Below, in pieces: positions 1 to 64,000 of a stretch of 64,000 bases of DNA (the first letter of the stretch is position 1; each line of letters opens with the position of its first letter). Position numbers and translations under genes: made by a program. This DNA comes from Rhodovulum sp. P5. GTDB taxonomy: Bacteria > Pseudomonadota > Alphaproteobacteria > Rhodobacterales > Rhodobacteraceae. The stretch spans positions 1,943,501-2,007,500 of the forward strand of contig NZ_CP015039.1 of the NCBI RefSeq assembly GCF_002079305.1, written 5' to 3'. The notes beneath the pieces are model-generated. The model searched no databases. It saw only the letters and a program-made list of their open reading frames with translations, and had not been told where the DNA came from.

Positions 1-510
1 GGCCAGGATCACCAGCGGATTGTCGGCAATGACCGTCGCCACGACATCCAGCCCACCGGGCACGGTGCCCAGGATACAAAGGTCATCCTCGTTCTGTGAA
101 AGCCGTTCCAGAACGGTCTGGCGGTTGGTGACCATCAGCGCCACCTCGATCCCCGGATTGGCGTCGCAGAAGCTTCCCAGCAGCCGGGGCAGGAAATACT
201 GCGCGGTCGACACGATGGCGATTCGCAGCTTGCCCTGCCTCAGCCCCTTCATGTCGGCCAGGCGCATATGCATCCGCTCCACCGCGTCCAGCGCCTCTCG
301 CGCGCCGTCCACCGTGACCTTGCCCGCCTCGGTCAGGAACATCCGCTTGCCGATCCGTTCGAACAGGGGATGACCCAGCCGTTCCTCCAGCTGCTTGACC
401 TGCGAAAACACCGCGGGTTGCGTCAGGTGCAATTCCTCGGCCGCACGGGTGTAGCTTTCGTGGCGCGCCACGGAAAGGAAGACGCGAAGCTGGCGGAGAC
501 TGGCCGGCAT
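1..510 (-). CDS. cbbR: LysR-family regulator of the cbb operon (CbbR), 3' part cut by window edge
   Basis: The N-terminal 170 residues or so are present and the C-terminus runs off the left edge. The start begins MPASLRQLRVFLSVARHESY and is followed by the LysR winged-helix DNA-binding domain (residues about 1-60, with AAEELHLTQPAVFSQVKQLE as recognition region) and the start of the periplasmic-binding-protein-like effector domain. It is divergent from cbbL with 123 bp between starts, the classic cbbR-cbbLS arrangement. In this family CbbR activates the Calvin-cycle operon in response to metabolites such as RuBP or NADPH. The family call is certain; the CbbR name rests on context. Confidence 0.9.
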   Translation of the reverse strand, partial: MPASLRQLRVFLSVARHESYTRAAEELHLTQPAVFSQVKQLEERLGHPLFERIGKRMFLTEAGKVTVDGAREALDAVERMHMRLADMKGLRQGKLRIAIVSTAQYFLPRLLGSFCDANPGIEVALMVTNRQTVLERLSQNEDDLCILGTVPGGLDVVATVIADNPLVILA

Positions 511-633
511 GAATAACCTATTACCTATTCTTCCGATAAAAACTATTCAGTTTTGTATATGACATCAAGCGGCCATAGTCCTCCCGACTCGAGTGATCGA
601 GGCAACGACAGCATCAACCGCGGAGGAGGACAG
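511..633. promoter_or_regulatory. cbbR-cbbL divergent promoter and operator region
   Basis: This AT-rich 123-bp gap lies between the divergent starts of cbbR and cbbL. It holds a tandem heptamer ACCTATT at 516-522 and 523-529, and a related ACTATT at 542-547, close to cbbR. CbbR sites are normally built from TNA-type half-sites in such a gap, so these repeats are the best candidate operator. A strong ribosome-binding site GGAGGAGG lies at about 622-629 and fixes the cbbL start at 634. The exact -35/-10 boxes are not clear to me. Confidence 0.5.
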
Positions 634-2055
634 ATGTCTGCCAAGAAATATGATGCCGGTGTGAAGGAATACCGGTCCACCTACTGGGAACCCGAATACT
701 CCATCAAGGAGAGCGACGTTCTAGCCGTGTTCAAGGTGATCCCGCAGCCGGGCGTGTCGCGCGAAGAAGCCGCTGCCGCCGTGGCCGCCGAAAGCTCCAC
801 CGGGACGTGGACGACGGTGTGGACCGACCTTCTGACCGATCTGGACTACTACAAGGGCCGGGCCTACGCGATCGAGGACGTGCCGGGGTCTGACGATGCC
901 TTCTACGCCTTCATCGCCTACCCGATGGACCTGTTCGAGGAAGGCTCGGTCGTCAACGTCTTCACCTCGATCGTTGGCAACGTGTTCGGCTTCAAGGCCG
1001 TCCGCTCGCTGCGTCTGGAAGATGTCCGCTTCCCGCTGTGGTTCGTGACCTCGTGCTTTGGCCCGCCGCACGGCATCAATGTCGAACGCGACAAGATGGA
1101 CAAGTACGGCCGTCCGCTTTTGGGCTGCACCATCAAGCCGAAGCTGGGCCTGTCGGCAAAGAACTACGGCCGGGCAGTGTACGAGGTGCTGCGCGGCGGT
1201 CTCGACTTCTCGAAAGACGACGAGAACGTCAACTCGCAGCCCTTCATGCGCTGGCGCGACCGCTTCCTGTTCTGCCAGGAGGCCATCGAGAAATCCGAGG
1301 CCGAAACTGGCGAGCGCAAGGGTCACTACATGAACGTGACCGCGCCCACCATGGAAGAGGTCTACAAGCGCGCCGAATTCGCGAAAGAGATCGGCACCCC
1401 GATCATCATGTCGGACTACCTGACGCTGGGCTGGGCGGCGCATAACTCGCTGTCGAAATGGTGCCGCGACAATGGCCTGCTGCTGCACGTTCACCGCGCC
1501 ATGCACGCCGTGATGGACCGCAACCCCAACCACGGCATCAACTTCCGCGTTCTGGCGAAACTGCTGCGCCTGCTGGGCGGCGACCACCTGCATTCGGGCA
1601 CGGTTGTCGGCAAGCTGGAAGGCGACCGCGCCGCGACGCTGGGCTGGATCGACCTGCTGCGCGACCGCTATGTCAAGGAAGACCGCGACCGCGGGATCTT
1701 CTTCGACCAGGACTGGGGCGCGATGCCGGGCGTCTTCCCGGTGGCCTCGGGCGGCATCCATGTCTGGCACATGCCGGCGCTGGTCTCGATCTTCGGCAAC
1801 GACTCGGTGCTGCAATTCGGCGGCGGTACGCTGGGCCACCCGTGGGGCAACGCGGCGGGCGCCGCTGCCAACCGTGTGGCGCTGGAGGCCTGCGTGCAGG
1901 CCCGCAACGAGGGCCGCGAACTGGAAAAGGAAGGCAAGGAAATCCTCACCGCTGCCGCCCAGCACTCCCCCGAACTCAAGATCGCCATGGAGACCTGGAA
2001 AGAGATCAAGTTCGAGTTCGACACCGTGGACAAGCTGGACACCCAGCACCGCTAA
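634..2055 (+). CDS. cbbL: Form IA ribulose-1,5-bisphosphate carboxylase/oxygenase large subunit
   Basis: This 473-residue protein fixes CO2 onto RuBP (and also oxygenates it) in the Calvin cycle. Seen directly: the 60s loop [13 protein letters not shown], the active-site KPKLG (Lys about 168), the carbamylated lysine in [11 protein letters not shown] (Lys about 194), HVHRAMH, loop 6 GTVVGKLEG (Lys about 327), SGGIHVWH and [12 protein letters not shown]. These, and the C-terminus ending near FDTVDKLDT, fit form IA. A longer in-frame start at 553 exists, but the ATG at 634 directly follows GGAGGAGG and gives the normal N-terminus. Odd point: the segment at residues 260-271 reads [12 protein letters not shown], where form I enzymes normally have HDYxTGGFTANT, and TCGGPP is replaced by SCFGPP. 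cbbS follows 33 bp downstream. Confidence 0.98.
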
Positions 2056-2088
2056 GCCGCGCCACGATCAAAGGAAAGGAAGAACACG

Positions 2089-2442
2089 ATGAGCGTTCAG
2101 GACTACAAGTCGCGGCTTTCGGATCCGGCCAGCCGCAAGATGGAGACCTTCTCCTACCTGCCCGAAATGACGGACGAGCAGATCCGCAAGCAGGTGGAGT
2201 GGATCGTCAAGCATGGCTGGAACCCGGCCATCGAACACACCGAACCGCAATTCGCCCGGTCCAACTACTGGTACATGTGGAAGCTGCCGATGTTCGGGGA
2301 AACCGATGTCGACGCGATCCTGGCCGAGCTGAAGGCCTGCCACGAGGCGAACCCCGACAACCATGTCCGCCTGATCGGGTACAACAACTACACCCAGAGC
2401 CAGGGCGCCAACATGGTCGTCTATCGCGGCACGCCCGTGTGA
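2089..2442 (+). CDS. cbbS: RuBisCO small subunit
   Basis: This 117-residue small subunit begins [20 protein letters not shown] and continues [19 protein letters not shown], with the family signature [14 protein letters not shown] and a C-terminal [11 protein letters not shown]. It caps the L8S8 form I holoenzyme. It lies 33 bp after cbbL with an AGGAAAGGAAG ribosome-binding stretch, so the two are co-translated from one mRNA. The [12 protein letters not shown] N-terminus is typical of the form IA enzymes that occur without carboxysomes, and no carboxysome genes follow. Confidence 0.98.
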
Positions 2443-2451
2443 TGAACCTTT

Positions 2452-2479
2452 CCCGCCGGCCTCGCGTTGGGCCGGCGGG
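2452..2479 (+). other. GC-rich hairpin between cbbS and cbbQ
   Basis: A perfect 10-bp stem, CCCGCCGGCC paired with GGCCGGCGGG, with an 8-nt loop lies 9 bp after the cbbS stop. No T-run follows, so it is unlikely to be a full Rho-independent terminator. More likely it is a processing or stability element that keeps cbbLS mRNA in excess over the cbbQO part. Confidence 0.65.
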
Positions 2480-2503
2480 CACCATCGTTCAGGGAGGGAA
2501 CCG

Positions 2504-3307
2504 ATGAAAGACATGATCGAGCAATACCGTGTGACGGACGAACCCTATTACCGGTCGGTGTCCGACGAGGTTGACCTGTTCGAAGCCGCCTATGCCGCGA
2601 AGATGCCGGTGATGCTGAAGGGCCCCACCGGATGCGGCAAGACCCGTTTCGTCGAACACATGGCGTGGAAGCTGGGCAAGCCGCTGGTCACCGTGGCCTG
2701 TAACGAGGACATGACCGCCAGCGATATCGTGGGCCGGTTCCTTCTGGATGCGGACGGCACGCGCTGGCAGGACGGGCCGCTGACCTTTGCCGCGCGCAAT
2801 GGCGCGATCTGTTACCTGGATGAAATTGTCGAGGCCCGGCAGGACACGACCGTCGTGATCCACCCGCTGACCGACAATCGCCGCGTTCTGCCCCTTGAGA
2901 AGAAGGGCGAATTGCTCCGCGCGCACGAGGATTTTCACCTCGTGATCTCGTACAACCCCGGCTACCAGAGCCTGATGAAGGACCTGAAACAGTCCACCAA
3001 GCAACGCTTTGGCGCACTGGATTTCAACTATCCCGAACATGGGGTCGAGGTCGAAATCGTATCGCACGAATCCGGTATCGATGCGAAGGATGCCGACAAG
3101 CTGGTCTCGATCGCCGAACGCGCCCGGAACCTGAAGGGCCACGGGCTGGACGAAGGGATTTCCACGCGGATGCTGATCCATGCAGGATCACTGATGGCGG
3201 GCGGGATCGAACCCGTCGCTGCCTGCCACATGGCCCTTGTCCGCCCGATCACCGACGACCCGGATATGCGCGACGCGCTTGACGCTGCCGTCGCCACCTA
3301 TTTCTGA
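2504..3307 (+). CDS. cbbQ: CbbQ, MoxR-type AAA+ ATPase of the RuBisCO activase
   Basis: This 267-residue AAA+ protein forms the ATPase ring that, with CbbO, remodels inhibited RuBisCO. Visible motifs are Walker [11 protein letters not shown] (residues about 39-48), Walker [12 protein letters not shown], a sensor-like SYNPGY, and the MoxR-family C-terminal lid with [10 protein letters not shown]. Length matches CbbQ/NirQ/NorQ proteins. The start has a good ribosome-binding site (CAGGGAGGGAACCG). Its position between cbbS and cbbO makes CbbQ rather than NorQ the clear choice. Confidence 0.95.
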
Positions 3308-3317
3308 GGGGGGTCGC

Positions 3318-5609
3318 ATGGCCCTCGCCCTTGAAGACCACGCCGAGTTGACCGACGAGTTGGACGAGGCGCAGCGTGCCATTCTGGAACAATGCTGGCC
3401 CGATGCGATCCGGGTGCTCAGCCCCCGCGGCATCGACAACTGGCTGAAGGGCGCCGTCGCGCTGGCGCATATGGGCCGGGGCGACCACATCGTGCGGACA
3501 TGGATCGAGGTGGTGCCGACACTTGCCCGCGATCTGGGCGAAGACATCATTCCCGATCTGGCGCAGGCCTGTCTTGGCTTTGCCTCCCGCACCTCGGGCG
3601 CCGTTATCGAACGCGTGATCGCGACCGCGCCGGTCGCCTCGCGCCGCCTGTCCGACCCCGACCTTTTCCGCGCCTATATCCAGCTTTTGAACCAGATGCT
3701 GGCCCAAGCGCCGCGGGGCCTGCGCCCCATGCTGGAACATCTGGAAGAGTTGCTGGACGTTCTGACGCTTGGCGGGCTGCGCCGCTGGGCCAACTGGGGC
3801 GCGCAGGCCCATCGCACGAATTACGAGGAACTGACCCGCTATTTCAGTCTTGAGAGCGCGGAGTCGAAGGCAATCCTGCAGAATGAGCGCAAGGGCACGC
3901 TGTTCGTCGATATCCACCGGCGGATCGGTATGTATCTGCGCGCGCTCTGGGGCCGGGATTTCCTGATGCGCCCCACGGCGGGCGATTTCGAAAGTCGGGA
4001 GGGCGCCCGCCCCTTCATCGCCGAATTCTTCCTGCACCTGCCCGATGCCTATGACGACTGGAACGGCCTGCCGGGGCTCGATCTCTACCGCGCCGCCGCC
4101 GCCCATGCCGCGGCCCATGTGGCCGAAACCACCGCGGCCATTCCGGGTGACGAGTTGAACGCCCTGCAACAGTCCTGCGTCGGCCTGATCGAGGATGCGC
4201 GGGTCGAGGCGCTGGCTATTGCCCAGTTCCCCCGCCTGCGCGATCTGTGGCGGAAGTTCCACGCCCCCGCCAGCGATGGCGGCATGGGCGCGCAATTCGA
4301 CCGCATCGCCCTTGGGTTGCTGGACCCGGAGGCCGAGATCGACGACCCCATCGTCGATTGGGCACGCACCGAATTCGCCAAGGCCGATCTGTCTGATGCC
4401 GCCATGTCGCGCGACCTAGGTCTGCAACTGGCCCATCAGTTACGGGCCAAGCCATTCTCGGCCTATCGCGACGGGCAAGGCGCGCCCTATCGCGACGACA
4501 ACCGCTATATCTGGGAGTTCGAGGAGATCGACTGGGAGAAGGGCTTCGCCCCCGAACCGCAGGTCCGCAAATACGTCTCCGTCTCGGAAATGGTGAACGA
4601 GGTCGAGGTCGAGACGGCCGGGGACGACGCGCAGGAAATCTGGGTGTCAGAGCACGAGTTGTTCGACGATGACGGCCTGTCCTTCAACGAGAAAGAGGGC
4701 AAGGAACCGACCTCGCCCCCTGTTCCCTATGACGAGTTCGACTACAAGATCCAGATGCACCGCCCGGCCTGGGCCACGGTGATGGAAAAGCGCCCGAAGC
4801 TGGGCGACCCGACCGAGATCGACGCGATCCTGACCGAGAACCGCAAACTGACCCAGCGGATGCGCCACCTGCTGGACGCGATGCAGCCGCAGGGCGTCCA
4901 GCGCATCCGAAAGCTGGAAGATGGCGACGAGATCGACATCAACGCCGCGCTACAGGCGATGGTGGATATCCGCATGGGCTATCAGCCCGACCCGCGGATC
5001 ATGATGCGATCCGTGCGCAAGGTGCGCGATATCGCGGTGATGACCCTTCTCGACCTGTCGGAGTCGACCAATGATCAGGTCGCGGGGCGCGATGAAACCG
5101 TGCTGGACCTGACCAAGGCCGCCACGGTTCTGCTGGCCGAGGCGATCCACAAGGTCGGCGACAGCTTTGCGCTGCACGGCTTCTGTTCCGACGGGCGGCA
5201 CAACGTGTTCTATCAGCGCTACAAGGATTTCGACCAGCGCTGGGACGAAATGCCGAAAGCGCGCCTTGCGGCCATGCAGGGGCAGTTGTCCACCCGGATG
5301 GGCGCGGCGATCCGTCATGCGGGCGCGCATCTGGCCAAGGTGACCGCCAACAAGAAGCTGATGCTGGTCCTGACCGACGGGGCACCATCCGATATTGACG
5401 AGCGCGACCCGCAATACCTGCGCCAGGACGCCCGCGCGGCCGTGGTGGAGGTTCAGAAACAGGGCGTGATCCCGTTCTGCCTGACGCTCGACCCGCGGGC
5501 CGACCAGTATGTGGCGCAGATCTTCGGGCAGCGGAACTACCTGATCCTCGACCATGTGGAACGTCTGCCAGAACGCCTGCCGCAGCTTTACGCGGGCCTG
5601 ACGCGGTAG
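3318..5609 (+). CDS. cbbO: CbbO, VWA-domain adaptor of the RuBisCO activase
   Basis: This 763-residue protein recruits the CbbQ ATPase to RuBisCO. The C-terminal von Willebrand A domain (from about residue 570) carries the MIDAS motif DLSEST and a later LTDGAPSD. The long N-terminal region is helical and typical of CbbO/NorD. An in-frame start exists 81 bp upstream inside cbbQ, but the ATG at 3318 follows GAGGGGGG and begins MALALEDHAEL, so it is preferred. It is 10 bp after cbbQ and is the last gene of the cbb operon. NorD is the main alternative name, made unlikely by the cbbLS context. Confidence 0.94.
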   Translation: MALALEDHAELTDELDEAQRAILEQCWPDAIRVLSPRGIDNWLKGAVALAHMGRGDHIVRTWIEVVPTLARDLGEDIIPDLAQACLGFASRTSGAVIERVIATAPVASRRLSDPDLFRAYIQLLNQMLAQAPRGLRPMLEHLEELLDVLTLGGLRRWANWGAQAHRTNYEELTRYFSLESAESKAILQNERKGTLFVDIHRRIGMYLRALWGRDFLMRPTAGDFESREGARPFIAEFFLHLPDAYDDWNGLPGLDLYRAAAAHAAAHVAETTAAIPGDELNALQQSCVGLIEDARVEALAIAQFPRLRDLWRKFHAPASDGGMGAQFDRIALGLLDPEAEIDDPIVDWARTEFAKADLSDAAMSRDLGLQLAHQLRAKPFSAYRDGQGAPYRDDNRYIWEFEEIDWEKGFAPEPQVRKYVSVSEMVNEVEVETAGDDAQEIWVSEHELFDDDGLSFNEKEGKEPTSPPVPYDEFDYKIQMHRPAWATVMEKRPKLGDPTEIDAILTENRKLTQRMRHLLDAMQPQGVQRIRKLEDGDEIDINAALQAMVDIRMGYQPDPRIMMRSVRKVRDIAVMTLLDLSESTNDQVAGRDETVLDLTKAATVLLAEAIHKVGDSFALHGFCSDGRHNVFYQRYKDFDQRWDEMPKARLAAMQGQLSTRMGAAIRHAGAHLAKVTANKKLMLVLTDGAPSDIDERDPQYLRQDARAAVVEVQKQGVIPFCLTLDPRADQYVAQIFGQRNYLILDHVERLPERLPQLYAGLTR

Positions 5610-5616
5610 CGGAGAA

Positions 5617-5639
5617 GCCGGGGCGACACCCGCCCCGGC
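5617..5639. terminator. Shared hairpin between converging cbb and bhc operons
   Basis: The stem GCCGGGGCG / CGCCCCGGC with a 5-nt loop sits in the 37-bp gap between the cbbO and bhcD stops. It is symmetric, so it could end transcription from both sides. The T-tract is weak on both strands, so termination strength is uncertain. Confidence 0.6.
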
Positions 5640-5646
5640 CTGAGCG

Positions 5647-6615
5647 TTATACCTCGACCTCGACGGCAATGCCCTTTTCGCGCGCCAGATCGACGGCCCT
5701 GGCCGCAACGGCAAGATCCTGAAGGCCGACGCCGGTCCCGTCGAACAGGGTCACGTCCTCGTCCGACGACCGCCCCGGATGGGTTCCGTTGATGACCTCC
5801 CCGATCTGGGTGATGTCGCCTTCGGCTTTCAGCCCCGCGCCAACCGCGTGCTGCGCCTCACCGATGCTGATCGACTGCGCGATCTCGTCGGTGAAAACGG
5901 TCGCGCGGGCCACCAGTGCGGCCTCGACCTCCTGCTTGCCTTTGGTGTCGGTGCCCATGCAGGCGATATGGGTGCCGGGTTTCACATGCGCGTCCATCAA
6001 CGAGGGCGAGAAGGCCGAGGTGATGGTGATGATCACATCCGCCTGCGCGCCCAACTGTTCCAGCGAGACGGTCTCGAACGGCAAACCAAGTTCTGCCGCC
6101 GTTTCCCCCAGCTTTGGCAGCATCTCTGGGTGATAGTTCCAGGCCACGACCTTTTCGAAATCGCGTTGGCGCACGGCCGCGCGCAACTGGAAATGCGACT
6201 GGTGCCCGGCACCCACCATGCCCAGCACCTTGGCATCGGGGCGCGCCAGATGCTTGATCGACACGGACGAGGCCGCCGCCGTCCGCAGCGCGGTCAGAAG
6301 GTTGCCGCCCACCATGGCCTCCACCCGGCCGGTATCGGGGTCGAACAGGAACACCGTCGACTGGTGGTTGATGATGCCCCGGCGTTCAAGGTTGTTCGGC
6401 CAGTAACCCCCGGCCTTGACGCCCAAGACCAGCCCCGACCGGTCGAACCCGCCCTTGAAGCCGTAAAGCGCGTCTTCGTGCCCGATCGCCTCGCGCACAA
6501 CGGGGAAGTTGTAGGCATCACCCGCCGCCATCGCTGCGAACACCGCCTCGACCGCGTCGAAACTTTCTTCTGCCGAGATCAGCCCGGCAATCTCCTTCTC
6601 GGGAACGATGAACAT
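5647..6615 (-). CDS. bhcD: Iminosuccinate reductase of the beta-hydroxyaspartate cycle (ornithine cyclodeaminase/mu-crystallin fold)
   Basis: This 322-residue enzyme belongs to the OCD/mu-crystallin family. It shows a Rossmann motif GMVGAGHQSHFQL, the active-site lysine region LGVKAGGYWPNN and the arginine of LLTALRTAAAS. In the BHA cycle BhcD reduces iminosuccinate to aspartate with NADH, regenerating the amino donor for BhcA. The family alone could also mean ornithine cyclodeaminase or alanine dehydrogenase; the complete bhcABC set upstream decides. It is the last gene of the operon, 113 bp after bhcC, with ribosome-binding site GAGGAGGGG. Confidence 0.93.
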   Translation of the reverse strand: MFIVPEKEIAGLISAEESFDAVEAVFAAMAAGDAYNFPVVREAIGHEDALYGFKGGFDRSGLVLGVKAGGYWPNNLERRGIINHQSTVFLFDPDTGRVEAMVGGNLLTALRTAAASSVSIKHLARPDAKVLGMVGAGHQSHFQLRAAVRQRDFEKVVAWNYHPEMLPKLGETAAELGLPFETVSLEQLGAQADVIITITSAFSPSLMDAHVKPGTHIACMGTDTKGKQEVEAALVARATVFTDEIAQSISIGEAQHAVGAGLKAEGDITQIGEVINGTHPGRSSDEDVTLFDGTGVGLQDLAVAARAVDLAREKGIAVEVEV

Positions 6616-6706
6616 CCCTGCCCCTCCTCACAGTTCATGGAAAAGGGCGCCGGGATCGCGCCCGCGCGCCCTGTGTTCTTGTTGGCGTCATGTCACGCAG
6701 AAGGCC

Positions 6707-6723
6707 GCCGCCCATTGGGCGGC
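6707..6723 (-). other. Intercistronic hairpin bhcC-bhcD
   Basis: A perfect 7-bp stem, GCCGCCC / GGGCGGC, with a 3-nt loop lies 5 bp after the bhcC stop, in the largest gap of the bhc operon. There is no clear T-run. It may tune bhcD level relative to bhcABC or protect the upstream mRNA. Confidence 0.5.
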
Positions 6724-6728
6724 CCCGC

Positions 6729-7892
6729 TCAATACGCCTTGCCGCGGGCCGAAACGGGCCAGACGGATTCGACCTTGCCGTTCCGCACACCGACATACCA
6801 GTCGTGCACGTTGCAGGTCGGGTCGCAATGGCCGGGCACCAGTTTCAGCTTTTCGCCAACCTTCAGATGACCGTCGGGGTCTTCGATCACCCCGTGCTCG
6901 TCCGAGCATTTGATGTATTTCACGTCATCGCGGCCAAAGATGAAGGGCAGACCGCTATCGACCGACTGCGCCTTCAGCCCGGCATCGCAGATCGCCTTGT
7001 CGGCCTTGGCGTGGCTCATCACGCTGGTCAGCAGGAACAGCGCGTTTTCCCACTCGCCATGGTCGATCCGGTTGCCGTCCTTGTCGAGGATACGGCCGTA
7101 ATCGGCATCCATGAACGCGTAGGAGCCACACTGAAGCTCGTTATAAACGCCCGAGGTACCCTCGAAGTAATAGCTGCCCGTGCCGCCACCACCGACGATG
7201 TCGCATTCCAGACCCTCGGCCTTCAGCCCCTCGACCGCGTCTTTCACCATCGCGACCGCGATGTCGATCTTGGCCTTGCGGTCCTCGTACTTGTCCATGT
7301 GCTGCATCGCGCCCTGATAGGCCTGGATGCCGGCGAATTTCAGCCCCGGCGCGGCGTCGATGGCCTTGGCGATCTTCACCACGTCCTCGGTCGTGGTCAC
7401 GCCGCAGCGTCCCGCGCCGCAGTCGATCTCGACCAGGCATTCGATCTCGGTCCCGTGTTTCTCAGCCGCCGCCGAAAGGTCCGACACATTGGCGATGTCA
7501 TCGACACAACACAGCGCGCGTGCCCCCAGCTTCGGCAGGCGGGCCAGCCGGTCGATCTTGGCCGGGTCGCGCACCTGGTTGGAGACCAGCACGTCCTTGA
7601 TGCCGCCGCGAGCGAACACCTCGGCCTCGCTGACCTTCTGGCAGCAGACACCGCAGGCCCCGCCAAGGCTTTCCTGCAGTTTCGCCACGTCCACCGACTT
7701 GTGCATCTTGCCATGCACCCGGTGGCGCATGCCGTGTTCCTTGCACCAGTCGCCCATCTTCTTGATGTTGCGCTCCAGCGCGTCGAGGTCCAGCACAAGG
7801 CACGGGGTCTGAATGTCGGCCTCGTCCATGCCGGGCACGGCGGGGATGTCATAGCCCACCTCGAACCCGTCGAAATCGGTCACGTCCTTCAT
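6729..7892 (-). CDS. bhcC: erythro-beta-hydroxyaspartate aldolase (D-threonine aldolase-like)
   Basis: This 387-residue fold-type III PLP enzyme carries the PLP lysine motif HRVHGKMHKSVDV (residues about 57-69) and a C-terminal metal-binding part with SDEHGVI and PGHCDPTCNVHD. BhcC condenses glycine with glyoxylate to (2R,3S)-beta-hydroxyaspartate, the carbon-carbon bond-forming step of the cycle. Length and motifs fit the D-threonine / D-3-hydroxyaspartate aldolase group. Start ATG follows AGGGAGAG. Gene order A-B-C-D is the one known for the BHA cycle in Paracoccus. Confidence 0.95.
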   Translation of the reverse strand: MKDVTDFDGFEVGYDIPAVPGMDEADIQTPCLVLDLDALERNIKKMGDWCKEHGMRHRVHGKMHKSVDVAKLQESLGGACGVCCQKVSEAEVFARGGIKDVLVSNQVRDPAKIDRLARLPKLGARALCCVDDIANVSDLSAAAEKHGTEIECLVEIDCGAGRCGVTTTEDVVKIAKAIDAAPGLKFAGIQAYQGAMQHMDKYEDRKAKIDIAVAMVKDAVEGLKAEGLECDIVGGGGTGSYYFEGTSGVYNELQCGSYAFMDADYGRILDKDGNRIDHGEWENALFLLTSVMSHAKADKAICDAGLKAQSVDSGLPFIFGRDDVKYIKCSDEHGVIEDPDGHLKVGEKLKLVPGHCDPTCNVHDWYVGVRNGKVESVWPVSARGKAY

Positions 7893-7984
7893 AGGAACTC
7901 TCCCTTGATCTCTTGTCCCAATGGCGCGCGCCGTGGCGCGCTGCCGTCGCTTTCAGGTCTTGTGCGGTTCGGGCGTGGCGGCCC

Positions 7985-8956
7985 TTACCCCTTGATCCAT
8001 GGCAGGTTGTCGAGATCGACATTGCCGCCGGTGATCACGACACCGACCCGCTTGCCCGCAAAGATCTCCTTGTTTTTCAGGATGGTGGCCAGCGGCACCG
8101 CGCTGCTCGGTTCCATCACGATCTTCATCCGCTTCCAGATCAGCTTCATCGCGTCGACGATTTCGTCCTCGCTCGCCGTCAGGATGTCGGTCACGTGGTT
8201 GGACACGAAATGCCAGGTCAGGTCCTTCAGCGGCACCTTCAGGCCGTCGGCCACCGTTTCGGGCGCATCATCGGCGATGATGTGCCCCGCCTTGAAACTG
8301 CGATAGGCATCGTCCGCCTGTTCGGGTTCGGCGGCATAGATCTTCGTCTCCGGCGCGATGTTGGAGAGGGTCAGACAGGTTCCAGAGACCATGCCGCCGC
8401 CGCCGATGGGCGCGATCACCGCGTCCAACCCCGGCACCTGCTCGTTCAACTCACGCGAACAGGTTCCCTGCCCCGCGATCACCCGCGGGTCGTTATAGGG
8501 ATGGACGAACTCTGCGCCGGTTTCGGCCTGCACCTCGGCGAACACCGACTCTCGCGAACTGGTCGAGGGCTCACATTCCGTGATGATCCCGCCATAGCCG
8601 CGCACGGCATCCTTCTTGGCCTGTGGCGCGGTGCGCGGCATCACCACATGACAGGGAATGCCCCGGCGTCCCGCCGCGTAGGACAACGACAGCGCATGGT
8701 TGCCGGACGAATGGGTCGCCACGCCCTTCTTCGCGGTCTCGTCATCCAGACCGAAGACCGCGTTGCACGCGCCACGTACCTTGAATGCCCCGGCCTTCTG
8801 GAAGTTCTCGCATTTGAAGAACAACTCTGCCCCGGTCAGGTCGTTCAGGAAGGTCGAGGTCAGGACCGGCGTGCGGTGAATATAAGGTGCCGCCCGCTGG
8901 TGCGCTGCCACGACATCGTCATAGGTCGGAATAAACATTGCCACTTCGTCTCTCAT
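7985..8956 (-). CDS. bhcB: beta-hydroxyaspartate dehydratase (serine/threonine dehydratase-like)
   Basis: This 323-residue fold-type II PLP enzyme has the lysine motif KCENFQKAGAFKVRGA and the glycine-rich phosphate loop IGGGGMVSG. BhcB removes water from beta-hydroxyaspartate, giving iminosuccinate for BhcD. A longer reading frame starts at 9031, but that start lies inside bhcA; the ATG at 8956 follows GGGAGGAC at ideal spacing and gives a normal N-terminus. The gene is 13 bp after bhcA. Taken alone it could be called threonine ammonia-lyase or serine racemase. Confidence 0.94.
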   Translation of the reverse strand: MRDEVAMFIPTYDDVVAAHQRAAPYIHRTPVLTSTFLNDLTGAELFFKCENFQKAGAFKVRGACNAVFGLDDETAKKGVATHSSGNHALSLSYAAGRRGIPCHVVMPRTAPQAKKDAVRGYGGIITECEPSTSSRESVFAEVQAETGAEFVHPYNDPRVIAGQGTCSRELNEQVPGLDAVIAPIGGGGMVSGTCLTLSNIAPETKIYAAEPEQADDAYRSFKAGHIIADDAPETVADGLKVPLKDLTWHFVSNHVTDILTASEDEIVDAMKLIWKRMKIVMEPSSAVPLATILKNKEIFAGKRVGVVITGGNVDLDNLPWIKG

Positions 8957-8969
8957 GGCCGTCCTCCCT

Positions 8970-10148
8970 TCAGGCCGCCGCCCGGACATGGGCGGGCTTG
9001 TTCTTGCGATAATAATCCTGCGCCGCGGCAACCCCGCTGCCGAGCGTCACATCGACGCCCATATCGGCCATCGCCATTTCCGCCGTGGCGATCCCGGCAA
9101 GCGCCATTACGTCGGTCATCATTCCCAGATGGCCGATGCGGAACACCTTGCCCGCAACCGCGCCAAGCCCCGCGCCGTAGGCGACGCCATAGGCATCGGC
9201 GGCATGCTGGCAAAGGGCGTTTCCGTCGATGCCCTCGGGCAACATGATCGCCGTCACCGTATCAGAGTAGAGCGCGGGCGAGACCGCGCAAGGGGAGAGC
9301 CCCCATGCGGCCACCGCCTGGCGCACGCCCTCGGCGATGCGGTGATGGCGTGCGCGCACGTTGTCCATGCCCTCGTCCAGCAGCATGTCGACCGATTTCG
9401 CCAATCCGTTCAACAGACCGACCGCGGGCGTATAGGGATAGATGCCCGTCAGCATGTCGCGGAAATCGAAGAAGCAGCGCGGCAGGCCCCCGGTCTCCAT
9501 CGCCGCCAGCGCCTTGGGGCTGATCCCGACGATCGCCAAGCCGGCCGGCAGCATGAACCCCTTCTGCGAGCCTGCAACGGCCAGGTCGACGCCCCACTCG
9601 TCCATCCGGAAATCGAGCGAGCCGATGGAACTGACCCCGTCCACCATCAGAAGCGCCGGGTGCTTCGCCGCGTTCATCGCGGCGCGAACTGCCCCCACAT
9701 CCGAGGTCACACCCGTGGCGGTTTCGTTATGGGTGACCAGAACCGCCTTGATCGCGTGGCCCGTATCCGCGGCCAGCGTCTGCGCGAACACCTCCACCGG
9801 CACACCTGATCCCCAAGGGGCTTCTATCACCTGCACGTCCAGTCCATGGCGCTGGCACAGGTCGATCCATTTCTGCGAAAACATGCCATGACGCGCCGCA
9901 AGCACCTTGTCGCCGGGGCTGAGCGTGTTGGTGACAGAGGCTTCCCAACCGCCGGTTCCGGAGGCCGGAAAGATCACCACCTCCCCCTCGGTCATGCCGA
10001 TCACCTGTTTCACGCCCGACTTGGCGGCCTCGAAAATCGGCGGGAAGGCCGCGGACCGGTGGTCCATCGTGGGGATGTCGCAGGCTTTTCGGATCGCCTC
10101 GGGAATGTTGGTCGGGCCCGGGATGAACACGGGATTCTGGTCGGACAT
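8970..10148 (-). CDS. bhcA: Aspartate-glyoxylate aminotransferase of the BHA cycle (class V)
   Basis: This 392-residue class V aminotransferase is of the serine-glyoxylate type. It begins MSDQNPVFIPGPTNIPEA, has the PLP lysine in AVAGSQKGFMLPAG, and VDGVSSIGSLDFRMDEW as cofactor-binding stretch. BhcA moves the amino group from aspartate to glyoxylate, making glycine and oxaloacetate, the net product. The ATG at 10148 follows GGAGGAGGAG, so the longer in-frame start at 10202 is rejected. It is the first gene of the operon, divergent from bhcR. Confidence 0.95.
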   Translation of the reverse strand: MSDQNPVFIPGPTNIPEAIRKACDIPTMDHRSAAFPPIFEAAKSGVKQVIGMTEGEVVIFPASGTGGWEASVTNTLSPGDKVLAARHGMFSQKWIDLCQRHGLDVQVIEAPWGSGVPVEVFAQTLAADTGHAIKAVLVTHNETATGVTSDVGAVRAAMNAAKHPALLMVDGVSSIGSLDFRMDEWGVDLAVAGSQKGFMLPAGLAIVGISPKALAAMETGGLPRCFFDFRDMLTGIYPYTPAVGLLNGLAKSVDMLLDEGMDNVRARHHRIAEGVRQAVAAWGLSPCAVSPALYSDTVTAIMLPEGIDGNALCQHAADAYGVAYGAGLGAVAGKVFRIGHLGMMTDVMALAGIATAEMAMADMGVDVTLGSGVAAAQDYYRKNKPAHVRAAA

Positions 10149-10275
10149 GGGCTTGCTCCTCCTCCGTTGGCCGACACCTCTATCGCGAGAGGCCGCCGCC
10201 ACGCAATTTTTTTGAAAAATACTTCCGTCCAGCGAAAAATCGGTGCAGGAGCTTGTTTTTCAAAGGGAAAGATTA

Positions 10276-10300
10276 TTTCATATGGTGAAATTGGCTTTCA
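10276..10300. promoter_or_regulatory. Candidate BhcR (IclR-type) operator
   Basis: Three half-sites follow each other at an exact 10-bp period: TTTCA (10276-10280), TGAAA (10286-10290) and TTTCA (10296-10300). The first two form the inverted repeat TTTCA-TATGG-TGAAA. They lie in the bhcA-bhcR divergent gap (10149-10333), 33-57 bp before bhcR. IclR regulators usually bind such A/T-rich inverted repeats next to their own gene. The rest of the gap is A/T-rich, with GAAAAAT twice, and may hold both promoters. Confidence 0.55.
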
Positions 10301-10333
10301 CGGATTGCCGATGACAGGAAAAGAGGCCCCCGG

Positions 10334-11149
10334 ATGCCCCCAGCCCGACCCCGCGGACGCCCGCGCGCCTTCCACGACAAGACCGACCAGAACACCGTCC
10401 GCTCACTCGACCGGGCGATGGGCCTTCTGGCGGCGCTGAGCGAAACCACCGGCCTGACCCTGACCGAACTGGCAGAGCGGACCGACCAAAGCACGGCGAC
10501 GGTCTACCGGGTTCTGGTGACGCTGCAGGGCCACGGGATTGTCGAGTTCGAGGACGGCACGCAGCGCTGGCAGGTCGGGCCCGGCGCGTTCCGGATCGGC
10601 TCCGGCTTCCTGCGCCGCACGAATGTGACCGAACGTTCGCGCGAAGCGATGCAGGACTTGATGCGCGCCACCGGAGAGACCGCCAATCTGGGGATCGAGA
10701 ACCGTGACGAGGTTCTGTTCCTGACGCAGGTCGAAACGCATGAGGCGATCCGCGCCTTCTTTCCCCCTGGTACGCGCAGCCCGATGCATGTCTCCGGCAT
10801 CGGCAAGGCACTTCTGGCCCATTACCCGGAGCCGCGGATTTCCGCCATCGTGGCGGACAAGGGCTTGCCCGGCTTCACCGACTGCTCGATCACAAGCGAG
10901 GGCGATCTGAGGGAGGACCTGGCCCGCACCCGGGACCGCGGCTTTGCCATCGACGATCAGGAACGCGCCGACGGCATGCGCTGCATTGCTGCGCCGATCT
11001 TCAACGCCCATGGGGAACCGATTGCCGGTCTGTCAGTTTCCGGCCCGGCCTTCCGCGTCTCGTTGCAGCAAGCCGACGGCATCGGCGCAAAGGTGCGACA
11101 TGCCGCCGACCGCGTGACCACCGCCATAGGCGGCGCGACGCCCATTTGA
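10334..11149 (+). CDS. bhcR: IclR-family regulator of the BHA-cycle operon
   Basis: This 271-residue protein has an IclR winged helix at about residues 20-80 (TVRSLDRAMGLLAAL, then LTELAERTDQSTATVYRVL) and the IclR effector domain, ending near GEPIAGLSVSGPAF. It is divergent from bhcABCD. The Paracoccus BhcR in the same place is an IclR regulator that senses glyoxylate and controls bhcABCD, and the same role is expected here. The N-terminal PPARPRGRPRA stretch is basic. An ATG at 10311 is out of frame and not used. Confidence 0.93.
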   Translation: MPPARPRGRPRAFHDKTDQNTVRSLDRAMGLLAALSETTGLTLTELAERTDQSTATVYRVLVTLQGHGIVEFEDGTQRWQVGPGAFRIGSGFLRRTNVTERSREAMQDLMRATGETANLGIENRDEVLFLTQVETHEAIRAFFPPGTRSPMHVSGIGKALLAHYPEPRISAIVADKGLPGFTDCSITSEGDLREDLARTRDRGFAIDDQERADGMRCIAAPIFNAHGEPIAGLSVSGPAFRVSLQQADGIGAKVRHAADRVTTAIGGATPI

Positions 11150-11293
11150 AGGATTTCCTGAGCTCGATCTTGTTTTAAAAATGGGCTGCGGCAAAACTGA
11201 CTTGAGCGAGACATTTTTTCGCTTGCGCTGCCCCCACCCGATCTGGAATATAAGCAGAAAGGCATTTCAAAGACGAGAGCAAAGGACATGCTT

Positions 11294-11770
11294 ATGCCCC
11301 GCAACGATGCCGGACCGCGCCTTGATGCGCTGGACCGGCGTATCTTGGCCGAGCTTCAGGCGGATGCGAGCCAGTCTCTGGACGAGATCGCAAAGAAGGT
11401 GGGCTCGTCCAAGACCCCGGTCTGGAACCGTATCCGAAAGATGCGCGAGGCCGGCGTGATCCGGCGGCAGACGGTCATCGTCGACCCCAAGGCTCTGAAC
11501 CGGTCCACCTGTTTCTTTGTCCTGATCCGCACCTCCGAACATGACACGGAATGGCAGGAACGTTTCCTGCACGCGGTGCGCGAACGGCCAGAGGTGATGG
11601 AAGCGCACCGACTGGCCGGAGAGATCGACTATATCCTGAAGATCTGCGTGCCGGATGCCGAAGCCTATGACAGCTTCTATCAATCGCTGATCGGGGATGT
11701 TCGCATCTTCAATGTCAGCGCCCTGCTGTCGATGGAAGCGATCAAGTCAACCACGATCCTGCCCGTCTGA
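11294..11770 (+). CDS. Lrp/AsnC-family transcriptional regulator
   Basis: This protein of about 158 residues has an N-terminal AsnC-type helix-turn-helix (LDRRILAELQADASQSLDE, then KTPVWNRIRKM) and a C-terminal RAM/ligand domain (residues about 70-150). Two ATGs are close, at 11288 and 11294; the second has better spacing to AAAGGA and is used here. It sits 144 bp behind bhcR in the same direction. Lrp-type regulators sense amino acids, so control of a neighbouring amino-acid pathway such as bhc is possible, but the target is unknown. Confidence 0.88.
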   Translation: MPRNDAGPRLDALDRRILAELQADASQSLDEIAKKVGSSKTPVWNRIRKMREAGVIRRQTVIVDPKALNRSTCFFVLIRTSEHDTEWQERFLHAVRERPEVMEAHRLAGEIDYILKICVPDAEAYDSFYQSLIGDVRIFNVSALLSMEAIKSTTILPV

Positions 11771-11810
11771 CACCTGACCCCAGGGCGCGCCGGGGCCGGA
11801 CATGCGGGTG

Positions 11811-12908
11811 CTACTCCCCGCAGGACGGCGCCGGCACCCCGGCCGGCAAGGGCACGACCTCGACGGGGGCTGGAAACGCATCGCCAACGGGTTCCAGCCG
11901 CTGCATCATCTGGGGCGTCGCCAGAAGGGCACCGGAGTCGGTGATCATCAGAACCCCCTGCACCCCCATTGCCACCGCGACCTCGGCCCAGCCTTGCGTG
12001 CCCGCCACGCTGAGCGCCGTAGCCGCGGCATCCGCCCGGGCCCCGTTCGTATCGAGCACCGAGACCGACACGATTTCGCGAACGGGATAGCCTGTTCGCG
12101 GGTCGATGATATGGGCAAAGCGCTCGCCCTCATGCTCGAAATAGCGCTCATAATTGCCCGAGGTATACAGAACCTCGCCCGGCCGCAGCGCTATCGCGGC
12201 GACGGCCCCCCAGACAAACGGGTCGCGAATGGCAACGCGCCAGGGGCGGTCCCCATGGGTACCCAGCACATTGACATCGCCACCGGCGTTCAGAACCGCG
12301 TTTTCGATACCCATGGCCTGCAACTCGGCGGCCGCAAGGTCCAGCGCCGCCCCCTTGGCAAAGCCGCCAAGGTCAAGTTGCACCGCCGGGTTGGTGGAAG
12401 ATATCCGGGCGCCATCGATGCGCAGATCGGTCATCCGCGGCCGCGCGGCGACCAGCGCGGCGACCCGGTCGGCGGACGGCGGCGCGCCCGTAGGCGGGGT
12501 GTCGGCATGGAACCCCCATAGCCCGATCAGCCCGCCAATCGCCGGATCGAAAAGCCCCCCGCTTTCGCAGGACAGCCGGCGCCCGTCGCGCAGCACCCCG
12601 GCCAACCGGTCGTCGACGGTCAGCCCACGGCCTTCGGCAATCGCGGTGTTGAGATCGCCAAGCAGCCCGGGCCGCCACGCGTGCCAGTCTTCGTGCAGGG
12701 ATTGCAGCAGGCGACCGACTGCGGCGGTTGCTGCCTGTGCGCGGTCGGTGTCCTCACCGCGGATTTCGACCTCGACGAGGGTTCCGAACACGTAAAGCGT
12801 TTCGCGATGAACCCGGTCCTGCCGGGATGCGCGCGCGGCCCAAAGCACCGCCAGAACGCAAACCAGAACAAGGCCGAGGGCAACAAGCTTCGGCCGTCGT
12901 TCTGTCAT
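11811..12908 (-). CDS. rnfF: ApbE-type FAD:protein FMN transferase (RnfF)
   Basis: This 365-residue protein has an N-terminal membrane/signal segment (VALGLVLVCVLAVLWAA) and ApbE motifs: LDLGGFAKGAALDLA, NAGGDVNVLG and HIIDPRTGYPV. ApbE enzymes attach FMN covalently to a threonine in RnfG and RnfD outside the cytoplasm, so its place opposite the rnf operon makes sense. The rnfF name follows Rhodobacter capsulatus, where an ApbE-like gene lies here. The ATG at 12908 overlaps the rseC stop by 4 bp (ATGA). It is the last gene of the minus-strand operon. Confidence 0.92.
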   Translation of the reverse strand: MTERRPKLVALGLVLVCVLAVLWAARASRQDRVHRETLYVFGTLVEVEIRGEDTDRAQAATAAVGRLLQSLHEDWHAWRPGLLGDLNTAIAEGRGLTVDDRLAGVLRDGRRLSCESGGLFDPAIGGLIGLWGFHADTPPTGAPPSADRVAALVAARPRMTDLRIDGARISSTNPAVQLDLGGFAKGAALDLAAAELQAMGIENAVLNAGGDVNVLGTHGDRPWRVAIRDPFVWGAVAAIALRPGEVLYTSGNYERYFEHEGERFAHIIDPRTGYPVREIVSVSVLDTNGARADAAATALSVAGTQGWAEVAVAMGVQGVLMITDSGALLATPQMMQRLEPVGDAFPAPVEVVPLPAGVPAPSCGE

Positions 12909-13405
12909 GCACCGCCCCGGGGATGCGCCGGGACCACCTCTTCGATGCGCATGGCAGCCGCGATGCGCCCACGGCGATCCGCAAGGCGAAGGGGAAGGAA
13001 GGAAAGCGCCAGAACCGGGATACAAGACAGGGCGACGACCAGATCGGACAGGCCGAGGGCCGAGAACAGTCCCGCCGCCAGAACCAGCGCCGCAGGCGGC
13101 AAAAGATAGGCAAGCCCCGCCGCGCCGAGGAAGGCATTGCCCGAGAACGATACGATGACCTCATCGCCGGGCGCGACGGCACCGGTTCGCGGCAGCGCGA
13201 TTTCAAGCAGGCCGCCTCCGGCCATCTCGGCCAGCGCCCCGGTTCCACAGCCGGCACGGGCCGCGCAATGCGCGCAGCCCGCCATTCGGTTCGCTTCCAG
13301 CCGAACGACCGCCTCGTCGACATCCGCCACGCGCAGCTTCTGGCGAAGCGCGCGCCCCTCGCCAGGATCGGCCGGGGACAGGCAGGTATCGCGTTCGTCC
13401 GACAT
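12905..13405 (-). CDS. RseC/SoxR-reducing-system family protein
   Basis: This 166-residue protein has an N-terminal cysteine-rich part (MAGCAHCAARAGCGTG, four cysteines) and two membrane segments at about residues 90-130, the layout of RseC/MucC proteins. RseC works with Rnf-like (Rsx) complexes in reducing SoxR in enterobacteria, which fits a place in an rnf-linked operon. It lies 11 bp after fdxN and is coupled to apbE by ATGA. Its exact role with Rnf is inference. Confidence 0.85.
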   Translation of the reverse strand: MSDERDTCLSPADPGEGRALRQKLRVADVDEAVVRLEANRMAGCAHCAARAGCGTGALAEMAGGGLLEIALPRTGAVAPGDEVIVSFSGNAFLGAAGLAYLLPPAALVLAAGLFSALGLSDLVVALSCIPVLALSFLPLRLADRRGRIAAAMRIEEVVPAHPRGGA

Positions 13406-13416
13406 CGGCTATCCGG

Positions 13417-13614
13417 TCACTCGGCCGGAACGATGCAGCCGTCTTCCATGCAGGAATTCAGGCATTGCGGCATGTCGTGGTCCGGCTCGCATTCGGTGCA
13501 TTTGTCCGCAACGATCGTGAAGACGCCCTTGCTGGGAATGATCGCCCCGGTGGGGCAAACGGATTCGCAATCGCCGCAGGCGGTGCACATGTCGGCATTG
13601 ATCATCATGGCCAT
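13417..13614 (-). CDS. fdxN: 2[4Fe-4S] ferredoxin FdxN
   Basis: This 65-residue ferredoxin has a first cluster motif CTACGDCESVCPTG and a second motif with an insertion, CTEC-x8-CLNSC, as in FdxN-type ferredoxins. In diazotrophs such as R. capsulatus, FdxN is the main electron donor to nitrogenase and is itself reduced by Rnf. Ribosome-binding site AAAGGACC precedes the ATG. It lies 62 bp behind fdxC, in the operon that starts at the sigma54 element near 15335. Confidence 0.92.
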   Translation of the reverse strand: MAMMINADMCTACGDCESVCPTGAIIPSKGVFTIVADKCTECEPDHDMPQCLNSCMEDGCIVPAE

Positions 13615-13676
13615 GGGTCTTGGTCCTTTCTTTCGGGTATTTGGTGTTCGAATTCAGTTCACGCCGGTCATCTGTC

Positions 13677-15288
<1,612 letters not shown>

Positions 15289-15327
15289 TTCCGGCGCTCC
15301 TTCTTACTTCGCGTACACGCTACACGA

Positions 15328-15343
15328 AGCAATCACCATGCCA
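15328..15343 (-). promoter_or_regulatory. Sigma54 (-24/-12) promoter for the flavodiiron-fdxCN operon
   Basis: On the minus strand this reads TGGCAT-N5-TTGCT, one base from the consensus TGGCAC-N5-TTGCW. The predicted transcript would start near 15316-15318, about 28-30 nt before the GTG start of the flavodiiron gene. The NifA-type site at 15459-15474 lies about 116 bp upstream of it, normal spacing for sigma54 activation. Confidence 0.72.
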
Positions 15344-15458
15344 ACCGCCGCCGCCGCACCGCAGCAAAGGGGCGGCAGGTCGGGCAACGGTTTTCACGCC
15401 ATCAAGAAAGCGGCGATGTCGCAGCCCACGCGACGTTGCGACGGGGCTGTCTGACAAA

Positions 15459-15474
15459 TGTCGGTTTTCCAACA
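15459..15474. promoter_or_regulatory. NifA upstream activator sequence, TGT-N10-ACA
   Basis: A single exact TGT-N10-ACA lies in the 434-bp gap between the flavodiiron gene and rnfA. The motif is symmetric and can serve both directions. It is about 116 bp from the minus-strand sigma54 element and 139 bp from the plus-strand one. I found no second copy in the gap. Confidence 0.7.
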
Positions 15475-15613
15475 TAGCAAACCGAGCGTTACCCGCGGCG
15501 ACAGGGCACGCGATGACGGGAACGACACAACGCAGACAAACCGTGCAGGCGCAGCAGACTAGACAGGCGCCCCTAAGGCTGCGCCGGCTGTCCGACCGCC
15601 TTGCACCGCAGCA

Positions 15614-15629
15614 TGGCACAGTTCTTGCT
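15614..15629 (+). promoter_or_regulatory. Sigma54 (-24/-12) promoter for rnfABCDGEH
   Basis: TGGCAC-AGTTC-TTGCT matches the sigma54 consensus TGGCAC-N5-TTGCW at every defined position. The predicted start near 15640 leaves a leader of about 80 nt before rnfA at 15723. Confidence 0.8.
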
Positions 15630-15722
15630 TCGACAATGGCAAACATCTCTCCCTCCCGCCGGGCGGCGCTGAACGCGCCCCGTTCTGTTCCGGCGGACGC
15701 GCAAAGGCGAAGGAGCCCGCAC

Positions 15723-16304
15723 ATGTCAGAGTTCTTCATGATCCTGCTTGGCACGGCGCTGGTGAACAACGTGGTTCTGGTCAAGTTTCTCGGCCTCTGC
15801 CCGTTCATGGGCGTCTCCCGCAAGATCGACGCGGCCATCGGCATGGGGCTGGCCACGACCTTCGTCCTGACCCTTGCGGCCGCGGCAAGCTGGGTGATCG
15901 AGACGCTGATCCTCGTTCCGCTCGACCTGGGCTTCCTGCGCATCCTCAGCTTCATCTTGGTGATCGCGGCCATCGTGCAGTTCACCGAAACCGTGATGCG
16001 CAAGGTGTCGCCGGGCCTTTACCGCGCGCTGGGCATCTACCTGCCGCTGATCACCACCAACTGTGCCGTTCTGGGCGTGGCCCTGCTGAACATCCAGGAA
16101 GAACACAATTTCGCGGAAAGCCTGCTTTACGGCTTCGGTTCCGCGCTTGGCTTTACCCTCGTGCTCGCGATGTTCGCCGGCATGCGGGAGAAACTCGCGC
16201 AGCTTTCCGTTCCGGCGCCGTTTGCCGGGCCGCCCATCGCCTTCCTCTCCGCCGGGCTTCTGTCCATGGCCTTCATGGGCTTCGCCGGCCTCGTGCCCAA
16301 CTGA
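15723..16304 (+). CDS. rnfA: Rnf electron-transport complex subunit A
   Basis: This 193-residue integral membrane protein with six predicted helices begins [20 protein letters not shown] and has the family motifs [12 protein letters not shown] and [13 protein letters not shown], whose cysteines hold a membrane-embedded Fe-S centre with RnfE. Rnf couples ion movement to electron flow between NADH and ferredoxin; in R. capsulatus it makes low-potential electrons for nitrogenase. AAGGAG precedes the ATG. It is the first gene of the operon. Confidence 0.96.
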
Positions 16305-16323
16305 CCCAAGGGAGAACGCAAGA

Positions 16324-16890
16324 ATGCTCTATGCCGTCGTGTCGATGACTGTCCTTGGAGTGGGGCTTGGGCTCTTGCTGGGGCTCGCCGCCCGCAAGTT
16401 CCACGTCGAAACGCCCCCCATCGTGGACGAGATCGAGAGCCTGCTGCCCGGCACCAATTGCGGCAGTTGCGGCTATCCCGGCTGCCGTGGCGCGGCCGAG
16501 GCCGTGGCCGGGGGCGAGGCGCCGATCACGATGTGCCCGCCGGGTGGCGCAGAGCTTGTGCTGCAACTTGCCGAGATTACCGGCGCCGATCCCAACGCTG
16601 GCGACGCGGGCGGACTGGCAGAGGCCGAGCCGATGGTCGCCTTCATCTTCGAAGATCACTGCACCGGCTGCACCAAGTGCCTGAAGCGCTGCCCGACCGA
16701 CGCCATCGTCGGCGCGAACAAACAGATCCATACCGTGATCGTCGACGCCTGCATCGGTTGCGATGCCTGCATTGAGGTCTGCCCGACCGAGGCGATCATT
16801 CGGCGCAGCAAGCCCAGAACCCTGCGCAACTGGTACTGGGACAAGCCCGACCTCGAACCGGGGGCCGAAGACATGAGGCTGTCAGCATGA
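16324..16890 (+). CDS. rnfB: Rnf complex subunit B, Fe-S protein
   Basis: This 188-residue protein has an N-terminal membrane anchor (MLYAVVSMTVLGVGLGLLLG), then a four-cysteine cluster motif (NCGSCGYPGC with a distal C in TMCPPGG), then two ferredoxin-type motifs (CTGCTKCLKRCP and CIGCDACIEVCP). It passes electrons to or from soluble ferredoxin. The frame is open further upstream, into rnfA, but the ATG at 16324 gives the proper anchor. It overlaps rnfC by ATGA. Confidence 0.96.
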   Translation: MLYAVVSMTVLGVGLGLLLGLAARKFHVETPPIVDEIESLLPGTNCGSCGYPGCRGAAEAVAGGEAPITMCPPGGAELVLQLAEITGADPNAGDAGGLAEAEPMVAFIFEDHCTGCTKCLKRCPTDAIVGANKQIHTVIVDACIGCDACIEVCPTEAIIRRSKPRTLRNWYWDKPDLEPGAEDMRLSA

Positions 16891-18428
16891 GCATCCAATC
16901 CCTCGCCGGGCGGATTAATCCGGCACAGCTTTTCTCCTTCAAGGGCGGGGTTCACCCCGAGACGCGCAAGTTCCTGACCGCGGACTGCGAAATCGAGGAC
17001 ATGCCGATCCCCGCGCTGATCCGCGTGCCGCTGCAACAGCATATCGGGGTCGAAGCCGAGGCCATCGTCGAACGTGACGATCACGTGCTGAAAGGCCAAC
17101 TGATCGGCAAGGCCCGCGGCCCGGTATCGGCCAACATCCATGCGCCGACCTCTGGCCGGGTGATCGCGGTCGGACATTTCACGGCCCCGCACCCATCCGG
17201 CCTGCCGGTGCCCACGATCACCATCCGCCCCGACGGCAAGGACACATGGGGCCCACGTCTGGCCCGCCTGCGCCCGGAAAATGCCGAACCGGAAGAGATC
17301 GCCGCCAAGGTGGCCGAGGCCGGGATCGTCGGCATGGGCGGCGCGACCTTCCCCTCCGCCGTCAAGCTGAACCTGCGCGCGAAATACGACCTGCACACCC
17401 TGGTCATCAACGGCGCGGAATGCGAACCCTACCTGACCTGCGACGACCGCCTGATGCGCGAACGCGCCGAGGAAATCGCCGACGGTATCGGGATCATGGC
17501 CAAGGCGCTTGGCGTGGGAAAGGTCATCATCGCGATCGAGGCGAACAAGCCGCAAGCGATCGAGGTGATGTCGCGCCACAACCGCGCGCTTGGCTATACG
17601 TTCCAGGTCAAGGCCGTGCCCACCCAGTACCCGATGGGCTCGGAAAAACACCTGGTCAAGTCGCTGACCGGCAAGGAAACCCCGGCACGCGCGCTGACCG
17701 CCGAACTTGGCATTGTGGTGCACAACGCCGCCACCGCCCATGCCGTGCACCTTGCCGTGCGCTATGGCGAGCCGTCGATTTCGCGCGTCGTCACCGTTTC
17801 GGGGCGCGGCATCAAACGCCCCGCCAATGTGCGCGCGCTGGTCGGCACGCCGGTTACCGAACTGATCGCCCATTGCGGCGGGCTGACGGAAGAACCCGAG
17901 CGGTTGCTCTTGGGCGGCCCGATGATGGGCCAGCCGATCCAGAACCCGCGCGTGCCCATCGTGAAGGGCACCAACGGAATCCTCGCGCTGACCCATGGCG
18001 AAAGCCGGGACCGGGACGTCATGCCTTGCATCCGCTGCGGGCTGTGCGTGCAGGTCTGCCCGATGGGGCTGACCCCGTTCGAGTTGAACGGCCGCATCGA
18101 TGCGGGCGATCTGGACGGCGCCGCGAAGGTCGGATTGCTCGACTGCATCAATTGCGGCTGTTGTTCGTTCACCTGTCCGTCGAACCGGCCGCTGGTACAG
18201 ACCATCCAGTTCGCCAAGGGCAAGCTGGCCGAACAGGACAGCCGGAAGCACCAACAGGAACAGACCAAACGCCTGGCCGAGGCACGCACCGCCCGACTGG
18301 AAGCCATCGCCGAGGCCAAGCGCGCGGCCATGGCCAAGCGCAAGGCCGAAATGGAAGCCAAGAAGAAACGCGAGGCCGAAGCGGCGCAGGCCGCCGAGGC
18401 ATCGCAGACCGGTGAGGCAGTGAAATGA
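16887..18428 (+). CDS. rnfC: Rnf complex subunit C, NADH/FMN and Fe-S protein
   Basis: This 513-residue peripheral subunit holds the NADH- and FMN-binding part (residues about 100-330, with GIVGMGGATFPSAVKL and INGAECEPYLTCDD) and two [4Fe-4S] motifs, CIRCGLCVQVCP and CINCGCCSFTCP. The last 70 residues or so are an alanine/lysine/glutamate-rich helical tail, common in proteobacterial RnfC. The start overlaps the rnfB stop and its stop overlaps the rnfD start, both as ATGA, pointing to translational coupling. Confidence 0.96.
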   Translation: MSIQSLAGRINPAQLFSFKGGVHPETRKFLTADCEIEDMPIPALIRVPLQQHIGVEAEAIVERDDHVLKGQLIGKARGPVSANIHAPTSGRVIAVGHFTAPHPSGLPVPTITIRPDGKDTWGPRLARLRPENAEPEEIAAKVAEAGIVGMGGATFPSAVKLNLRAKYDLHTLVINGAECEPYLTCDDRLMRERAEEIADGIGIMAKALGVGKVIIAIEANKPQAIEVMSRHNRALGYTFQVKAVPTQYPMGSEKHLVKSLTGKETPARALTAELGIVVHNAATAHAVHLAVRYGEPSISRVVTVSGRGIKRPANVRALVGTPVTELIAHCGGLTEEPERLLLGGPMMGQPIQNPRVPIVKGTNGILALTHGESRDRDVMPCIRCGLCVQVCPMGLTPFELNGRIDAGDLDGAAKVGLLDCINCGCCSFTCPSNRPLVQTIQFAKGKLAEQDSRKHQQEQTKRLAEARTARLEAIAEAKRAAMAKRKAEMEAKKKREAEAAQAAEASQTGEAVK

Positions 18429-19495
18429 CGGCGCCCCTTCTGGCCAGCGGGCCGCACACCCATTCAAAGTTCAACGTCTCGCGCACCATGATCGCGGTGA
18501 TGGCCTGCCTGAGCCCAGCCACGGCCTTCGGCATGTACCATTTCGGCTGGCCCTCGGTCTTCCTGTTCCTGACGACCGTCGCGGCCGCCCTTGTGTTCGA
18601 GGTCCTGTGCCTTGCCATCGCGGGCAAACCGATCTGGCGCTTTGCCACGGACGGGTCGGCCATCCTGACCGGTTGGATCGTGGCGATGTCGCTGCCGCCG
18701 CTGGCGCCCTGGTGGATCGGGGTGATCGGCTCTGGCATCGCCATCGTCATCGGCAAGCATGTCTTCGGCGGGCTGGGGCAGAACCTGTTCAACCCCGCCA
18801 TGGTGGCCCGCGCCATGCTTCTGGTCGCATTGCCGGTGCAAATGACAATGTGGGTCCCGCCGCTTCGGGGCGATACCGGCCCGACCTTCATGCAATCGCT
18901 GGGTATCACCTTCGGTGGCAGCCCCGAATTCGACTTCGTCAGCAGCGCCTCTATCCTGAGCCATGTCAAAAGCCAGCTCGACGCCGGGCTGCCCATGGAC
19001 CGCATCCTGGCCGAGGCCGGCAGCATCCATGACCAGTTCTTCGGCTTCGTCTCCGGCAGTCTTGGGGAGACCAGCGCGGTGCTCCTGCTGGCCGGCGGGG
19101 TCTGCCTGATCATGCTGCGCATCATCACCGTCGTCATCCCGCTCAGCATCCTTGGCACGGTCTATGTTCTGGCCGGGACCGCGTGGCTGATCGCGCCCGA
19201 CCAGTTCCCGCCGCCCTATCTGCATCTGGCGTCCGGGTCGCTGATGTTCTGCGCGTTCTTCATCGCCACGGACTATGTGACCTCTCCGGTCACCGGCTGG
19301 GGCAAGCTGATTTACGGCATCGGCATCGGCGCGCTGATCTTCATCATTCGCACCTGGGGGGCCTTCCCGGAGGGCGTGGCCTTCGCCGTGCTGCTGATGA
19401 ACGCCTGCACGCCGCTGATCGACGAATATGTCCGCCCGCGGATCTTTGGCCGGGGCCGCTCCGGCAAGCCGCTTGCGCTGGGAGCCAAGAAATGA
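18425..19495 (+). CDS. rnfD: Rnf complex subunit D, FMN-bearing membrane protein
   Basis: This 356-residue membrane protein has about nine helices. Conserved stretches are [16 protein letters not shown] and [16 protein letters not shown]; the threonine of the GETS motif is the expected covalent FMN site, loaded by the ApbE protein encoded at 11811-12908. It is the RnfD/NqrB homologue that carries ion translocation. It is coupled to rnfC and rnfG by 4-bp overlaps. Confidence 0.95.
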
Positions 19496-20160
19496 CCGAC
19501 ACGTCCCCCGCGGCTGAAAACGGTGCGCCCCGCAACGGCGGCCTGCGCCAGTCACCGGTCTGGCACGGGCTCCTCCTCGGCCTCTTCTCACTGGCGACGG
19601 CGCTGATCCTCTCCGCCTCGAACGAGATGACAAGCGGCCCGATCGCCGACCGCGCGACAGAGGATCTGCTGGCCTCGCTGTCGCAGGTCATTCCGGCGGA
19701 TCTGCACGACAACGACCTTGTGGCCGACATGCGAACGCTGTCGGACGAGGCTGAAGGGTCGGTGCCCGTCTACATCGCCACGGAAGACGGCCAGGTGACC
19801 GGCGTGGCCTTCGTCCTGACGGGTTTTGGCTATTCCGGCGCGATCCGGGTGCTGATGGGCGTCGCGCCCGACGGCAGCTTGCTGGGCGTGCGGGTCCTGT
19901 CGCATACCGAAACGCCCGGGCTGGGCGACAAGATCGAAATCGCCAAGGACGACTGGGTCGAGGATTTCACCGGCCGGTCGCTGACCAACCCCGGCCCCGA
20001 GGGCTGGAAGGTCCAGAAAGACGGCGGCATCTTCGATCAGTTCTCGGGCGCGACGATCACCCCCCGCGCCGTGGTTGGCACCGTCCACCGTGGCCTGTCG
20101 CTGTTCGCACGCCATCGCGGCGCCCTGCTGACCGCCACCACTGAGACGGAGGCCGAGTGA
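19492..20160 (+). CDS. rnfG: Rnf complex subunit G, covalent flavoprotein
   Basis: This 222-residue protein has one N-terminal membrane helix ([19 protein letters not shown]) and a periplasmic FMN-binding domain with [10 protein letters not shown] and the FMN attachment motif [12 protein letters not shown]. The frame is open back to 19183 inside rnfD, but the ATG at 19492 (ATGA overlap) gives the normal start. The next gene begins on its stop codon (TGATG). Confidence 0.95.
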
Positions 20161-20894
20161 TGTCCAACACCTATGTCACCATCGCCCGCAACGGGATCTG
20201 GGACAACAACGTCGTCTTCGGCCAGCTTCTGGCGCTTTGCCCCCTGCTGGCCGTGACCGGCACGGCCACCAACGGGCTGGGCATGGGGCTGGCCTCGACC
20301 GCGGTCATGGTCGGGTCGGGGTTTGCGGTGTCTGTCCTGCGCAAGGTGATTACACCCGAAATTCGCATCCCGGCCTTCGTGCTGCTGATCGCCTGTCTGG
20401 TGACCGTCGTTGATATGGCCCTGAACGCCTGGCTGCACGATCTGCACAAGGTGCTGGGCCTGTTCATCCCGCTGATCGTGACCAACTGCGCGATCCTTGG
20501 CCGGGCGGAGGCGTTCGCCTCGCGCCAGAACCCGCTGGCGGCAACCTTCGACGGGCTGATGATGGGGATCGGGTTCACCATCGCGCTGGTCGTGCTGGGG
20601 GCCGTGCGCGAAATCCTGGGCTCCGGCACGCTCTTTGCCAATGCCTCGCTCCTGCTGGGCAGCCAGTTCGCGTTTCTCGAAATCACGGTCATTCCCGACT
20701 ATCAGGGCTTCTTGCTGATGATCCTGCCCCCCGGTGGTTTCATCGTTCTGGGCTTCCTCCTGGCGCTGAAATCCGTGGTCGACAGCCGCAGCACGACCGG
20801 TCAGGCACGCGTCCAGAACCCGAATGTCGAAAAGGTGTTCACCGCCGCCGGCGTGCTGAGCCGGCAACAGGCCCAGACCGGAGAGCAGCCATGA
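20160..20894 (+). CDS. rnfE: Rnf complex subunit E
   Basis: This 244-residue membrane protein is the partner and paralogue of RnfA. It shows NNVVFGQLLALCPLLAVT and FIPLIVTNCAILGRAE, whose two cysteines mirror those of RnfA. The ATG overlaps the rnfG stop by one base; a GTG one codon earlier is possible. It overlaps rnfH by ATGA. Confidence 0.95.
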   Translation: MSNTYVTIARNGIWDNNVVFGQLLALCPLLAVTGTATNGLGMGLASTAVMVGSGFAVSVLRKVITPEIRIPAFVLLIACLVTVVDMALNAWLHDLHKVLGLFIPLIVTNCAILGRAEAFASRQNPLAATFDGLMMGIGFTIALVVLGAVREILGSGTLFANASLLLGSQFAFLEITVIPDYQGFLLMILPPGGFIVLGFLLALKSVVDSRSTTGQARVQNPNVEKVFTAAGVLSRQQAQTGEQP

Positions 20895-21145
20895 TCGTCA
20901 GCGCCACCTTCGCCAAGGCGACAACACAGGTTTGGAAGAACCTCGACGTGCCGGAAGGCGCCACCGTGCGTGACGTGATCGAACGGTCCGGCCTGTTGGA
21001 CCAGTTTCCCGAAATCGATCTTGAAACCAACAAGGTTGGCATCTTCGGCACGCTCGCCAAGCTCGACAAGCCCGTGAAGGAAGGCGACCGGGTGGAAATC
21101 TATCGCCCGATCCATCCCGACGCCGAACTGCTTGAGAAGAAGTGA
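20891..21145 (+). CDS. rnfH: RnfH, RnfH/UPF0125 ubiquitin-like-fold protein
   Basis: This 84-residue protein begins MIVSATFAKATTQVWKNLDV and has the RnfH-family end VKEGDRVEIYRPIHPDAELL. The fold is beta-grasp. It commonly closes rnf operons in purple bacteria and is thought to help complex function or assembly, but its job is not settled. It is ATGA-coupled to rnfE. Confidence 0.93.
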   Translation: MIVSATFAKATTQVWKNLDVPEGATVRDVIERSGLLDQFPEIDLETNKVGIFGTLAKLDKPVKEGDRVEIYRPIHPDAELLEKK

Positions 21146-21185
21146 GCCCGCGCGGATGCCGGGCCAATGCCATGGAGGCACGATA

Positions 21186-22208
21186 ATGCAGACACTCAAC
21201 CGCCGCCGCTTCGCCCAGTATCTTGTTGCCGGTGCCGCCGTGACCGGCGCCTGCGGGCTGACGGTCTCGCAGGTGCGCGCCGCGACGCAGGTTGTTGTCG
21301 TGGGCGGCGGCCCCGCCGGGGCCAGCGCCGCGCTTGCCCTGCGACAGGCGCAGCCCGATACCTCCGTCCTGTTGGTGGAACGCGATCCGCGCCGTCTGGG
21401 CCGGGCGCAGGCCGCCGCGTTCGCCAAGCCGGCCGCGGGCCCGAACCTCGATGCCTTGCGCCGGGCGGGTGTCGACGTGGTCCTTGATGACGTTGTCGAT
21501 CTGGACTGGACGGCGGCCCGCATGAGCCTGTTCAGCGGCCGCACGCTCGCCTTCGACAGGCTTCTGCTGGCCCCCGGTACGGCGCCCGTCGACGAAGCCA
21601 TCGCCGGGCTCGACGCACGGGCCCGTCATCTCTGGCCCGCGGCATGGGGCAGCGAGCGCGAGGCGCGCCGCCTGACCGCCCAACTGGCCGCCCTGCCACA
21701 GAACGGCCATGTGGTTCTGCGGCTGCCAGAGGTGCTCAGCCATCCCGACGCCGCCCTTGACCGCGCGATGAACCTTGCCCGCCTTCTGGACCGCGCGAAG
21801 CCCGGCGGCCGGCTGACCATTCTGGACGGGGCGTCGAACACCGATCTGGCCAACCGTTTTCATCAGGGGCGCGATCGCGAAGGTCTGCGCCTCGATGCCG
21901 AATGGCGCATGGCCGAAGATGGCGGCACGGTGCTCAGCATCGATCCTGCACAAGGCAGCCTGGAAACGACGGCCGGGCGCCTGCGTGCGGATGTCGTGAA
22001 TTTCGTCACGCGTCAGGGGGCGGGGCAAATCGCACGGGCCACCGGTCTGGTCGATGCCAGCGACTGGTGCCCGACCGATGCCCATGGCCGCTCCGTTCAC
22101 CGGCCCCAGGCGATCATTCTCGGGGATGCCCGCAAGGCGGCCCGCCGTACCGTGGCCGATGCCATGCTGTCCGCCAAGGCGGCCGCGGCAGGGTTCGATC
22201 ACGCCTGA
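21186..22208 (+). CDS. TAT-exported FAD oxidoreductase related to sulfide dehydrogenase flavoprotein (FccB/SoxF-like, short form)
   Basis: This 340-residue protein has a twin-arginine signal (MQTLNRRRFAQYLVAGAAV), an FAD Rossmann motif VVVVGGGPAGASAALALR at about residues 36-53, a second motif LLLAPGTAP, and a C-terminal ASDWCPTD like the CPVD region of flavocytochrome c sulfide dehydrogenases. It is some 80-90 residues shorter than usual FccB proteins. Only one redox cysteine (Cys295) is kept; where FccB has the partner cysteine, this protein reads PEVLSHPDAA. So a normal sulfide mechanism is doubtful. It lies 40 bp behind rnfH in the same direction, with ribosome-binding site GGAGG, so it may belong to the rnf transcript. 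Confidence 0.75.
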   Translation: MQTLNRRRFAQYLVAGAAVTGACGLTVSQVRAATQVVVVGGGPAGASAALALRQAQPDTSVLLVERDPRRLGRAQAAAFAKPAAGPNLDALRRAGVDVVLDDVVDLDWTAARMSLFSGRTLAFDRLLLAPGTAPVDEAIAGLDARARHLWPAAWGSEREARRLTAQLAALPQNGHVVLRLPEVLSHPDAALDRAMNLARLLDRAKPGGRLTILDGASNTDLANRFHQGRDREGLRLDAEWRMAEDGGTVLSIDPAQGSLETTAGRLRADVVNFVTRQGAGQIARATGLVDASDWCPTDAHGRSVHRPQAIILGDARKAARRTVADAMLSAKAAAAGFDHA

Positions 22209-22227
22209 GCGGGCCGGTTACAAGCGA

Positions 22228-22251
22228 ATGGGGCCGGTTCCCCGGCCCCAT
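22228..22251. terminator. Bidirectional terminator after the flavoprotein gene
   Basis: The perfect stem ATGGGGCCGG / CCGGCCCCAT with a TTCC loop is followed by TCTTGTCT on the plus strand. It lies between the flavoprotein stop (22208) and the stop of the minus-strand entericidin-like gene (22257), and may end both. Confidence 0.7.
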
Positions 22252-22256
22252 CTTGT

Positions 22257-22397
22257 CTATTGCTGCATCTCGCGGGCTTCCTGCGAAATCGCCGAGCCCG
22301 CTTGCTGGATATCCTGACCGGCGCCCTCGACCGTTTCACAGGCCGCAAGGCCCAACACGGCGATGATCGCGAATGCGCGAAGTCCTGTCTTGGTCAT
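22257..22397 (-). CDS. Entericidin-like small lipoprotein
   Basis: This 46-residue protein begins MTKTGLRAFAIIAVLGLAAC and continues ETVEGAGQDIQQAGSAI. It has a short signal, lipobox LAAC with Cys20, and the ETVEGAGQDI core of the EcnA/EcnB entericidin family. Ribosome-binding site AAAGGAG is at good spacing. It is preceded by a GGAAC-N16-CGTT stress promoter (22429-22453), as known for entericidins under sigma factors of the stress response. Family membership is clear; toxin or antidote function is not shown. Confidence 0.85.
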   Translation of the reverse strand: MTKTGLRAFAIIAVLGLAACETVEGAGQDIQQAGSAISQEAREMQQ

Positions 22398-22428
22398 CGG
22401 AAACTCCTTTCAATTGCCATGACATATC

Positions 22429-22453
22429 AACGCCTTGGGCGCGATCAGGTTCC
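22429..22453 (-). promoter_or_regulatory. EcfG-type promoter for the entericidin-like gene
   Basis: The minus strand reads GGAAC-N16-CGTT, with the -35 at 22449-22453 and the -10 at 22429-22432. The -10 is 32 nt before the start codon. The -35 overlaps the 3' end of the histidine-kinase gene. Confidence 0.75.
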
Positions 22454-24238
22454 TGCTGGCATCAGGGTTTCCTCGTCCTCCTCGTCGTCCATCGACAAAT
22501 CAGCCGGGGCAAAGGTCAGGTGGACTTCATAGCGGTCGGCGGTCTCCTGGATCTCAAGATCGGCGTCCAGTTGCAGGGCGAACGACTGGATCAGTTGCTG
22601 CCCCATGCCCGAACTTTCCAGTTCCGGCCGCCCCTCGACCGGACCGGACCCGCGGGAGTTCACGACGCTGAGACAGATGCGCCCGTCGTCCAGCGTCTGA
22701 AGCGCGATGGTGATCCAAGCCGATTCACCCCGCGCTGCGCCGCAATACTTCACCGCGTTGATCGCGGCCTCCGTCGCCAGAAGAGACAGGGAAACCGACT
22801 GATCGGGCCCGATTTCGACCGGGCTGAACTGCGTGGAGATGCGCACGCGGTTGCCGTCACCCGCATCGCTGACAATGCCCAGCTTGCCGATGATGTCGTC
22901 TAGCAATCGGTCTGCCCGCACCACCGACAGCTTCCGCGCCATGTAGAGATACCGGTGGATTGCCGCCAGCGCCATCACCCTGTCCTGCACGCGGCGCAGC
23001 AAGGTTTGCGCCTCTGCGCTGCGGGCGCTGCGGATCTGCATGTTCATGATCGAGGTGATCAGTTGCAGGTTGTTCTTCACCCGGTGATGGATTTCCTTCA
23101 GGAGGATCGTCTTTTCCGCAAGATCCTCTTCCAATGCCCGGTCCTGCTCCTCCAGTCGCCGGGTCATGCTGCGAAACGCTTCGGCCACGACCTCCAGCTC
23201 GTGCGGGGCGTTGTCCAGCCTCGCGGTCTCGAAACAGGTGTGACCGCTTGCATAAAGGCGCATCCAGGATTGCAGCCGTGCGATATGCCGGATCACCAGC
23301 CAGTGCACCGCGAAGAACGCAACCAGAACCCCGGCCACCCACATGACCAGCGGGAAATACAGCGCCATGGTCCGCCCGGCTGCCGGCAGGAAACTCCGCC
23401 GTTCCGGCACCCAGCTTCCCAGCACGAAGACCCGATCCTCCACCACCGGGACGACCGCGAAATCGCGGATCTCGCCCAGCCGGTTCTGGCCGCGAAAAGA
23501 TTGCCGACCGACCGCGGCAAGATCCTCCAGCGTCAGGTCCTGGGGCAGGACCTCCTCATAGGTTTCGGGGGCCGCGCTCTCCTCCCGTCCGGCCGCTTCG
23601 GCTGTCACGAAATCGCCGTCGTCGTCGAACACCAGAAGGTCAACCGGTTCGCCGTGATCGTCCAGCGTGTAATAGGCCGCCGCATAGGGCAGCGAAATCA
23701 GCACGAACCCGGTCAAGACGTCCCCCTCCAAAACCGGCACGCTGACACGCACGACCCGCGGGTTTTGCAGGGAGGGATTCAGCCGCGTATCGACACGGGC
23801 GCGGGGATCGCGCAGCAGTTCGAGGAAATAGGCGTCATCGGCCACGCTGATCCGCTCTCCCGACGAGGAACAGGCAATCTGGCCATCGGCGGTGATGTAG
23901 CCCGCGAAGATATAGGCCTCGGTCCCTTCGACCAGACGCGCCAGCACCGCGTCGCAGTTCTGACCATCGCCTGCAAACAGCACATTGGCCGCGGCAACCG
24001 ACCGGGCCGCCCCGAAGGCCGACTGTATCAGCGCCTGCGTTCCCGCCGCGGCCTGCTGCGTCCGGTCCATCAGCGCGACGCCGGACAGACGCTCTGATTC
24101 ATGCAGGACCTTCGATGTCTGGTAGACCGAGATCAGACCAAGGGGCAGCATCGCCACGGTCAGGGCCCCGACCAGCCAGATGGCAAGGCTGTTCGTCACG
24201 CGGCGCGTTCCAAGACGCGCCTTCAACCGGTCCGTCAT
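22445..24238 (-). CDS. Sensor histidine kinase of the general stress response (HisKA_2 / HWE-like)
   Basis: This 597-residue membrane kinase has a first helix at about residues 18-40, an extracytoplasmic sensor part of about 240 residues (cache-like), a second helix at about 285-305, a HAMP-like linker, and a HisKA_2 phospho-acceptor LLKEIHHRVKNNLQLITS with the phospho-histidine in HHR, then a HATPase domain (ATEAAINAVKY, SSGMGQQL). Kinases of this subfamily phosphorylate PhyR. Its ATG overlaps the ecfG stop (ATGA), so it is co-expressed with nepR-ecfG. The acidic C-terminal tail MDDEEDEET is unusual. Confidence 0.9.
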   Translation of the reverse strand: MTDRLKARLGTRRVTNSLAIWLVGALTVAMLPLGLISVYQTSKVLHESERLSGVALMDRTQQAAAGTQALIQSAFGAARSVAAANVLFAGDGQNCDAVLARLVEGTEAYIFAGYITADGQIACSSSGERISVADDAYFLELLRDPRARVDTRLNPSLQNPRVVRVSVPVLEGDVLTGFVLISLPYAAAYYTLDDHGEPVDLLVFDDDGDFVTAEAAGREESAAPETYEEVLPQDLTLEDLAAVGRQSFRGQNRLGEIRDFAVVPVVEDRVFVLGSWVPERRSFLPAAGRTMALYFPLVMWVAGVLVAFFAVHWLVIRHIARLQSWMRLYASGHTCFETARLDNAPHELEVVAEAFRSMTRRLEEQDRALEEDLAEKTILLKEIHHRVKNNLQLITSIMNMQIRSARSAEAQTLLRRVQDRVMALAAIHRYLYMARKLSVVRADRLLDDIIGKLGIVSDAGDGNRVRISTQFSPVEIGPDQSVSLSLLATEAAINAVKYCGAARGESAWITIALQTLDDGRICLSVVNSRGSGPVEGRPELESSGMGQQLIQSFALQLDADLEIQETADRYEVHLTFAPADLSMDDEEDEETLMPAGT

Positions 24239-24789
24239 GCAAGGGGTTTCCCGGTCAAGGCCGCCAGCGTCGTCCGATCGGTCATCTCTAGATCACTGGG
24301 GTCCTCCAGATGCATCAACTCGGCCAGACGCGCCCGGGCGCGGTTGACCCGGCTCTTGATCGTGCCGACAGCGCAGCCGCATGTTGCCGCCGCCTCTTCA
24401 TAGGAAAAGCCCTCGGCCCCGACGAGGATCAGCGCCTCGCGCTGTTCGTCGGGAAGCTTGGCAAACGCCACCTGGAAATCGCCCATCGCCAGACGGCCGT
24501 CGTGATGGGGTTTTTCCGACAGGTGCCCTGCCATCACGCCATCGGGGTCCTCGACCTCGCGCCGACGCTTGCGGTGCAGCGAGTAATAGGTGTTCCGCAG
24601 GATCGTGAAGAGCCACGCCCGCAGGTTCGTGCCGGGTTCGAACTTGTCGATATTCCCCCACGCCTTGACCACCGCATCCTGAACCAGGTCGTCGGCCGTG
24701 GCCGCATTCCGCGTGAGGCTGAGCGCAAAGGCGCGCATCGCCGGCAAGTGCGAGACAAGCTCGTCCCGTGGATCGGGGTGTTCGCTCAC
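24235..24789 (-). CDS. ecfG: Extracytoplasmic-function sigma factor EcfG
   Basis: This 184-residue ECF sigma factor has region 2 (ADDLVQDAVVKAWGNIDKF) and region 4 (LPDEQREALILVGAEGFSYEEAA, then CAVGTIKSRVNRARARL), typical of the ECF15/EcfG group. It drives general-stress genes from GGAAC-N16/17-GTT promoters and is held by NepR. The start is GTG, overlapping the nepR stop (GTGA). The nepR-ecfG order is the standard one. Confidence 0.95.
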   Translation of the reverse strand: MSEHPDPRDELVSHLPAMRAFALSLTRNAATADDLVQDAVVKAWGNIDKFEPGTNLRAWLFTILRNTYYSLHRKRRREVEDPDGVMAGHLSEKPHHDGRLAMGDFQVAFAKLPDEQREALILVGAEGFSYEEAAATCGCAVGTIKSRVNRARARLAELMHLEDPSDLEMTDRTTLAALTGKPLA

Positions 24790-24959
24790 TTCTTTGACCC
24801 GTCCTTGTCGTCCGGCTTGCCCGCGCCTTGGTTGCGCAATTGATCCAGAAGCTTCAGGAACCGCTCTGGCACCTCTTCCTCGACCGTCTGTGCATAGGCA
24901 CGACGAAGGTTTTCATCGATCTGTTCTTGCATTTGCCCTTTGTTCACTTTTTTCGGCAT
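24786..24959 (-). CDS. nepR: Anti-sigma factor NepR
   Basis: This 57-residue protein begins MPKKVNKGQMQEQIDENLRR and has the NepR core IDENLRRAYAQTVEEEVPERFLK. In unstressed cells it binds EcfG; phosphorylated PhyR pulls it away. Start at 24959, 40 nt after the -10 of the minus-strand stress promoter. No strong ribosome-binding site is seen. The same frame runs far upstream as an open shadow frame opposite phyR, which is not part of it. Confidence 0.94.
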   Translation of the reverse strand: MPKKVNKGQMQEQIDENLRRAYAQTVEEEVPERFLKLLDQLRNQGAGKPDDKDGSKK

Positions 24960-24991
24960 TGTGCCCGCCCGCCAAAAATCGATCAGACTTC

Positions 24992-25024
24992 GGAACCGAA
25001 CGCGGCTATGACACGTTCGGTTCC
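24992..25024. promoter_or_regulatory. Interlocked divergent EcfG promoters for nepR-ecfG and phyR
   Basis: A 33-bp element with perfect 11-bp arms GGAACCGAACG and CGTTCGGTTCC around an 11-bp centre. On the plus strand it is GGAAC (24992-24996)-N17-CGTT (25014-25017), reading toward phyR. On the minus strand it is GGAAC (25020-25024)-N17-CGTT (24999-25002), reading toward nepR. Each -35 lies beside the other promoter's -10, so the two promoters fully overlap. Confidence 0.85.
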
Positions 25025-25052
25025 AAACAACATCGAGATTTTGAGGACAGCC

Positions 25053-25871
25053 ATGTCGGATATGCACAGCCAAGAAGACCTTTCCATCCTGATCGGGACG
25101 GAACTGCCCTATTTGCGGCGCTACGCCCGCGCGTTGACAGGCAGCCAGACAAGCGGCGACACCTATGCCGTCGCGACGTTGGAAGCGATCCTTGCCGATC
25201 CGGACATGTTCGAGCGCGGCCTTTCCCCGAAGGTGGCCCTTTTCAAGGTCTTCAACTCGATCTGGATGTCGTCCGGCGCGCCGACGCCGGAACCCGACAG
25301 TCTTGACGGGATCGAGGGGCGCGCGCAGGCGCGGATGGCAAATCTCACCGCGAACACCCGCGAAGCACTGCTCTTGCACAGCGTCGAGGGGTTCATGGTC
25401 GAGGACGTCGCCGATATCATGGGCGTTTCGGCCGATGAGGCCGAGACGCTGATCCGCATCGCGCGGGAGGAAATGTCGAAATCGATTGCCGGCCGTGTCC
25501 TGGTGATCGAGGACGAGGCCATCATTGCCGTCGATATCTCTACCATCGTTCAATCGCTTGGCCATGAGGTGACGGGGGTTGCGCGCACCCGCAGCAATGC
25601 GGTCGAACTGGCCGCGAAGAACCCGCCCGATCTGATCCTCGCCGATATCCAGTTGGCTGACCGTTCCTCTGGCATCGATGCGGTCAACGACATTCTTTCG
25701 CAGCTGGGCGAGCGGCCGGTCGTCTTCATCACCGCGTTCCCCGAGCGCCTGCTGACCGGGGAACGGCCAGAGCCGGCCTTCCTGATCTCAAAACCCTATA
25801 CCGAGGATCAGGTCCGCTCTGCCGTGAGCCAGGCCATGTTCTTTGCAAGCACCGAAACGCTGGGCGCCTGA
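25053..25871 (+). CDS. phyR: General stress response regulator PhyR (anti-anti-sigma factor)
   Basis: This 272-residue protein has an N-terminal sigma-like (EcfG-mimic) domain (residues about 1-130, LPYLRRYARALTGSQTSGD) and a C-terminal receiver domain from about residue 150 (VLVIEDEAIIA, phospho-acceptor aspartate in LILADIQLAD, FLISKPYTEDQV). On phosphorylation the sigma-like domain binds NepR and frees EcfG. The ATG at 25053 follows TTGAGGACAG; open frame further upstream overlaps the promoter and is not coding. Confidence 0.95.
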   Translation: MSDMHSQEDLSILIGTELPYLRRYARALTGSQTSGDTYAVATLEAILADPDMFERGLSPKVALFKVFNSIWMSSGAPTPEPDSLDGIEGRAQARMANLTANTREALLLHSVEGFMVEDVADIMGVSADEAETLIRIAREEMSKSIAGRVLVIEDEAIIAVDISTIVQSLGHEVTGVARTRSNAVELAAKNPPDLILADIQLADRSSGIDAVNDILSQLGERPVVFITAFPERLLTGERPEPAFLISKPYTEDQVRSAVSQAMFFASTETLGA

Positions 25872-25901
25872 CCAAAGTTCAGCACGGTGCAATTTCAAAG
25901 C

Positions 25902-25927
25902 GGCCCCGCCGACATTCCGGCGGGGCC
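25902..25927 (+). terminator. Rho-independent terminator after phyR
   Basis: The 10-bp perfect stem GGCCCCGCCG / CGGCGGGGCC with a 6-nt loop is followed by TTTGTGCTT, 30 bp after the phyR stop. Confidence 0.8.
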
Positions 25928-25971
25928 TTTGTGCTTAACTCCGGCTTATACCGTTCAAGGCGCCGCCCCGA

Positions 25972-26142
25972 TCAGGGCGTCCGGCCGCGAAGCGCGCGCG
26001 CAACCAGCGCGACGATGAACAGAACGAGGAACACGAAGAACAGAAGCTGCGCGATACCCGCAGAGGCCGAAGCGATCCCCCCAAACCCGAATGCGCCGGC
26101 GACGATCGCAACGATCAGAAAAACAAGTGCCCAATACAGCAT
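25972..26142 (-). CDS. DUF1328 small membrane protein (YtjA-like)
   Basis: This 56-residue protein begins [20 protein letters not shown] and continues with [12 protein letters not shown], then [13 protein letters not shown] and a basic end LRGRTP. The two helices and central glycine/alanine patch are the DUF1328 pattern. Such proteins are often stress-induced in alphaproteobacteria; function unknown. Ribosome-binding site AAAAGGGAG lies upstream. An EcfG-like promoter precedes it (26178-26202). Confidence 0.87.
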
Positions 26143-26177
26143 TTTCAAGCTCCCTTTTCGATAGCTGATGCAATTAC

Positions 26178-26202
26178 AACTTCACCCCCCAACCAAGGTT
26201 CC
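26178..26202 (-). promoter_or_regulatory. EcfG-like promoter for the DUF1328 gene
   Basis: The minus strand reads GGAAC-N17-GTT, with A instead of C before GTT, 36 nt before the start codon. It is somewhat weaker than the other copies. Confidence 0.6.
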
Positions 26203-26234
26203 GGAAAATCGTGAATCTTTGCGAAAATTATCTT

Positions 26235-26259
26235 GGAACCATTTTTAATATCTCGCGTT
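26235..26259 (+). promoter_or_regulatory. EcfG-type promoter for the DUF883-yqjE-like pair
   Basis: GGAAC-N16-CGTT lies 39 nt before the ATG of the DUF883 gene. It is divergent from the promoter of the DUF1328 gene, with 32 bp between the two -35 boxes. Confidence 0.78.
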
Positions 26260-26298
26260 TCACACCAGAAAATCCATTCACCACGAAAGGAGATAGAC

Positions 26299-26616
26299 AT
26301 GGGTCAATCAAGTAACGGTGCAGCGCGACGCGACGACCTTGAACGGCAGATCCAAGACTTGCAGGCGGATATTGCGGGGATCTCCCGCACATTGTCCGAA
26401 ATGGGCGCCGCCAAAGGCGAGGCATTCCGGAACGGTGCCGAACGGCAGGCTGCCGATCTGCGCGCACGTGGGGAAGACGCCCTGTCTGCTCTGCGCGACA
26501 GCGGTATCGACCTCGGTCATCAGGCCAGCGATGCCATCCGGGAGAAACCCGCCCGCGCCATGGGCATCGCGGTGGGCGTCGGCTTCCTCGTCGGGTTGCT
26601 CGCGGGGCGGCGCTGA
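26299..26616 (+). CDS. DUF883 (ElaB/YqjD-like) membrane-anchored protein
   Basis: This 105-residue protein has an N-terminal coiled-coil helix (RRDDLERQIQDLQADIAGIS), a mid part, the family motif IREKPARAMGIAVGVGFLVG and a C-terminal membrane anchor ending LLAGRR. E. coli relatives (YqjD, ElaB) bind ribosomes at the membrane in stationary phase. AAAGGAGAT precedes the ATG. The next gene overlaps its stop (TGATG). Confidence 0.88.
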   Translation: MGQSSNGAARRDDLERQIQDLQADIAGISRTLSEMGAAKGEAFRNGAERQAADLRARGEDALSALRDSGIDLGHQASDAIREKPARAMGIAVGVGFLVGLLAGRR

Positions 26617-26975
26617 TGCTGCAGGCGCCTATTCGCGCGGCCGAACGAAAGGTCCAGGCGTTTTCCCGACGCCTGGCGTTCGGCACGGCCGGTTTCGTTT
26701 GCATTTCAGCCGGTTCTGCGTTTCTGACGGTGGCCGCTTGGCTGGTGCTCTCCCGAGAGGGGGGAACGATCTTCGCCGCTAGCGTGATCGGAAGCGCCTA
26801 TGTCGGGGCGGGGCTTGTCCTGTGGGCCATCGCGCTTCTGTCCGACGGCAATAGCGGCAAACAGAACGACGAAGACGATCCCTACGCCCCCTTCATGCAT
26901 ATGGCAGAAGGCTTCGCTGCTGGTCTTGAGGCAGGGCGTGCGGCCCGTGAGGCGGGCGCCTCGCGGCGGGCTTGA
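26616..26975 (+). CDS. YqjE/holin-superfamily-like small membrane protein
   Basis: This 119-residue protein has two membrane helices (about residues 24-46 and 54-74), flanked by a basic N-terminus and a hydrophilic C-terminus (HMAEGFAAGLEAGRAAREAG). It resembles the proteins encoded next to DUF883 genes (YqjE-type). The one-base overlap with the upstream gene shows they are one transcript. Function unknown. Confidence 0.75.
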   Translation: MLQAPIRAAERKVQAFSRRLAFGTAGFVCISAGSAFLTVAAWLVLSREGGTIFAASVIGSAYVGAGLVLWAIALLSDGNSGKQNDEDDPYAPFMHMAEGFAAGLEAGRAAREAGASRRA

Positions 26976-27063
26976 CGATCTCCCAAATAGAAAAATGCGG
27001 CACGCAAAGGCACAGCCGCATAGCCTCTCTAAAACAGATAAAATCACAACCCCCGAAAACAAA

Positions 27064-27090
27064 ACGCCCCGGCCGTTTCAGCCGGGGCGT
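27064..27090. terminator. Bidirectional terminator between the YqjE-like gene and csbD
   Basis: The perfect 10-bp stem ACGCCCCGGC / GCCGGGGCGT with a 7-nt loop is flanked by ATTTTGT on the plus side and by a T-rich stretch (TTTTGTTTT) on the minus side, so it can end both convergent genes. Another weaker stem, ATGCGGC / GCCGCAT, is at 26995-27021. Confidence 0.85.
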
Positions 27091-27111
27091 ATTTTGTCCA
27101 AGCACGAAGCG

Positions 27112-27312
27112 TTACGACAGCTTCTTGAGGAAATGGTCCACTTCCTCTTCGGCCACTTCGCGGGCCTTGCCGTACCGTTCCTGGATCAGGCCGACCAGTT
27201 GCTCGCGGTCGCCCTCGGTCTTCTGGATTTCATCGTCGGTAAGAACGCCCCACGCTTCGCGGGCACGTCCGGTAAACTGGCTCCATTTGCCTTTCACTTG
27301 GTCAAGGTTCAT
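27112..27312 (-). CDS. CsbD-family stress protein
   Basis: This 66-residue protein begins MNLDQVKGKWSQFTGRAREA and has the CsbD pattern KGKWSQFTGRAREAWG with GDREQLVGLIQERYG. CsbD proteins are small, acidic, highly expressed stress proteins of unknown function. The ATG at 27312 follows AAAAGGGAG; the in-frame start 21 bp upstream is less likely. It has a GGAAC-N16-CGTT promoter at 27345-27369. Confidence 0.92.
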   Translation of the reverse strand: MNLDQVKGKWSQFTGRAREAWGVLTDDEIQKTEGDREQLVGLIQERYGKAREVAEEEVDHFLKKLS

Positions 27313-27344
27313 AATTGTTCTCCCTTTTCTCACTACACCGACCC

Positions 27345-27369
27345 AACGCCGCCTTTTGATAAATGTTCC
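27345..27369 (-). promoter_or_regulatory. EcfG-type promoter for csbD
   Basis: The minus strand reads GGAAC (27365-27369)-N16-CGTT (27345-27348), 33 nt before the csbD ATG. Its -35 lies 13 bp from the -35 of the divergent promoter at 27383. Confidence 0.8.
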
Positions 27370-27382
27370 GACAATTTTTCAC

Positions 27383-27408
27383 GGAACCAAAAAGAGCCCA
27401 AGGACGTT
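27383..27408 (+). promoter_or_regulatory. EcfG-type promoter for the AI-2E-family gene
   Basis: GGAAC (27383-27387)-N17-CGTT (27405-27408). The expected transcript start, about 7-10 nt after the -10, falls on or next to the GTG at 27417. Confidence 0.7.
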
Positions 27409-27416
27409 TCCACCGC

Positions 27417-28466
27417 GTGACTGATCAACCTGTACGCCTTGACCCGCTGTCCCGCACAGCACTTGTGTTTCTGGCCAGCATGGCCGGGCTCACCGCTCTC
27501 AAGATCGGCGAAGACATCTTTGCGCCACTGACCCTGGCGCTTGTGGCTGGGATCATCCTTGCCCCCCTCGCCGACCGTCTCGAAACGCTCCGCCTGCCGC
27601 GGGCCTTCGTCGCCGCGGCCCTGCCGGCCGCCGGCCTGTTCGGTCTTTTCGCACTGGTTTTCGCGCTGGAACCCGTTCTGGACCGGGTCGTCGATCAATG
27701 GCCCATCATCAGGTGGGAGTTGCGCGGCCTGATGAACGAGTTTCGCGGCGTCTTTCAGAACATCGATGAGGTCAACCAGGAAGTCGAACGGGCCCTTGGC
27801 GCAGGGGCGGCAGACGTGCCCGCGATGCGCGCCAACCTGCCCTCTCTGACCGATGCGCTGTTCGTGGCGCCCCGGATCGGCGCACAGACCCTGATCTTCC
27901 TCGCGGCGCTGTTCTTTTTCCTGCTGACCCGCGACAACATCTATACGTGGCTGTCCCGCACGCTGGGCAAGACCATGGGGCCAAGCGTCATCATCCGGCG
28001 CATCCGCACAGCCGAACGTCTGGTGTCGCAGTATTTTCTGACCATCCTGATGATCAATGCGGGCCTTGGCGTTGCCGTCGCACTGGGCTTGACCGTACTG
28101 GGCCTGCCGGGGGCAATCGCCTGGGGGGCGGTGGCGGCGCTGCTCAACTTCGTTCTCTATGTGGGGCCGGCGACCATGACCTTGTCGCTGCTGCTGGCGG
28201 GCGTCTTCGTGTTCGACGGGGCCGCATCGCTGACCCCTGCGGCCGTCTACCTGTCGCTCAACTTCATTGAAGCGCAGTTCGTCACGCCCAGCTTCGTGGG
28301 CAAACGGATAGCTGTGAACCCGCTGCTGGTCTTCGTGTCGCTGGTGTTCTGGCTCTGGCTGTGGGGACCGGCGGGCGGGGTCATCGCGATCCCGGTCCTG
28401 GTGACCGTGCTTGCCATGCTGAACGTGTTCGGCCCATCCGCCCCGCACGGCAAGCCGGAGGCTTGA
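27417..28466 (+). CDS. AI-2E family (PerM-like) membrane transporter
   Basis: This membrane protein of about 349 residues has roughly eight helices and the family signatures PLTLALVAGIILAPLADRLE near the N-terminus, and NFIEAQFVTPSFVGKRIAVN with NPLLVFVSLVFWLWLWG near the end. The family includes AI-2 exporters and Na+/H+ antiporters; substrate unknown here. The frame opens at an ATG at 27363, but that ATG lies upstream of a good EcfG promoter at 27383-27408, so the GTG at 27417 is preferred, perhaps leaderless. An ATG at 27480 would cut the first helix. Part of the stress island. Confidence 0.85.
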   Translation: MTDQPVRLDPLSRTALVFLASMAGLTALKIGEDIFAPLTLALVAGIILAPLADRLETLRLPRAFVAAALPAAGLFGLFALVFALEPVLDRVVDQWPIIRWELRGLMNEFRGVFQNIDEVNQEVERALGAGAADVPAMRANLPSLTDALFVAPRIGAQTLIFLAALFFFLLTRDNIYTWLSRTLGKTMGPSVIIRRIRTAERLVSQYFLTILMINAGLGVAVALGLTVLGLPGAIAWGAVAALLNFVLYVGPATMTLSLLLAGVFVFDGAASLTPAAVYLSLNFIEAQFVTPSFVGKRIAVNPLLVFVSLVFWLWLWGPAGGVIAIPVLVTVLAMLNVFGPSAPHGKPEA

Positions 28467-28605
28467 GGCCCCTCTCAGCCGCAGACGGTTGGGGCCGCCC
28501 AGCTATACCCCAAAGACGGTGAAAAAAGCCGGGGCCTTGACTTGGGCGCCCCCCCGGCGCACCTCTTGGCCTCACGACACGCGAATGATCCGGAACCCCC
28601 TCCCC

Positions 28606-29976
28606 ATGTCCATCCCCCAATCCGGCGGCGGCCCCATCGAGTCCCGCACCCAGCTTGCCGAATACCTTGAAGCGGGCTGCAAACCCCCGGAAGACTGGCG
28701 CATCGGCACCGAGCACGAGAAATTCGGCTACTGCAAGGACACGCTGAAGCCGATCCCCTACACCGGCGAACGCTCTGTGCTGACGGTGCTGGAGGGGCTG
28801 CGCTTCCGCCACGGCTGGGCGCCCATTTTCGAGGGCGAGAACCTGATCGGGCTGGAAAAGGAAGGGGCCAATATCAGCCTTGAACCGGGCGGTCAGCTTG
28901 AACTGTCGGGCGCGCCGCTTGAGACGATCCACCAGACTTGCGACGAGGTGAACACCCATCTGCGAGAGGTCAAGGGCGTGGCCGACGAGATCGGGGTCGG
29001 TTTCATCGGGCTGGGCTGTGCGCCGATCTGGAAACACGAAGACATGCCGATGATGCCCAAGGGGCGCTATCGGCTGATGACCGATTACATGGACAAGGTC
29101 GGGACCATGGGCAAGACCATGATGTACCGCACCTGTACCGTGCAGGTGAACCTCGACTTCTCGTCAGAGGCCGACATGGTTCAGAAATTGCGCGTGGCGC
29201 TAGCGCTGCAGCCCGTCGCCACCGCCCTGTTCGCCAATTCGCCGTTTCTGGAGGGCAAGCCCAACGGGCAGAAATCCTGGCGCTCCCGCGTCTGGCGCGA
29301 TCTCGATCCGGCACGCACCGGCATGTTGCCCTTCGTGTTCGACGACGGCTTCGGGTTCGAGGCTTGGGTGGACTACGCGCTCGATGTGCCGATGTATTTC
29401 GTCTATCGCGACGGGAAATACATCAACGCGCTGGGGCAATCCTTCCGCGATTTCCTTGAGGGCAAGCTGCCCGCCCTACCGGGCGAAACGCCGACGCTGT
29501 CGGACTGGGCCGACCACCTGACGACGATCTTCCCCGAGGCGCGGATCAAGAAGTTCATCGAGATGCGCGGCGCCGACGGCGGCCCGTGGCGGCGGCTGTG
29601 CGCGCTACCGGCCTTCTGGGTCGGGCTGACCTACGATCAGGGCGCGCTGGACGCGGCATGGGATCTGGTCAAGGACTGGGATGCCGAGACGCGAGAGGAA
29701 TGGCGCGTGGCCGCGGCGCGCGACGGGCTACAGGCCCATGTCGACGGGCGCAGCATGTTGTCCCTTGCCGCCCATGTCATCGGGATCGCCCGGTCGGGCC
29801 TTCGGGCGCGGGCGCGGCCCGGGCTTGGCGGCATGGTGCAGGACGAACGCCATTTCCTGCACGCCTTGGAAGACAGCATCGAGACGGGCATGGCCCCGGC
29901 CGACGAACTGCTTGCCCAGTATCGCGGGGAGTGGGAGGGAGATCTGACCCGAATTTACTCCGAATTCAGTTATTGA
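28606..29976 (+). CDS. gshA: Glutamate-cysteine ligase, plant/alphaproteobacterial type
   Basis: This 456-residue enzyme makes gamma-glutamylcysteine, the first step of glutathione synthesis. Motifs: IGTEHEKFGY near residue 36, PGGQLELSGAP, CTVQVNLDF, MRGADGGPWRRLCALPAFW. Length and pattern match the GshA group of alphaproteobacteria and plants. The frame is open 117 bp upstream with other possible starts; the ATG at 28606 gives the usual N-terminus MSIPQSGGGPI, although the ribosome-binding site is poor. Confidence 0.93.
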   Translation: MSIPQSGGGPIESRTQLAEYLEAGCKPPEDWRIGTEHEKFGYCKDTLKPIPYTGERSVLTVLEGLRFRHGWAPIFEGENLIGLEKEGANISLEPGGQLELSGAPLETIHQTCDEVNTHLREVKGVADEIGVGFIGLGCAPIWKHEDMPMMPKGRYRLMTDYMDKVGTMGKTMMYRTCTVQVNLDFSSEADMVQKLRVALALQPVATALFANSPFLEGKPNGQKSWRSRVWRDLDPARTGMLPFVFDDGFGFEAWVDYALDVPMYFVYRDGKYINALGQSFRDFLEGKLPALPGETPTLSDWADHLTTIFPEARIKKFIEMRGADGGPWRRLCALPAFWVGLTYDQGALDAAWDLVKDWDAETREEWRVAAARDGLQAHVDGRSMLSLAAHVIGIARSGLRARARPGLGGMVQDERHFLHALEDSIETGMAPADELLAQYRGEWEGDLTRIYSEFSY

Positions 29977-30070
29977 AGGGCAGACTGCGCCGCAGGCGGA
30001 TCTTGCGCGGCACGTTGCACGTGTCGCCAAGGTCCGGTTTTGCGAAGCTGGCTCAGGGAGGAAACCGGCC

Positions 30071-30505
30071 ATGACAGTCAAGAAGATCCGCGACCTGCTG
30101 AGTGGGCGCAAGCTTTTCAAGGTCTCTCCCGAAACCTCCGTGCGGGAGGTATCGCGCATCATGGCGGCGAACACCGTGGGCGCCGTCGCGATTGTCGAGG
30201 GCGGCACGCTGAAAGGCATCGCGACCGAGCGTGACATCGCCTTCCGCGCGGTCGGGGGCGATCTGGACGTGGACGGAACACCGATTTCCGGCATCATGAC
30301 CTTCGATCCCGTCACCATCGGCATCGACGATCCGATTTCGAACGCGCTGGCGCTGAAACTTGGCGACGTGTTCCGGCACCTTCCGGTGATGGACGGCGAA
30401 GATATCGTGGGCATCCTGTCCTACCGGGACATCCCGCTGGATTACGTGATGATGTTCGAACATTTCCGGGAGATGTCCGCGGCCCATGCCGACGATGTCG
30501 CCTGA
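30071..30505 (+). CDS. CBS-domain pair protein
   Basis: This 144-residue protein consists of two CBS domains (residues about 8-60 and 75-130), with GAVAIVEGGTLKGIATERDI and FRHLPVMDGEDIVGILSYRD. CBS pairs bind adenosyl ligands such as AMP, ATP or NAD and act as sensors. GGGAGGAAAC precedes the ATG. It stands alone, so its partner is unknown. Confidence 0.9.
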   Translation: MTVKKIRDLLSGRKLFKVSPETSVREVSRIMAANTVGAVAIVEGGTLKGIATERDIAFRAVGGDLDVDGTPISGIMTFDPVTIGIDDPISNALALKLGDVFRHLPVMDGEDIVGILSYRDIPLDYVMMFEHFREMSAAHADDVA

Positions 30506-30620
30506 CCGGGACCGCGCACGAAGACCCCGAACCACCACGGCCGCGTTCTGACCCCGTCGACATGCGCAGGGCTGGGCCGGCGACGATGCCGAATCCTTGG
30601 TCCACCGCCGAGCGGACGAA

Positions 30621-30947
30621 TTATGTCTGGTTGTAGGTCACCGCGACAGCAGCGATCGCAAGCGCGATCCCAAGTGCGTCGCGCCATTCAAGGCGTTCCT
30701 CGAATATGATGGCACCCAGCAGGGCGAGGATGATCACCGTGCTGGACGCGTAGAAAACGCCGATCTTCGCCAGTGAATGCTGTTGCATCAGGAAAAACCA
30801 CGCCACGGCCGGGGCGCCGTACAAAAGGGCCCCCGCGATGAAGGCCGGCGAGGTCATGCCGGCCTCGTCCGACGATGCAACCTTTACCAGAAAGTCCCCC
30901 GCGACCGTCAGCGTCGTGGCGAGAAGCAACCAGAAGAACGTTTCCAT
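30621..30947 (-). CDS. Small DMT-superfamily (EamA/SMR-like) membrane protein
   Basis: This 108-residue protein has four predicted helices and looks like half an EamA transporter or an SMR protein (LLATTLTVAGDFLVKVAS at the N-terminus, IGVFYASSTVIILALLGAII in the third and fourth helices). Substrate unknown. A stem CGTCGCC / GGCGACG at 30981-30998 lies 34 bp upstream of its start and may be a regulatory site. Confidence 0.78.
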   Translation of the reverse strand: METFFWLLLATTLTVAGDFLVKVASSDEAGMTSPAFIAGALLYGAPAVAWFFLMQQHSLAKIGVFYASSTVIILALLGAIIFEERLEWRDALGIALAIAAVAVTYNQT

Positions 30948-31114
30948 GAAAACCCCCTCCGCAAGGGTCGTAATAGGCTCCGTCGCCGACAGGCGACGTC
31001 AAGAAAGCATGGGAAAACAGAGTAGTGCGGAGAAGGATGCCGAGCAGACCTGTCAGGCGTCAATTAACGAATTCATGACCTTGCCGCCGTGGTTCAACCG
31101 GTCCGGGGAGGGGC

Positions 31115-31723
31115 TTACGTCTTCTTGCCGATCTTCGGTTCGGTCCCGGCCAAAAGCCGCCCAATGTTCGACCGGTGCCGCAAAAAGATCAAAACGGCCA
31201 ACAGCAGGGCAAGCACGGCCATATCGGCGCGACCGAACACGATGGCCCAGACCGGTGACAGGGCCGCCGCCGTCAGCGCCGAAAGGGACGAGTAGCGCAG
31301 GCTGAGCGCCACGGCGAGCCATGTCCCGCAGGCGGCCAGCCCCACGGGCCATGCCAGCGCCAGCACCGTACCAAGGAAGGTGGCAACCCCCTTGCCCCCC
31401 TTGAAGCCCAGGTAGACCGGGAACAGATGGCCAAGGAAAGCCGCGAAGCCCGCGATCTGCGCCGCGTCTTCGCCCACCAGCGCCCGCGCGACCAGGACGG
31501 CGATGCCCCCCTTGCCCGCGTCCAGCACCAGCGTCAGGAACGCGGCCAGCTTGTTGCCGGTCCGCAGGACGTTCGTGGCCCCGATATTGCCCGACCCGAT
31601 CTTGCGCAGATCGCCAAGACCGAACAGGCGCGCCATCACGATGCCGAAGGGCACGGCCCCCAGCAGATAGGCCAGAAGGGCTACAAGGCCGAGGATCAGG
31701 GGGGCGGTCTCGAATACAGGCAT
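31115..31723 (-). CDS. plsY: Glycerol-3-phosphate acyltransferase PlsY
   Basis: This 202-residue membrane enzyme transfers acyl groups from acyl-phosphate to glycerol-3-phosphate, the first step of phospholipid synthesis. Motifs seen: KIGSGNIGATNVLRTG, DAGKGG, AAFLGHLFPVYLGFKGGKGVAT. It is 3 bp after the stop of the pyrC-like gene, so it is the last gene of the pyrB operon. Confidence 0.95.
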   Translation of the reverse strand: MPVFETAPLILGLVALLAYLLGAVPFGIVMARLFGLGDLRKIGSGNIGATNVLRTGNKLAAFLTLVLDAGKGGIAVLVARALVGEDAAQIAGFAAFLGHLFPVYLGFKGGKGVATFLGTVLALAWPVGLAACGTWLAVALSLRYSSLSALTAAALSPVWAIVFGRADMAVLALLLAVLIFLRHRSNIGRLLAGTEPKIGKKT

Positions 31724-31726
31724 GGC

Positions 31727-33001
31727 TCAGCTTCCGTCGAATACACAGGCGCCCGCAACCCAGGTGCCAAGCACCCGCCCCTCCATCCGCGCGCCGTCGA
31801 ACGGCGTGTTCTTGGACTTGGAGCGGAGCGTGAACCGGTCGAGCACGAAGGGCGCGTCGGGGTCGAACAGGACCAGGTCGGCCGGCGCACCTGCGGTAAG
31901 GCGCCCGCGGCTCAGCCCCAACCGCCGGGCGGGGTTCAGCGACAGCGCCCGCCAAAGCCGGGGCAGCGAAATCGCCCCCGCATGAACAAGCCGCATCGCC
32001 GCGGGCAAAAGCGTTTCCAGACCCACCGCACCGCTCGCCGCCTCCTCATAGGGAAGGCGTTTGGATTCCTCGTCCTGCGGCGTGTGCATGGAGGAGATCA
32101 CGTCGATCAGCCCGCTGGCGACGGCTTCGACCAGTGCCAGCCGGTCATCCTCACAGCGCAGCGGCGGCTTGACCTTGAAGAAGGTGCGGTAGTTTCCGAC
32201 GTCCAGTTCGTTCAGCGTCAGATGGTGGATCGACACCCCCGCCGTCACGTCGCGCCCGTTCTGCTTGGCCCGCTCCAGTGCCGGAAGCGCCCGGGCGGTG
32301 GTGATCTGGTCGGCGTGATATTTCGCCCCGGTCATCTCTACCAGCGCGAGGTCCCGGTCGAGCCCCATCCGCTCTGCCATCGGCGACACCGCCGGCAGAC
32401 CGCGGAGCGAGGCGAACTTGCCCGACGTCGCGCAGGCCCCGGCTGACAGCCCCGGATCCTGCGGATGGGCCATGACCAGCGCATTCAGCGACCGGGCATA
32501 GGTCATCGCGCGGGACAGGACCTTGGTATTCTCGACCACCCGGTCACCATCGGTAAAGGCGACCGCCCCGGCATCCTGAAGAAACCCGATCTCGACCATC
32601 TCGCGCCCCTCGCGCCGCTTGGTCAGCGTGGCCATGGGCTTGATCCGGACCGGCGATGCCTCTCGCGCGCGGCGGGTGACGAATTCCAGCACTTCGGGCG
32701 TGTCGATGGCCGGGTCCGTGTCAGGCCGGGTGACCATGGTCGTCACGCCCCCCGCCGCCGCGGCCATCCCGGCAGAGCCAAAGCTTTCCTTGTGCCGCTC
32801 CCCCGGTTCGCACACCTTCACGCCGATATCGACGATCCCGGGGGCAAGACATTTGCCCTTGCAGTCGACGGTCTCTGCCGCTTCGGGGGCCTCGCCCGTC
32901 CCGGTGCCCAGGATCCGCCCACCCTCCACCAGCAGCCAGCCGGGCGTCTCCGTCAGCGCCTCGGGGTCGATCAGTCGGGCATTGGCGAAGAGAGTCGTCA
33001 T
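31727..33001 (-). CDS. Dihydroorotase-like protein lacking the metal-binding motif (PyrC', PyrX-type)
   Basis: This 424-residue protein belongs to the amidohydrolase/dihydroorotase class I family. The HxH motif of active enzymes (DxHVHLREPG) is replaced by DIGVKVCEPGERHKES. The later HAED is MAHPQD, and the catalytic TDHAPH is SSMHTPQ, so the catalytic aspartate is missing. Some class-A-like aspartate transcarbamoylases need such an inactive PyrC' as structural partner, and pyrB lies two genes upstream. The frame is open upstream, but the ATG at 33001 (ATGA overlap) is the start. Active PyrC should be elsewhere in the genome. Confidence 0.88.
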   Translation of the reverse strand: MTTLFANARLIDPEALTETPGWLLVEGGRILGTGTGEAPEAAETVDCKGKCLAPGIVDIGVKVCEPGERHKESFGSAGMAAAAGGVTTMVTRPDTDPAIDTPEVLEFVTRRAREASPVRIKPMATLTKRREGREMVEIGFLQDAGAVAFTDGDRVVENTKVLSRAMTYARSLNALVMAHPQDPGLSAGACATSGKFASLRGLPAVSPMAERMGLDRDLALVEMTGAKYHADQITTARALPALERAKQNGRDVTAGVSIHHLTLNELDVGNYRTFFKVKPPLRCEDDRLALVEAVASGLIDVISSMHTPQDEESKRLPYEEAASGAVGLETLLPAAMRLVHAGAISLPRLWRALSLNPARRLGLSRGRLTAGAPADLVLFDPDAPFVLDRFTLRSKSKNTPFDGARMEGRVLGTWVAGACVFDGS

Positions 33002-33432
33002 CCATTCCCCCGTTTCGCCGCCTCGATCCGGTTCACCACCGCGTCCGGCTCTCCAACGAACTTTATCAGGTGCTTGTCGCCGCTGGGCGTGACCAGTTGC
33101 ACGGCGTTGCCGATCTTGCGGACCTTCGCAAGATTTTCCAACAGCAAGCGCCGACCGCCGGGGCCGTAGATCGCGGCCTCCGTCAGGGTCCATGTCGCGG
33201 CCAGTTCCTCGCTCATCAGGAAGGCGCCGCGCACCCCGATGCCGAGCACGCCGGCCACGATCCCGACCCAAGGATAGGGATTGCCGATCAGGCCCAAGGC
33301 CAGCGTCGCCCCAAGCCCGGCAACCACCGCCAGAATGGCATGGGACTTGAGATAGGTCGGGCGGTCGGCCTGAAAGGTAGCGACGACGGTCTCGCCCTCT
33401 TCGATGAGCGTCTGAGCCTTCGGGTCATACAT
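32998..33432 (-). CDS. PH-domain (bPH2-like) membrane protein
   Basis: This 144-residue protein has two membrane helices at about residues 33-70, followed by a bacterial PH-like beta domain ([20 protein letters not shown], then [12 protein letters not shown]). Such proteins are of unknown function. It is wedged between pyrB and the pyrC-like gene, overlapping both, which ties it to the same mRNA. Whether it has any link to pyrimidine synthesis is unknown. Confidence 0.75.
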
Positions 33433-34384
33433 TGACGCCGCCCTCCTCTGCCCGCGCGGCCCGCAGGTTGCGGGCCAGCAGGTCCATCGCCGCCATGCGC
33501 ACCGCCACGCCCATCTCCACCTGCTCCTGAATGACCGAGCGGTTGATGTCGTCGGCCAGCGTACCGTCGATCTCCACCCCGCGGTTCATGGGGCCGGGGT
33601 GCATCACGATGGCGTCTTCCTTCGCATAGGCCAGCTTTTCGGCATCCAGCCCGAAGCGGTGATAATACTCCCGCTCGCTGGGGATGAACCCGCCGTCCAT
33701 CCGTTCCTTCTGAAGCCGCAGCATCATCACCACGTCCGCGTCCTTCAGCCCCTCTTTCATGTCGCCATAGACCTCTACCCCCAGATCGGCGGCGCGGGCG
33801 GGGATCAGGGTCGGCGGTCCGATCAGGCGCACCCGGTTTTCCATCTTGCCCAGCAGCAGGATGTTCGACCGCGCGACGCGGCTATGGGCGATGTCGCCGC
33901 AGATCGCGACGGTCAGCCGCTGGACGCGGCCCTTGGCCCGGCGGATCGTCAGGGCATCCAGCAAGGCCTGGGTCGGGTGTTCGTGCCGGCCGTCGCCGGC
34001 ATTCAGAACCGCGCAATTGACCTTCTGCGACAAGAGGTCCACCGCGCCCGAATGCGGATGGCGCACGACCAGCAGGTCGGGGTGCATCGCGTTCAGGGTC
34101 AGCGCCGTGTCGATCAGGGTTTCGCCCTTTTTGATGCTGGACGCCTGCATCGCCATGTTCATCACGTCCGCGCCCAGCCGCTTGCCCGCGATCTCGAAAC
34201 TCGCCTGCGTGCGGGTGGACGCCTCGAAGAACATGTTGATCTGGGTCAGGCCCGCCAGCACATCGGAATGCTTGGTAGCACCCCGAGACAGGTCCACATA
34301 CCTGTCGGACAGATCGAGGATGGCGCGGATGTCCCATTGGGTAAGGGACTCGATGCCCAAAAGGTGACGCGCGCGAAAGTCCAT
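33425..34384 (-). CDS. pyrB: Aspartate carbamoyltransferase catalytic subunit
   Basis: This 319-residue enzyme joins carbamoyl phosphate and aspartate in pyrimidine synthesis. Motifs: carbamoyl-phosphate site [20 protein letters not shown], then [28 protein letters not shown] and [12 protein letters not shown]. The ATG at 34384 follows CGGAGGGG; the frame is open 69 bp further. It starts the operon pyrB - PH protein - pyrC' - plsY. No pyrI regulatory gene is present. Confidence 0.96.
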
Positions 34385-34487
34385 GGCCCCTCCGACCGTT
34401 TGCGCCCTGCTTATAGAAAGCGCACTCCCCCCGGGCAAGGGACCGGGGCCCATTGCCGCGCCGCCCGCCGCGCCCTAGCGTTCAGGC

Positions 34488-35276
34488 ATGGATTCGGGGA
34501 TGGACAGCCACACGGCCCTTGCGCTTCTGCAATGGCAGATCGAACTCGGCGTGACCGAGGCGATCGGCGATGCCCCCGTGAACCGGTATCAGGCCGAAGC
34601 CCAGAAACCCGCGGCAGCGCCGCCTGCACCACACGCCGTCGCGGCGCCGGTCCGCCCCCCCGCGATGCAGCTCGACCCGGTCGAAGTCGCGCGGAGCGCC
34701 GCGACAAGCGCAAGCGATCTGGAAGGGCTACAGGCCGCGCTGGGGGCGTTCGAATTCTGCGAGTTGAAAAGGGGCGCCCGAAGCCTCGTCTTCGCCGACG
34801 GCAACCCGGCCGCGCGTGTGATGGTGATCGGAGAGGCCCCGGGCCGGGACGAGGATATCCAGGGCAAGCCCTTCGTCGGCAAGGCCGGGCAATTGCTGGA
34901 TAAGATGTTTGCCTGCATCGGCATGACCCGGCAAAGCCCGGCCCCGGAAGCGGCGCTCTACATCACCAATGTCCTGCCCTGGCGCCCGCCGCAAAACCGC
35001 GACCCCAAGCCCGAGGAGGTGGCGATGATGCTGCCCTTCCTCGAACGCCATGTGGAACTGGCCGGCCCTGACGTGCTGATCCTGATGGGCAACCATTCCT
35101 GCGGGGCGCTTCTGGGCCGCAAGGGCATCACCCGTCTGCGCGGCCATTGGGTCGAGGCATTGGGGCGCCCGGCCTTGCCCATGTTCCACCCCGCCTACCT
35201 GTTGCGAAACCCCCATGCCAAGCGCGAGGCGTGGCATGATCTGCTGATGCTTCAGGCGCGCCTGAGAGAGGGGTAG
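34488..35276 (+). CDS. Uracil-DNA glycosylase, family 4-like
   Basis: This 262-residue DNA repair protein has motif A GEAPGRDEDIQGKPFVGKAG and motif B MFHPAYLLR of family 4 UDGs. The N-terminal 60 residues or so are alanine/proline-rich. The cysteines that hold the [4Fe-4S] cluster in classical family 4 are mostly missing: FEFCEL instead of CxxC, VLPWRPP instead of CRPP, VAMMLPF without cysteine. So it may lack the cluster. It lies 3 bp before the LysE-family gene. Confidence 0.85.
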   Translation: MDSGMDSHTALALLQWQIELGVTEAIGDAPVNRYQAEAQKPAAAPPAPHAVAAPVRPPAMQLDPVEVARSAATSASDLEGLQAALGAFEFCELKRGARSLVFADGNPAARVMVIGEAPGRDEDIQGKPFVGKAGQLLDKMFACIGMTRQSPAPEAALYITNVLPWRPPQNRDPKPEEVAMMLPFLERHVELAGPDVLILMGNHSCGALLGRKGITRLRGHWVEALGRPALPMFHPAYLLRNPHAKREAWHDLLMLQARLREG

Positions 35277-35279
35277 AAA

Positions 35280-35906
35280 ATGCTTGCGGTCGACCCTCTG
35301 ACCCTTGTGGCCTTTATCCCGGCGGCGGTTGCGCTGAACCTCACACCCGGGGCCGACATGATGTTCTGCCTCGGGCAGGGCCTGCGCGGGGGCTGGCGCG
35401 CGGCAATCGCCGCGGCGCTTGGCATCACGCTGGGTTGTTTCGTCCACGTCCTGATCGCGGGGCTGGGGCTGGGCGTGGTGGTGGCCACCGTGCCCTGGCT
35501 GTTCGACGTGATCCGCTGGGTTGGCGTGGGCTATCTGCTCTGGCTTGCCTGGGGGGCGATCCGGCACGGGGCGCTGGCGCCCGATCTGCCGCCGGTCTCT
35601 CCGCGCCGGGCGTTCCGCGAGGCGCTGGTGGTCAATCTGACAAACCCCAAGGTGATCCTTTTCGTGCTTGCCTTCCTGCCGCAATTCGTGCGCCCCGAGC
35701 GTGGGCCGGTGCTGGTGCAGTTCGTTGTCCTTGGCGCAATCCTGGCCTTCGGCGGGCTTATCGTGAACGGCGCTGTCGGGATTTTCGCGGGCGGCGCGCG
35801 GCGGCTTTTCATGGGATCGCGCGCGGTACAGCGGGGTCTGGGCGCGGTGTCAGCGGCGATCTTCACGGCCCTTGCGCTGCGGCTCGCCTTTCTGCAAAGG
35901 AGTTGA
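35280..35906 (+). CDS. LysE/RhtB-family amino-acid exporter
   Basis: This 208-residue protein has about six helices and the LysE family signature NLTPGADMMFCLGQGLRGG near residue 21 and VVNLTNPKVILFVLAFLPQF near the middle. It exports an unknown amino acid or homoserine-lactone-like substrate. It is packed between udg (3-bp gap) and moaB (2-bp gap). Confidence 0.9.
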   Translation: MLAVDPLTLVAFIPAAVALNLTPGADMMFCLGQGLRGGWRAAIAAALGITLGCFVHVLIAGLGLGVVVATVPWLFDVIRWVGVGYLLWLAWGAIRHGALAPDLPPVSPRRAFREALVVNLTNPKVILFVLAFLPQFVRPERGPVLVQFVVLGAILAFGGLIVNGAVGIFAGGARRLFMGSRAVQRGLGAVSAAIFTALALRLAFLQRS

Positions 35907-35908
35907 GC

Positions 35909-36451
35909 ATGGCCACGATCGACGAGAGCAAGGCGTTCATCCCGGTCCGCATCGCGGTGCTGACCGTCTCTGACAGCCGCAGCATGGAGGATGACCGGTC
36001 AGGGCAGACGCTCGCCGACCGGATCGCCGGGGCCGGGCATGTCCTTGCGGACCGCACGATCCTGCCCGACGAACGGGACCAGATCGCCGGCCAGCTTCGC
36101 CAGTGGTGCGCCGACCCGGACATCGACGTGATCATCTCGACCGGCGGCACGGGGCTGACGGGGCGCGACGTGACGGTAGAGGCCCATCGGGACGTCTATG
36201 AGAAGGAGATCGAGGCGTTCGCCACGGTCTTTACCATCGTGTCGATGCAGAAAATCGGCACCTCGGCCGTGCAAAGCCGCGCAACGGGGGGCGTGGCACA
36301 GGGAACCTATCTGTTCGCGCTGCCCGGCAGCCCCGGCGCCTGCAAGGATGCGTGGGACGAAATCCTCGTCCACCAGTTCGATTATCGCCACCGCCCGTGC
36401 AATTTCGTCGAGATCTTCCCGCGGCTCGACGAACACCGGCGACGGAAGTAG
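35909..36451 (+). CDS. moaB: Molybdenum cofactor biosynthesis protein MoaB
   Basis: This 180-residue MogA/MoaB-fold protein contains VLTVSDSRSMEDDRSGQTLA, then IISTGGTGLTGRDVT and LFALPGSPGACKDAW. It adenylates molybdopterin or plays a related role in cofactor synthesis. The ATG at 35909 follows AAAGGAGTTGAGC; open frame upstream overlaps lysE and is not used. moaD and moaE are near the right end of the window, so Mo-cofactor genes are scattered. Confidence 0.93.
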   Translation: MATIDESKAFIPVRIAVLTVSDSRSMEDDRSGQTLADRIAGAGHVLADRTILPDERDQIAGQLRQWCADPDIDVIISTGGTGLTGRDVTVEAHRDVYEKEIEAFATVFTIVSMQKIGTSAVQSRATGGVAQGTYLFALPGSPGACKDAWDEILVHQFDYRHRPCNFVEIFPRLDEHRRRK

Positions 36452-36554
36452 TCGAAACAATCGTAACGGATATGTTGATTGGCGGGTACATCTTCCGCCG
36501 CTATCTAGCTGTGCGCATATACCAAGAGTTCCGGGCCGGGAAAGGACCTGAAAG

Positions 36555-38012
36555 ATGCGATTTCTTCGCCGAAGCCTTGTCGGGCTGTTCCTGCTGTCCG
36601 TGACCGTGGGCATTCTGGCCTATGCCGGGCAGTCCGTGTTCTCTGCCATTCAGGCGCGGCTGTCCAGCGAGCCGATGCAGCGCCCGCCGCGGGAGCGGGT
36701 GTTTTCCGTCAATGTCGCGACCCTGACGCCAGAGACGATTTCGCCCGTGCTGACCGCCTTTGGCGAGGTCCGGTCGCGCCGCACGCTGGAATTGCGGGCC
36801 GAGGCCTCCGGGCGGGTGGTCGACCTGCATCCCGGTTTCGAAGAAGGCGGCCGGGTCGAGGCGGGGGAGTTGATCCTGCGCGTCGACCCGGCCGATGCGC
36901 ACTCGGCGCTTGAGGTCGCCAGAACCGACCTGTCCGCGGCAGAGGCGGACGAGCGCGACGCGATCCGCACGCTGGCCCTGGCGAAGGAGGAACTTGCCGC
37001 GACCGAGGACCAGGCCAAGCTGCAACGGCAGGCGCTGAAGCGGCAGCAGGATCTGCGCAGCCGCGGGGTTGGCACCGACGCGACGGTAGAAAGCGCAGAG
37101 CTTGCCGCCGCCGCGGCGAACCAGGCGGTCGTGTCTCGACGGCAGTCGGTGGCTCAGGCCGAAGCGGCACTGGAAAACGCCCGAACGGCCGTGGCCCGCG
37201 CCCGCATTTCACTGGCCGAGGCCGAGCGCGACCTGGCCGATACCGAGCTTCACGCAAGTTTCAGCGGCACGCTCTCCGATGTTGCCCTGGTCGAGGGCGG
37301 GCTTGTCTCTACGAACGAGCGCGTGGCCGACCTGATCGATACCGAGGCGCTGGAGGTCTCTTTCCGCGTCTCCACCGTGCAATACAGCCGCCTGCTGGAC
37401 GACAGCGGGAAACTCAGGCCCGTCCCCGTGGTTGCCGCGCTTGACGTCTATGGCGCCGATCTTGAGGCGACCGGGCGCATCAGCCGCGAAAGCGGCGCCG
37501 TGGCCGAGGGACAGGTGGGCCGGCTGCTTTACGCCCGGCTCGACCAGGCGGCCGGGTTCCGGCCCGGTGATTTCGTCACCGTCCGGGTGAAGGAACCTGC
37601 CTTGCAAGGGGTCGCGCGGCTTCCCGCCAGCGCGGTGAACGCGGCGTCAGAGGTTCTGGTGCTGGCCGAAGAGGACCGCCTGGAAACCGCACTGGTCGAG
37701 GTCCTGCGGAGAGAGGGCGACGACGTGATCCTGCGTGCCCCCGGCCTATATGGCCGCGACGTGGTGATGGAACGATCGCCCCTTCTGGGCGCGGGGATCA
37801 AGGTGCGCCCCCTGCGGCCCGAAGCCGCCGGCGTGCCGGAAGAACCCGACATGGTCGAACTGACGCCGGAACGTCGCAAGGCGCTTATCTCCTTCATCGA
37901 GGCCAACCCGATGATGCCGAAAGAGGCCAAGGCGCGCGTGAAGGCCAAGCTGGAACAGCCCAAAGTGCCCGCGCAGATGGTCGAGCGCATCGAATCCCGG
38001 ATGGGGGGCTGA
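36555..38012 (+). CDS. RND efflux periplasmic adaptor (membrane fusion protein)
   Basis: This 485-residue HlyD-type adaptor has one N-terminal membrane segment, a lipoyl-like half-motif RAEASGRVVDLHPGFEEGGR, a long coiled-coil hairpin (residues about 115-240), a second lipoyl half (LHASFSGTLSDVALVEGG) and a beta-barrel domain. The C-terminal 80 residues are charged and helical (RKALISFIEANPMMPKEAKA), longer than usual. It lies 3 bp before the RND pump gene. Confidence 0.92.
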   Translation: MRFLRRSLVGLFLLSVTVGILAYAGQSVFSAIQARLSSEPMQRPPRERVFSVNVATLTPETISPVLTAFGEVRSRRTLELRAEASGRVVDLHPGFEEGGRVEAGELILRVDPADAHSALEVARTDLSAAEADERDAIRTLALAKEELAATEDQAKLQRQALKRQQDLRSRGVGTDATVESAELAAAAANQAVVSRRQSVAQAEAALENARTAVARARISLAEAERDLADTELHASFSGTLSDVALVEGGLVSTNERVADLIDTEALEVSFRVSTVQYSRLLDDSGKLRPVPVVAALDVYGADLEATGRISRESGAVAEGQVGRLLYARLDQAAGFRPGDFVTVRVKEPALQGVARLPASAVNAASEVLVLAEEDRLETALVEVLRREGDDVILRAPGLYGRDVVMERSPLLGAGIKVRPLRPEAAGVPEEPDMVELTPERRKALISFIEANPMMPKEAKARVKAKLEQPKVPAQMVERIESRMGG

Positions 38013-38015
38013 CCG

Positions 38016-41000
38016 ATGTCCGGCAAGGTTGCGAGCGCCGCAGGCGGCATCCTGTCCTACTTCACGCGCCACGCCACGGCCGCCAACCTGTTGATGGTCG
38101 TGCTGATCGCACTGGGTCTGGCGGCCGCCCCCCGGATGCGGGCGCAGTTCTTCCCCGATGTCGTCATCGACACGGTCACGGTCAGCGTTGTCTGGGATGG
38201 TGCCGGGGCAGAGGACGTGGATGCCGGGATCGTTCAACTGCTCGAACCCGCCTTGCGCGCCGTCGAAGGCGTGGAGGAAACGGAATCCCGCGCGGTCGAG
38301 GGCAGCGCCCGGATCAGCATCGATTTCGAACCGGGCTGGGACATGGCGCGCGCCGCCGATGACGTGCAGGCCGCCGTCGACAGCATCACCGACCTGCCCG
38401 AAGAGGCCGAGGAGCCCGAGGTCCGCCGCGGTGCGTGGCGCGACCGGGTCACCGATATCGTCATCACCGGGCCCGTCGCGGTGGACCAGCTTGGCCGCTT
38501 TGCCGACGAACTGGTCGCGCGCCTGTTCGAGGCCGGGGTGACGCGCACGACAATTCGCGGCGTCGCCGCCGCCGAAACCGTGGTCGAGGTCCCGTCGGCG
38601 GAACTGATCCGCCATGACGTGACGATGTCGGAAATCGCCGCTGTAATCGCGGCGGAGGCCGACACCTCCCCCGCCGGCGATGTTTCGGGCGGCAATTCGC
38701 GCGTGCGAACCGGCGGCGAAAAGCGCAGCGCCGACCAACTGGCCGGGATCGTCCTGCGTGCCAATGACGACGGGTCGAACCTGACCCTTGGCGATGTCGC
38801 CACGATCCGGGTCGAGGGCGCGGATCGCGAGCGCAGCTATTTCGTGGGCGCCGAACCCGCGATCTCGATCCGCGTCGACCGGTCGGACAAGGGGGACGCG
38901 ATCGAATTGCAGCACCGGGTCGAAGATGTCGTGGCCGCGTTGCAGCCGACCCTGCCACCCGAGGTCAGTGTCGAACTGATCCGGACGCGTGCCGAGTATA
39001 TCTCGGGCCGTCTCGACATCCTTCTGAACAACGGCCTTCTGGGGCTGGGGCTTGTGCTTGCGCTCCTGTTCCTGTTCCTCAACGCGCGCACGGCGTTCTG
39101 GGTGGCAGCGGGGATTCCGACCGCGATGCTGGCCACCGTCGCGCTGATGTATGCCGCGGGCATCACCATCAACATGATCTCGCTTTTCGCGCTGATCATC
39201 GTGCTGGGCATGGTGGTGGACGATGCCATCGTGGTGGGCGAACATGCCGATTTCCGGGCGCGGCGCCTGCGGGAAAACCCGGTTCTCGCGGCCGAGAACG
39301 CGGCGCGGCGCATGTCAGGGCCGGTGTTCTCGTCAACGCTGACGACGATCATCGCCTTTTCCGCGCTGGCGATGATCGGCGGGCGGATGGGCAACATGAT
39401 CTCCGACATTCCGTTCACGGTGATCGCGGTGCTGACCGCCTCGCTGGTCGAATGCTTCCTGATCCTGCCCAACCACATGGCCCATGCCCTGACCCACACC
39501 GCGAAGGAGCATTGGTACGACTGGCCCTCCCGCACCTTCAACCGCGGCTTCCGCTGGTTCCGGGAAACGATCTTCCGGCCCTTCATGGCCGGGGTGATCT
39601 GGGCGCGCTATCCGGTTCTGGCGCTGACGGTCCTTTTGCTGGCCAGCCAGATCGCGCTGTTCGTGCGGGGCGATATCCCGTGGCGGTTCTTCAACGCGCC
39701 GGAACAAAGCTCGGTCTCGGGCAACTTCATGATGCTGCCCGGCGCCACGCGCGACGACACCATGGCCATGATGCGCGAGATGCAGCGCGCGACCGAGGCG
39801 GTGGCCAGCCGCTATGAAGAGCAATACGGCGTCAACCCGCTGGACTACGTGATCGCCGAGGTCGGCGGGAACACCGGGCGCGGCATGTCGGGATCGGACA
39901 CCAAGGATGCCGATCTCTTGGGCTCCATCGCCATCGAACTGATCGATGCCGATCTGCGCCCCTATTCCTCCTTCGCCTTCGTGGGCGAGTTGCAGGACGA
40001 GGTGCGCAACCATCCCAAGGTCGAAACCGTCAGCTTCCGCAGCTGGCGCTCCGGCCCGCAGGGGGATGCGCTGGACGTGCAGTTCTTCGGCGCCGATGCC
40101 GATACGCTGAAGGCCGCGTCTGAGAAGCTGAAGACCGATCTGGCGCAATATGGCGAGGTCTCGGCCGTCGAGGACAACATGGCCTATGACAAGGAGGAGT
40201 TCATCCTCGACCTCACCGCGCAGGGGGCCGCACTGGGCTTCACCATCGACGACTTGGGGCGGGTCCTGCGCCACCGCCTGAACGGGATCGAGGCCGCGAC
40301 CTACCCCGACGGCCCGCGCTCTGCCGCGATCCGGGTGGAACTGCCCGAAGGCGAACTGACCGCCGATTTCCTTGAACGCACCCTGCTCCGGGCGCCGGGC
40401 GGAGAGTACCTGCCGCTGGCCGATATCGTCACGGTGGAGCGGCGCACGGGCTTTTCCACCGTCCGGCGGGAGAACGGGCTGCGCGTGGTCTCCATCACCG
40501 GCGATATTTCCGAGGACGACGCCGCGCGGGCCGAGGAGATCATGACCGAACTGGAAGAGGTGATCCTGCCCGGCATCGAAAGCGATTTCGGCGTCGGCTG
40601 GCGCATGTCCGGCCTGGCGGAGCAGGAGCGGGAATTCATGGCCGATGCCAAGCTGGGGCTGATGCTCTGCCTGATCGGCATCTACCTTGTGCTGGCCTGG
40701 ATCTTCTCAAGCTGGACGCGGCCGGTTGTGGTGATGGCGATCATTCCGTTCGGACTGGTGGGCACGATCTACGGGCATATGCAATGGGACGTGCCGCTGT
40801 CGATGTTCACGGTGGTCGGGCTGATCGGGATGGTGGGCATCATCATCAACGACTCCATCGTTCTTGTCAGCACGGTGGACGAATATGCGGAGAATCGCGG
40901 GCTTGTACCGGCCATCGTCGATGCGGCCTCTGACCGTTTGCGGCCGGTTCTCCTGACGACACTGACAACGGTCTTGGGGCTGGCCCCGCTTCTGTTCGAG

Positions 41001-41411
41001 AAATCGCAGCAGGCGCAATTCCTGAAACCCACGGTGATCACACTGGTCTACGGGCTTGGCTTCGGGGTGGTGCTGGTTTTGCTGGTGGTGCCGGCGCTTC
41101 TGGCGATGCAGCAGGATGTGGGCAAGCAGCTCCGCGCCGTGCGCCATGCGCTGAACGCGCCAGCCAAGGCGCGCGGAATTGCCGTAATCACCGGGGGCGC
41201 CGTGGTGGCGTTGGCCCTGTTGTTCGCGGCGACACTGGGAACGGCAATGGTCACGGGCGCCTTGCCCGGACTGCTGACCGCCCTTTTGCCCGGCCTTGCC
41301 GATGCGCCGGCAATGGGCGCTGCGCTGGTTCTGTTCCTGTCCGGGGCCGCGATCGTACTGACGCTGGTCTATTACGGGGCGGCACTGGCCTTTCGCGCCT
41401 CAAGGGCGTGA
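38016..41411 (+). CDS. RND-family efflux transporter permease
   Basis: This 1131-residue pump has the RND layout: one helix, a large periplasmic loop, helices 2-6, a second loop and helices 8-12. Helix 4 has LGMVVDDAIVVGEH with the proton-relay aspartates. An extra hydrophobic stretch of about 80 residues at the C-terminus (after AKARGIAVITGGAVVALALL) makes it longer than AcrB-type pumps. No outer-membrane channel gene follows. Substrate unknown. Confidence 0.94.
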   Translation: MSGKVASAAGGILSYFTRHATAANLLMVVLIALGLAAAPRMRAQFFPDVVIDTVTVSVVWDGAGAEDVDAGIVQLLEPALRAVEGVEETESRAVEGSARISIDFEPGWDMARAADDVQAAVDSITDLPEEAEEPEVRRGAWRDRVTDIVITGPVAVDQLGRFADELVARLFEAGVTRTTIRGVAAAETVVEVPSAELIRHDVTMSEIAAVIAAEADTSPAGDVSGGNSRVRTGGEKRSADQLAGIVLRANDDGSNLTLGDVATIRVEGADRERSYFVGAEPAISIRVDRSDKGDAIELQHRVEDVVAALQPTLPPEVSVELIRTRAEYISGRLDILLNNGLLGLGLVLALLFLFLNARTAFWVAAGIPTAMLATVALMYAAGITINMISLFALIIVLGMVVDDAIVVGEHADFRARRLRENPVLAAENAARRMSGPVFSSTLTTIIAFSALAMIGGRMGNMISDIPFTVIAVLTASLVECFLILPNHMAHALTHTAKEHWYDWPSRTFNRGFRWFRETIFRPFMAGVIWARYPVLALTVLLLASQIALFVRGDIPWRFFNAPEQSSVSGNFMMLPGATRDDTMAMMREMQRATEAVASRYEEQYGVNPLDYVIAEVGGNTGRGMSGSDTKDADLLGSIAIELIDADLRPYSSFAFVGELQDEVRNHPKVETVSFRSWRSGPQGDALDVQFFGADADTLKAASEKLKTDLAQYGEVSAVEDNMAYDKEEFILDLTAQGAALGFTIDDLGRVLRHRLNGIEAATYPDGPRSAAIRVELPEGELTADFLERTLLRAPGGEYLPLADIVTVERRTGFSTVRRENGLRVVSITGDISEDDAARAEEIMTELEEVILPGIESDFGVGWRMSGLAEQEREFMADAKLGLMLCLIGIYLVLAWIFSSWTRPVVVMAIIPFGLVGTIYGHMQWDVPLSMFTVVGLIGMVGIIINDSIVLVSTVDEYAENRGLVPAIVDAASDRLRPVLLTTLTTVLGLAPLLFEKSQQAQFLKPTVITLVYGLGFGVVLVLLVVPALLAMQQDVGKQLRAVRHALNAPAKARGIAVITGGAVVALALLFAATLGTAMVTGALPGLLTALLPGLADAPAMGAALVLFLSGAAIVLTLVYYGAALAFRASRA

Positions 41412-41437
41412 CGCAAGCAAAATGAGAGTGGGGGGCG

Positions 41438-42249
41438 CTACTGCCCCTTGCAGCCCTGAATATCGACGGCACGCTCCTTGCCCAGAACCGTGATCCGGAC
41501 GGAAGAGCGGTCAAGCACGAAGGGTGCCCCGTCACCGGGACAAGATCGGAGCTGGCCACAAGCCGCCCGCCCCGCCGCGCGATGTCGGATTCCGACACCC
41601 AGATCGAGGGGTCGGACAATTCGAATACCGTCGCCTCGCGCGGCCCAAGGGCGGGCACCTCGATTTCCGCGGTCAGGCGCAAGCCATCGGCAATCGGCTC
41701 GATCTTGCAGACGACGTCCCCCACCCGCGCCTCGCGCGCGGACATCGGCATCGCGGCCAGCGCGGCCATGATCGGGGCCGGTTTGCCCTCGGCCGGCAGG
41801 CGCCCTTCCAGCCGCAGGTCGGTCGGCATGCAGATGTCGTGACAGACCCCCATCTCGACATGACCGCGCAGTTCCATCGGCTCCCCCGCCTTGCCCGGCG
41901 TCACCTCGATCGGCAGGACGACGTCGTCCTCATACCCGATGGTGCGCAGCCCGTTTGAGGAGAACACCTTGGGCGTAGGCCAATGCACACGGACGGCGGC
42001 GGCGTTCTGTGATCCGCTCCAGTCAAACCGGGGGGGGATGCCGGCATCGCCCGGCGCCCGCCAATAGGTCTTCCAGCCGGGGGCAAGACGGATATGCAGC
42101 CCCGCCATGTAGGTGCCCCGCTCTGTCGGCCAGCCGGGCAGGATTTCAGCCGAGACCACCGCGTCGACGGACCCTGCGGAAACCGGCTGCGCCAGCCCCA
42201 ATGCCAGTGCCGCGACCGCGGCCAATGTCGTGAATCTACCCTTCGCCAT
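41438..42249 (-). pseudogene. DsbD N-terminal-domain-like periplasmic protein, frameshifted near its end
   Basis: The protein has a signal peptide (MAKGRFTTLAAVAALALGLA) and a domain like that of thiol-disulfide interchange protein DsbD (WKTYWRAPGDAGIPP, VCHDICMPTDL with two cysteines). The frame is clean to about 41530, then breaks: after LVPVTG the same frame runs on into arginine/proline-rich nonsense to 41251. Adding one G to the run at 41527-41530 restores APFVLDRSSVRITVLGKERA and a stop at 41438, giving about 270 residues. So either one base was lost or the sequence has an error. An in-frame start at 42267 is possible. Confidence 0.8.
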
Positions 42250-42366
42250 GAGAGCCAAGATAGGCATCGGGCGCCAAGCTGGAAATCACATTCGGGCGAG
42301 AGGGTTTCGAAAAAATTGTCCCCGCCCACCCTTGCGCGGCGTGGGACAGGGGCACATTCTGGAACC

Positions 42367-42945
42367 ATGCAGGATTTGACTGGCGAAATGCATCTGGGCG
42401 GCAAGCTGCTGATCGCGATGCCCGACATGGGCGATCCGCGCTTCGAAAAGAGCGTTGTGTTCCTGTGTGCCCATACCGATGAAGGCGCGATGGGGCTGAT
42501 CGTGAACAAGCCGATGGCGGAGTTGTCCTTCGCCGATCTGCTGACACAGCTTGATATTGCGCAGGCGCCGGGGGCGCGGGACATCCGCGTGCATTTCGGC
42601 GGCCCGGTGGAACATGCCCGCGGATTCGTCCTGCATTCCGGCGACTACGATGGCGGCAACGACACGACCTTGCGGGTGGACAGCCGCTTTGGAATGACGG
42701 CGACCATCGACATCCTAGAGGCAATCGCCAGCGGTCGGGGGCCGGAGTCGTCGCTTCTGGCGCTAGGCTATGCTGGATGGGGCCCCGGCCAGTTGGAAGG
42801 CGAAATTCAGGAAAATGGCTGGCTGACCTGCGACGCGGTGCCAGAGCTTATCTTCGGCGGAAGCGATTCCAGCAAATGGGAACGCGCGCTGAAAACGATG
42901 GGAATCGATCCGCTGCTTCTGTCATCGGCCGCGGGCCGGGCCTGA
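42367..42945 (+). CDS. YqgE/AlgH family protein
   Basis: This 192-residue protein contains the family stretches GGKLLIAMPDMGDPRFEKSV, MGLIVNKPM and FGGPVEHARGFVLHS, and WGPGQLEGEIQENGWL. The fold is known but the function is not. It begins at the ATG at 42367; the frame is open further upstream but overlaps the neighbouring gene. Confidence 0.93.
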   Translation: MQDLTGEMHLGGKLLIAMPDMGDPRFEKSVVFLCAHTDEGAMGLIVNKPMAELSFADLLTQLDIAQAPGARDIRVHFGGPVEHARGFVLHSGDYDGGNDTTLRVDSRFGMTATIDILEAIASGRGPESSLLALGYAGWGPGQLEGEIQENGWLTCDAVPELIFGGSDSSKWERALKTMGIDPLLLSSAAGRA

Positions 42946-42948
42946 GGG

Positions 42949-43902
42949 TCAGCGGCGCGGGGCCGCAGCGCGCCGCAGGCGGTCGTTGATCGCGCGGCCA
43001 AGTCCGTGATCGGGGATCGGCGCCACGGCAATGGGCTGGCCCGGCGCGGCACGGGCGTCAAGCTCTCGCAGATATCCGAACAGGTTGGCCGCCGCCTCCA
43101 CCAGATCGCCCGAGGGCGACAGGTTCAGCGCAGCATCTGAGCAAGCCGGACCGAAACCAAGCCACAACGCCCCTGATGGCGGGCTCGTCACATTGGGCAC
43201 GACATCAGCCCCCGGCGCGTAATGGGATGACAATTGCCCCGGTGCGGTCACGTTCGCCGTCTTGGCCGGGACCGCAAGCGGGCCACCAAGACAGGCCTCT
43301 ATGGCCTCCACCGGCAGGCCGCCGGGCCGCAGCAGAACCGGCTCCGGCGTCAACCCGACGATGGTGGACTCCACCCCTACGGGACAGGCGCCGCCATCGA
43401 CGACCGCCGCGATCTTTTCCCCCAAGCCATCGACCACATGCGCCGCACGGGTCGGGCTGACACTGCCGGACGGGTTGGCGGACGGCGCGGCCACCGGCCC
43501 ACCGAACGCGGACAGAAGACCCCTTGCCACCGGATGGTCGGGCACGCGCAGCGCAACGGTCGGCAACCCCGCGGTCACCAGCGGCGACAACGCGCTGTCG
43601 GGGCGCAGCGGCAGGACAAGCGTCAGCGCGCCGGGCCAGAAGCTGTCGGCCAGACGGTCCGCCATATCGTCGAAAACCGCGATGTCCCGGGCCGCCCCGG
43701 CGTCGGACAGGTGAACGATCAGCGGGTTGAACCGGGGCCGTCCCTTCGCCTGAAAGATCGATGCGACCGCATGGTCGTTGCGGGCATCGGCCCCCAGCCC
43801 ATAGACCGTCTCCGTCGGGAAGGCGACAAGCCGCCCCTCGCGCAGCACCCCGGCGGCCCGCGCCAGCCCCGTGGCATTCGGTTCAAGAAGCTCCGCGGGC
43901 AA
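42949..43902 (-). CDS. Threonylcarbamoyl-AMP synthase (Sua5/YwlC/TsaC type), TTG start
   Basis: This 317-residue enzyme makes threonylcarbamoyl-AMP for t6A37 in tRNAs. It has a YrdC domain (LVAFPTETVYGLGADARN, KGRPRFNPLIVHL, VAAPSANPSGSVSPT) and a C-terminal Sua5 domain (PGQLSSHYAPGADVV). There is no ATG or GTG near the true N-terminus; a TTG at 43902, 7 nt after GGAG, yields MPAELLEPNATGLARAAGVL, which fits the family. The same frame stays open up to 45885, but that part is a shadow of the acyl-CoA dehydrogenase gene. Convergent with yqgE, 3-bp gap. Confidence 0.9.
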   Translation of the reverse strand: MPAELLEPNATGLARAAGVLREGRLVAFPTETVYGLGADARNDHAVASIFQAKGRPRFNPLIVHLSDAGAARDIAVFDDMADRLADSFWPGALTLVLPLRPDSALSPLVTAGLPTVALRVPDHPVARGLLSAFGGPVAAPSANPSGSVSPTRAAHVVDGLGEKIAAVVDGGACPVGVESTIVGLTPEPVLLRPGGLPVEAIEACLGGPLAVPAKTANVTAPGQLSSHYAPGADVVPNVTSPPSGALWLGFGPACSDAALNLSPSGDLVEAAANLFGYLRELDARAAPGQPIAVAPIPDHGLGRAINDRLRRAAAPRR

Positions 43903-44031
43903 GGACAATCTCCATGACGTGGCGTTGGGCCTTGATGGCCGCGGGCTTTGGTTTACCCTTTGGCCGTTGACTGTTCGGGTGACATAGCCCCGCGCCAGAT
44001 CGGGAACAAGACGCGGGGAAGAGAGGGAACC

Positions 44032-45747
44032 ATGCCATATCGCGCGCCGGCGGACGATATCCGCTTTATTCTGACCCATGTGGCCGGGTTCGACCAAGTC
44101 ACCGCGACCGAGCGGTTCGCAGAGGCCACGCCAGATGTCACTGCCGCGATCCTGACCGAGGCCGGCAAACTGTGCGATGAGGTGCTGGCCCCGCTGCAGC
44201 GGGTGGGCGACCTGCACCCTTCGAAACTGGAAAACGGCGTCGTGCGCACACCCCCCGGCTATGCCGAGGCCTATCGCGCCGTGGCCGAGGGCGGCTGGAT
44301 CGGCGTTGCCGCCACGCCGGACCACGGCGGCATGGGCCTGCCGCAGACATTGGCCATGGCGGTGTCCGAGATGATGAGCGGCGCCTGCCTGTCGCTGCAA
44401 CTGAACCCGCTCTTGACGCTGGGCCAGATCGACGCGCTGGAACATCACGCCAGCGACGATCTCAAGGCGCTGTATCTGCCGAAACTGATCTCTGGCGAAT
44501 GGTCGGGCACGATGAACCTGACCGAGGCGCAGGCGGGCACCGATGTGGGCGCCCTGCGGACAACGGCCAAGCCCAACGGCGACGGGACCTACGCGATCAC
44601 CGGGCAGAAGATTTATATCAGCTGGGGCGATGCGGATTTCATGGAAAACGTCGTGCATCTGGTGCTGGCCCGCCTGCCCGACGCGCCGCCCGGCACCAAG
44701 GGGATCAGCCTGTTCCTCGTCCCGCGGCATCTGCCCGGCGAAGACGGGACTGTCGGTGCGGCCAACGGTGTCAAGGTGGTCAGCCTGGAACACAAGATGG
44801 GCCTGCATGGCAGCCCCACGGCGGTGATGCAGTACGAAGATGCCAAAGGCTGGCTGGTGGATGCGCCGAACAAGGGCATGGCGGCCATGTTCACCATGAT
44901 GAACAACGCACGCCTCGCCGTGGGCCTTCAGGGCGTGGGCGTGGCCGAGGCCGCGTGCCAGCAGGCGATGGCCTATGCACTGGATCGGCGGCAGGGGCGG
45001 ACACCGGTTGGCGACGGTGCGGGCCCGATTGCCGATCATGCGGATGTGCGCCGGATGCTGGCGACGATGCGGGCAGAGGTATTCGCCGCACGCAGCATCG
45101 CTCTCGGTTGTGCCGTGGCCATCGACATGTCGACCGCCACGGGCAAGACAGAATGGGCGGCGCAGGCGGGGTTCCTGACGCCCATCGCCAAGGCCTATGG
45201 CACCGACACCGGGATCGAGGTCGCCACCACCGGTATTCAGGTCCATGGCGGCATGGGCTTCATCGAGGAGACCGGTGCCGCGCAGTATCTGCGCGATGTG
45301 CGGGTGACCGCGATCTATGAGGGAACGAACGGCATTCAGGCGATGGACCTTGTCGGGCGCAAGCTGATGGACGGGGGCGAAGCCGCCTGGCGCCTTCTGG
45401 AAGAGGTGGAGAAGACGGCGGAAACCGCCCGCCCGACGCTGCCCGATCTGGCCGAACCGGTCTGGGCCGCGGCGGAATCGCTGCGCGAGGCGACCGAATG
45501 GATGGTCGCGCAGCCGATGAATGACCGGTTTGCCGGGGCGGTGCCATTCCTGCGGGGCTGGGCACGGGTGCTGGGGGCGCAGGCGCATCTCTCTGCCGCC
45601 ATGGCAGAGGGGGGCACGGGCCGGCGCGCGGCCTTGGCCCGGGTCTTCATAACCCGCTTGCTGCCGGAAACAGAGGCGCTTCTGGCCGAGGCGCGCGCCG
45701 GGGCGGAGGGTCTTTACGCGCTTTCGGCCGAGGATCTGTCCGCATGA
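44032..45747 (+). CDS. Acyl-CoA dehydrogenase (DmdC/AcdA-like)
   Basis: This 571-residue flavoprotein has the long form with extra N- and C-terminal domains. Motifs: MNLTEAQAGTDVGALRT (flavin site), HKMGLHGSPTAVM, GIQVHGGMGFIEETGAAQY, and the catalytic glutamate in AIYEGTNGIQAMDL. Homologues include 3-methylmercaptopropionyl-CoA dehydrogenase (DmdC) of DMSP breakdown, common in this family, but sequence alone does not fix the substrate. The ATG at 44032 follows GAGAGGGAACC. It is ATGA-coupled to the MBL gene. Confidence 0.9.
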   Translation: MPYRAPADDIRFILTHVAGFDQVTATERFAEATPDVTAAILTEAGKLCDEVLAPLQRVGDLHPSKLENGVVRTPPGYAEAYRAVAEGGWIGVAATPDHGGMGLPQTLAMAVSEMMSGACLSLQLNPLLTLGQIDALEHHASDDLKALYLPKLISGEWSGTMNLTEAQAGTDVGALRTTAKPNGDGTYAITGQKIYISWGDADFMENVVHLVLARLPDAPPGTKGISLFLVPRHLPGEDGTVGAANGVKVVSLEHKMGLHGSPTAVMQYEDAKGWLVDAPNKGMAAMFTMMNNARLAVGLQGVGVAEAACQQAMAYALDRRQGRTPVGDGAGPIADHADVRRMLATMRAEVFAARSIALGCAVAIDMSTATGKTEWAAQAGFLTPIAKAYGTDTGIEVATTGIQVHGGMGFIEETGAAQYLRDVRVTAIYEGTNGIQAMDLVGRKLMDGGEAAWRLLEEVEKTAETARPTLPDLAEPVWAAAESLREATEWMVAQPMNDRFAGAVPFLRGWARVLGAQAHLSAAMAEGGTGRRAALARVFITRLLPETEALLAEARAGAEGLYALSAEDLSA

Positions 45748-46799
45748 TGGATGGTGGCACGCGGACGATCCGCTATCCGTGGCCGGAGCCGCCCGCCGCA
45801 GGCGAGGCGATCGAGATCGCCGAGGGCGTGCTCTGGCTGCGGCTGCCACTGCCGATGGCGCTGGACCATGTGAATGTCTTCGCACTCGACGACGGCGAGG
45901 GCTGGACGGTGGTCGATACCGGCATCTCCTCCCGCCGCAGCCGCGCGCTTTGGGAAAGCCTGATTGCCCGTCCCCTTGGCGGCAAACCCGTCACCCGCGT
46001 GATCCTGACCCATCACCACCCCGACCATGTGGGCCTTGCCGGGTGGTTCCAGTCCGATCACGGGGCAGAGCTTTGGACCAGCCGCGTTGCGTGGCTGTTT
46101 TCCCGCATGTTGCAGATGGACGAACAGGATCGTCCCGCGCCCGAAACGCTCGCCCACTGGAAAGGGGCCGGAATGGACCCCGAGTTGTACGAGCGGCGCG
46201 CCAATGAACGCCCCTTCAACTTTGCCGACACCGTGGCGCCGATGCCGCTTGGCTTTCGCAACATGGCCGAGGGAGACGTGATCCGTGCCGGCGGCCGCGA
46301 CTGGGACGTGCGGCTGGGCGACGGGCACGCCCCCGACCATGTCACGCTCTGGAGTCGGGACGACAATCTGGTCATCGGGGGCGATCAGTTGTTGCCCTCG
46401 ATCTCTCCCAACCTTGGCGTCTATGCGACCGAGCCGCTGAACGACCCGGTCGCGGGCTGGATCGAAAGCTGTACCCGCATGGCCGCCCATGCGCGGGAGG
46501 ATCACCTTGTGCTGCCCGGTCACAAGCTGCCCTTCACCGGCCTGCCCTTGCGCCTGACGCAACTGATCGAGAACCACCACGGCGCGCTGGCCCGGCTGAT
46601 CGACCATCTGGCCGAACCGCGCACCGCCTGCGATTGCTTCCTGCCGCTCTTCAAGCGGCGGATCGGCGAGGGCGAATACACGCTCGCCCTTGTCGAGGCC
46701 GTGGGTCATGTGAACCACCTGTACCTGACCGGACAGGCCCGGCGCTGGCGACGGGAGGACGGGGCCTGGCTGTTCCAGGCGGTCGAGACCGGATCGTGA
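45744..46799 (+). CDS. MBL-fold metallo-hydrolase
   Basis: This 351-residue protein has the metal-binding motif LTHHHPDHVGLAG (residues about 90-102), then LGDGHAPDHVTLW and VLPGHKLPFTG. The fold covers thioesterases, glyoxalase-like and lactamase-like enzymes. The overlap with the acyl-CoA dehydrogenase gene suggests an acyl-CoA thioester or related substrate, as inference. Confidence 0.88.
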   Translation: MMDGGTRTIRYPWPEPPAAGEAIEIAEGVLWLRLPLPMALDHVNVFALDDGEGWTVVDTGISSRRSRALWESLIARPLGGKPVTRVILTHHHPDHVGLAGWFQSDHGAELWTSRVAWLFSRMLQMDEQDRPAPETLAHWKGAGMDPELYERRANERPFNFADTVAPMPLGFRNMAEGDVIRAGGRDWDVRLGDGHAPDHVTLWSRDDNLVIGGDQLLPSISPNLGVYATEPLNDPVAGWIESCTRMAAHAREDHLVLPGHKLPFTGLPLRLTQLIENHHGALARLIDHLAEPRTACDCFLPLFKRRIGEGEYTLALVEAVGHVNHLYLTGQARRWRREDGAWLFQAVETGS

Positions 46800-46844
46800 T
46801 CAATCGGCGCTTTGTCGTGACAGTGAAATGAACGCCCCATAAGG

Positions 46845-46903
46845 TGGCCGGACATGAACGGCCAAGGGTCCGCCCGGCAGTGCGGAACATCCCGTGGCCG
46901 TTC
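46845..46903 (+). repeat. Alternating inverted repeats in a leader region
   Basis: Three mutually complementary segments lie in the 136-bp gap before the lipoprotein gene: TGGCCG at 46845-46850, GAACGGCCA at 46856-46864 and TGGCCGTTC at 46895-46903. The middle one can pair with either neighbour, so two hairpins exclude each other. No T-run follows. Confidence 0.4.
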
Positions 46904-46935
46904 GCAGACATGACCGAAACAAAAAGACTTTTCCG

Positions 46936-47562
46936 ATGCTGCGATTTCTTCTGATGCTTCTGTTGCCCCTGACGCTGCTTGGCTGTGCCGAACCGGTCTG
47001 GGCCCCGGATGAGGCCGTGGCCCGCGCGGTCTACCGCGCCCCCGGCCCCCCGACGATCACGCTGTTCACGATGGTGTCGAACAATACCGGCAGCGGCGGA
47101 CATTCGGGCATGATGGTCAATGCCAGCCAGCGGGTGATCTTCGACCCGGCGGGGACATGGTGGCACCGCCTTGCGCCCGAACGCAACGACGTGCATTTCG
47201 GGATCACGCCCATCATGCTGGACTTCTACATCGACTACCATGCGCGTGAGACCTACCATGTCGTCGTGCAGACAAAGGAAGTCAGCCCGGAGGTCGCCGA
47301 AAAGGCGCTGGCCCTGATCAAGCAGAACGGGGCGGTACCCAAGGCGATGTGCGGCCGCTCTGTCAGTTCGGTGCTGCGCCAGTTGCCCGGGTTCGAGAGC
47401 ATGCCCCGTGCCCTTGGCCCCAGCCGGATCATGCGCGCCTTCGGCAAGTTGCCGGGTGTCGAGACCAAGAAATACTTCGACGACGACCCCGACGATCACA
47501 GCACGCTCTTGCGGGCACAGCAGGCGGCCGCCGGGGCTGGGGATCAGCCGGTCACCCGATGA
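46936..47562 (+). CDS. Conserved lipoprotein of unknown function
   Basis: This 208-residue protein has a lipoprotein signal (MLRFLLMLLLPLTLLGC, lipobox Cys17) and a domain with FTMVSNNTGSGGHSGMMVNA, VIFDPAGTWWH and a cysteine in MCGRSVSSVL. The His/Cys arrangement is reminiscent of NlpC/P60-like or DUF4105-like cysteine enzymes, but I cannot place it firmly. The frame opens 42 bp earlier; the ATG at 46936 gives the signal. Its stop overlaps convergent azlD. Confidence 0.75.
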   Translation: MLRFLLMLLLPLTLLGCAEPVWAPDEAVARAVYRAPGPPTITLFTMVSNNTGSGGHSGMMVNASQRVIFDPAGTWWHRLAPERNDVHFGITPIMLDFYIDYHARETYHVVVQTKEVSPEVAEKALALIKQNGAVPKAMCGRSVSSVLRQLPGFESMPRALGPSRIMRAFGKLPGVETKKYFDDDPDDHSTLLRAQQAAAGAGDQPVTR

Positions 47563-47881
47563 GAAACAGCAACCCGTAAAGGGTTCCGGCCCCGGCCGCG
47601 ATGGCCACAAGGACGTTGCGGGACAGATACCCGGCGCCAAGCGTCGCGGCCGCCGCGGCGACCCGGGGCAGATCGAAACTGCCGCCCGTAGCCTCTGGCC
47701 AGACGACCAGTGGCGCGACGAGCGCGGGAAGCACGGCCACCGGCGTATAGCGCAGGTGCCGCAGCACCCAGTCGGGCAGCTTACGCTCCCCGATCAGGCC
47801 AAGGAACGAATACCGGATCAGGAACGTGCCGACCCCAAGCGCAAGGATGATGCCCCAGATTTCCAGCGCCCCCTGCGTCAT
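47552..47881 (-). CDS. azlD: AzlD-family branched-chain amino-acid exporter small subunit
   Basis: This 109-residue protein has four helices (IWGIILALGVGTFLIRYSFL at the N-terminus) and the AzlD family motif LRYTPVAVLPALVAPL. With AzlC it exports branched-chain amino acids or their analogues. It is ATGA-coupled to azlC. Confidence 0.92.
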   Translation of the reverse strand: MTQGALEIWGIILALGVGTFLIRYSFLGLIGERKLPDWVLRHLRYTPVAVLPALVAPLVVWPEATGGSFDLPRVAAAAATLGAGYLSRNVLVAIAAGAGTLYGLLFLIG

Positions 47882-48645
47882 GTACGTGCCCCCGTGCGTT
47901 TTTCGACCCATGCCCCGACGACCATCGCGGCGGCGCCCGCAATCAGAACCCCGCTGCTGTAGGGCAGGAAGGCCAGCAGCAGCGCCAAGGTCACCGACAC
48001 CGCTGCGGCGGCGACATGAGCCAGCGTCCGAAGCGCGGGCGCGACCAGGGCAAGGAAGGTGATCGGCACGGCAAAGTCGATGGCGTATTCGGGCGGGATT
48101 TCCTGCCCCGCCAACGCCCCGGCCAGCGTCATCAGGTACCACATCGGGCAGACCGGCGTGATGACCCCGAAGAAATAGACCACGCGTTCGGCCAGCGACA
48201 TCTCCGGATGCGCCTCGTACCGGGCATGGGCGACGGCATAGGACTGATCGACCAGGAAATAGGCCATGATCGCCCGTTGCCACCGCGGCGCGGCGCCCAG
48301 ATGCGGCGTGATAGAGGCCGAATACATCGCCATGCGCAGGTTCACCGCCAGAGAGGTCGCCAGCACCACGAACGTCGGCGCATTGTCGGCCATCAACTGC
48401 ACGGCGGTGAACTGCGCCGCGCCCGCGATGACAAGAATGGAAAACCCCATGACCTCGGCAAGGTTCAGGCCGGCCTCGGTTCCGACGACACCGAAAAGGA
48501 TGCCGAAGGGCGCGATGACCAGCAGGAACGGCGCGCCATGGCGGAAACCGGTCCAGTAGGTGGATGTCAGGCGGGCGTTGGGCACAGGCGGCGGGCTTTC
48601 GTTCTCAATCCCCCGCGGCCTACCCTTGCCATCGCCGTGGGGCAA
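47878..48645 (-). CDS. azlC: AzlC-family branched-chain amino-acid exporter large subunit
   Basis: This protein of up to 255 residues has the AzlC pattern: FRHGAPFLLVIAPFGILFG, LVIAGAAQFTAVQLM, NLRMAMYSASITPHL and FLVDQSYAVAH. The start is uncertain: the annotated one is a TTG at 48645 without a good ribosome-binding site, and no ATG exists before the first helix. The N-terminal 30 residues could be shorter. Confidence 0.9.
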   Translation of the reverse strand: MPHGDGKGRPRGIENESPPPVPNARLTSTYWTGFRHGAPFLLVIAPFGILFGVVGTEAGLNLAEVMGFSILVIAGAAQFTAVQLMADNAPTFVVLATSLAVNLRMAMYSASITPHLGAAPRWQRAIMAYFLVDQSYAVAHARYEAHPEMSLAERVVYFFGVITPVCPMWYLMTLAGALAGQEIPPEYAIDFAVPITFLALVAPALRTLAHVAAAAVSVTLALLLAFLPYSSGVLIAGAAAMVVGAWVEKRTGART

Positions 48646-48675
48646 ACGGAAAAAAGCGCGCCGGCCCTGCCCGCG

Positions 48676-51276
48676 TCAGAACCGGTCGAGCAGACGTTTC
48701 AGGTAATCCAGTTCGATGTCGGGCCGATCCTGTTCGCCCGACCGGCGGCGGATTTCATCCAGCAATTCCTGCGCGCGGCCATAGATGTCTTCGCCCTGCA
48801 ACATATGCTCCTGCGTGCCGACGCGACCCATATTGCCCTGCTGCCGTCCCAACGGGTCTTCCCGATCCGCTGTCTGGGCCTGACCCCGGCCCTGCCCCGA
48901 CTGACCGGGGGCCTGCTGGTTCTGGGCAAGGGCATCGCCCAGATTGCGCATGCCCTCGCGCAGCGCCTCGATCGCCTCGGCCTGACTGTCGAGCGCATCT
49001 GCAAGATCGTCGCCGCGCAGCGCGTCTTCCGCGTCATCCATAGCCCGTCCGGCACGGTCCAGCGCATCCCGGGCGGCCTCGCCCTCTGGCGAATTTCCAA
49101 GGCCGGGCAGCCCCTCTTTCTGGCGGTCGAGTTCGCGGCGAAGACTGCGCTGGCGGTCGGCAAGGCTTTGGCCCGCACCGCCGTCCTGCCCCTGCAGGCC
49201 CGGCTGTTGCCCCTGACCCTGGCCTTGGCCCTGTTGTCCGAACTGGCCCTGACCTTGACCCTCTCCTTGGCCTTGCCCCTGACCCTGCTGGCCCTGTTGT
49301 TGCCCCTGCTGCTGACCTTGGCCCTGGCCGGGGTTGAACTGGTCCTGAAGATCCTGAAACGCCTCGTCGCTCAGGCCCTGTTGCTGGCGCAGGGTTTCGG
49401 CCAGCCCCTCCATCGCCTGCTGGCCCGGGCTTTGCTGGCCGCCCTGACCTTGGGTGACCTGCATGTTCTCCATCATTTGCCGCAGCATCTCCAGCAGTTG
49501 CTGGGCCTCGGCCATCCGGCCTTCTTCCATCAGTTGCTGCAGCCGGTCCAGCATCTGCTGCAACTGGTCGCCGGTGATCTCTTGCGTGTTCTGCTGGTTC
49601 TGGGCCTGCTGATCGCCGTCTTGCTGCTGTTGCTGCGCAAGCTGGCGCATGTAGTCCTGCATGGCCTCGCGCAGTTCTTCCATCAGGGCGGCGATTTCTT
49701 CGTCGGTCGCGCCGTTCCTCATCGCCTCGGACAGGCGTTCCTGCGCGCGGCGCAAACGTTCGGCCGCATCCGACAGATCGCCATCCTCGATCAAGACGGC
49801 AATGTCCCAAAGGGCGGCGGCGATTTCCTCCTGCGCCTCGGCGGTCAGCCCTTCGGCGGTGCCCGATTCCAGTTGTCGGATGGCCACGCGTAGTTGCAGA
49901 AACGCCGACTCGTCGCGGAAGATCTCGTCAGGCCGGTAACTGACGGCGCGCAGCAGTTGCGCGACGCGCGGGCCGTTGTCGCGGGTCCACAGCAGGTCAC
50001 GACGCTGTTCGATGATGGCCTTGGCCAGCGGATCGAAGAACCGGCGACCCGGCAGCAGCATGGTTTCAGGCGTGGACAGGCCCGTCTGCCCTTGCGCATC
50101 CTCCGCCGTCAGTTCGATTTCGACCGGCAGACCCGCCCAGGGGTGTTGCGACAGGTTCTCGACCAGCGTTTCCCCGAAATCCCGGCGGTCCCCGGTGATC
50201 GACATCGGCAGGTCCAGCACGATGGCCTCTCGCGGCTCCGGGTCGGGGATCAATCCATAGCTGCGGTCCACGGCATCAAGGTCGAGCGTGACGCGCGCCG
50301 TGCCCCGCACCACGCCATAGTCGTCTTGCGCGGCAAAGGGTTGGCGCATCTCGCCATTGGCTTCGACCTTCAGCGGGCCGTCAAGACGGATTTCCGGGGG
50401 CATGTCGGGGATCAGGGCAATCTGCCAATTGCGCCCGCCCGGCCCCTCGACCGTGATATCGCCCGATTGCCGCACCTCGAAACTGCGGGCCATGGCGTCC
50501 GGTCCTGCGGGTGTCTCCGTTCCCACCGGGGTACCCGACACGGTTTCCCGCACGTCCAGTGCGCCAACCTTGCCGTAAAGGCGCATCGTAACGCGGCTGC
50601 CGAGGGGAACGCTGACGCCGGCCTCGGTGATATCGTTCAGGTAAAGGCTCGGCTTCGTGGTGTAGGCGGGCGGTTCGATCCAGCCTTCCCATGCCGGGCC
50701 TGCGGCCAGCGCCGCCCCCCCGCCCGCGGTCACGTCCGCCACCGTCGTCACCCGCCAGAGGGAGCCGAAGATCACCGCAACCACGAACCCCGTGGCCGCG
50801 ACATAGCGCAGGGCGTAAGGGTCGCGGGAGGAGACCCGCAAATCGGGGCTCGCCGCCTTTGCCGCCCGGGCCCGTTCGGCCATGCGCAGGATATGGGCGT
50901 GCCAGACGGCCTCTGACGCCGGGTCGCCCGCGCCGATGGCCTGACTGTCGGTCAATGCCGCGATGGGGCGTCCGGGCAGGGTGGCATCAAGCCGGTCCAG
51001 CGCCTCTGCCCGCGTGGGCCAGCGCAAGCCGCGTATCCCGACCACGAACGCCGCCAGAACCGCAAGCGCCGAAAGACCAAGCCCTGCTAGCACCCAGCCG
51101 CGCGACACGACTTCGTGCAGGCCGAAGGAAAGTGCGGTCGCGACGGCCAGCAGCAGGCTCGCCAAGGGCCAGAAGGCGCGCGTCAGGCGTTCGGCAGCTA
51201 TCCCCCATCGGGTCAGCCGCAGGGGCCAGCGCAACTCTTTCAGGGCAATCTCAGGGCTCGGCTTGGTGTCGGTCAT
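48676..51276 (-). CDS. DUF4175 (TIGR02302 family) membrane protein with Gln/Gly-rich repeats
   Basis: This 866-residue protein has two N-terminal helices (about residues 37-80), a third near residue 160, a large periplasmic-like part, then an extreme Q/G-rich region (about residues 560-720) with many GQ repeats such as QQQGQQGQGQG, and a C-terminal helical domain. The family is common in alphaproteobacteria next to lysA/argH; function unknown. The plus strand opposite it shows a long Leu-rich open frame, a shadow caused by the repeats. Confidence 0.88.
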   Translation of the reverse strand: MTDTKPSPEIALKELRWPLRLTRWGIAAERLTRAFWPLASLLLAVATALSFGLHEVVSRGWVLAGLGLSALAVLAAFVVGIRGLRWPTRAEALDRLDATLPGRPIAALTDSQAIGAGDPASEAVWHAHILRMAERARAAKAASPDLRVSSRDPYALRYVAATGFVVAVIFGSLWRVTTVADVTAGGGAALAAGPAWEGWIEPPAYTTKPSLYLNDITEAGVSVPLGSRVTMRLYGKVGALDVRETVSGTPVGTETPAGPDAMARSFEVRQSGDITVEGPGGRNWQIALIPDMPPEIRLDGPLKVEANGEMRQPFAAQDDYGVVRGTARVTLDLDAVDRSYGLIPDPEPREAIVLDLPMSITGDRRDFGETLVENLSQHPWAGLPVEIELTAEDAQGQTGLSTPETMLLPGRRFFDPLAKAIIEQRRDLLWTRDNGPRVAQLLRAVSYRPDEIFRDESAFLQLRVAIRQLESGTAEGLTAEAQEEIAAALWDIAVLIEDGDLSDAAERLRRAQERLSEAMRNGATDEEIAALMEELREAMQDYMRQLAQQQQQDGDQQAQNQQNTQEITGDQLQQMLDRLQQLMEEGRMAEAQQLLEMLRQMMENMQVTQGQGGQQSPGQQAMEGLAETLRQQQGLSDEAFQDLQDQFNPGQGQGQQQGQQQGQQGQGQGQGEGQGQGQFGQQGQGQGQGQQPGLQGQDGGAGQSLADRQRSLRRELDRQKEGLPGLGNSPEGEAARDALDRAGRAMDDAEDALRGDDLADALDSQAEAIEALREGMRNLGDALAQNQQAPGQSGQGRGQAQTADREDPLGRQQGNMGRVGTQEHMLQGEDIYGRAQELLDEIRRRSGEQDRPDIELDYLKRLLDRF

Positions 51277-51314
51277 GCTCCCATCCCGAAGGGTCGGTCA
51301 GCACGACTGCCGAC

Positions 51315-52580
51315 CTACAACCATTCCGGGATGGTATCGCGGTTTATGATATCGTCAAAGCTTGGCCTTGCCCGGATGACGGCGACGTGATCCCCGCTGA
51401 CCAGCACTTCGGGCACCAGGGGCCGGGTGTTGTATTCCGACGCCATCACCGCGCCATAGGCCCCGGCGGAGCGGAAGGCGACCAGATCGCCCGCAGCCAC
51501 CGGGGGCATCATTCGGCTTTTCGCGAAGGTATCGCCGGTCTCACACACCGGGCCGACGATGTCATAGGGTGCCTGTTCCGTGCCGGGGGCGGGTTCGACC
51601 AAGGGGACGATGTCGTGATGGGCGGCATACATGGCGGGCCGCACCAGATCGTTCATCGCCGCGTCGAGGATCAGGAAATCGCGCCCCTCTCCGTTCTTCA
51701 CATAGATCACCTGTGAGACCAGCACACCGGCATTGCCCGCGATCAGCCGGCCCGGTTCGATCTCGATCTCGCAACCCAGATCGCCCAGCACCCGCTTGAC
51801 CATTTCGCCGTATTCCACCGGCAGCGGCGGCGCGGCGTTGGAGCGTTCATAGGGGATGCCAAGCCCACCGCCCAGATCCAGCCGGACGATGTCGTGCCCA
51901 TCGGAGCGCAGCGCCTGTGTCAGTTCAGCCACCTTCGAATAGGCCAGCTCGAACGGTTCCAGCGACGTCAACTGGCTACCGATATGCACGTCGACGCCGA
52001 CGACCTTCAGCCCCGGCAGGGTGGCGGCAAGGGCGTAGACTTCGCGCGCACGGGCGATCGGGATACCGAACTTGTTCTCAGACTTGCCGGTGGCGATCTT
52101 CTCATGCGTCTTCGCATCGACATCCGGGTTTACCCGGATCGCGATGGGTGCCTGCACCCCAAGTGACAGCGCAACCTCGTTCAGCGCGGCCATCTCGGGT
52201 TCGGATTCGACGTTGAACTGGCGAATCCCGCCTTCCAGGGCAAGCCGCATCTCCTCTTGCGTCTTGCCGACGCCGGAAAACACGATCCGCTCCCCCGGCA
52301 CGCCCGCGGCCTGCGCCTTGCGGTATTCGCCGCCCGACACCACGTCGATGCCCGCGCCCAGATCGCCCATCAGCTTCAGCACGGCCATGTTGGAATTGGC
52401 CTTCATCGCGTAACAGACGAGGTGGTCGGTGCCCGCCAGCGCCTCGTCGAACAGGCGGAAATGGCGGGTCAATGTGGCCACGGAATAGCAGTAGAACGGC
52501 GTGCCCACCTGTGCGGCGATTTCGGTCAGGGGGACGTCCTCGGCATGCAGGATGCCGTCGCGATACAGGAAATGATCCAT
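51315..52580 (-). CDS. lysA: Diaminopimelate decarboxylase
   Basis: This 421-residue PLP enzyme makes lysine from meso-diaminopimelate. Seen: the PLP lysine motif HLVCYAMKANSNMAVLK, SGGEYRKAQAAGV, VDVHIGSQL, LDLGGGLGIPY, EPGRLIAGNAG and GPVCETGDTFAK. Length is normal. It belongs to the minus-strand run argH - lipoproteins - DUF2834 - lysA. Confidence 0.97.
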   Translation of the reverse strand: MDHFLYRDGILHAEDVPLTEIAAQVGTPFYCYSVATLTRHFRLFDEALAGTDHLVCYAMKANSNMAVLKLMGDLGAGIDVVSGGEYRKAQAAGVPGERIVFSGVGKTQEEMRLALEGGIRQFNVESEPEMAALNEVALSLGVQAPIAIRVNPDVDAKTHEKIATGKSENKFGIPIARAREVYALAATLPGLKVVGVDVHIGSQLTSLEPFELAYSKVAELTQALRSDGHDIVRLDLGGGLGIPYERSNAAPPLPVEYGEMVKRVLGDLGCEIEIEPGRLIAGNAGVLVSQVIYVKNGEGRDFLILDAAMNDLVRPAMYAAHHDIVPLVEPAPGTEQAPYDIVGPVCETGDTFAKSRMMPPVAAGDLVAFRSAGAYGAVMASEYNTRPLVPEVLVSGDHVAVIRARPSFDDIINRDTIPEWL

Positions 52581-52592
52581 CGGGGTCTCGGG

Positions 52593-52916
52593 TCAGGCGG
52601 CTTTCGCGGGGCGAGAGCGCAGGAAGAGGTAGAGCGGCAGGCCACAGGACAGGCCGATCGCATAGGTCAGCGGCAGGGCAACAAGCGACAACAGATCGCG
52701 CCGCTTGAAACTGTCGATAATGATCCAGATCGACAGGCTGATCGCGGCGATGGTCAGGTCCCATGTCAGGCCCGTGGCGCTGTCGTTGACATACCAGGCG
52801 TCGATCATGCCGGCCCAGTCCCAGTCATTGGCGATCAGCCACTTGGTGAAATAGAACATCGGGTGGATGGAGCCCCAGATGGCCAGGGCAAGGAAGATCA
52901 GTCTCATCGGTGTCAT
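52593..52916 (-). CDS. DUF2834 small membrane protein
   Basis: This 107-residue protein has three helices and the family pattern MRLIFLALAIWGSIHPMFYF, then TWDLTIAAISLSIWIIID and YAIGLSCGLPLYLFLR. Function unknown. The start overlaps the stop of the upstream small lipoprotein gene (ATGA). Confidence 0.87.
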   Translation of the reverse strand: MTPMRLIFLALAIWGSIHPMFYFTKWLIANDWDWAGMIDAWYVNDSATGLTWDLTIAAISLSIWIIIDSFKRRDLLSLVALPLTYAIGLSCGLPLYLFLRSRPAKAA

Positions 52917-53074
52917 GGGCGGGTCCCTCCGCTAATGCCGATTTCCGCGGTGCCCGATACGGTAACACCGGATTGTTTGACAGGCCCCACGGGGCGTTCC
53001 GGCGGGCCCTCGACACCACAGGCTGTCAGCGTCGCGATCAGCATGGCCGCCAGTACCCATACCTGTTTCTTCAC
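52913..53074 (-). CDS. Small lipoprotein between argH and lysA (LptM-like position)
   Basis: This 53-residue protein starts with GTG and reads [20 protein letters not shown], with lipobox LTAC and Cys19, followed by [10 protein letters not shown] and a hydrophilic tail. Ribosome-binding site TTTTGAGG lies upstream. It is 1 bp after the next lipoprotein gene and ATGA-coupled to DUF2834. Small lipoproteins just before lysA are common in proteobacteria (LppL/LptM group); homology to those is not proven. Confidence 0.75.
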
Positions 53075-53075
53075 C

Positions 53076-53366
53076 TCAAAAGCCAATGCCGACTCCCCCG
53101 GTTCCGATGCTCAGCCGGATTGCACTGCCCAAAGGCCGGACCGAGACCGAAGCGCCATGGGTGCCCACGGTCACATCCGTGGTGCGCGTGTCCACAACGC
53201 GGGCCGAGGCATGTGCCCCGCCCGGCCCCCCACCGACCGTGATCGCGCCCGCCGTGACCGCCGCACTCGCCGTGCCGTCCGGCCCGACCGCGGCGCGGCC
53301 ATGCGGGGCCGGCGCGGCGCAGGCCGCCAGCAGCAGCGGCAAGAGGGGCAGACAAAGGCGTTTCAT
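53076..53366 (-). CDS. Small lipoprotein following argH
   Basis: This 96-residue protein begins [20 protein letters not shown] (lipobox LAAC), then is Gly/Ala/Val-rich ([20 protein letters not shown], then [13 protein letters not shown]). Its ATG overlaps the proper argH stop (ATGA), which supports the corrected argH frame. Function unknown. Confidence 0.78.
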
Positions 53367-54753
53367 CCCAACCGTTCTTTCCAGCGCGCGATCTGCGCGC
53401 GCACCTGTGCAGGGGCGGTCCCCCATAGCTTTGGCGACTCGCCACCGAATTATGCACGCCGAGGACATCGAAGACATCGGCGTGAATGTCGGCATGGACG
53501 GTCTGCATGTCCTCCAGGCTCAGATCCGGCAAGTCGCAGCCCGTCTTTTCGGCCATCGCGACCAGCGTGCCGGTGACGTGGTGCGCCTCGCGGAAGGGCA
53601 GGCCCAGTTCGCGGACCAGCCAGTCGGCCAGATCCGTGGCGGTGGAGAAACCGCTGGCCGCCGCGGCCTCCAGCGCCGGGCGGTTGGCGGTCATGTCACG
53701 GACCATACCTTCCATCGCGGCCAGCGCCAGCATCAGGTTGTCGGCGGCATCGAAGACCTGTTCCTTGTCTTCCTGCATGTCCTTGGAATAGGCGAGCGGA
53801 AGCCCCTTCATCACCGTCATCAGCGCGACATTCGCCCCGAAGATGCGCCCGATCTTGGCGCGGATCAGTTCCGCCGCATCGGGGTTCTTCTTCTGCGGCA
53901 TGATCGAGGAGCCGGTGGAAAAACGGTCGCTGAGCGTGACAAAGCGGAACTGAGCGGAGGACCAGATCACCAGTTCCTCGGCAAACCGCGACAGGTGCAT
54001 CGCGCAGATCGAGGCGGCGGAAAGGAATTCCAGCGCGAAATCACGGTCGCTGACCGCGTCCAGCGAATTGGCAGCCGGCCGGTCGAAGCCCAGCGCCTCG
54101 GCCGTCATGGCCCGGTCGATGGGGAAGGACGTGCCGGCCAGCGCGGCAGCGCCCAGCGGGCTTTCGTTCATCCGCGCCCGTGCATCGGTGAACCGGCCCA
54201 TGTCGCGGCCGAACATTTCCACATAGGCCATCATGTGATGGCCCCATGTCACCGGCTGCGCGGTCTGCAAATGGGTGAAGCCCGGCATCACCCAGTCTGC
54301 CCCGGCCTCGGCCTGCGCGATCAGCGCGCGGATCAGCGCCTCCAGCCCCGCGACCGCGGCATCGATCTGGTCCCGCACCCAAAGCTTGAAGTCGGTCGCC
54401 ACCTGGTCGTTGCGCGAGCGCGCCGTATGCAGCCGCCCCGCCGGTTCGCCAATGACCTCTTTCAGCCGGGCCTCCACATTCATGTGAATGTCTTCCAGCG
54501 CGGTGGAAAAGGCGAACTCTCCCCCCTCGATCTCTGACAACACCGTGAGCAGACCTTCCCGGATCGCCTCGGCGTCCGTATCGCTTATGATGCCCGTGGC
54601 GGCCAGCATGGCGGCATGGGCGCGCGAACCGGCGATGTCCTGGGCGGCCAGCCGCTTGTCGAACCCGATCGAGGCGTTTATCGCCTCCATGATCGCATCG
54701 GGTCCGGCGGCGAAACGCCCGCCCCACATCGCGTTGGATTGGTCCTTGGTCAT
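53363..54753 (-). CDS. argH: Argininosuccinate lyase, with a one-base frameshift near its 3' end
   Basis: This enzyme of about 463 residues (after correction) cleaves argininosuccinate to arginine and fumarate. Seen: [20 protein letters not shown] at the start, [35 protein letters not shown] (fumarase-superfamily signature) and [13 protein letters not shown]. After [10 protein letters not shown] the frame breaks at the G run 53420-53424 (C on the plus strand) and would continue to 53071. With one extra G it reads [18 protein letters not shown] and stops at 53363, overlapping the next start by ATGA. Only 26 bp separate it from the divergent gene at 54780. Confidence 0.93.
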
Positions 54754-54779
54754 GTGATGGCCCTTTGGAAGGAAGACGA

Positions 54780-55340
54780 ATGCGGCTTGTCAGACTGATC
54801 GTCCTCTACACGGCCCTTGTGCTGGGTGCAAATGGCGCGGTTGCGGCGGATACCTCGGCGGCGGAGGCGCTGCGCGAGGGCAGCATGAAGAAGCTGATGT
54901 TCCATGGCGAGGCACGGCAAGTGCCCGACACGGCCCTGATCGATGCCGACGGGCAGGAGCGCACCCTGGCAGAACATCGCGGCCAATGGGTCGTCCTGAA
55001 TTTCTGGGCCACGTGGTGCCCGCCCTGCCGGCATGAGATGCCATCGCTCGACCAGTTGCAGGCGGAACTGGGCGGCGAAAACCTGGCGGTGGTGACAGTG
55101 GCCACAGGGCGCAATGCCCCGCAGGCGATCGACCGTCTTTTCGCAGAACTGGGGGTGCAAAACCTGCCGAAATGGCGCGATCCGGACTCGGCGCTGGCCC
55201 GGGGGATGGGCGTGATGGGGCTGCCGGTGACGGTGATCCTCGACCCGGAGGGGAGGGAGGTCGCGCGCATGCAGGGCGACGCCCAATGGGCCAGCGACAG
55301 CGCCAAGGCGGTTCTGTCGGCCTTGATGGACGGGTCGTGA
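54780..55340 (+). CDS. TlpA-like periplasmic thiol-disulfide protein
   Basis: This 186-residue protein has an N-terminal signal ([20 protein letters not shown]) and a thioredoxin-fold domain with the active site [16 protein letters not shown] (CPPC). Such proteins reduce disulfides in the periplasm, often for cytochrome c maturation. The ATG at 54780 follows GGAAGGAAGAC. It is GTGA-coupled to the following CIA30-domain gene. Confidence 0.92.
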
Positions 55341-55870
55341 TCCGGTTGGCCGCCGCCCTTTGGGCGCTCTTGGCCGTCCCGTCAATGGCAGGGGAAAGCA
55401 TGGAACACATAAGCCGGGACACCGTGGCGACGTGGTCGTTTCTCAGCGATCAGGTCATGGGCGGTGTGTCCGAAGGCGGGGCCCGCTATGGCGAGAAGGG
55501 TGGCACAGGATTTCTGCGCCTCACCGGCGAGGTCAGCACACAGAACCGTGGCGGGTTTCTGCAGATGCGCCGCGATGTGGCCGTGCCGCCGGCGGCGCAG
55601 GGCATCCGGCTGAAGGTTCGGGGGAACGGGCGGCGTTACTACGTACATCTGCGCATGACCGGCCTGAAAATGCCGTGGCAGTTCTATCAGGCGGGGTTCG
55701 ACACCACCCCCGACTGGCGGGAGGTGCGGCTGCCATTTTCCGACTTCCAGCCCAAGGGCGGGTTTCAACGGGCGGCGCTGCGGCCGGACACGGTGAAAAG
55801 CCTTGGCATCGCCGCTTATGGTGAAGCGTTCCACGCCGACATCTCGGTCGCCGAGGTCGGCTTCTACTGA
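55337..55870 (+). CDS. CIA30-domain secreted protein
   Basis: This 177-residue protein starts with GTG at 55337, which overlaps the previous stop. It has a signal peptide ([18 protein letters not shown]) and a CIA30-like jelly-roll domain (WSFLSDQVMGGVSEGGARY, LRLTGEVSTQNRGGFLQMRR, FYQAGFDTTPDWREVRLPF). In mitochondria CIA30 helps build complex I; bacterial members are of unknown function. Confidence 0.85.
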   Translation: MIRLAAALWALLAVPSMAGESMEHISRDTVATWSFLSDQVMGGVSEGGARYGEKGGTGFLRLTGEVSTQNRGGFLQMRRDVAVPPAAQGIRLKVRGNGRRYYVHLRMTGLKMPWQFYQAGFDTTPDWREVRLPFSDFQPKGGFQRAALRPDTVKSLGIAAYGEAFHADISVAEVGFY

Positions 55871-56099
55871 TCCGGCCCGGCACGGATTCGTGGTGCGGCC
55901 AAATACGGACGCCGTTTTGGCGAAACGCCGAATAGCGCTGGACGCCCGGCAAACAGGCGGCGCGCCCAAAAGGGCCGCGCTTAACCAGTCCGGTGATTGC
56001 CGCAGCTCTGGTCAATTCCCCCGCTTGCGCGAATCGCCGACGTGCCCAAAGCTGACGTTGCGAAAACTTCGCATAGTATTTTGCGATTGGGGGAAAACG

Positions 56100-56786
56100 A
56101 TGTTTCGTTCATCTTGGAAATTTGCCGCGCTTGCGGGCGCGGGTCTTGTGATCGGCGCTGCAACCGCCGGCCACGCCGCCACCCTGACCGGGCCGGTGTC
56201 TTATCTGTCTGCCGCCGATATCCCGGCCAATTTCTACGCGGGCGGGTCACCCTTGTTCCTTGAGGATTTCGAGGACGGCTCGCTTGACGGCGGCATCACC
56301 GCGTCGGCCGGTGCGCCCTATGGACCGGCAGGCAACGCGGACTCCGTCGATGGGGATGACGGAACCATCGACGGGTTCGGAACGGCCGGGCGGTCGTTCT
56401 TCTATGCCGGCGGAAGCGCGGGCATCACGTTCACCTTTGCTGCGCCGGTCACCGCCGCGGCGGTGGTCTGGACCGATGGCGCAGGCACGACGTATTTCGA
56501 AGCCTTCGACACCAACGGAGTGTCGCTTGGCAGCATCGGACCGGTCGCTCTGGCGGACGGAACCTACAGCGGGACGACGTCCGAAGACAGTTTCTTCGGG
56601 GTCCAGAGCGCCGATGGCATCGGCTCGATCTTCATCTCGAACAGCTTGGGCGGGATCGAGGTCGACCATGTGCAATATGGCGACATGTATATGGGCAACC
56701 CGGTGCCCCTGCCTGCCACCCTGCCGCTTCTGGCCGGGGCGTTCGCCGTGGCGGGGGCAACGCTGCGCCGCCGTCAGCGCAACTGA
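56100..56786 (+). CDS. VPLPA-CTERM sorting-domain protein
   Basis: This 228-residue exported protein has a signal peptide (WKFAALAGAGLVIGAATAGHA), an Asp/Gly/Thr-rich beta domain, and a C-terminal sorting tail VPLPATLPLLAGAFAVAGA plus RRRQRN. VPLPA-CTERM tails are recognised by an exosortase-type enzyme and mark surface or exopolysaccharide-linked proteins. No exosortase gene is in the window. The end overlaps the convergent gene by 13 bp. Confidence 0.85.
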   Translation: MFRSSWKFAALAGAGLVIGAATAGHAATLTGPVSYLSAADIPANFYAGGSPLFLEDFEDGSLDGGITASAGAPYGPAGNADSVDGDDGTIDGFGTAGRSFFYAGGSAGITFTFAAPVTAAAVVWTDGAGTTYFEAFDTNGVSLGSIGPVALADGTYSGTTSEDSFFGVQSADGIGSIFISNSLGGIEVDHVQYGDMYMGNPVPLPATLPLLAGAFAVAGATLRRRQRN

Positions 56787-57301
56787 TGCAAGGATGCGCC
56801 CCGTCGCCGCCACAAGGTGACGGGGCCATTTGACGGCGCGCGATTGACCGCCGCGATCAGCGGACCGGCGGAGACACCCGGCAGCACCATGAAGGCGTCG
56901 AACAACGCCTCTGCCCCCTCGGCATCGGTGGGAATGCGGACCGTCGGAAAGCCGGTCTGGGACAACACCCAATAGCGCCGACCGGCCCCGTCGAACTCCA
57001 GCGTGACAGCATTCAGTTCACTGAGCGCAACGAAGCCGCCCCCCTCGGCCGAGAGATAGGTTATCTGTCCCTCGTCAACCTGCACGACGCCCGGCGCGGC
57101 GCCACTGCCCCGAAACCGCAGCCGCCAAAGGGCCGATATGGCAAGGCCCAGCCCGACCAGCACGAAAAGAACGCCAAGGCCCCGATAAAAATAGCCGCCG
57201 AATCCGAAGACCCAAATGCCTGACGCGGCGATGGCCGCACCGCCCAAGGCCTCTCTCCAGCGGAGCAGGCGTTCCAGAACTTCGGGCCGGATCATCGTCA
57301 T
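56774..57301 (-). CDS. Small membrane protein of unknown function
   Basis: This 175-residue protein begins MTMIRPEVLERLLRWREALG and has two helices (residues about 20-60, IWVFGFGGYFYRGLGVLFVL) followed by a beta-rich soluble part (VVQVDEGQITYLSAEGGGFV). It resembles proteins with a PH-like domain but I cannot name the family. The ATG at 57301 is preferred over the in-frame start at 57379. Confidence 0.7.
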   Translation of the reverse strand: MTMIRPEVLERLLRWREALGGAAIAASGIWVFGFGGYFYRGLGVLFVLVGLGLAISALWRLRFRGSGAAPGVVQVDEGQITYLSAEGGGFVALSELNAVTLEFDGAGRRYWVLSQTGFPTVRIPTDAEGAEALFDAFMVLPGVSAGPLIAAVNRAPSNGPVTLWRRRGASLHQLR

Positions 57302-57359
57302 GGCGCTGTTTCCATCGCTAGCACACCGCCTGACTGTCGGACGGGGCGCCAAAACGCAA

Positions 57360-57385
57360 CAGGCCGCGCGATGCCGCACGGCCTG
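57360..57385 (-). terminator. Hairpin after the second VPLPA-CTERM gene
   Basis: The stem CAGGCCG / CGGCCTG with a 12-nt loop lies 20 bp after the stop of the minus-strand gene at 57405, followed on the minus strand by TTGCGTTTTGG. Confidence 0.55.
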
Positions 57386-57404
57386 CCCGTCATGTTGGCC
57401 GATT

Positions 57405-58046
57405 TCAGACCTTGCGACGTGCCCGTGTCAGACCGAGACCGCCAAGGCCCGCCGCCAGAAGCCAGACACTGGCCGGCAACGGAACCTGATTGTCGATCCG
57501 CGCGTCGAACTCCACCTCGCTGAGGAACACCCAGCTGTTGCTGCGGGTGATCGTCACCACCAGCGTGTCTGTCGTCAGCCCGGCCAGATCCGCGGTAAAG
57601 GCGAACGGCGCAGAACCATCATTGGTCGGCACGGTATAGTCGGTGCCGTTGATGTTCACGCTGCGCGGCTGGCTGACCCCGCCATTGCCGTCTGAATCGT
57701 CGAAATGGAAGGTTGCCGACAGGAAGTCATAGGCCGTCGCGAAATTGAACGTGATGACCGGGTTATAGTTCGACCACCCGACATAGGGCCCCGGACCGGC
57801 CGGCGCCTCGGTAATGAACCAGTTGTCCGTCGCGATCACGCCGTCCGTCAGATCACCGGTACCACCGGTCAGGCTGTCATAGCTGACGGTGTTGTTGTTG
57901 CCGGGATAGGTGTCGTCCCAATACTGGTACGATCCCGTCCCGCCGTCGAGCATGTCATAGCTCACCGGCGAAACGCTGGCGGCATGCGCCATTCCGGCGC
58001 CCAGCGCCAGACCGGCAATCATCGAAACTGTCCTTAGAAATGTCAT
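57405..58046 (-). CDS. Second VPLPA-CTERM sorting-domain protein
   Basis: This 213-residue exported protein has a signal peptide (MTFLRTVSMIAGLALGAGMA), a Gly/Thr/Asp-rich domain (YDSLTGGTGDLTDGV, FHFDDSDGNGG), and the C-terminal tail VPLPASVWLLAAGLGGLGL with RARRKV. It is related in design to the protein at 56100 but not a close copy. The ATG at 58046 gives the signal; the frame runs 96 bp further. Confidence 0.86.
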   Translation of the reverse strand: MTFLRTVSMIAGLALGAGMAHAASVSPVSYDMLDGGTGSYQYWDDTYPGNNNTVSYDSLTGGTGDLTDGVIATDNWFITEAPAGPGPYVGWSNYNPVITFNFATAYDFLSATFHFDDSDGNGGVSQPRSVNINGTDYTVPTNDGSAPFAFTADLAGLTTDTLVVTITRSNSWVFLSEVEFDARIDNQVPLPASVWLLAAGLGGLGLTRARRKV

Positions 58047-58148
58047 TGAGTCCCCCACTACGAAACACTTCACGGGGAGTTTACACTTTCGGCTTTGCCA
58101 ATCAAAGAGGCAAAGGGGGCCGGCCGGCAACAGGTTGTGCACAAAGCG

Positions 58149-58880
58149 TCACCAGTCGCCCAGCGCCTGCTGCCAGACCGTCAGCGCGGCAACCGCCGCC
58201 GTGTCGGCGCGCAGCACCCGTGGGCCAAGACTGACGGGATGGGCGAAGGGCAGGCTGCGCAGGCGTGTCCGCTCCGCCTCCGAAAACCCGCCCTCGGGGC
58301 CGATCAGAATCGCCCATGGGGCCCGCGGAGCCTCGCCAAGCGCGCGCCCTTCACCGGCCAGCATCTCGTCACAGAACATCAGGCGGCGACCCTCTGGCCA
58401 TGTGTCCAGCACCGTCGAAAGCCGTTGCAGATCACAAACCTCTGGCACGAAGGTGCCGCCGCATTGTTCGGCGGCCTCGATCGCATGGGCCTGCAGCCGG
58501 TCGCGCCGGATCCGTTCGGCATTGGTGAAATCGGTCTGCACCGGGCAGATCCGCGCCGCCCCCAGTTCCGCCGCCTTTTCCACGATGAAGTCCGTGCGCG
58601 CCTTCTTGATCGGGGCAAAGTACAGCCACAGATCGGGCGGCACCTGCAGGGGGCGGGTCTGACCCTCGCAAACCAGCGCGCCGCCGCGCTTGCCGGTCTC
58701 GCTGACCCGGGCCCGCCATTCGCCGGTTTGACCGTCGAAGACCAGGATCGCATCGCCCATCCCAAGCCGCATGACGGAAAACAGGTAATGCGCCTGATCC
58801 CGGGACAGAGGAATGGTTTGCCCCTCCCCCAAGGGCTGCTCTACATAGAGCCTGACTTTTGCCGACTGATGATCGCTCAT
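58149..58880 (-). CDS. rsmE: 16S rRNA (uracil-1498-N3)-methyltransferase RsmE
   Basis: This 243-residue SPOUT methyltransferase contains HYLFSVMRLGMGDAILVFDG (N-terminal PUA-like domain), FAPIKKARTDFIVEKAAELG, ILIGPEGGFSEAERTRL and SLGPRVLRADTAAVAAL, the RsmE signatures. The ATG at 58880 begins MSDHQSAKVRLYVEQPLGEG. It is divergent from ubiA, 13 bp apart. Confidence 0.95.
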   Translation of the reverse strand: MSDHQSAKVRLYVEQPLGEGQTIPLSRDQAHYLFSVMRLGMGDAILVFDGQTGEWRARVSETGKRGGALVCEGQTRPLQVPPDLWLYFAPIKKARTDFIVEKAAELGAARICPVQTDFTNAERIRRDRLQAHAIEAAEQCGGTFVPEVCDLQRLSTVLDTWPEGRRLMFCDEMLAGEGRALGEAPRAPWAILIGPEGGFSEAERTRLRSLPFAHPVSLGPRVLRADTAAVAALTVWQQALGDW

Positions 58881-58893
58881 GGGGGCCATTTCT

Positions 58894-59856
58894 ATGTCCG
58901 AGACCGATGAAACGCCAGAGCCTCAGGGCATGGTCGCCGATGCCTACAAGGGCAACTGGGTCGACCGCGACGCGCCCGAATGGACACGGCCCTATCTGCG
59001 CCTGTCCCGCGCCGACCGCCCCATTGGCACATGGCTGCTGCTTCTGCCCTGCTGGTGGGGCGTGACGCTGGCCGCGGCCAGCACCGGGTTTCGCTGGATG
59101 GATATCTGGATCGTGATCGGCTGCGCCATCGGCGCCTGGCTGATGCGCGGCGCGGGCTGCACATGGAACGACATCACCGATCGCAAGATCGACGCGCAGG
59201 TCGCGCGCACGCGGTCCCGTCCGATCCCCTCGGGCCAGGTTTCGGTCGCACATGCGGTTCTGTGGATGGTCGTCCAGTCGCTGGTGGCTTTCGGCATCCT
59301 GCTGACCTTCAACACCGCCGCGATCCTGATGGGCATCGCCTCGCTGGGTCTGGTGGCCATCTATCCGTTTGCCAAGCGCTTCACCTACTGGCCGCAGGTC
59401 TTTCTCGGGCTGGCCTTCAACTGGGGCGCGCTTCTGGCATGGACGGCGCATACCGGCAGCCTGGGCTGGCCCGCGCTGTTCCTTTATCTGTCGGGCATCG
59501 CGTGGACGATCTTCTACGACACGATCTATGCCCATCAGGACAAGGAAGACGATGCGCTGATCGGGGTGAAGTCCACCGCGCTTCTGTTCGGCGCCGACAC
59601 GCCGCTGCGGCTGCGCCAGTTCATGATGATCAGCGTCGGGCTGATGACGATGGCGGTCATCATCGCGCTGGCAAAAAGCGCCGGGGTTGCGGTGTTCGTG
59701 TCGCTTCTGGGGGTCGTGCTGTTCGGCATCCACATGATGTGGCAGCTGCTGCGGCTGGACAGCGACGACGGCGACACCTGCCTGATGCTGTTCCGGTCCA
59801 ACCGCGATGCCGGGCTGATCCCGGTGCTGGCGTTCGGGCTTGCAATCATGGCGTGA
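58894..59856 (+). CDS. ubiA: 4-hydroxybenzoate polyprenyltransferase
   Basis: This 320-residue membrane enzyme with about eight helices prenylates 4-hydroxybenzoate in ubiquinone synthesis. Motifs: RADRPIGTWLLLLPCWWG, the Mg-binding NDITDRKIDAQVARTRSRP and the second aspartate motif YDTIYAHQDKEDD. An in-frame start at 58879 is possible. Length is normal. Confidence 0.95.
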   Translation: MSETDETPEPQGMVADAYKGNWVDRDAPEWTRPYLRLSRADRPIGTWLLLLPCWWGVTLAAASTGFRWMDIWIVIGCAIGAWLMRGAGCTWNDITDRKIDAQVARTRSRPIPSGQVSVAHAVLWMVVQSLVAFGILLTFNTAAILMGIASLGLVAIYPFAKRFTYWPQVFLGLAFNWGALLAWTAHTGSLGWPALFLYLSGIAWTIFYDTIYAHQDKEDDALIGVKSTALLFGADTPLRLRQFMMISVGLMTMAVIIALAKSAGVAVFVSLLGVVLFGIHMMWQLLRLDSDDGDTCLMLFRSNRDAGLIPVLAFGLAIMA

Positions 59857-59921
59857 TTGCACTTCCGCCGCCACGGGCCTAGGGAAGGGCGATACGCTTT
59901 GCCCAACCACGAGATGCAGTC

Positions 59922-61859
59922 ATGCGCCGTCTCCTGACCTCACTTCTTGCGCCGGTTACCATCGCGGTGGCGGCCGGCCTGTGCGTTCTGGCCGCCCTTG
60001 TCGCCGTGGACGAGATCGAGCGGCGCACCGCCGCCGCCGTCCACGCCGCCCTGTCGGACGCGGATCATTCGTGGGTCGCGGTCCGGTCGGATGGCATGCT
60101 TGTCCATCTCGCGGGCACCGCCCCGGATGAGGCCGCGCGGTTTCACGCCCTCTCTGCCGCCGGGCAGGTGATTGACCCTGCCAACCTGATCGACGATATG
60201 CAGGTCACCGCAGCCACCGGGATCGAGCCCCCCGAATTCCGGGTGGAGCTTTTGCGCAACGATGCGGGCATTTCCGTTATCGGCCTTGTCCCCACTACGA
60301 CGGATCGGGCAGCGCTCATCAAGACGCTCGACCGGGTCGCGCCGGGCCGGGACGTCACCGACATGCTGGAAAGTGCGGACTATTCGGTTCCCGATGGCTG
60401 GGGTGCCGCCTTGGCCTTCGGGATCGATGCGCTGAAAGGGCTTGAACGGGCCAAGCTGTCCGTCACCGCCAGCCAGATCGCCGTGACGGCCGTCGCCGAC
60501 AGCCGGGAAGACAAGGCCCGGATCGAGCAGTCGTTGCGCGAAACCGTGCCCGCGGGGGTCGACCTTGCCCTCGACATCTCGGCGCCCCGGCCCGTCATCG
60601 CGCCCTTCACCTTGCGCTTTCTGATGGATCGCGACGGCGCCCGGTTCGATGCCTGTGCCGCCGATACCGAGGCCGCGGCGGCGCGCATCCTCGCCACGGC
60701 CCGGCAGGCGGGCATGGTCGGAAAGGGCGAGTGCGTGGTGGCCCTTGGCGTGCCCGCCCCAAGCTGGGGCAAGGCGGTGGAGCACGGGATCTCTGCCGTC
60801 GCATCTTTCGGCGGCGGAAGCGTGACCTTTTCGGACGCCGATGTGACGCTGGTGGCCCCGCCGGGCACCGATCCGCGCCTGTTCGACCGGGTCGCCGGCG
60901 ATCTTGAGGCGGCGTTGCCCGACATCTTCGCCCTGCATGCGGTCCTGCCCGACCCGGTGAAGGTCGACGGCAGCGGAAACGACACCGGCCCCAAAGAGTT
61001 CATCGCCACCCTCAGCCCCGAAGGCTTGCTGCAGCTTCGTGGCCGCGTGCCCGACAAACTGGTGCGCGAGGCGGTGGAAAGCTATGCCCGCTCCCGCTTT
61101 GGCCGGGATGACATCTACTCCGCGCTGCGGATCGACGACAAACTTCCCGACGGCTGGCCCTTGCGGGTTCTGTCGGGGTTGGAGGCGCTTTCGCAACTGC
61201 GTAACGGCGCCGTGATCGTCCAGACCGACTACCTGCGGGTGAACGGTCTGACGCTGGATGAAACCGCGCGGGCCCGCGTGGCGCGGATTCTGTCCGACCG
61301 TTTGGGGGATGCCCAGAACTACGATCTGGAGATCGCCTATCGCGAACCGACGCGCGCCGAAGAACGGGTTCTGCCGTCGCCGGAGGATTGCGTGGCCGAG
61401 ATCCAGGGCATCCTGTCCGAGAACAAGATCACCTTTGCCCCCGGCTCGACCGAGATCGAGGGCGACGCGGTGCGCATCGTGGACCGGATCGCAGATGTGC
61501 TGCGCCTGTGCCCCGATGCCCGGATCGAGATCAGCGGCCACACCGACAGCCAGGGGCGCGAACAGATGAACCTTGCCCTCAGCCAGAGCCGGGCCGAGGC
61601 GGTGCTGAACGGCCTGATGGCGCGGCGGGTTCTGACCGGCAACCTGACCGCCAAGGGTTATGGAGAAGCCCAGCCCATCGCCCCGAACGATACCGAGGAC
61701 GGGCGCGAGGCCAACCGGCGGATCGAGTTCCGCCTGATCGTGCCGCCGGGTCAGGACGCCGCCGAAGAAACCGAAGACACCCCAGAAGCGACAGATGAAA
61801 CCGACGACGTGACCGACACGCCGGCAGAAGAGACTGGAGAGACCGATGGACAGGACTGA
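59922..61859 (+). CDS. OmpA-family protein with a large N-terminal region
   Basis: This 645-residue protein has one N-terminal helix (LLAPVTIAVAAGLCVLAALV), a periplasmic part of about 450 residues with repeated beta-alpha units that look like BON/secretin-type modules, and a C-terminal OmpA peptidoglycan-binding domain (ITFAPGSTEIEGDAV, EISGHTDSQGREQMNLALSQ, GYGEAQPIAPNDTEDGREAN). The end is very acidic (ETEDTPEATDETDDVTDTPA). It is followed by the overlapping small membrane protein gene. Confidence 0.88.
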   Translation: MRRLLTSLLAPVTIAVAAGLCVLAALVAVDEIERRTAAAVHAALSDADHSWVAVRSDGMLVHLAGTAPDEAARFHALSAAGQVIDPANLIDDMQVTAATGIEPPEFRVELLRNDAGISVIGLVPTTTDRAALIKTLDRVAPGRDVTDMLESADYSVPDGWGAALAFGIDALKGLERAKLSVTASQIAVTAVADSREDKARIEQSLRETVPAGVDLALDISAPRPVIAPFTLRFLMDRDGARFDACAADTEAAAARILATARQAGMVGKGECVVALGVPAPSWGKAVEHGISAVASFGGGSVTFSDADVTLVAPPGTDPRLFDRVAGDLEAALPDIFALHAVLPDPVKVDGSGNDTGPKEFIATLSPEGLLQLRGRVPDKLVREAVESYARSRFGRDDIYSALRIDDKLPDGWPLRVLSGLEALSQLRNGAVIVQTDYLRVNGLTLDETARARVARILSDRLGDAQNYDLEIAYREPTRAEERVLPSPEDCVAEIQGILSENKITFAPGSTEIEGDAVRIVDRIADVLRLCPDARIEISGHTDSQGREQMNLALSQSRAEAVLNGLMARRVLTGNLTAKGYGEAQPIAPNDTEDGREANRRIEFRLIVPPGQDAAEETEDTPEATDETDDVTDTPAEETGETDGQD

Positions 61860-62171
61860 ATTTATCGCCATTACCGCCCTCGTCCTGTTCGTGGCCTTTC
61901 TCGTGGGCTGGGCGCCTCGTGGCTTGTCCATCGCGTGGCCCGCGTAACGCAGTCGGAGATGGGCGATCTTGACGAGATGGCCCATGCCTTGCACGAGGCC
62001 GAGGAAGCCCGCGACCTTGCCATCGCCGAATCCCACGATCGCGTGGCGGAGTTGAGAAACCAGCTTCACCAGACCCAGGCCGAACTGGAGGCCGCGATGG
62101 ACGGCCTGCGCGCCGCCCGACAGGAGGCGGAGGACCTGCGCGGCTACGTCGAACGGATGAACGCGGATTAA
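61846..62171 (+). pseudogene. Small membrane-anchored coiled-coil protein, frameshifted
   Basis: From the ATG at 61846 the frame encodes MDRTEFIAITALVLFVAFLV and ends at 61947. From about 61915 the +2 frame continues ASWLVHRVARVTQSEMGDLD and then an acidic coiled coil (HEAEEARDLAIAESHDRVAE, LHQTQAELEAAMDGLRAARQ) to a stop at 62171. One missing G in GGGCGCC near 61914 explains the break; the repaired protein would have about 108 residues. It overlaps the OmpA-family stop by 14 bp. Confidence 0.75.
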
Positions 62172-62611
62172 TACTGCCAGCGGTCGAGGGCTGTTTCGTC
62201 CTCGTCCTTCGCGGCAACCCAAGCCGCCCCGTCGCGCCCGAATTCCTTCTTCCAGAAGGGCGCGCGGGATTTCAGGTAATCCATCAGGAATTCTGCCGCG
62301 GCGAAGGCATCGGCCCGGTGCGGGGCGGCGGTTGCGACCATCATGATCGTCTCTCCCGTCCGCAATTCGCCGTAGCGGTGGATAACAAGGCAATCTTCAA
62401 GCGCCCAGCGCGCCCCGGCCTCGGCCGCGATCTTTTCCAGCGCGCGCTCTGTCATGCCGGGGTAGTGTTCCAGCACCATCCGGTCCAGCCCGCCATCGTC
62501 GCGCACGATCCCGGCAAAGGTAACGACGGCACCCGCGGTCGTGCGGTCGCGGGCAAAGGCCCCGCACTCGGCCCCATAGTCGAACGGATCGGATTGAACG
62601 CGGATATCCAA
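62168..62611 (-). CDS. moaE: Molybdopterin synthase large subunit
   Basis: This 147-residue protein has AGAVVTFAGIVRD, VLEHYPGMTERALEKIA, HRYGELRTGETIMMVATAAP and LKSRAPFWKKEF, the MoaE signatures with the catalytic lysines. It makes molybdopterin with MoaD. It is 4 bp after moaD; its end overlaps the convergent gene at 62171 by 4 bp. Confidence 0.95.
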   Translation of the reverse strand: MDIRVQSDPFDYGAECGAFARDRTTAGAVVTFAGIVRDDGGLDRMVLEHYPGMTERALEKIAAEAGARWALEDCLVIHRYGELRTGETIMMVATAAPHRADAFAAAEFLMDYLKSRAPFWKKEFGRDGAAWVAAKDEDETALDRWQY

Positions 62612-62615
62612 GGGC

Positions 62616-62864
62616 TTACCCCCCGGTCATCGGCGGGAAGAAGGCGATCTCACGCACACCGGCCAACGGCGCGTCGAACTCGGCAAGCTCCTGATCGACC
62701 GCCACACGCAGCGCCGACAGGTCCGCAAAGGCGACGGCATAGCGTTCCTCTCGCGCCTTCAGTTCCTCCACCAGATCGGCAACGGTGGCCGCTGTGGTCT
62801 CGATCCGCTCCTTGGGCAGCCCGATCCGCTCCCGCACCCACGCGAAATAAAGCACGTCGATCAT
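62616..62864 (-). CDS. moaD: Molybdopterin synthase sulfur-carrier subunit
   Basis: This 82-residue beta-grasp protein begins MIDVLYFAWVRERIGLPKER and ends in FFPPMTGG with the C-terminal Gly-Gly that is thiocarboxylated. The ATG overlaps the pgsA stop (ATGA), which sets the start. Confidence 0.95.
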   Translation of the reverse strand: MIDVLYFAWVRERIGLPKERIETTAATVADLVEELKAREERYAVAFADLSALRVAVDQELAEFDAPLAGVREIAFFPPMTGG

Positions 62865-63424
62865 CGCGGGGTCTCTCGCAGATAGGGCCATGCCTTTATG
62901 AAGTAATCGCCCCCGGAAAGCAGCGTCAGCGCCGCGGCGACCAGCAGCAGCGCGCTTCCCAGAAAGGCAACCGCCGCGAACGGCAGCAGGCCATAGGCCA
63001 GTAGCACCGTGATCGCCACCATCTGGACGGTGGTCTTCCACTTGGCAAGCTTCGTCACCTTGAGCTGCCCCGCCTGGGCCCCCAGAAACTCCCGCAGGCC
63101 GGACACGAAGACCTCCCGAAACAGGATCACGGTCGCGGCAAGGGTCAGCCAGACGGCCATGTCATGGCGCGCCACGATCACAAGCAGAGCGACCAGAACC
63201 ATCGCCTTGTCGGCGATCGGGTCGATCATCGCGCCAAACCGCGTTGTCAGGTGCCATTTCCGGGCAAGATAGCCGTCGAACCAGTCGGTGACGGAGGCCG
63301 CGACGAACAGGGTCACCGCGACCAGATCGGCCACGGGACTCTCCCACAGGAAATAGGCCAGCGGCAGAAGGGGCGCGGCCAGCAGGCGCAGGACCGTCAG
63401 GATATTGGGCAGAGTCCATCTCAT
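62861..63424 (-). CDS. pgsA: CDP-diacylglycerol-glycerol-3-phosphate 3-phosphatidyltransferase
   Basis: This 187-residue membrane enzyme has the CDP-alcohol phosphotransferase motif D-x2-D-G-x2-A-R-x8-G-x3-D-x3-D, seen as DWFDGYLARKWHLTTRFGAM followed by IDPIADKAM. It makes phosphatidylglycerol phosphate. The start begins MRWTLPNILTVLRLLAAPLL. Operon uvrC - pgsA - moaD - moaE, as in other Rhodobacteraceae. Confidence 0.95.
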   Translation of the reverse strand: MRWTLPNILTVLRLLAAPLLPLAYFLWESPVADLVAVTLFVAASVTDWFDGYLARKWHLTTRFGAMIDPIADKAMVLVALLVIVARHDMAVWLTLAATVILFREVFVSGLREFLGAQAGQLKVTKLAKWKTTVQMVAITVLLAYGLLPFAAVAFLGSALLLVAAALTLLSGGDYFIKAWPYLRETPR

Positions 63425-63441
63425 GGTCCGCTCTTAACCTG

Positions 63442-64000
63442 TCAGCCGCGCTCATGGAAGAAGCCGTAGATGGTTTCGGCCAGACTGTCCGAGATTCCGT
63501 CAACGGCCTTGAGATCGGCCAGCCCGGCGCGGGCCACCGCCTTGGCGCTGCCGAAGTGGGTCAGAAGCGCGCGCTTGCGCGTGGCGCCGACTCCGGGGAT
63601 CTCGTCCAGCGGCGTCGCGCCGACCGCCTTGGCCCGTTTCTGGCGATGGGCGCCGATGGCAAAGCGGTGCGCCTCGTCCCGCAGGCGCTGGGTGAAGTAG
63701 AGCACCGGGTCATTGTGCTTCAGCGCAAAGGGGCGTTGCCCGGGGCGGTGGAATTCCTCTTTGCCTGCGTCGCGGTCGATGCCCTTGGCCACGCCCACAA
63801 CGGGGATGTCCTCCACCCCCAGGTCGCCCATGATCCCGGCCACGGCCCCCACCTGCCCGGCCCCACCGTCGATCAACAGCAGGTCGGGCCATGTCTCGCC
63901 CTCCCGATCGGGGTCTTCCTTCAGCAGGCGATGGAAACGGCGGGTCAGGACCTCTTTCATCATGCCGAAATCGTCGCCGGGGGTCAGATCCTCGCCCCGG
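63442..64000 (-). CDS. uvrC: Excinuclease ABC subunit C, C-terminal part (cut by window edge)
   Basis: About 186 C-terminal residues are present: the RNase-H-like endonuclease part ([51 protein letters not shown]) and two helix-hairpin-helix motifs ([38 protein letters not shown]). UvrC makes the dual incision in nucleotide excision repair. It lies 17 bp upstream of pgsA. Confidence 0.96.

Follow-up and report, generated by a model that had tools for sequence, protein, structure and literature searches.

The form IA RuBisCO operon and a complete beta-hydroxyaspartate (BHA) cycle operon lie side by side in Rhodovulum sp. P5, and they probably represent two known, separately regulated operons joined through a lineage-specific relocation (probability about 0.83). 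A cassette of cbbR and cbbLSQO would have been inserted between znuA and bhcD of an older bhc locus. The cbb operon is predicted to direct CO2 fixation under CbbR, and the bhc operon, controlled by BhcR, to convert two molecules of glyoxylate to one of oxaloacetate; RuBisCO oxygenation could supply the BHA cycle, given the presence of cbbZ and glcDEF in the genome.

Organization of the cbb and bhc operons

The window, a 64,000-nucleotide stretch of Rhodovulum sp. P5 DNA, contains cbbR with cbbLSQO and bhcDCBA with a divergent bhcR, as two operons converging on a hairpin (Table 1). The first-pass annotation had described a form IA cbbLSQO operon directly beside a complete bhcABCD operon; this description is confirmed, with its coordinates, by Pfam, NCBIfam and PDB matches. 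The 37 bp separating the stop codons of cbbO and bhcD contain a 9-bp G+C stem (5617–5625/5631–5639) with a folding z-score of -4.8 on the + strand (0/200 shuffles as good) and -2.8 on the - strand (5/200). It lacks a T-run, so its role as a terminator is putative; an Rfam scan of window positions 1–16000 gave no matches.

Table 1. Features of the cbb–bhc locus (window coordinates).
Feature	Coordinates	Strand	Basis or remark
cbbR, LysR-type regulator (5′ part; rest upstream of window, L003:19072-19971)	1..510	-	PF00126 + PF03466
cbbR–cbbL intergenic region	511..633		presumed promoter of cbbLSQO
cbbL, form IA RuBisCO large subunit	634..2055	+	PF00016/PF02788; NF003252; best PDB match 1svd
cbbS, RuBisCO small subunit	2089..2442	+	PF00101
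cbbQ, AAA+ RuBisCO activase	2504..3307	+	PF07728 + PF08406 CbbQ_C
cbbO, putative VWA-domain activase partner	3318..5609	+	PF00092 VWA
convergent gap, 37 bp, 9-bp hairpin	5610..5646		both strands folded
bhcD, iminosuccinate reductase	5647..6615	-	NF045643 598.5 bits (cut-off 500); best PDB chain 6rqa, named iminosuccinate reductase
bhcC, 3-hydroxy-D-aspartate aldolase	6729..7892	-	NF045642 771.1 bits (cut-off 690); best PDB chain 6qkb, named D-3-hydroxyaspartate aldolase
bhcB, beta-hydroxyaspartate dehydratase	7985..8953	-	NF045641 615 bits (cut-off 550)
bhcA, L-aspartate--glyoxylate aminotransferase	8970..10148	-	NF045640 705.3 bits (cut-off 650)
bhcA–bhcR intergenic region	10149..10333		TGAAA-N5-TTTCA palindrome at 10286-10300, candidate BhcR site
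bhcR, IclR-type regulator	10334..11149	+	NF045644 399.7 bits (cut-off 350)

The form IA label follows from the CbbQO genes and from the best PDB match of CbbL, 1svd, a form IA enzyme; the identities of CbbL to its family relatives fall into two bands, 76–98% and 54–58%. The cbbR gene is divergent from cbbL and is 76–90% identical to the cbbL-adjoining cbbR of 14 other Rhodovulum. The cbbO product has no NCBIfam match, and the VWA protein following cbbQ is taken as CbbO; it is 78–92% identical to the product of the post-cbbQ gene in the same 14 genomes. Gene content and the divergent cbbR resemble those of the form IA loci of other Rhodovulum, Thiobacillus and Nitrosomonas, and 80 CbbO loci, some of which end at contig ends, contain cbbQ in 77, cbbS in 73, cbbL in 63 and cbbR in 64 instances (coverage at least 60%). 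A second RuBisCO, of form II, is encoded 1.54 Mb from the window in the same genome; like cbbR, it is absent from the first-pass annotation.

The four bhc enzyme genes are co-stranded, and all of them, as well as bhcR, score above the NCBIfam equivalog cut-offs. In Paracoccus, the BhcR counterpart is responsive to glyoxylate. The locus is similar to the bhcRABCD cluster of Paracoccus denitrificans in having four clustered enzyme genes and a divergent IclR-type bhcR, but differs in that the 3′ end of the bhc operon faces a RuBisCO operon; PMC11323563 presents the Paracoccus cluster in the context of growth on glycolate and glyoxylate. A hyuAB match at window positions 11284–11580 was rejected as a remnant; it is antisense to lrp and derives from an over-long reading frame in the query.

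The cbb and bhc operons each have their own regulator and their promoter regions are conserved separately. When aligned to the form IA loci of 14 other Rhodovulum, the region upstream of cbbL has conserved blocks near CTATTCAGTTTT and CATAG, and blocks CAATTTTTT-TGAAAA and TGAAA...TTTCA of the bhcA–bhcR intergenic region are found again in relatives. The putative BhcR palindrome is the sole exact TGAAA-N5-TTTCA match in the window, with a one-mismatch match at 10266–10280 (15/100 shuffles held at least two such matches), and is absent upstream of cbbL. Because the two operons run toward each other and have no promoter in common, their proximity adds no evident mechanism. This differs from the BHA photorespiratory bypass engineered in Arabidopsis, whose design places expression under photosynthetic promoters (PMC8166194); no regulation common to cbb and bhc was found here.

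Probable relocation of the cbb cassette

The first-pass annotation had proposed a survey for conservation of the adjacency beyond close relatives, and had named restriction to one strain as the first of its refuting observations. At a resolution of one genome per species, this is the outcome: the adjacency was found in a single genome in genus, family and class surveys. All 16 genus genomes contain a form I cbbL (15 at 94–100% identity and one at 58%) and 15 contain bhcD, but the two are adjacent in none of the 14 others that have both; they are on separate contigs in 10, which were counted as non-adjacent in these draft assemblies, and in the remaining four they share a contig at distances of 148 kb to 2.5 Mb. 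Among 394 family genomes, BhcD is above the cut-off in 167, CbbL in 52 and both in 21, and in the 20 of these with both places listed (G216 being left out) the window genome is the sole case of adjacency. The class survey of 385 genomes gave two with both genes, and the one with adjacency is again the window genome. No bhc gene is near CbbO in any of the 80 CbbO loci (flanks up to 10 kb, coverage at least 60%). Plasmid records matching CbbO (258) and BhcD (835) have no accession in common among the 30 listed for each, a minority of the matches that does not bear on the question. The cbb–bhc neighbourhood is not named in the titles and abstract openings of the literature matches listed.

The flanking genes suggest how the arrangement arose. 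Of the 14 relatives in the genus that carry both genes, nine have znuA directly adjoining bhcD, whereas in the window genome cbbR through cbbO sit exactly between them, with znuA abutting cbbR (L003). In 13 of the 14 other Rhodovulum form IA loci, cbbO faces a convergent cytochrome c gene, in the position occupied here by bhcD. From these two patterns, the cbb cassette most likely moved into the bhc locus; the ancestral order is taken from the majority, since znuA does not abut bhcD in five of the 14 relatives. Of the flanking markers mipZ, cytochrome c and rplS/trmD, mipZ was the one used to look for a donor site. In 10/14 other form IA loci it is found up to about 3 kb from the genes at the cbbR end; the window genome has it at C1:458210, a putative donor site, without an adjoining cbb gene.

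The cassette may not have originated in this genome. The cbb tree joins the window genome to R. adriaticum and R. bhavnagarense (bootstrap 100), and ParC places it elsewhere with weak support (67). This conflict is no more than suggestive of import; acquisition from a relative and movement within the genome are equally possible. Relocation next to a likely glyoxylate sink could have been retained by selection. Because the RuBisCO block probably moved there in one lineage, the neighbourhood alone is no evidence of a natural photorespiration bypass.

Possible sources of glyoxylate for the BHA cycle

Genes for purine and ureide degradation repeatedly lie close to bhc. Ureide-pathway genes lie within about 10 kb of bhc in 18 of 40 family loci, each from another genus, although these loci were hand-picked rather than drawn at random from the 167 genomes with BhcD, most of them belonging to the better-scoring half of those listed, and related genera are not independent. 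The 18 loci encode ureidoglycolate lyase (17), the allantoinase PuuE (16), hydroxyisourate hydrolase (15) and the urate oxidase PuuD (12), and the ureidoglycolate lyase gene is 6–4547 bp from bhcD. Ureidoglycolate lyase, the last enzyme of the ureide pathway, releases glyoxylate. Among the literature matches listed, PMC12599240 contains the BHA term along with purine terms and may mention a bhc–ureide link; the allantoin passage of PMC11166783 is a reference on E. coli.

The most competitive alternative, to which we give somewhat less than even chances, is that the BHA cycle of this family mainly serves glyoxylate from purines and ureides together with external glycolate, with RuBisCO of little weight. 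The neighbouring ureide genes are consistent with this, including a full set beside bhcD in two Rhodovulum relatives (L245 and L184), and P. denitrificans employs the BHA cycle for glycolate (PMC11323563). However, bhc has no neighbouring ureide gene in the window genome and in 12 of the 14 other Rhodovulum, and 22 of the 40 family loci have none, with 5/40 stretches shortened by contig ends.

It is unlikely, by our estimate, that the BHA cycle is the working phosphoglycolate salvage of Rhodovulum, running from RuBisCO oxygenation through CbbZ and GlcDEF, and that the adjacency reflects this link. Every step from oxygenation to oxaloacetate does have a candidate gene in the genome. The phosphoglycolate phosphatase and glycolate oxidase genes are elsewhere than the window, and tblastn with the genome's own CbbZ and GlcD/E/F agrees with the earlier observation that the window has neither: the CbbZ gene follows the form II cbb genes (L004:5442-6113; TIGR01449 232.1 bits, cut-off 180) and glcD-E-F form a cluster (L208:4202-8189) assigned by similarity and gene order, with GlcF above its cut-off and GlcD and GlcE below theirs. 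FAD-oxidase_C occurs at four places in the genome, and only the D-E-F cluster member is taken as glycolate oxidase. In the window genome malate synthase was not found and no glyoxylate carboligase was above the cut-off, which makes the BHA cycle a likely glyoxylate sink, although glycine/serine and malyl-CoA routes could be others. The same four reactions as in the Arabidopsis bypass could take RuBisCO-derived glyoxylate (PMC8166194).

Against this stand the restriction of the adjacency to the window genome and the co-occurrence counts, which treat related genera as independent and include the window genome in every sample. Within the family, 21/52 CbbL carriers have bhcD compared with 146/342 others (Fisher p=0.88; two CbbL matches, G306 and G108, are partial), and 11/19 form IA carriers, one partial, have it (Fisher p=0.23). 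The class sample leans the other way, with BhcD in 2/20 CbbL carriers compared with 12/365 others (odds ratio 3.3, p=0.16), one of the two being the window genome; with these p-values co-occurrence was rejected as support for a cbb–bhc link. Neither RuBisCO nor glcDEF is within about 10 kb of bhc in any of the 40 family loci, and form I RuBisCO is found for only 6/40. Oxygenation may also be small when RuBisCO is made, because in most purple bacteria both the activity and the synthesis of the enzyme are inhibited by oxygen (PMC8307300).

The functional link proposed in the first-pass annotation therefore survives in part: the genome covers all of the steps, but the adjacency occurs in a single genome, with no enrichment and with separate regulators. 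Judged genome-wide, glyoxylate arising through oxygenation by RuBisCO may be processed in the BHA cycle, and the useful lead is gene content rather than adjacency, namely form I RuBisCO together with bhcD in 15/16 Rhodovulum genomes, and cbbZ with glcDEF in a genome where the two competing glyoxylate enzymes were not found. If true, natural BHA-based phosphoglycolate salvage would be a working model for the bypass engineered in plants. More doubtful still is the proposal that in Rhodovulum, chiefly in this lineage, the BHA cycle acts as a carbon-conserving salvage as those two enzymes are missing (window genome searched) and that the cassette was kept for joint use. Misassembly of the junction is highly improbable: the window sits within a 4.14-Mb contig, both junction boundaries coincide with gene ends, and the znuA–bhcD order is found in relatives.

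The junction of the cbb and bhc operons

The form IA RuBisCO operon cbbLSQO and the beta-hydroxyaspartate (BHA) cycle operon bhcDCBA of Rhodovulum sp. P5 are convergent neighbors, as proposed in the first-pass annotation and confirmed here by gene order, protein family cut-offs, structural matches and a gap of 37 bp between the cbbO and bhcD stop codons, around a 9-bp hairpin. Scores for the five bhc proteins are all above the curated equivalog cut-offs of NCBIfam. Solved PDB chains named for the same functions match BhcD and BhcC, and CbbL belongs to form I RuBisCO (top PDB match 1svd).

Features of the cbb-bhc locus in gene order, and of related loci (L numbers are extracted loci; C1 is contig 1)
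Feature	Position	Strand	Remark
cbbR	start of the window, whose 5' end runs into it	-	first gene in order
cbbL-cbbS-cbbQ-cbbO	after cbbR	+	
bhcD-bhcC-bhcB-bhcA	after cbbO	-	
bhcR	after bhcA	+	
bhcR-lrp gap	window 11150-11287		138 bp; hydantoinase-like genes missing
lrp-like gene, then apbE	beyond bhcR		
glcD-glcE-glcF, Rhodovulum sp. P5	L208:4202-8189		
distant form I CbbL, Rhodovulum G397	C1:3965-5362 (L079)		58% identical, IC-like
bhcR, bhcB, bhcC, bhcD, R. adriaticum and R. bhavnagarense	L175:9388-13707, L192:6317-10583		
class III aminotransferase gene	L175:8041-9381		converges on bhcD
cytochrome c protein	L176:9930-11378		long Ala/Glu-rich repeat precedes c domain
18 family bhc loci with ureide genes	L253-L255, L258, L259, L264, L266, L267, L272, L274, L277, L280, L283, L285-L287, L289, L291		

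Each operon has a separate, divergently transcribed regulator gene, and its promoter region is conserved in relatives. The only exact copy of the palindrome TGAAA-N5-TTTCA in the 64-kb window lies in the bhcA-bhcR intergenic region next to a one-mismatch copy, although the signal is weak (15 of 100 shuffles gave at least two hits); no copy was found before cbbL. BhcR of P. denitrificans is reported to be a glyoxylate-responsive activator of bhc (PMC11323563).

Distribution of the adjacency

The possibility that the arrangement is conserved beyond close relatives was not borne out, and Rhodovulum sp. P5 alone has it among the genus, family and class samples compared. Form I CbbL is present in 16/16 Rhodovulum genomes and BhcD in 15/16, and cbbL and bhcD are adjacent in only one of the 15 genomes that have the pair. 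In 10 of the other 14 the two genes are on separate contigs, and in the four where they share one they are separated by 148 kb (G402), 258 kb (G363), 1.24 Mb (G405) and 2.5 Mb (G400). In one Rhodovulum genome (G397) a distant CbbL replaces form IA and is the sole form I match at E up to 1e-80.

Of 394 genomes sampled across the family, at close to one for each genus, 167 have BhcD over the cut-off, 52 have CbbL (E up to 1e-80; two matches partial) and 21 have both. Both gene positions are available for 20 of these (all except G216); Rhodovulum sp. P5 is the only adjacent instance, and in the remaining 19 the genes do not share a contig or are separated by no less than 106 kb. The class sample (385 genomes) has BhcD in 14, CbbL in 20 and both in two, the second with the genes 1.86 Mb apart. 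No bhc gene at 60% coverage is present in the flanks (up to 10 kb, less on small contigs) of the best 80 of 357 confirmed CbbO loci.

There is no enrichment of bhcD among RuBisCO carriers in the family sample (21/52 versus 146/342 others, p=0.88), with 11 of 19 form IA carriers having it (p=0.23). For the class the figures are 2/20 CbbL carriers versus 12/365 (odds ratio 3.3, p=0.16), Rhodovulum sp. P5 being one of the two.

Origin of the juxtaposition

In nine of the 14 bhc loci from other Rhodovulum genomes, the zinc-uptake gene znuA lies next to bhcD and converges on it; in one (L245) ureide genes separate the two and the distance is 5.6 kb, and in four no znuA was seen near bhcD. In Rhodovulum sp. 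P5 the ends of the znuA (PF01297) and cbbR reading frames are separated by 4 bp, and because cbbO in turn abuts bhcD, the cbbR-cbbLSQO block lies exactly at the usual znuA/bhcD junction. Of the 14 form IA loci in other Rhodovulum genomes, 13 have a cytochrome c gene facing cbbO in convergent orientation and 10 have mipZ at the cbbR end, within ~3 kb. Rhodovulum sp. P5 has no cytochrome c gene adjoining cbbO, and its mipZ is 1.5 Mb away, without cbb. With new neighbors at both ends of the cassette, movement or import fits better than a single inversion, and the cbbR-cbbLSQO cassette would thus have been moved or imported between znuA and bhcD. That a relocation in one lineage joined two known operons is, within the surveys made, given a probability of about five in six, slightly reduced on account of the five among 14 relatives in which bhcD lacks znuA as its immediate neighbor. 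As an argument that the neighborhood is functional, the low prior chance of a single move landing next to one particular operon, out of thousands of genes, carries little weight, because many other neighbors would also look meaningful.

The closest named CbbO loci among the matches listed, which may omit near relatives of the P5 sequence, are those of R. adriaticum and R. bhavnagarense (92%), with which the P5 cbbRLSQO genes group in trees (100); its bhcBCD genes fall outside that group, and ParC gives a different grouping with weak support (67). Import of the cassette from a relative is possible on these phylogenies. At the other end of bhc, 11 of 14 relatives have hydantoinase-like genes beyond bhcR; in the nine with lrp seen, these genes lie between it and bhcR.

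Sources and fates of glyoxylate

Proteobacteria in which the BHA cycle coexists with the Calvin cycle have been described, with purple non-sulfur bacteria noted as needing study (PMC8307300), and a plant bypass has been engineered (PMC8166194); an account of C. necator gives the aldolase as not encoded (PMC7486775). Form I RuBisCO is reported as up-regulated under phototrophic electron uptake in a Rhodovulum strain whose photorespiration genes are 2 Mb from RuBisCO (PMC9230146). The proposal that the BHA cycle salvages RuBisCO-derived glyoxylate can still be held as a hypothesis about gene content in the genus, one that does not depend on the adjacency.

The window is within a 4.14-Mb contig of the 4.47-Mb genome, which encodes a second RuBisCO of form II (NF010002, 884 bits; L004). 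This is in a same-strand row with FBPase, phosphoribulokinase and further genes taken, from their starts, as Calvin-cycle genes, and has a divergent cbbR; a phosphoglycolate phosphatase gene is on the same strand three genes further down, after an epimerase-like gene. The glcDEF cluster is assigned by similarity and gene order, since only GlcF is over its cut-off (462.5 versus 333) and GlcE (267.8 versus 284) and GlcD (459 versus 567.9) are under theirs. Malate synthase (PF01274; matched in 6/14 known genomes as a control) was not found in the genome, and no glyoxylate carboligase is over the cut-off (best 312.7 versus 711.2 bits; control 1/14).

The usual neighbors of bhc were surveyed in stretches of up to 20 kb around bhcD (five cut by contig ends) from 40 family genomes, hand-picked among the matches listed from the 167, mostly from the upper half, and with shared descent among loci. 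Genes for urate/allantoin breakdown are within ~10 kb of bhc in 18/40, counts over the 40 being ureidoglycolate lyase 17 (all among the 18), allantoinase PuuE 16, hydroxyisourate hydrolase 15 and urate oxidase PuuD 12. Two of the 14 Rhodovulum relatives have a full ureide set beside bhcD (L184, L245; family assignments). Ureidoglycolate lyase releases glyoxylate, and these neighborhoods suggest that purine-derived glyoxylate may be assimilated by the BHA cycle. At the match thresholds applied, none of the 40 stretches contains cbbL (IA or IC), cbbM, cbbS, cbbQ, cbbO, cbbR or phosphoribulokinase, a small test because only six of the genomes have a CbbL match (G350, G108, G177, G129, G279, G103). 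None contains glcD, glcE or glcF at these thresholds, and one has a CbbZ-like HAD protein (47%).

The bhc loci of R. adriaticum and R. bhavnagarense have no bhcA match within the 20-kb stretch, and their divergent bhcR is 54-55% identical. The class III aminotransferase encoded at L175 might replace BhcA.
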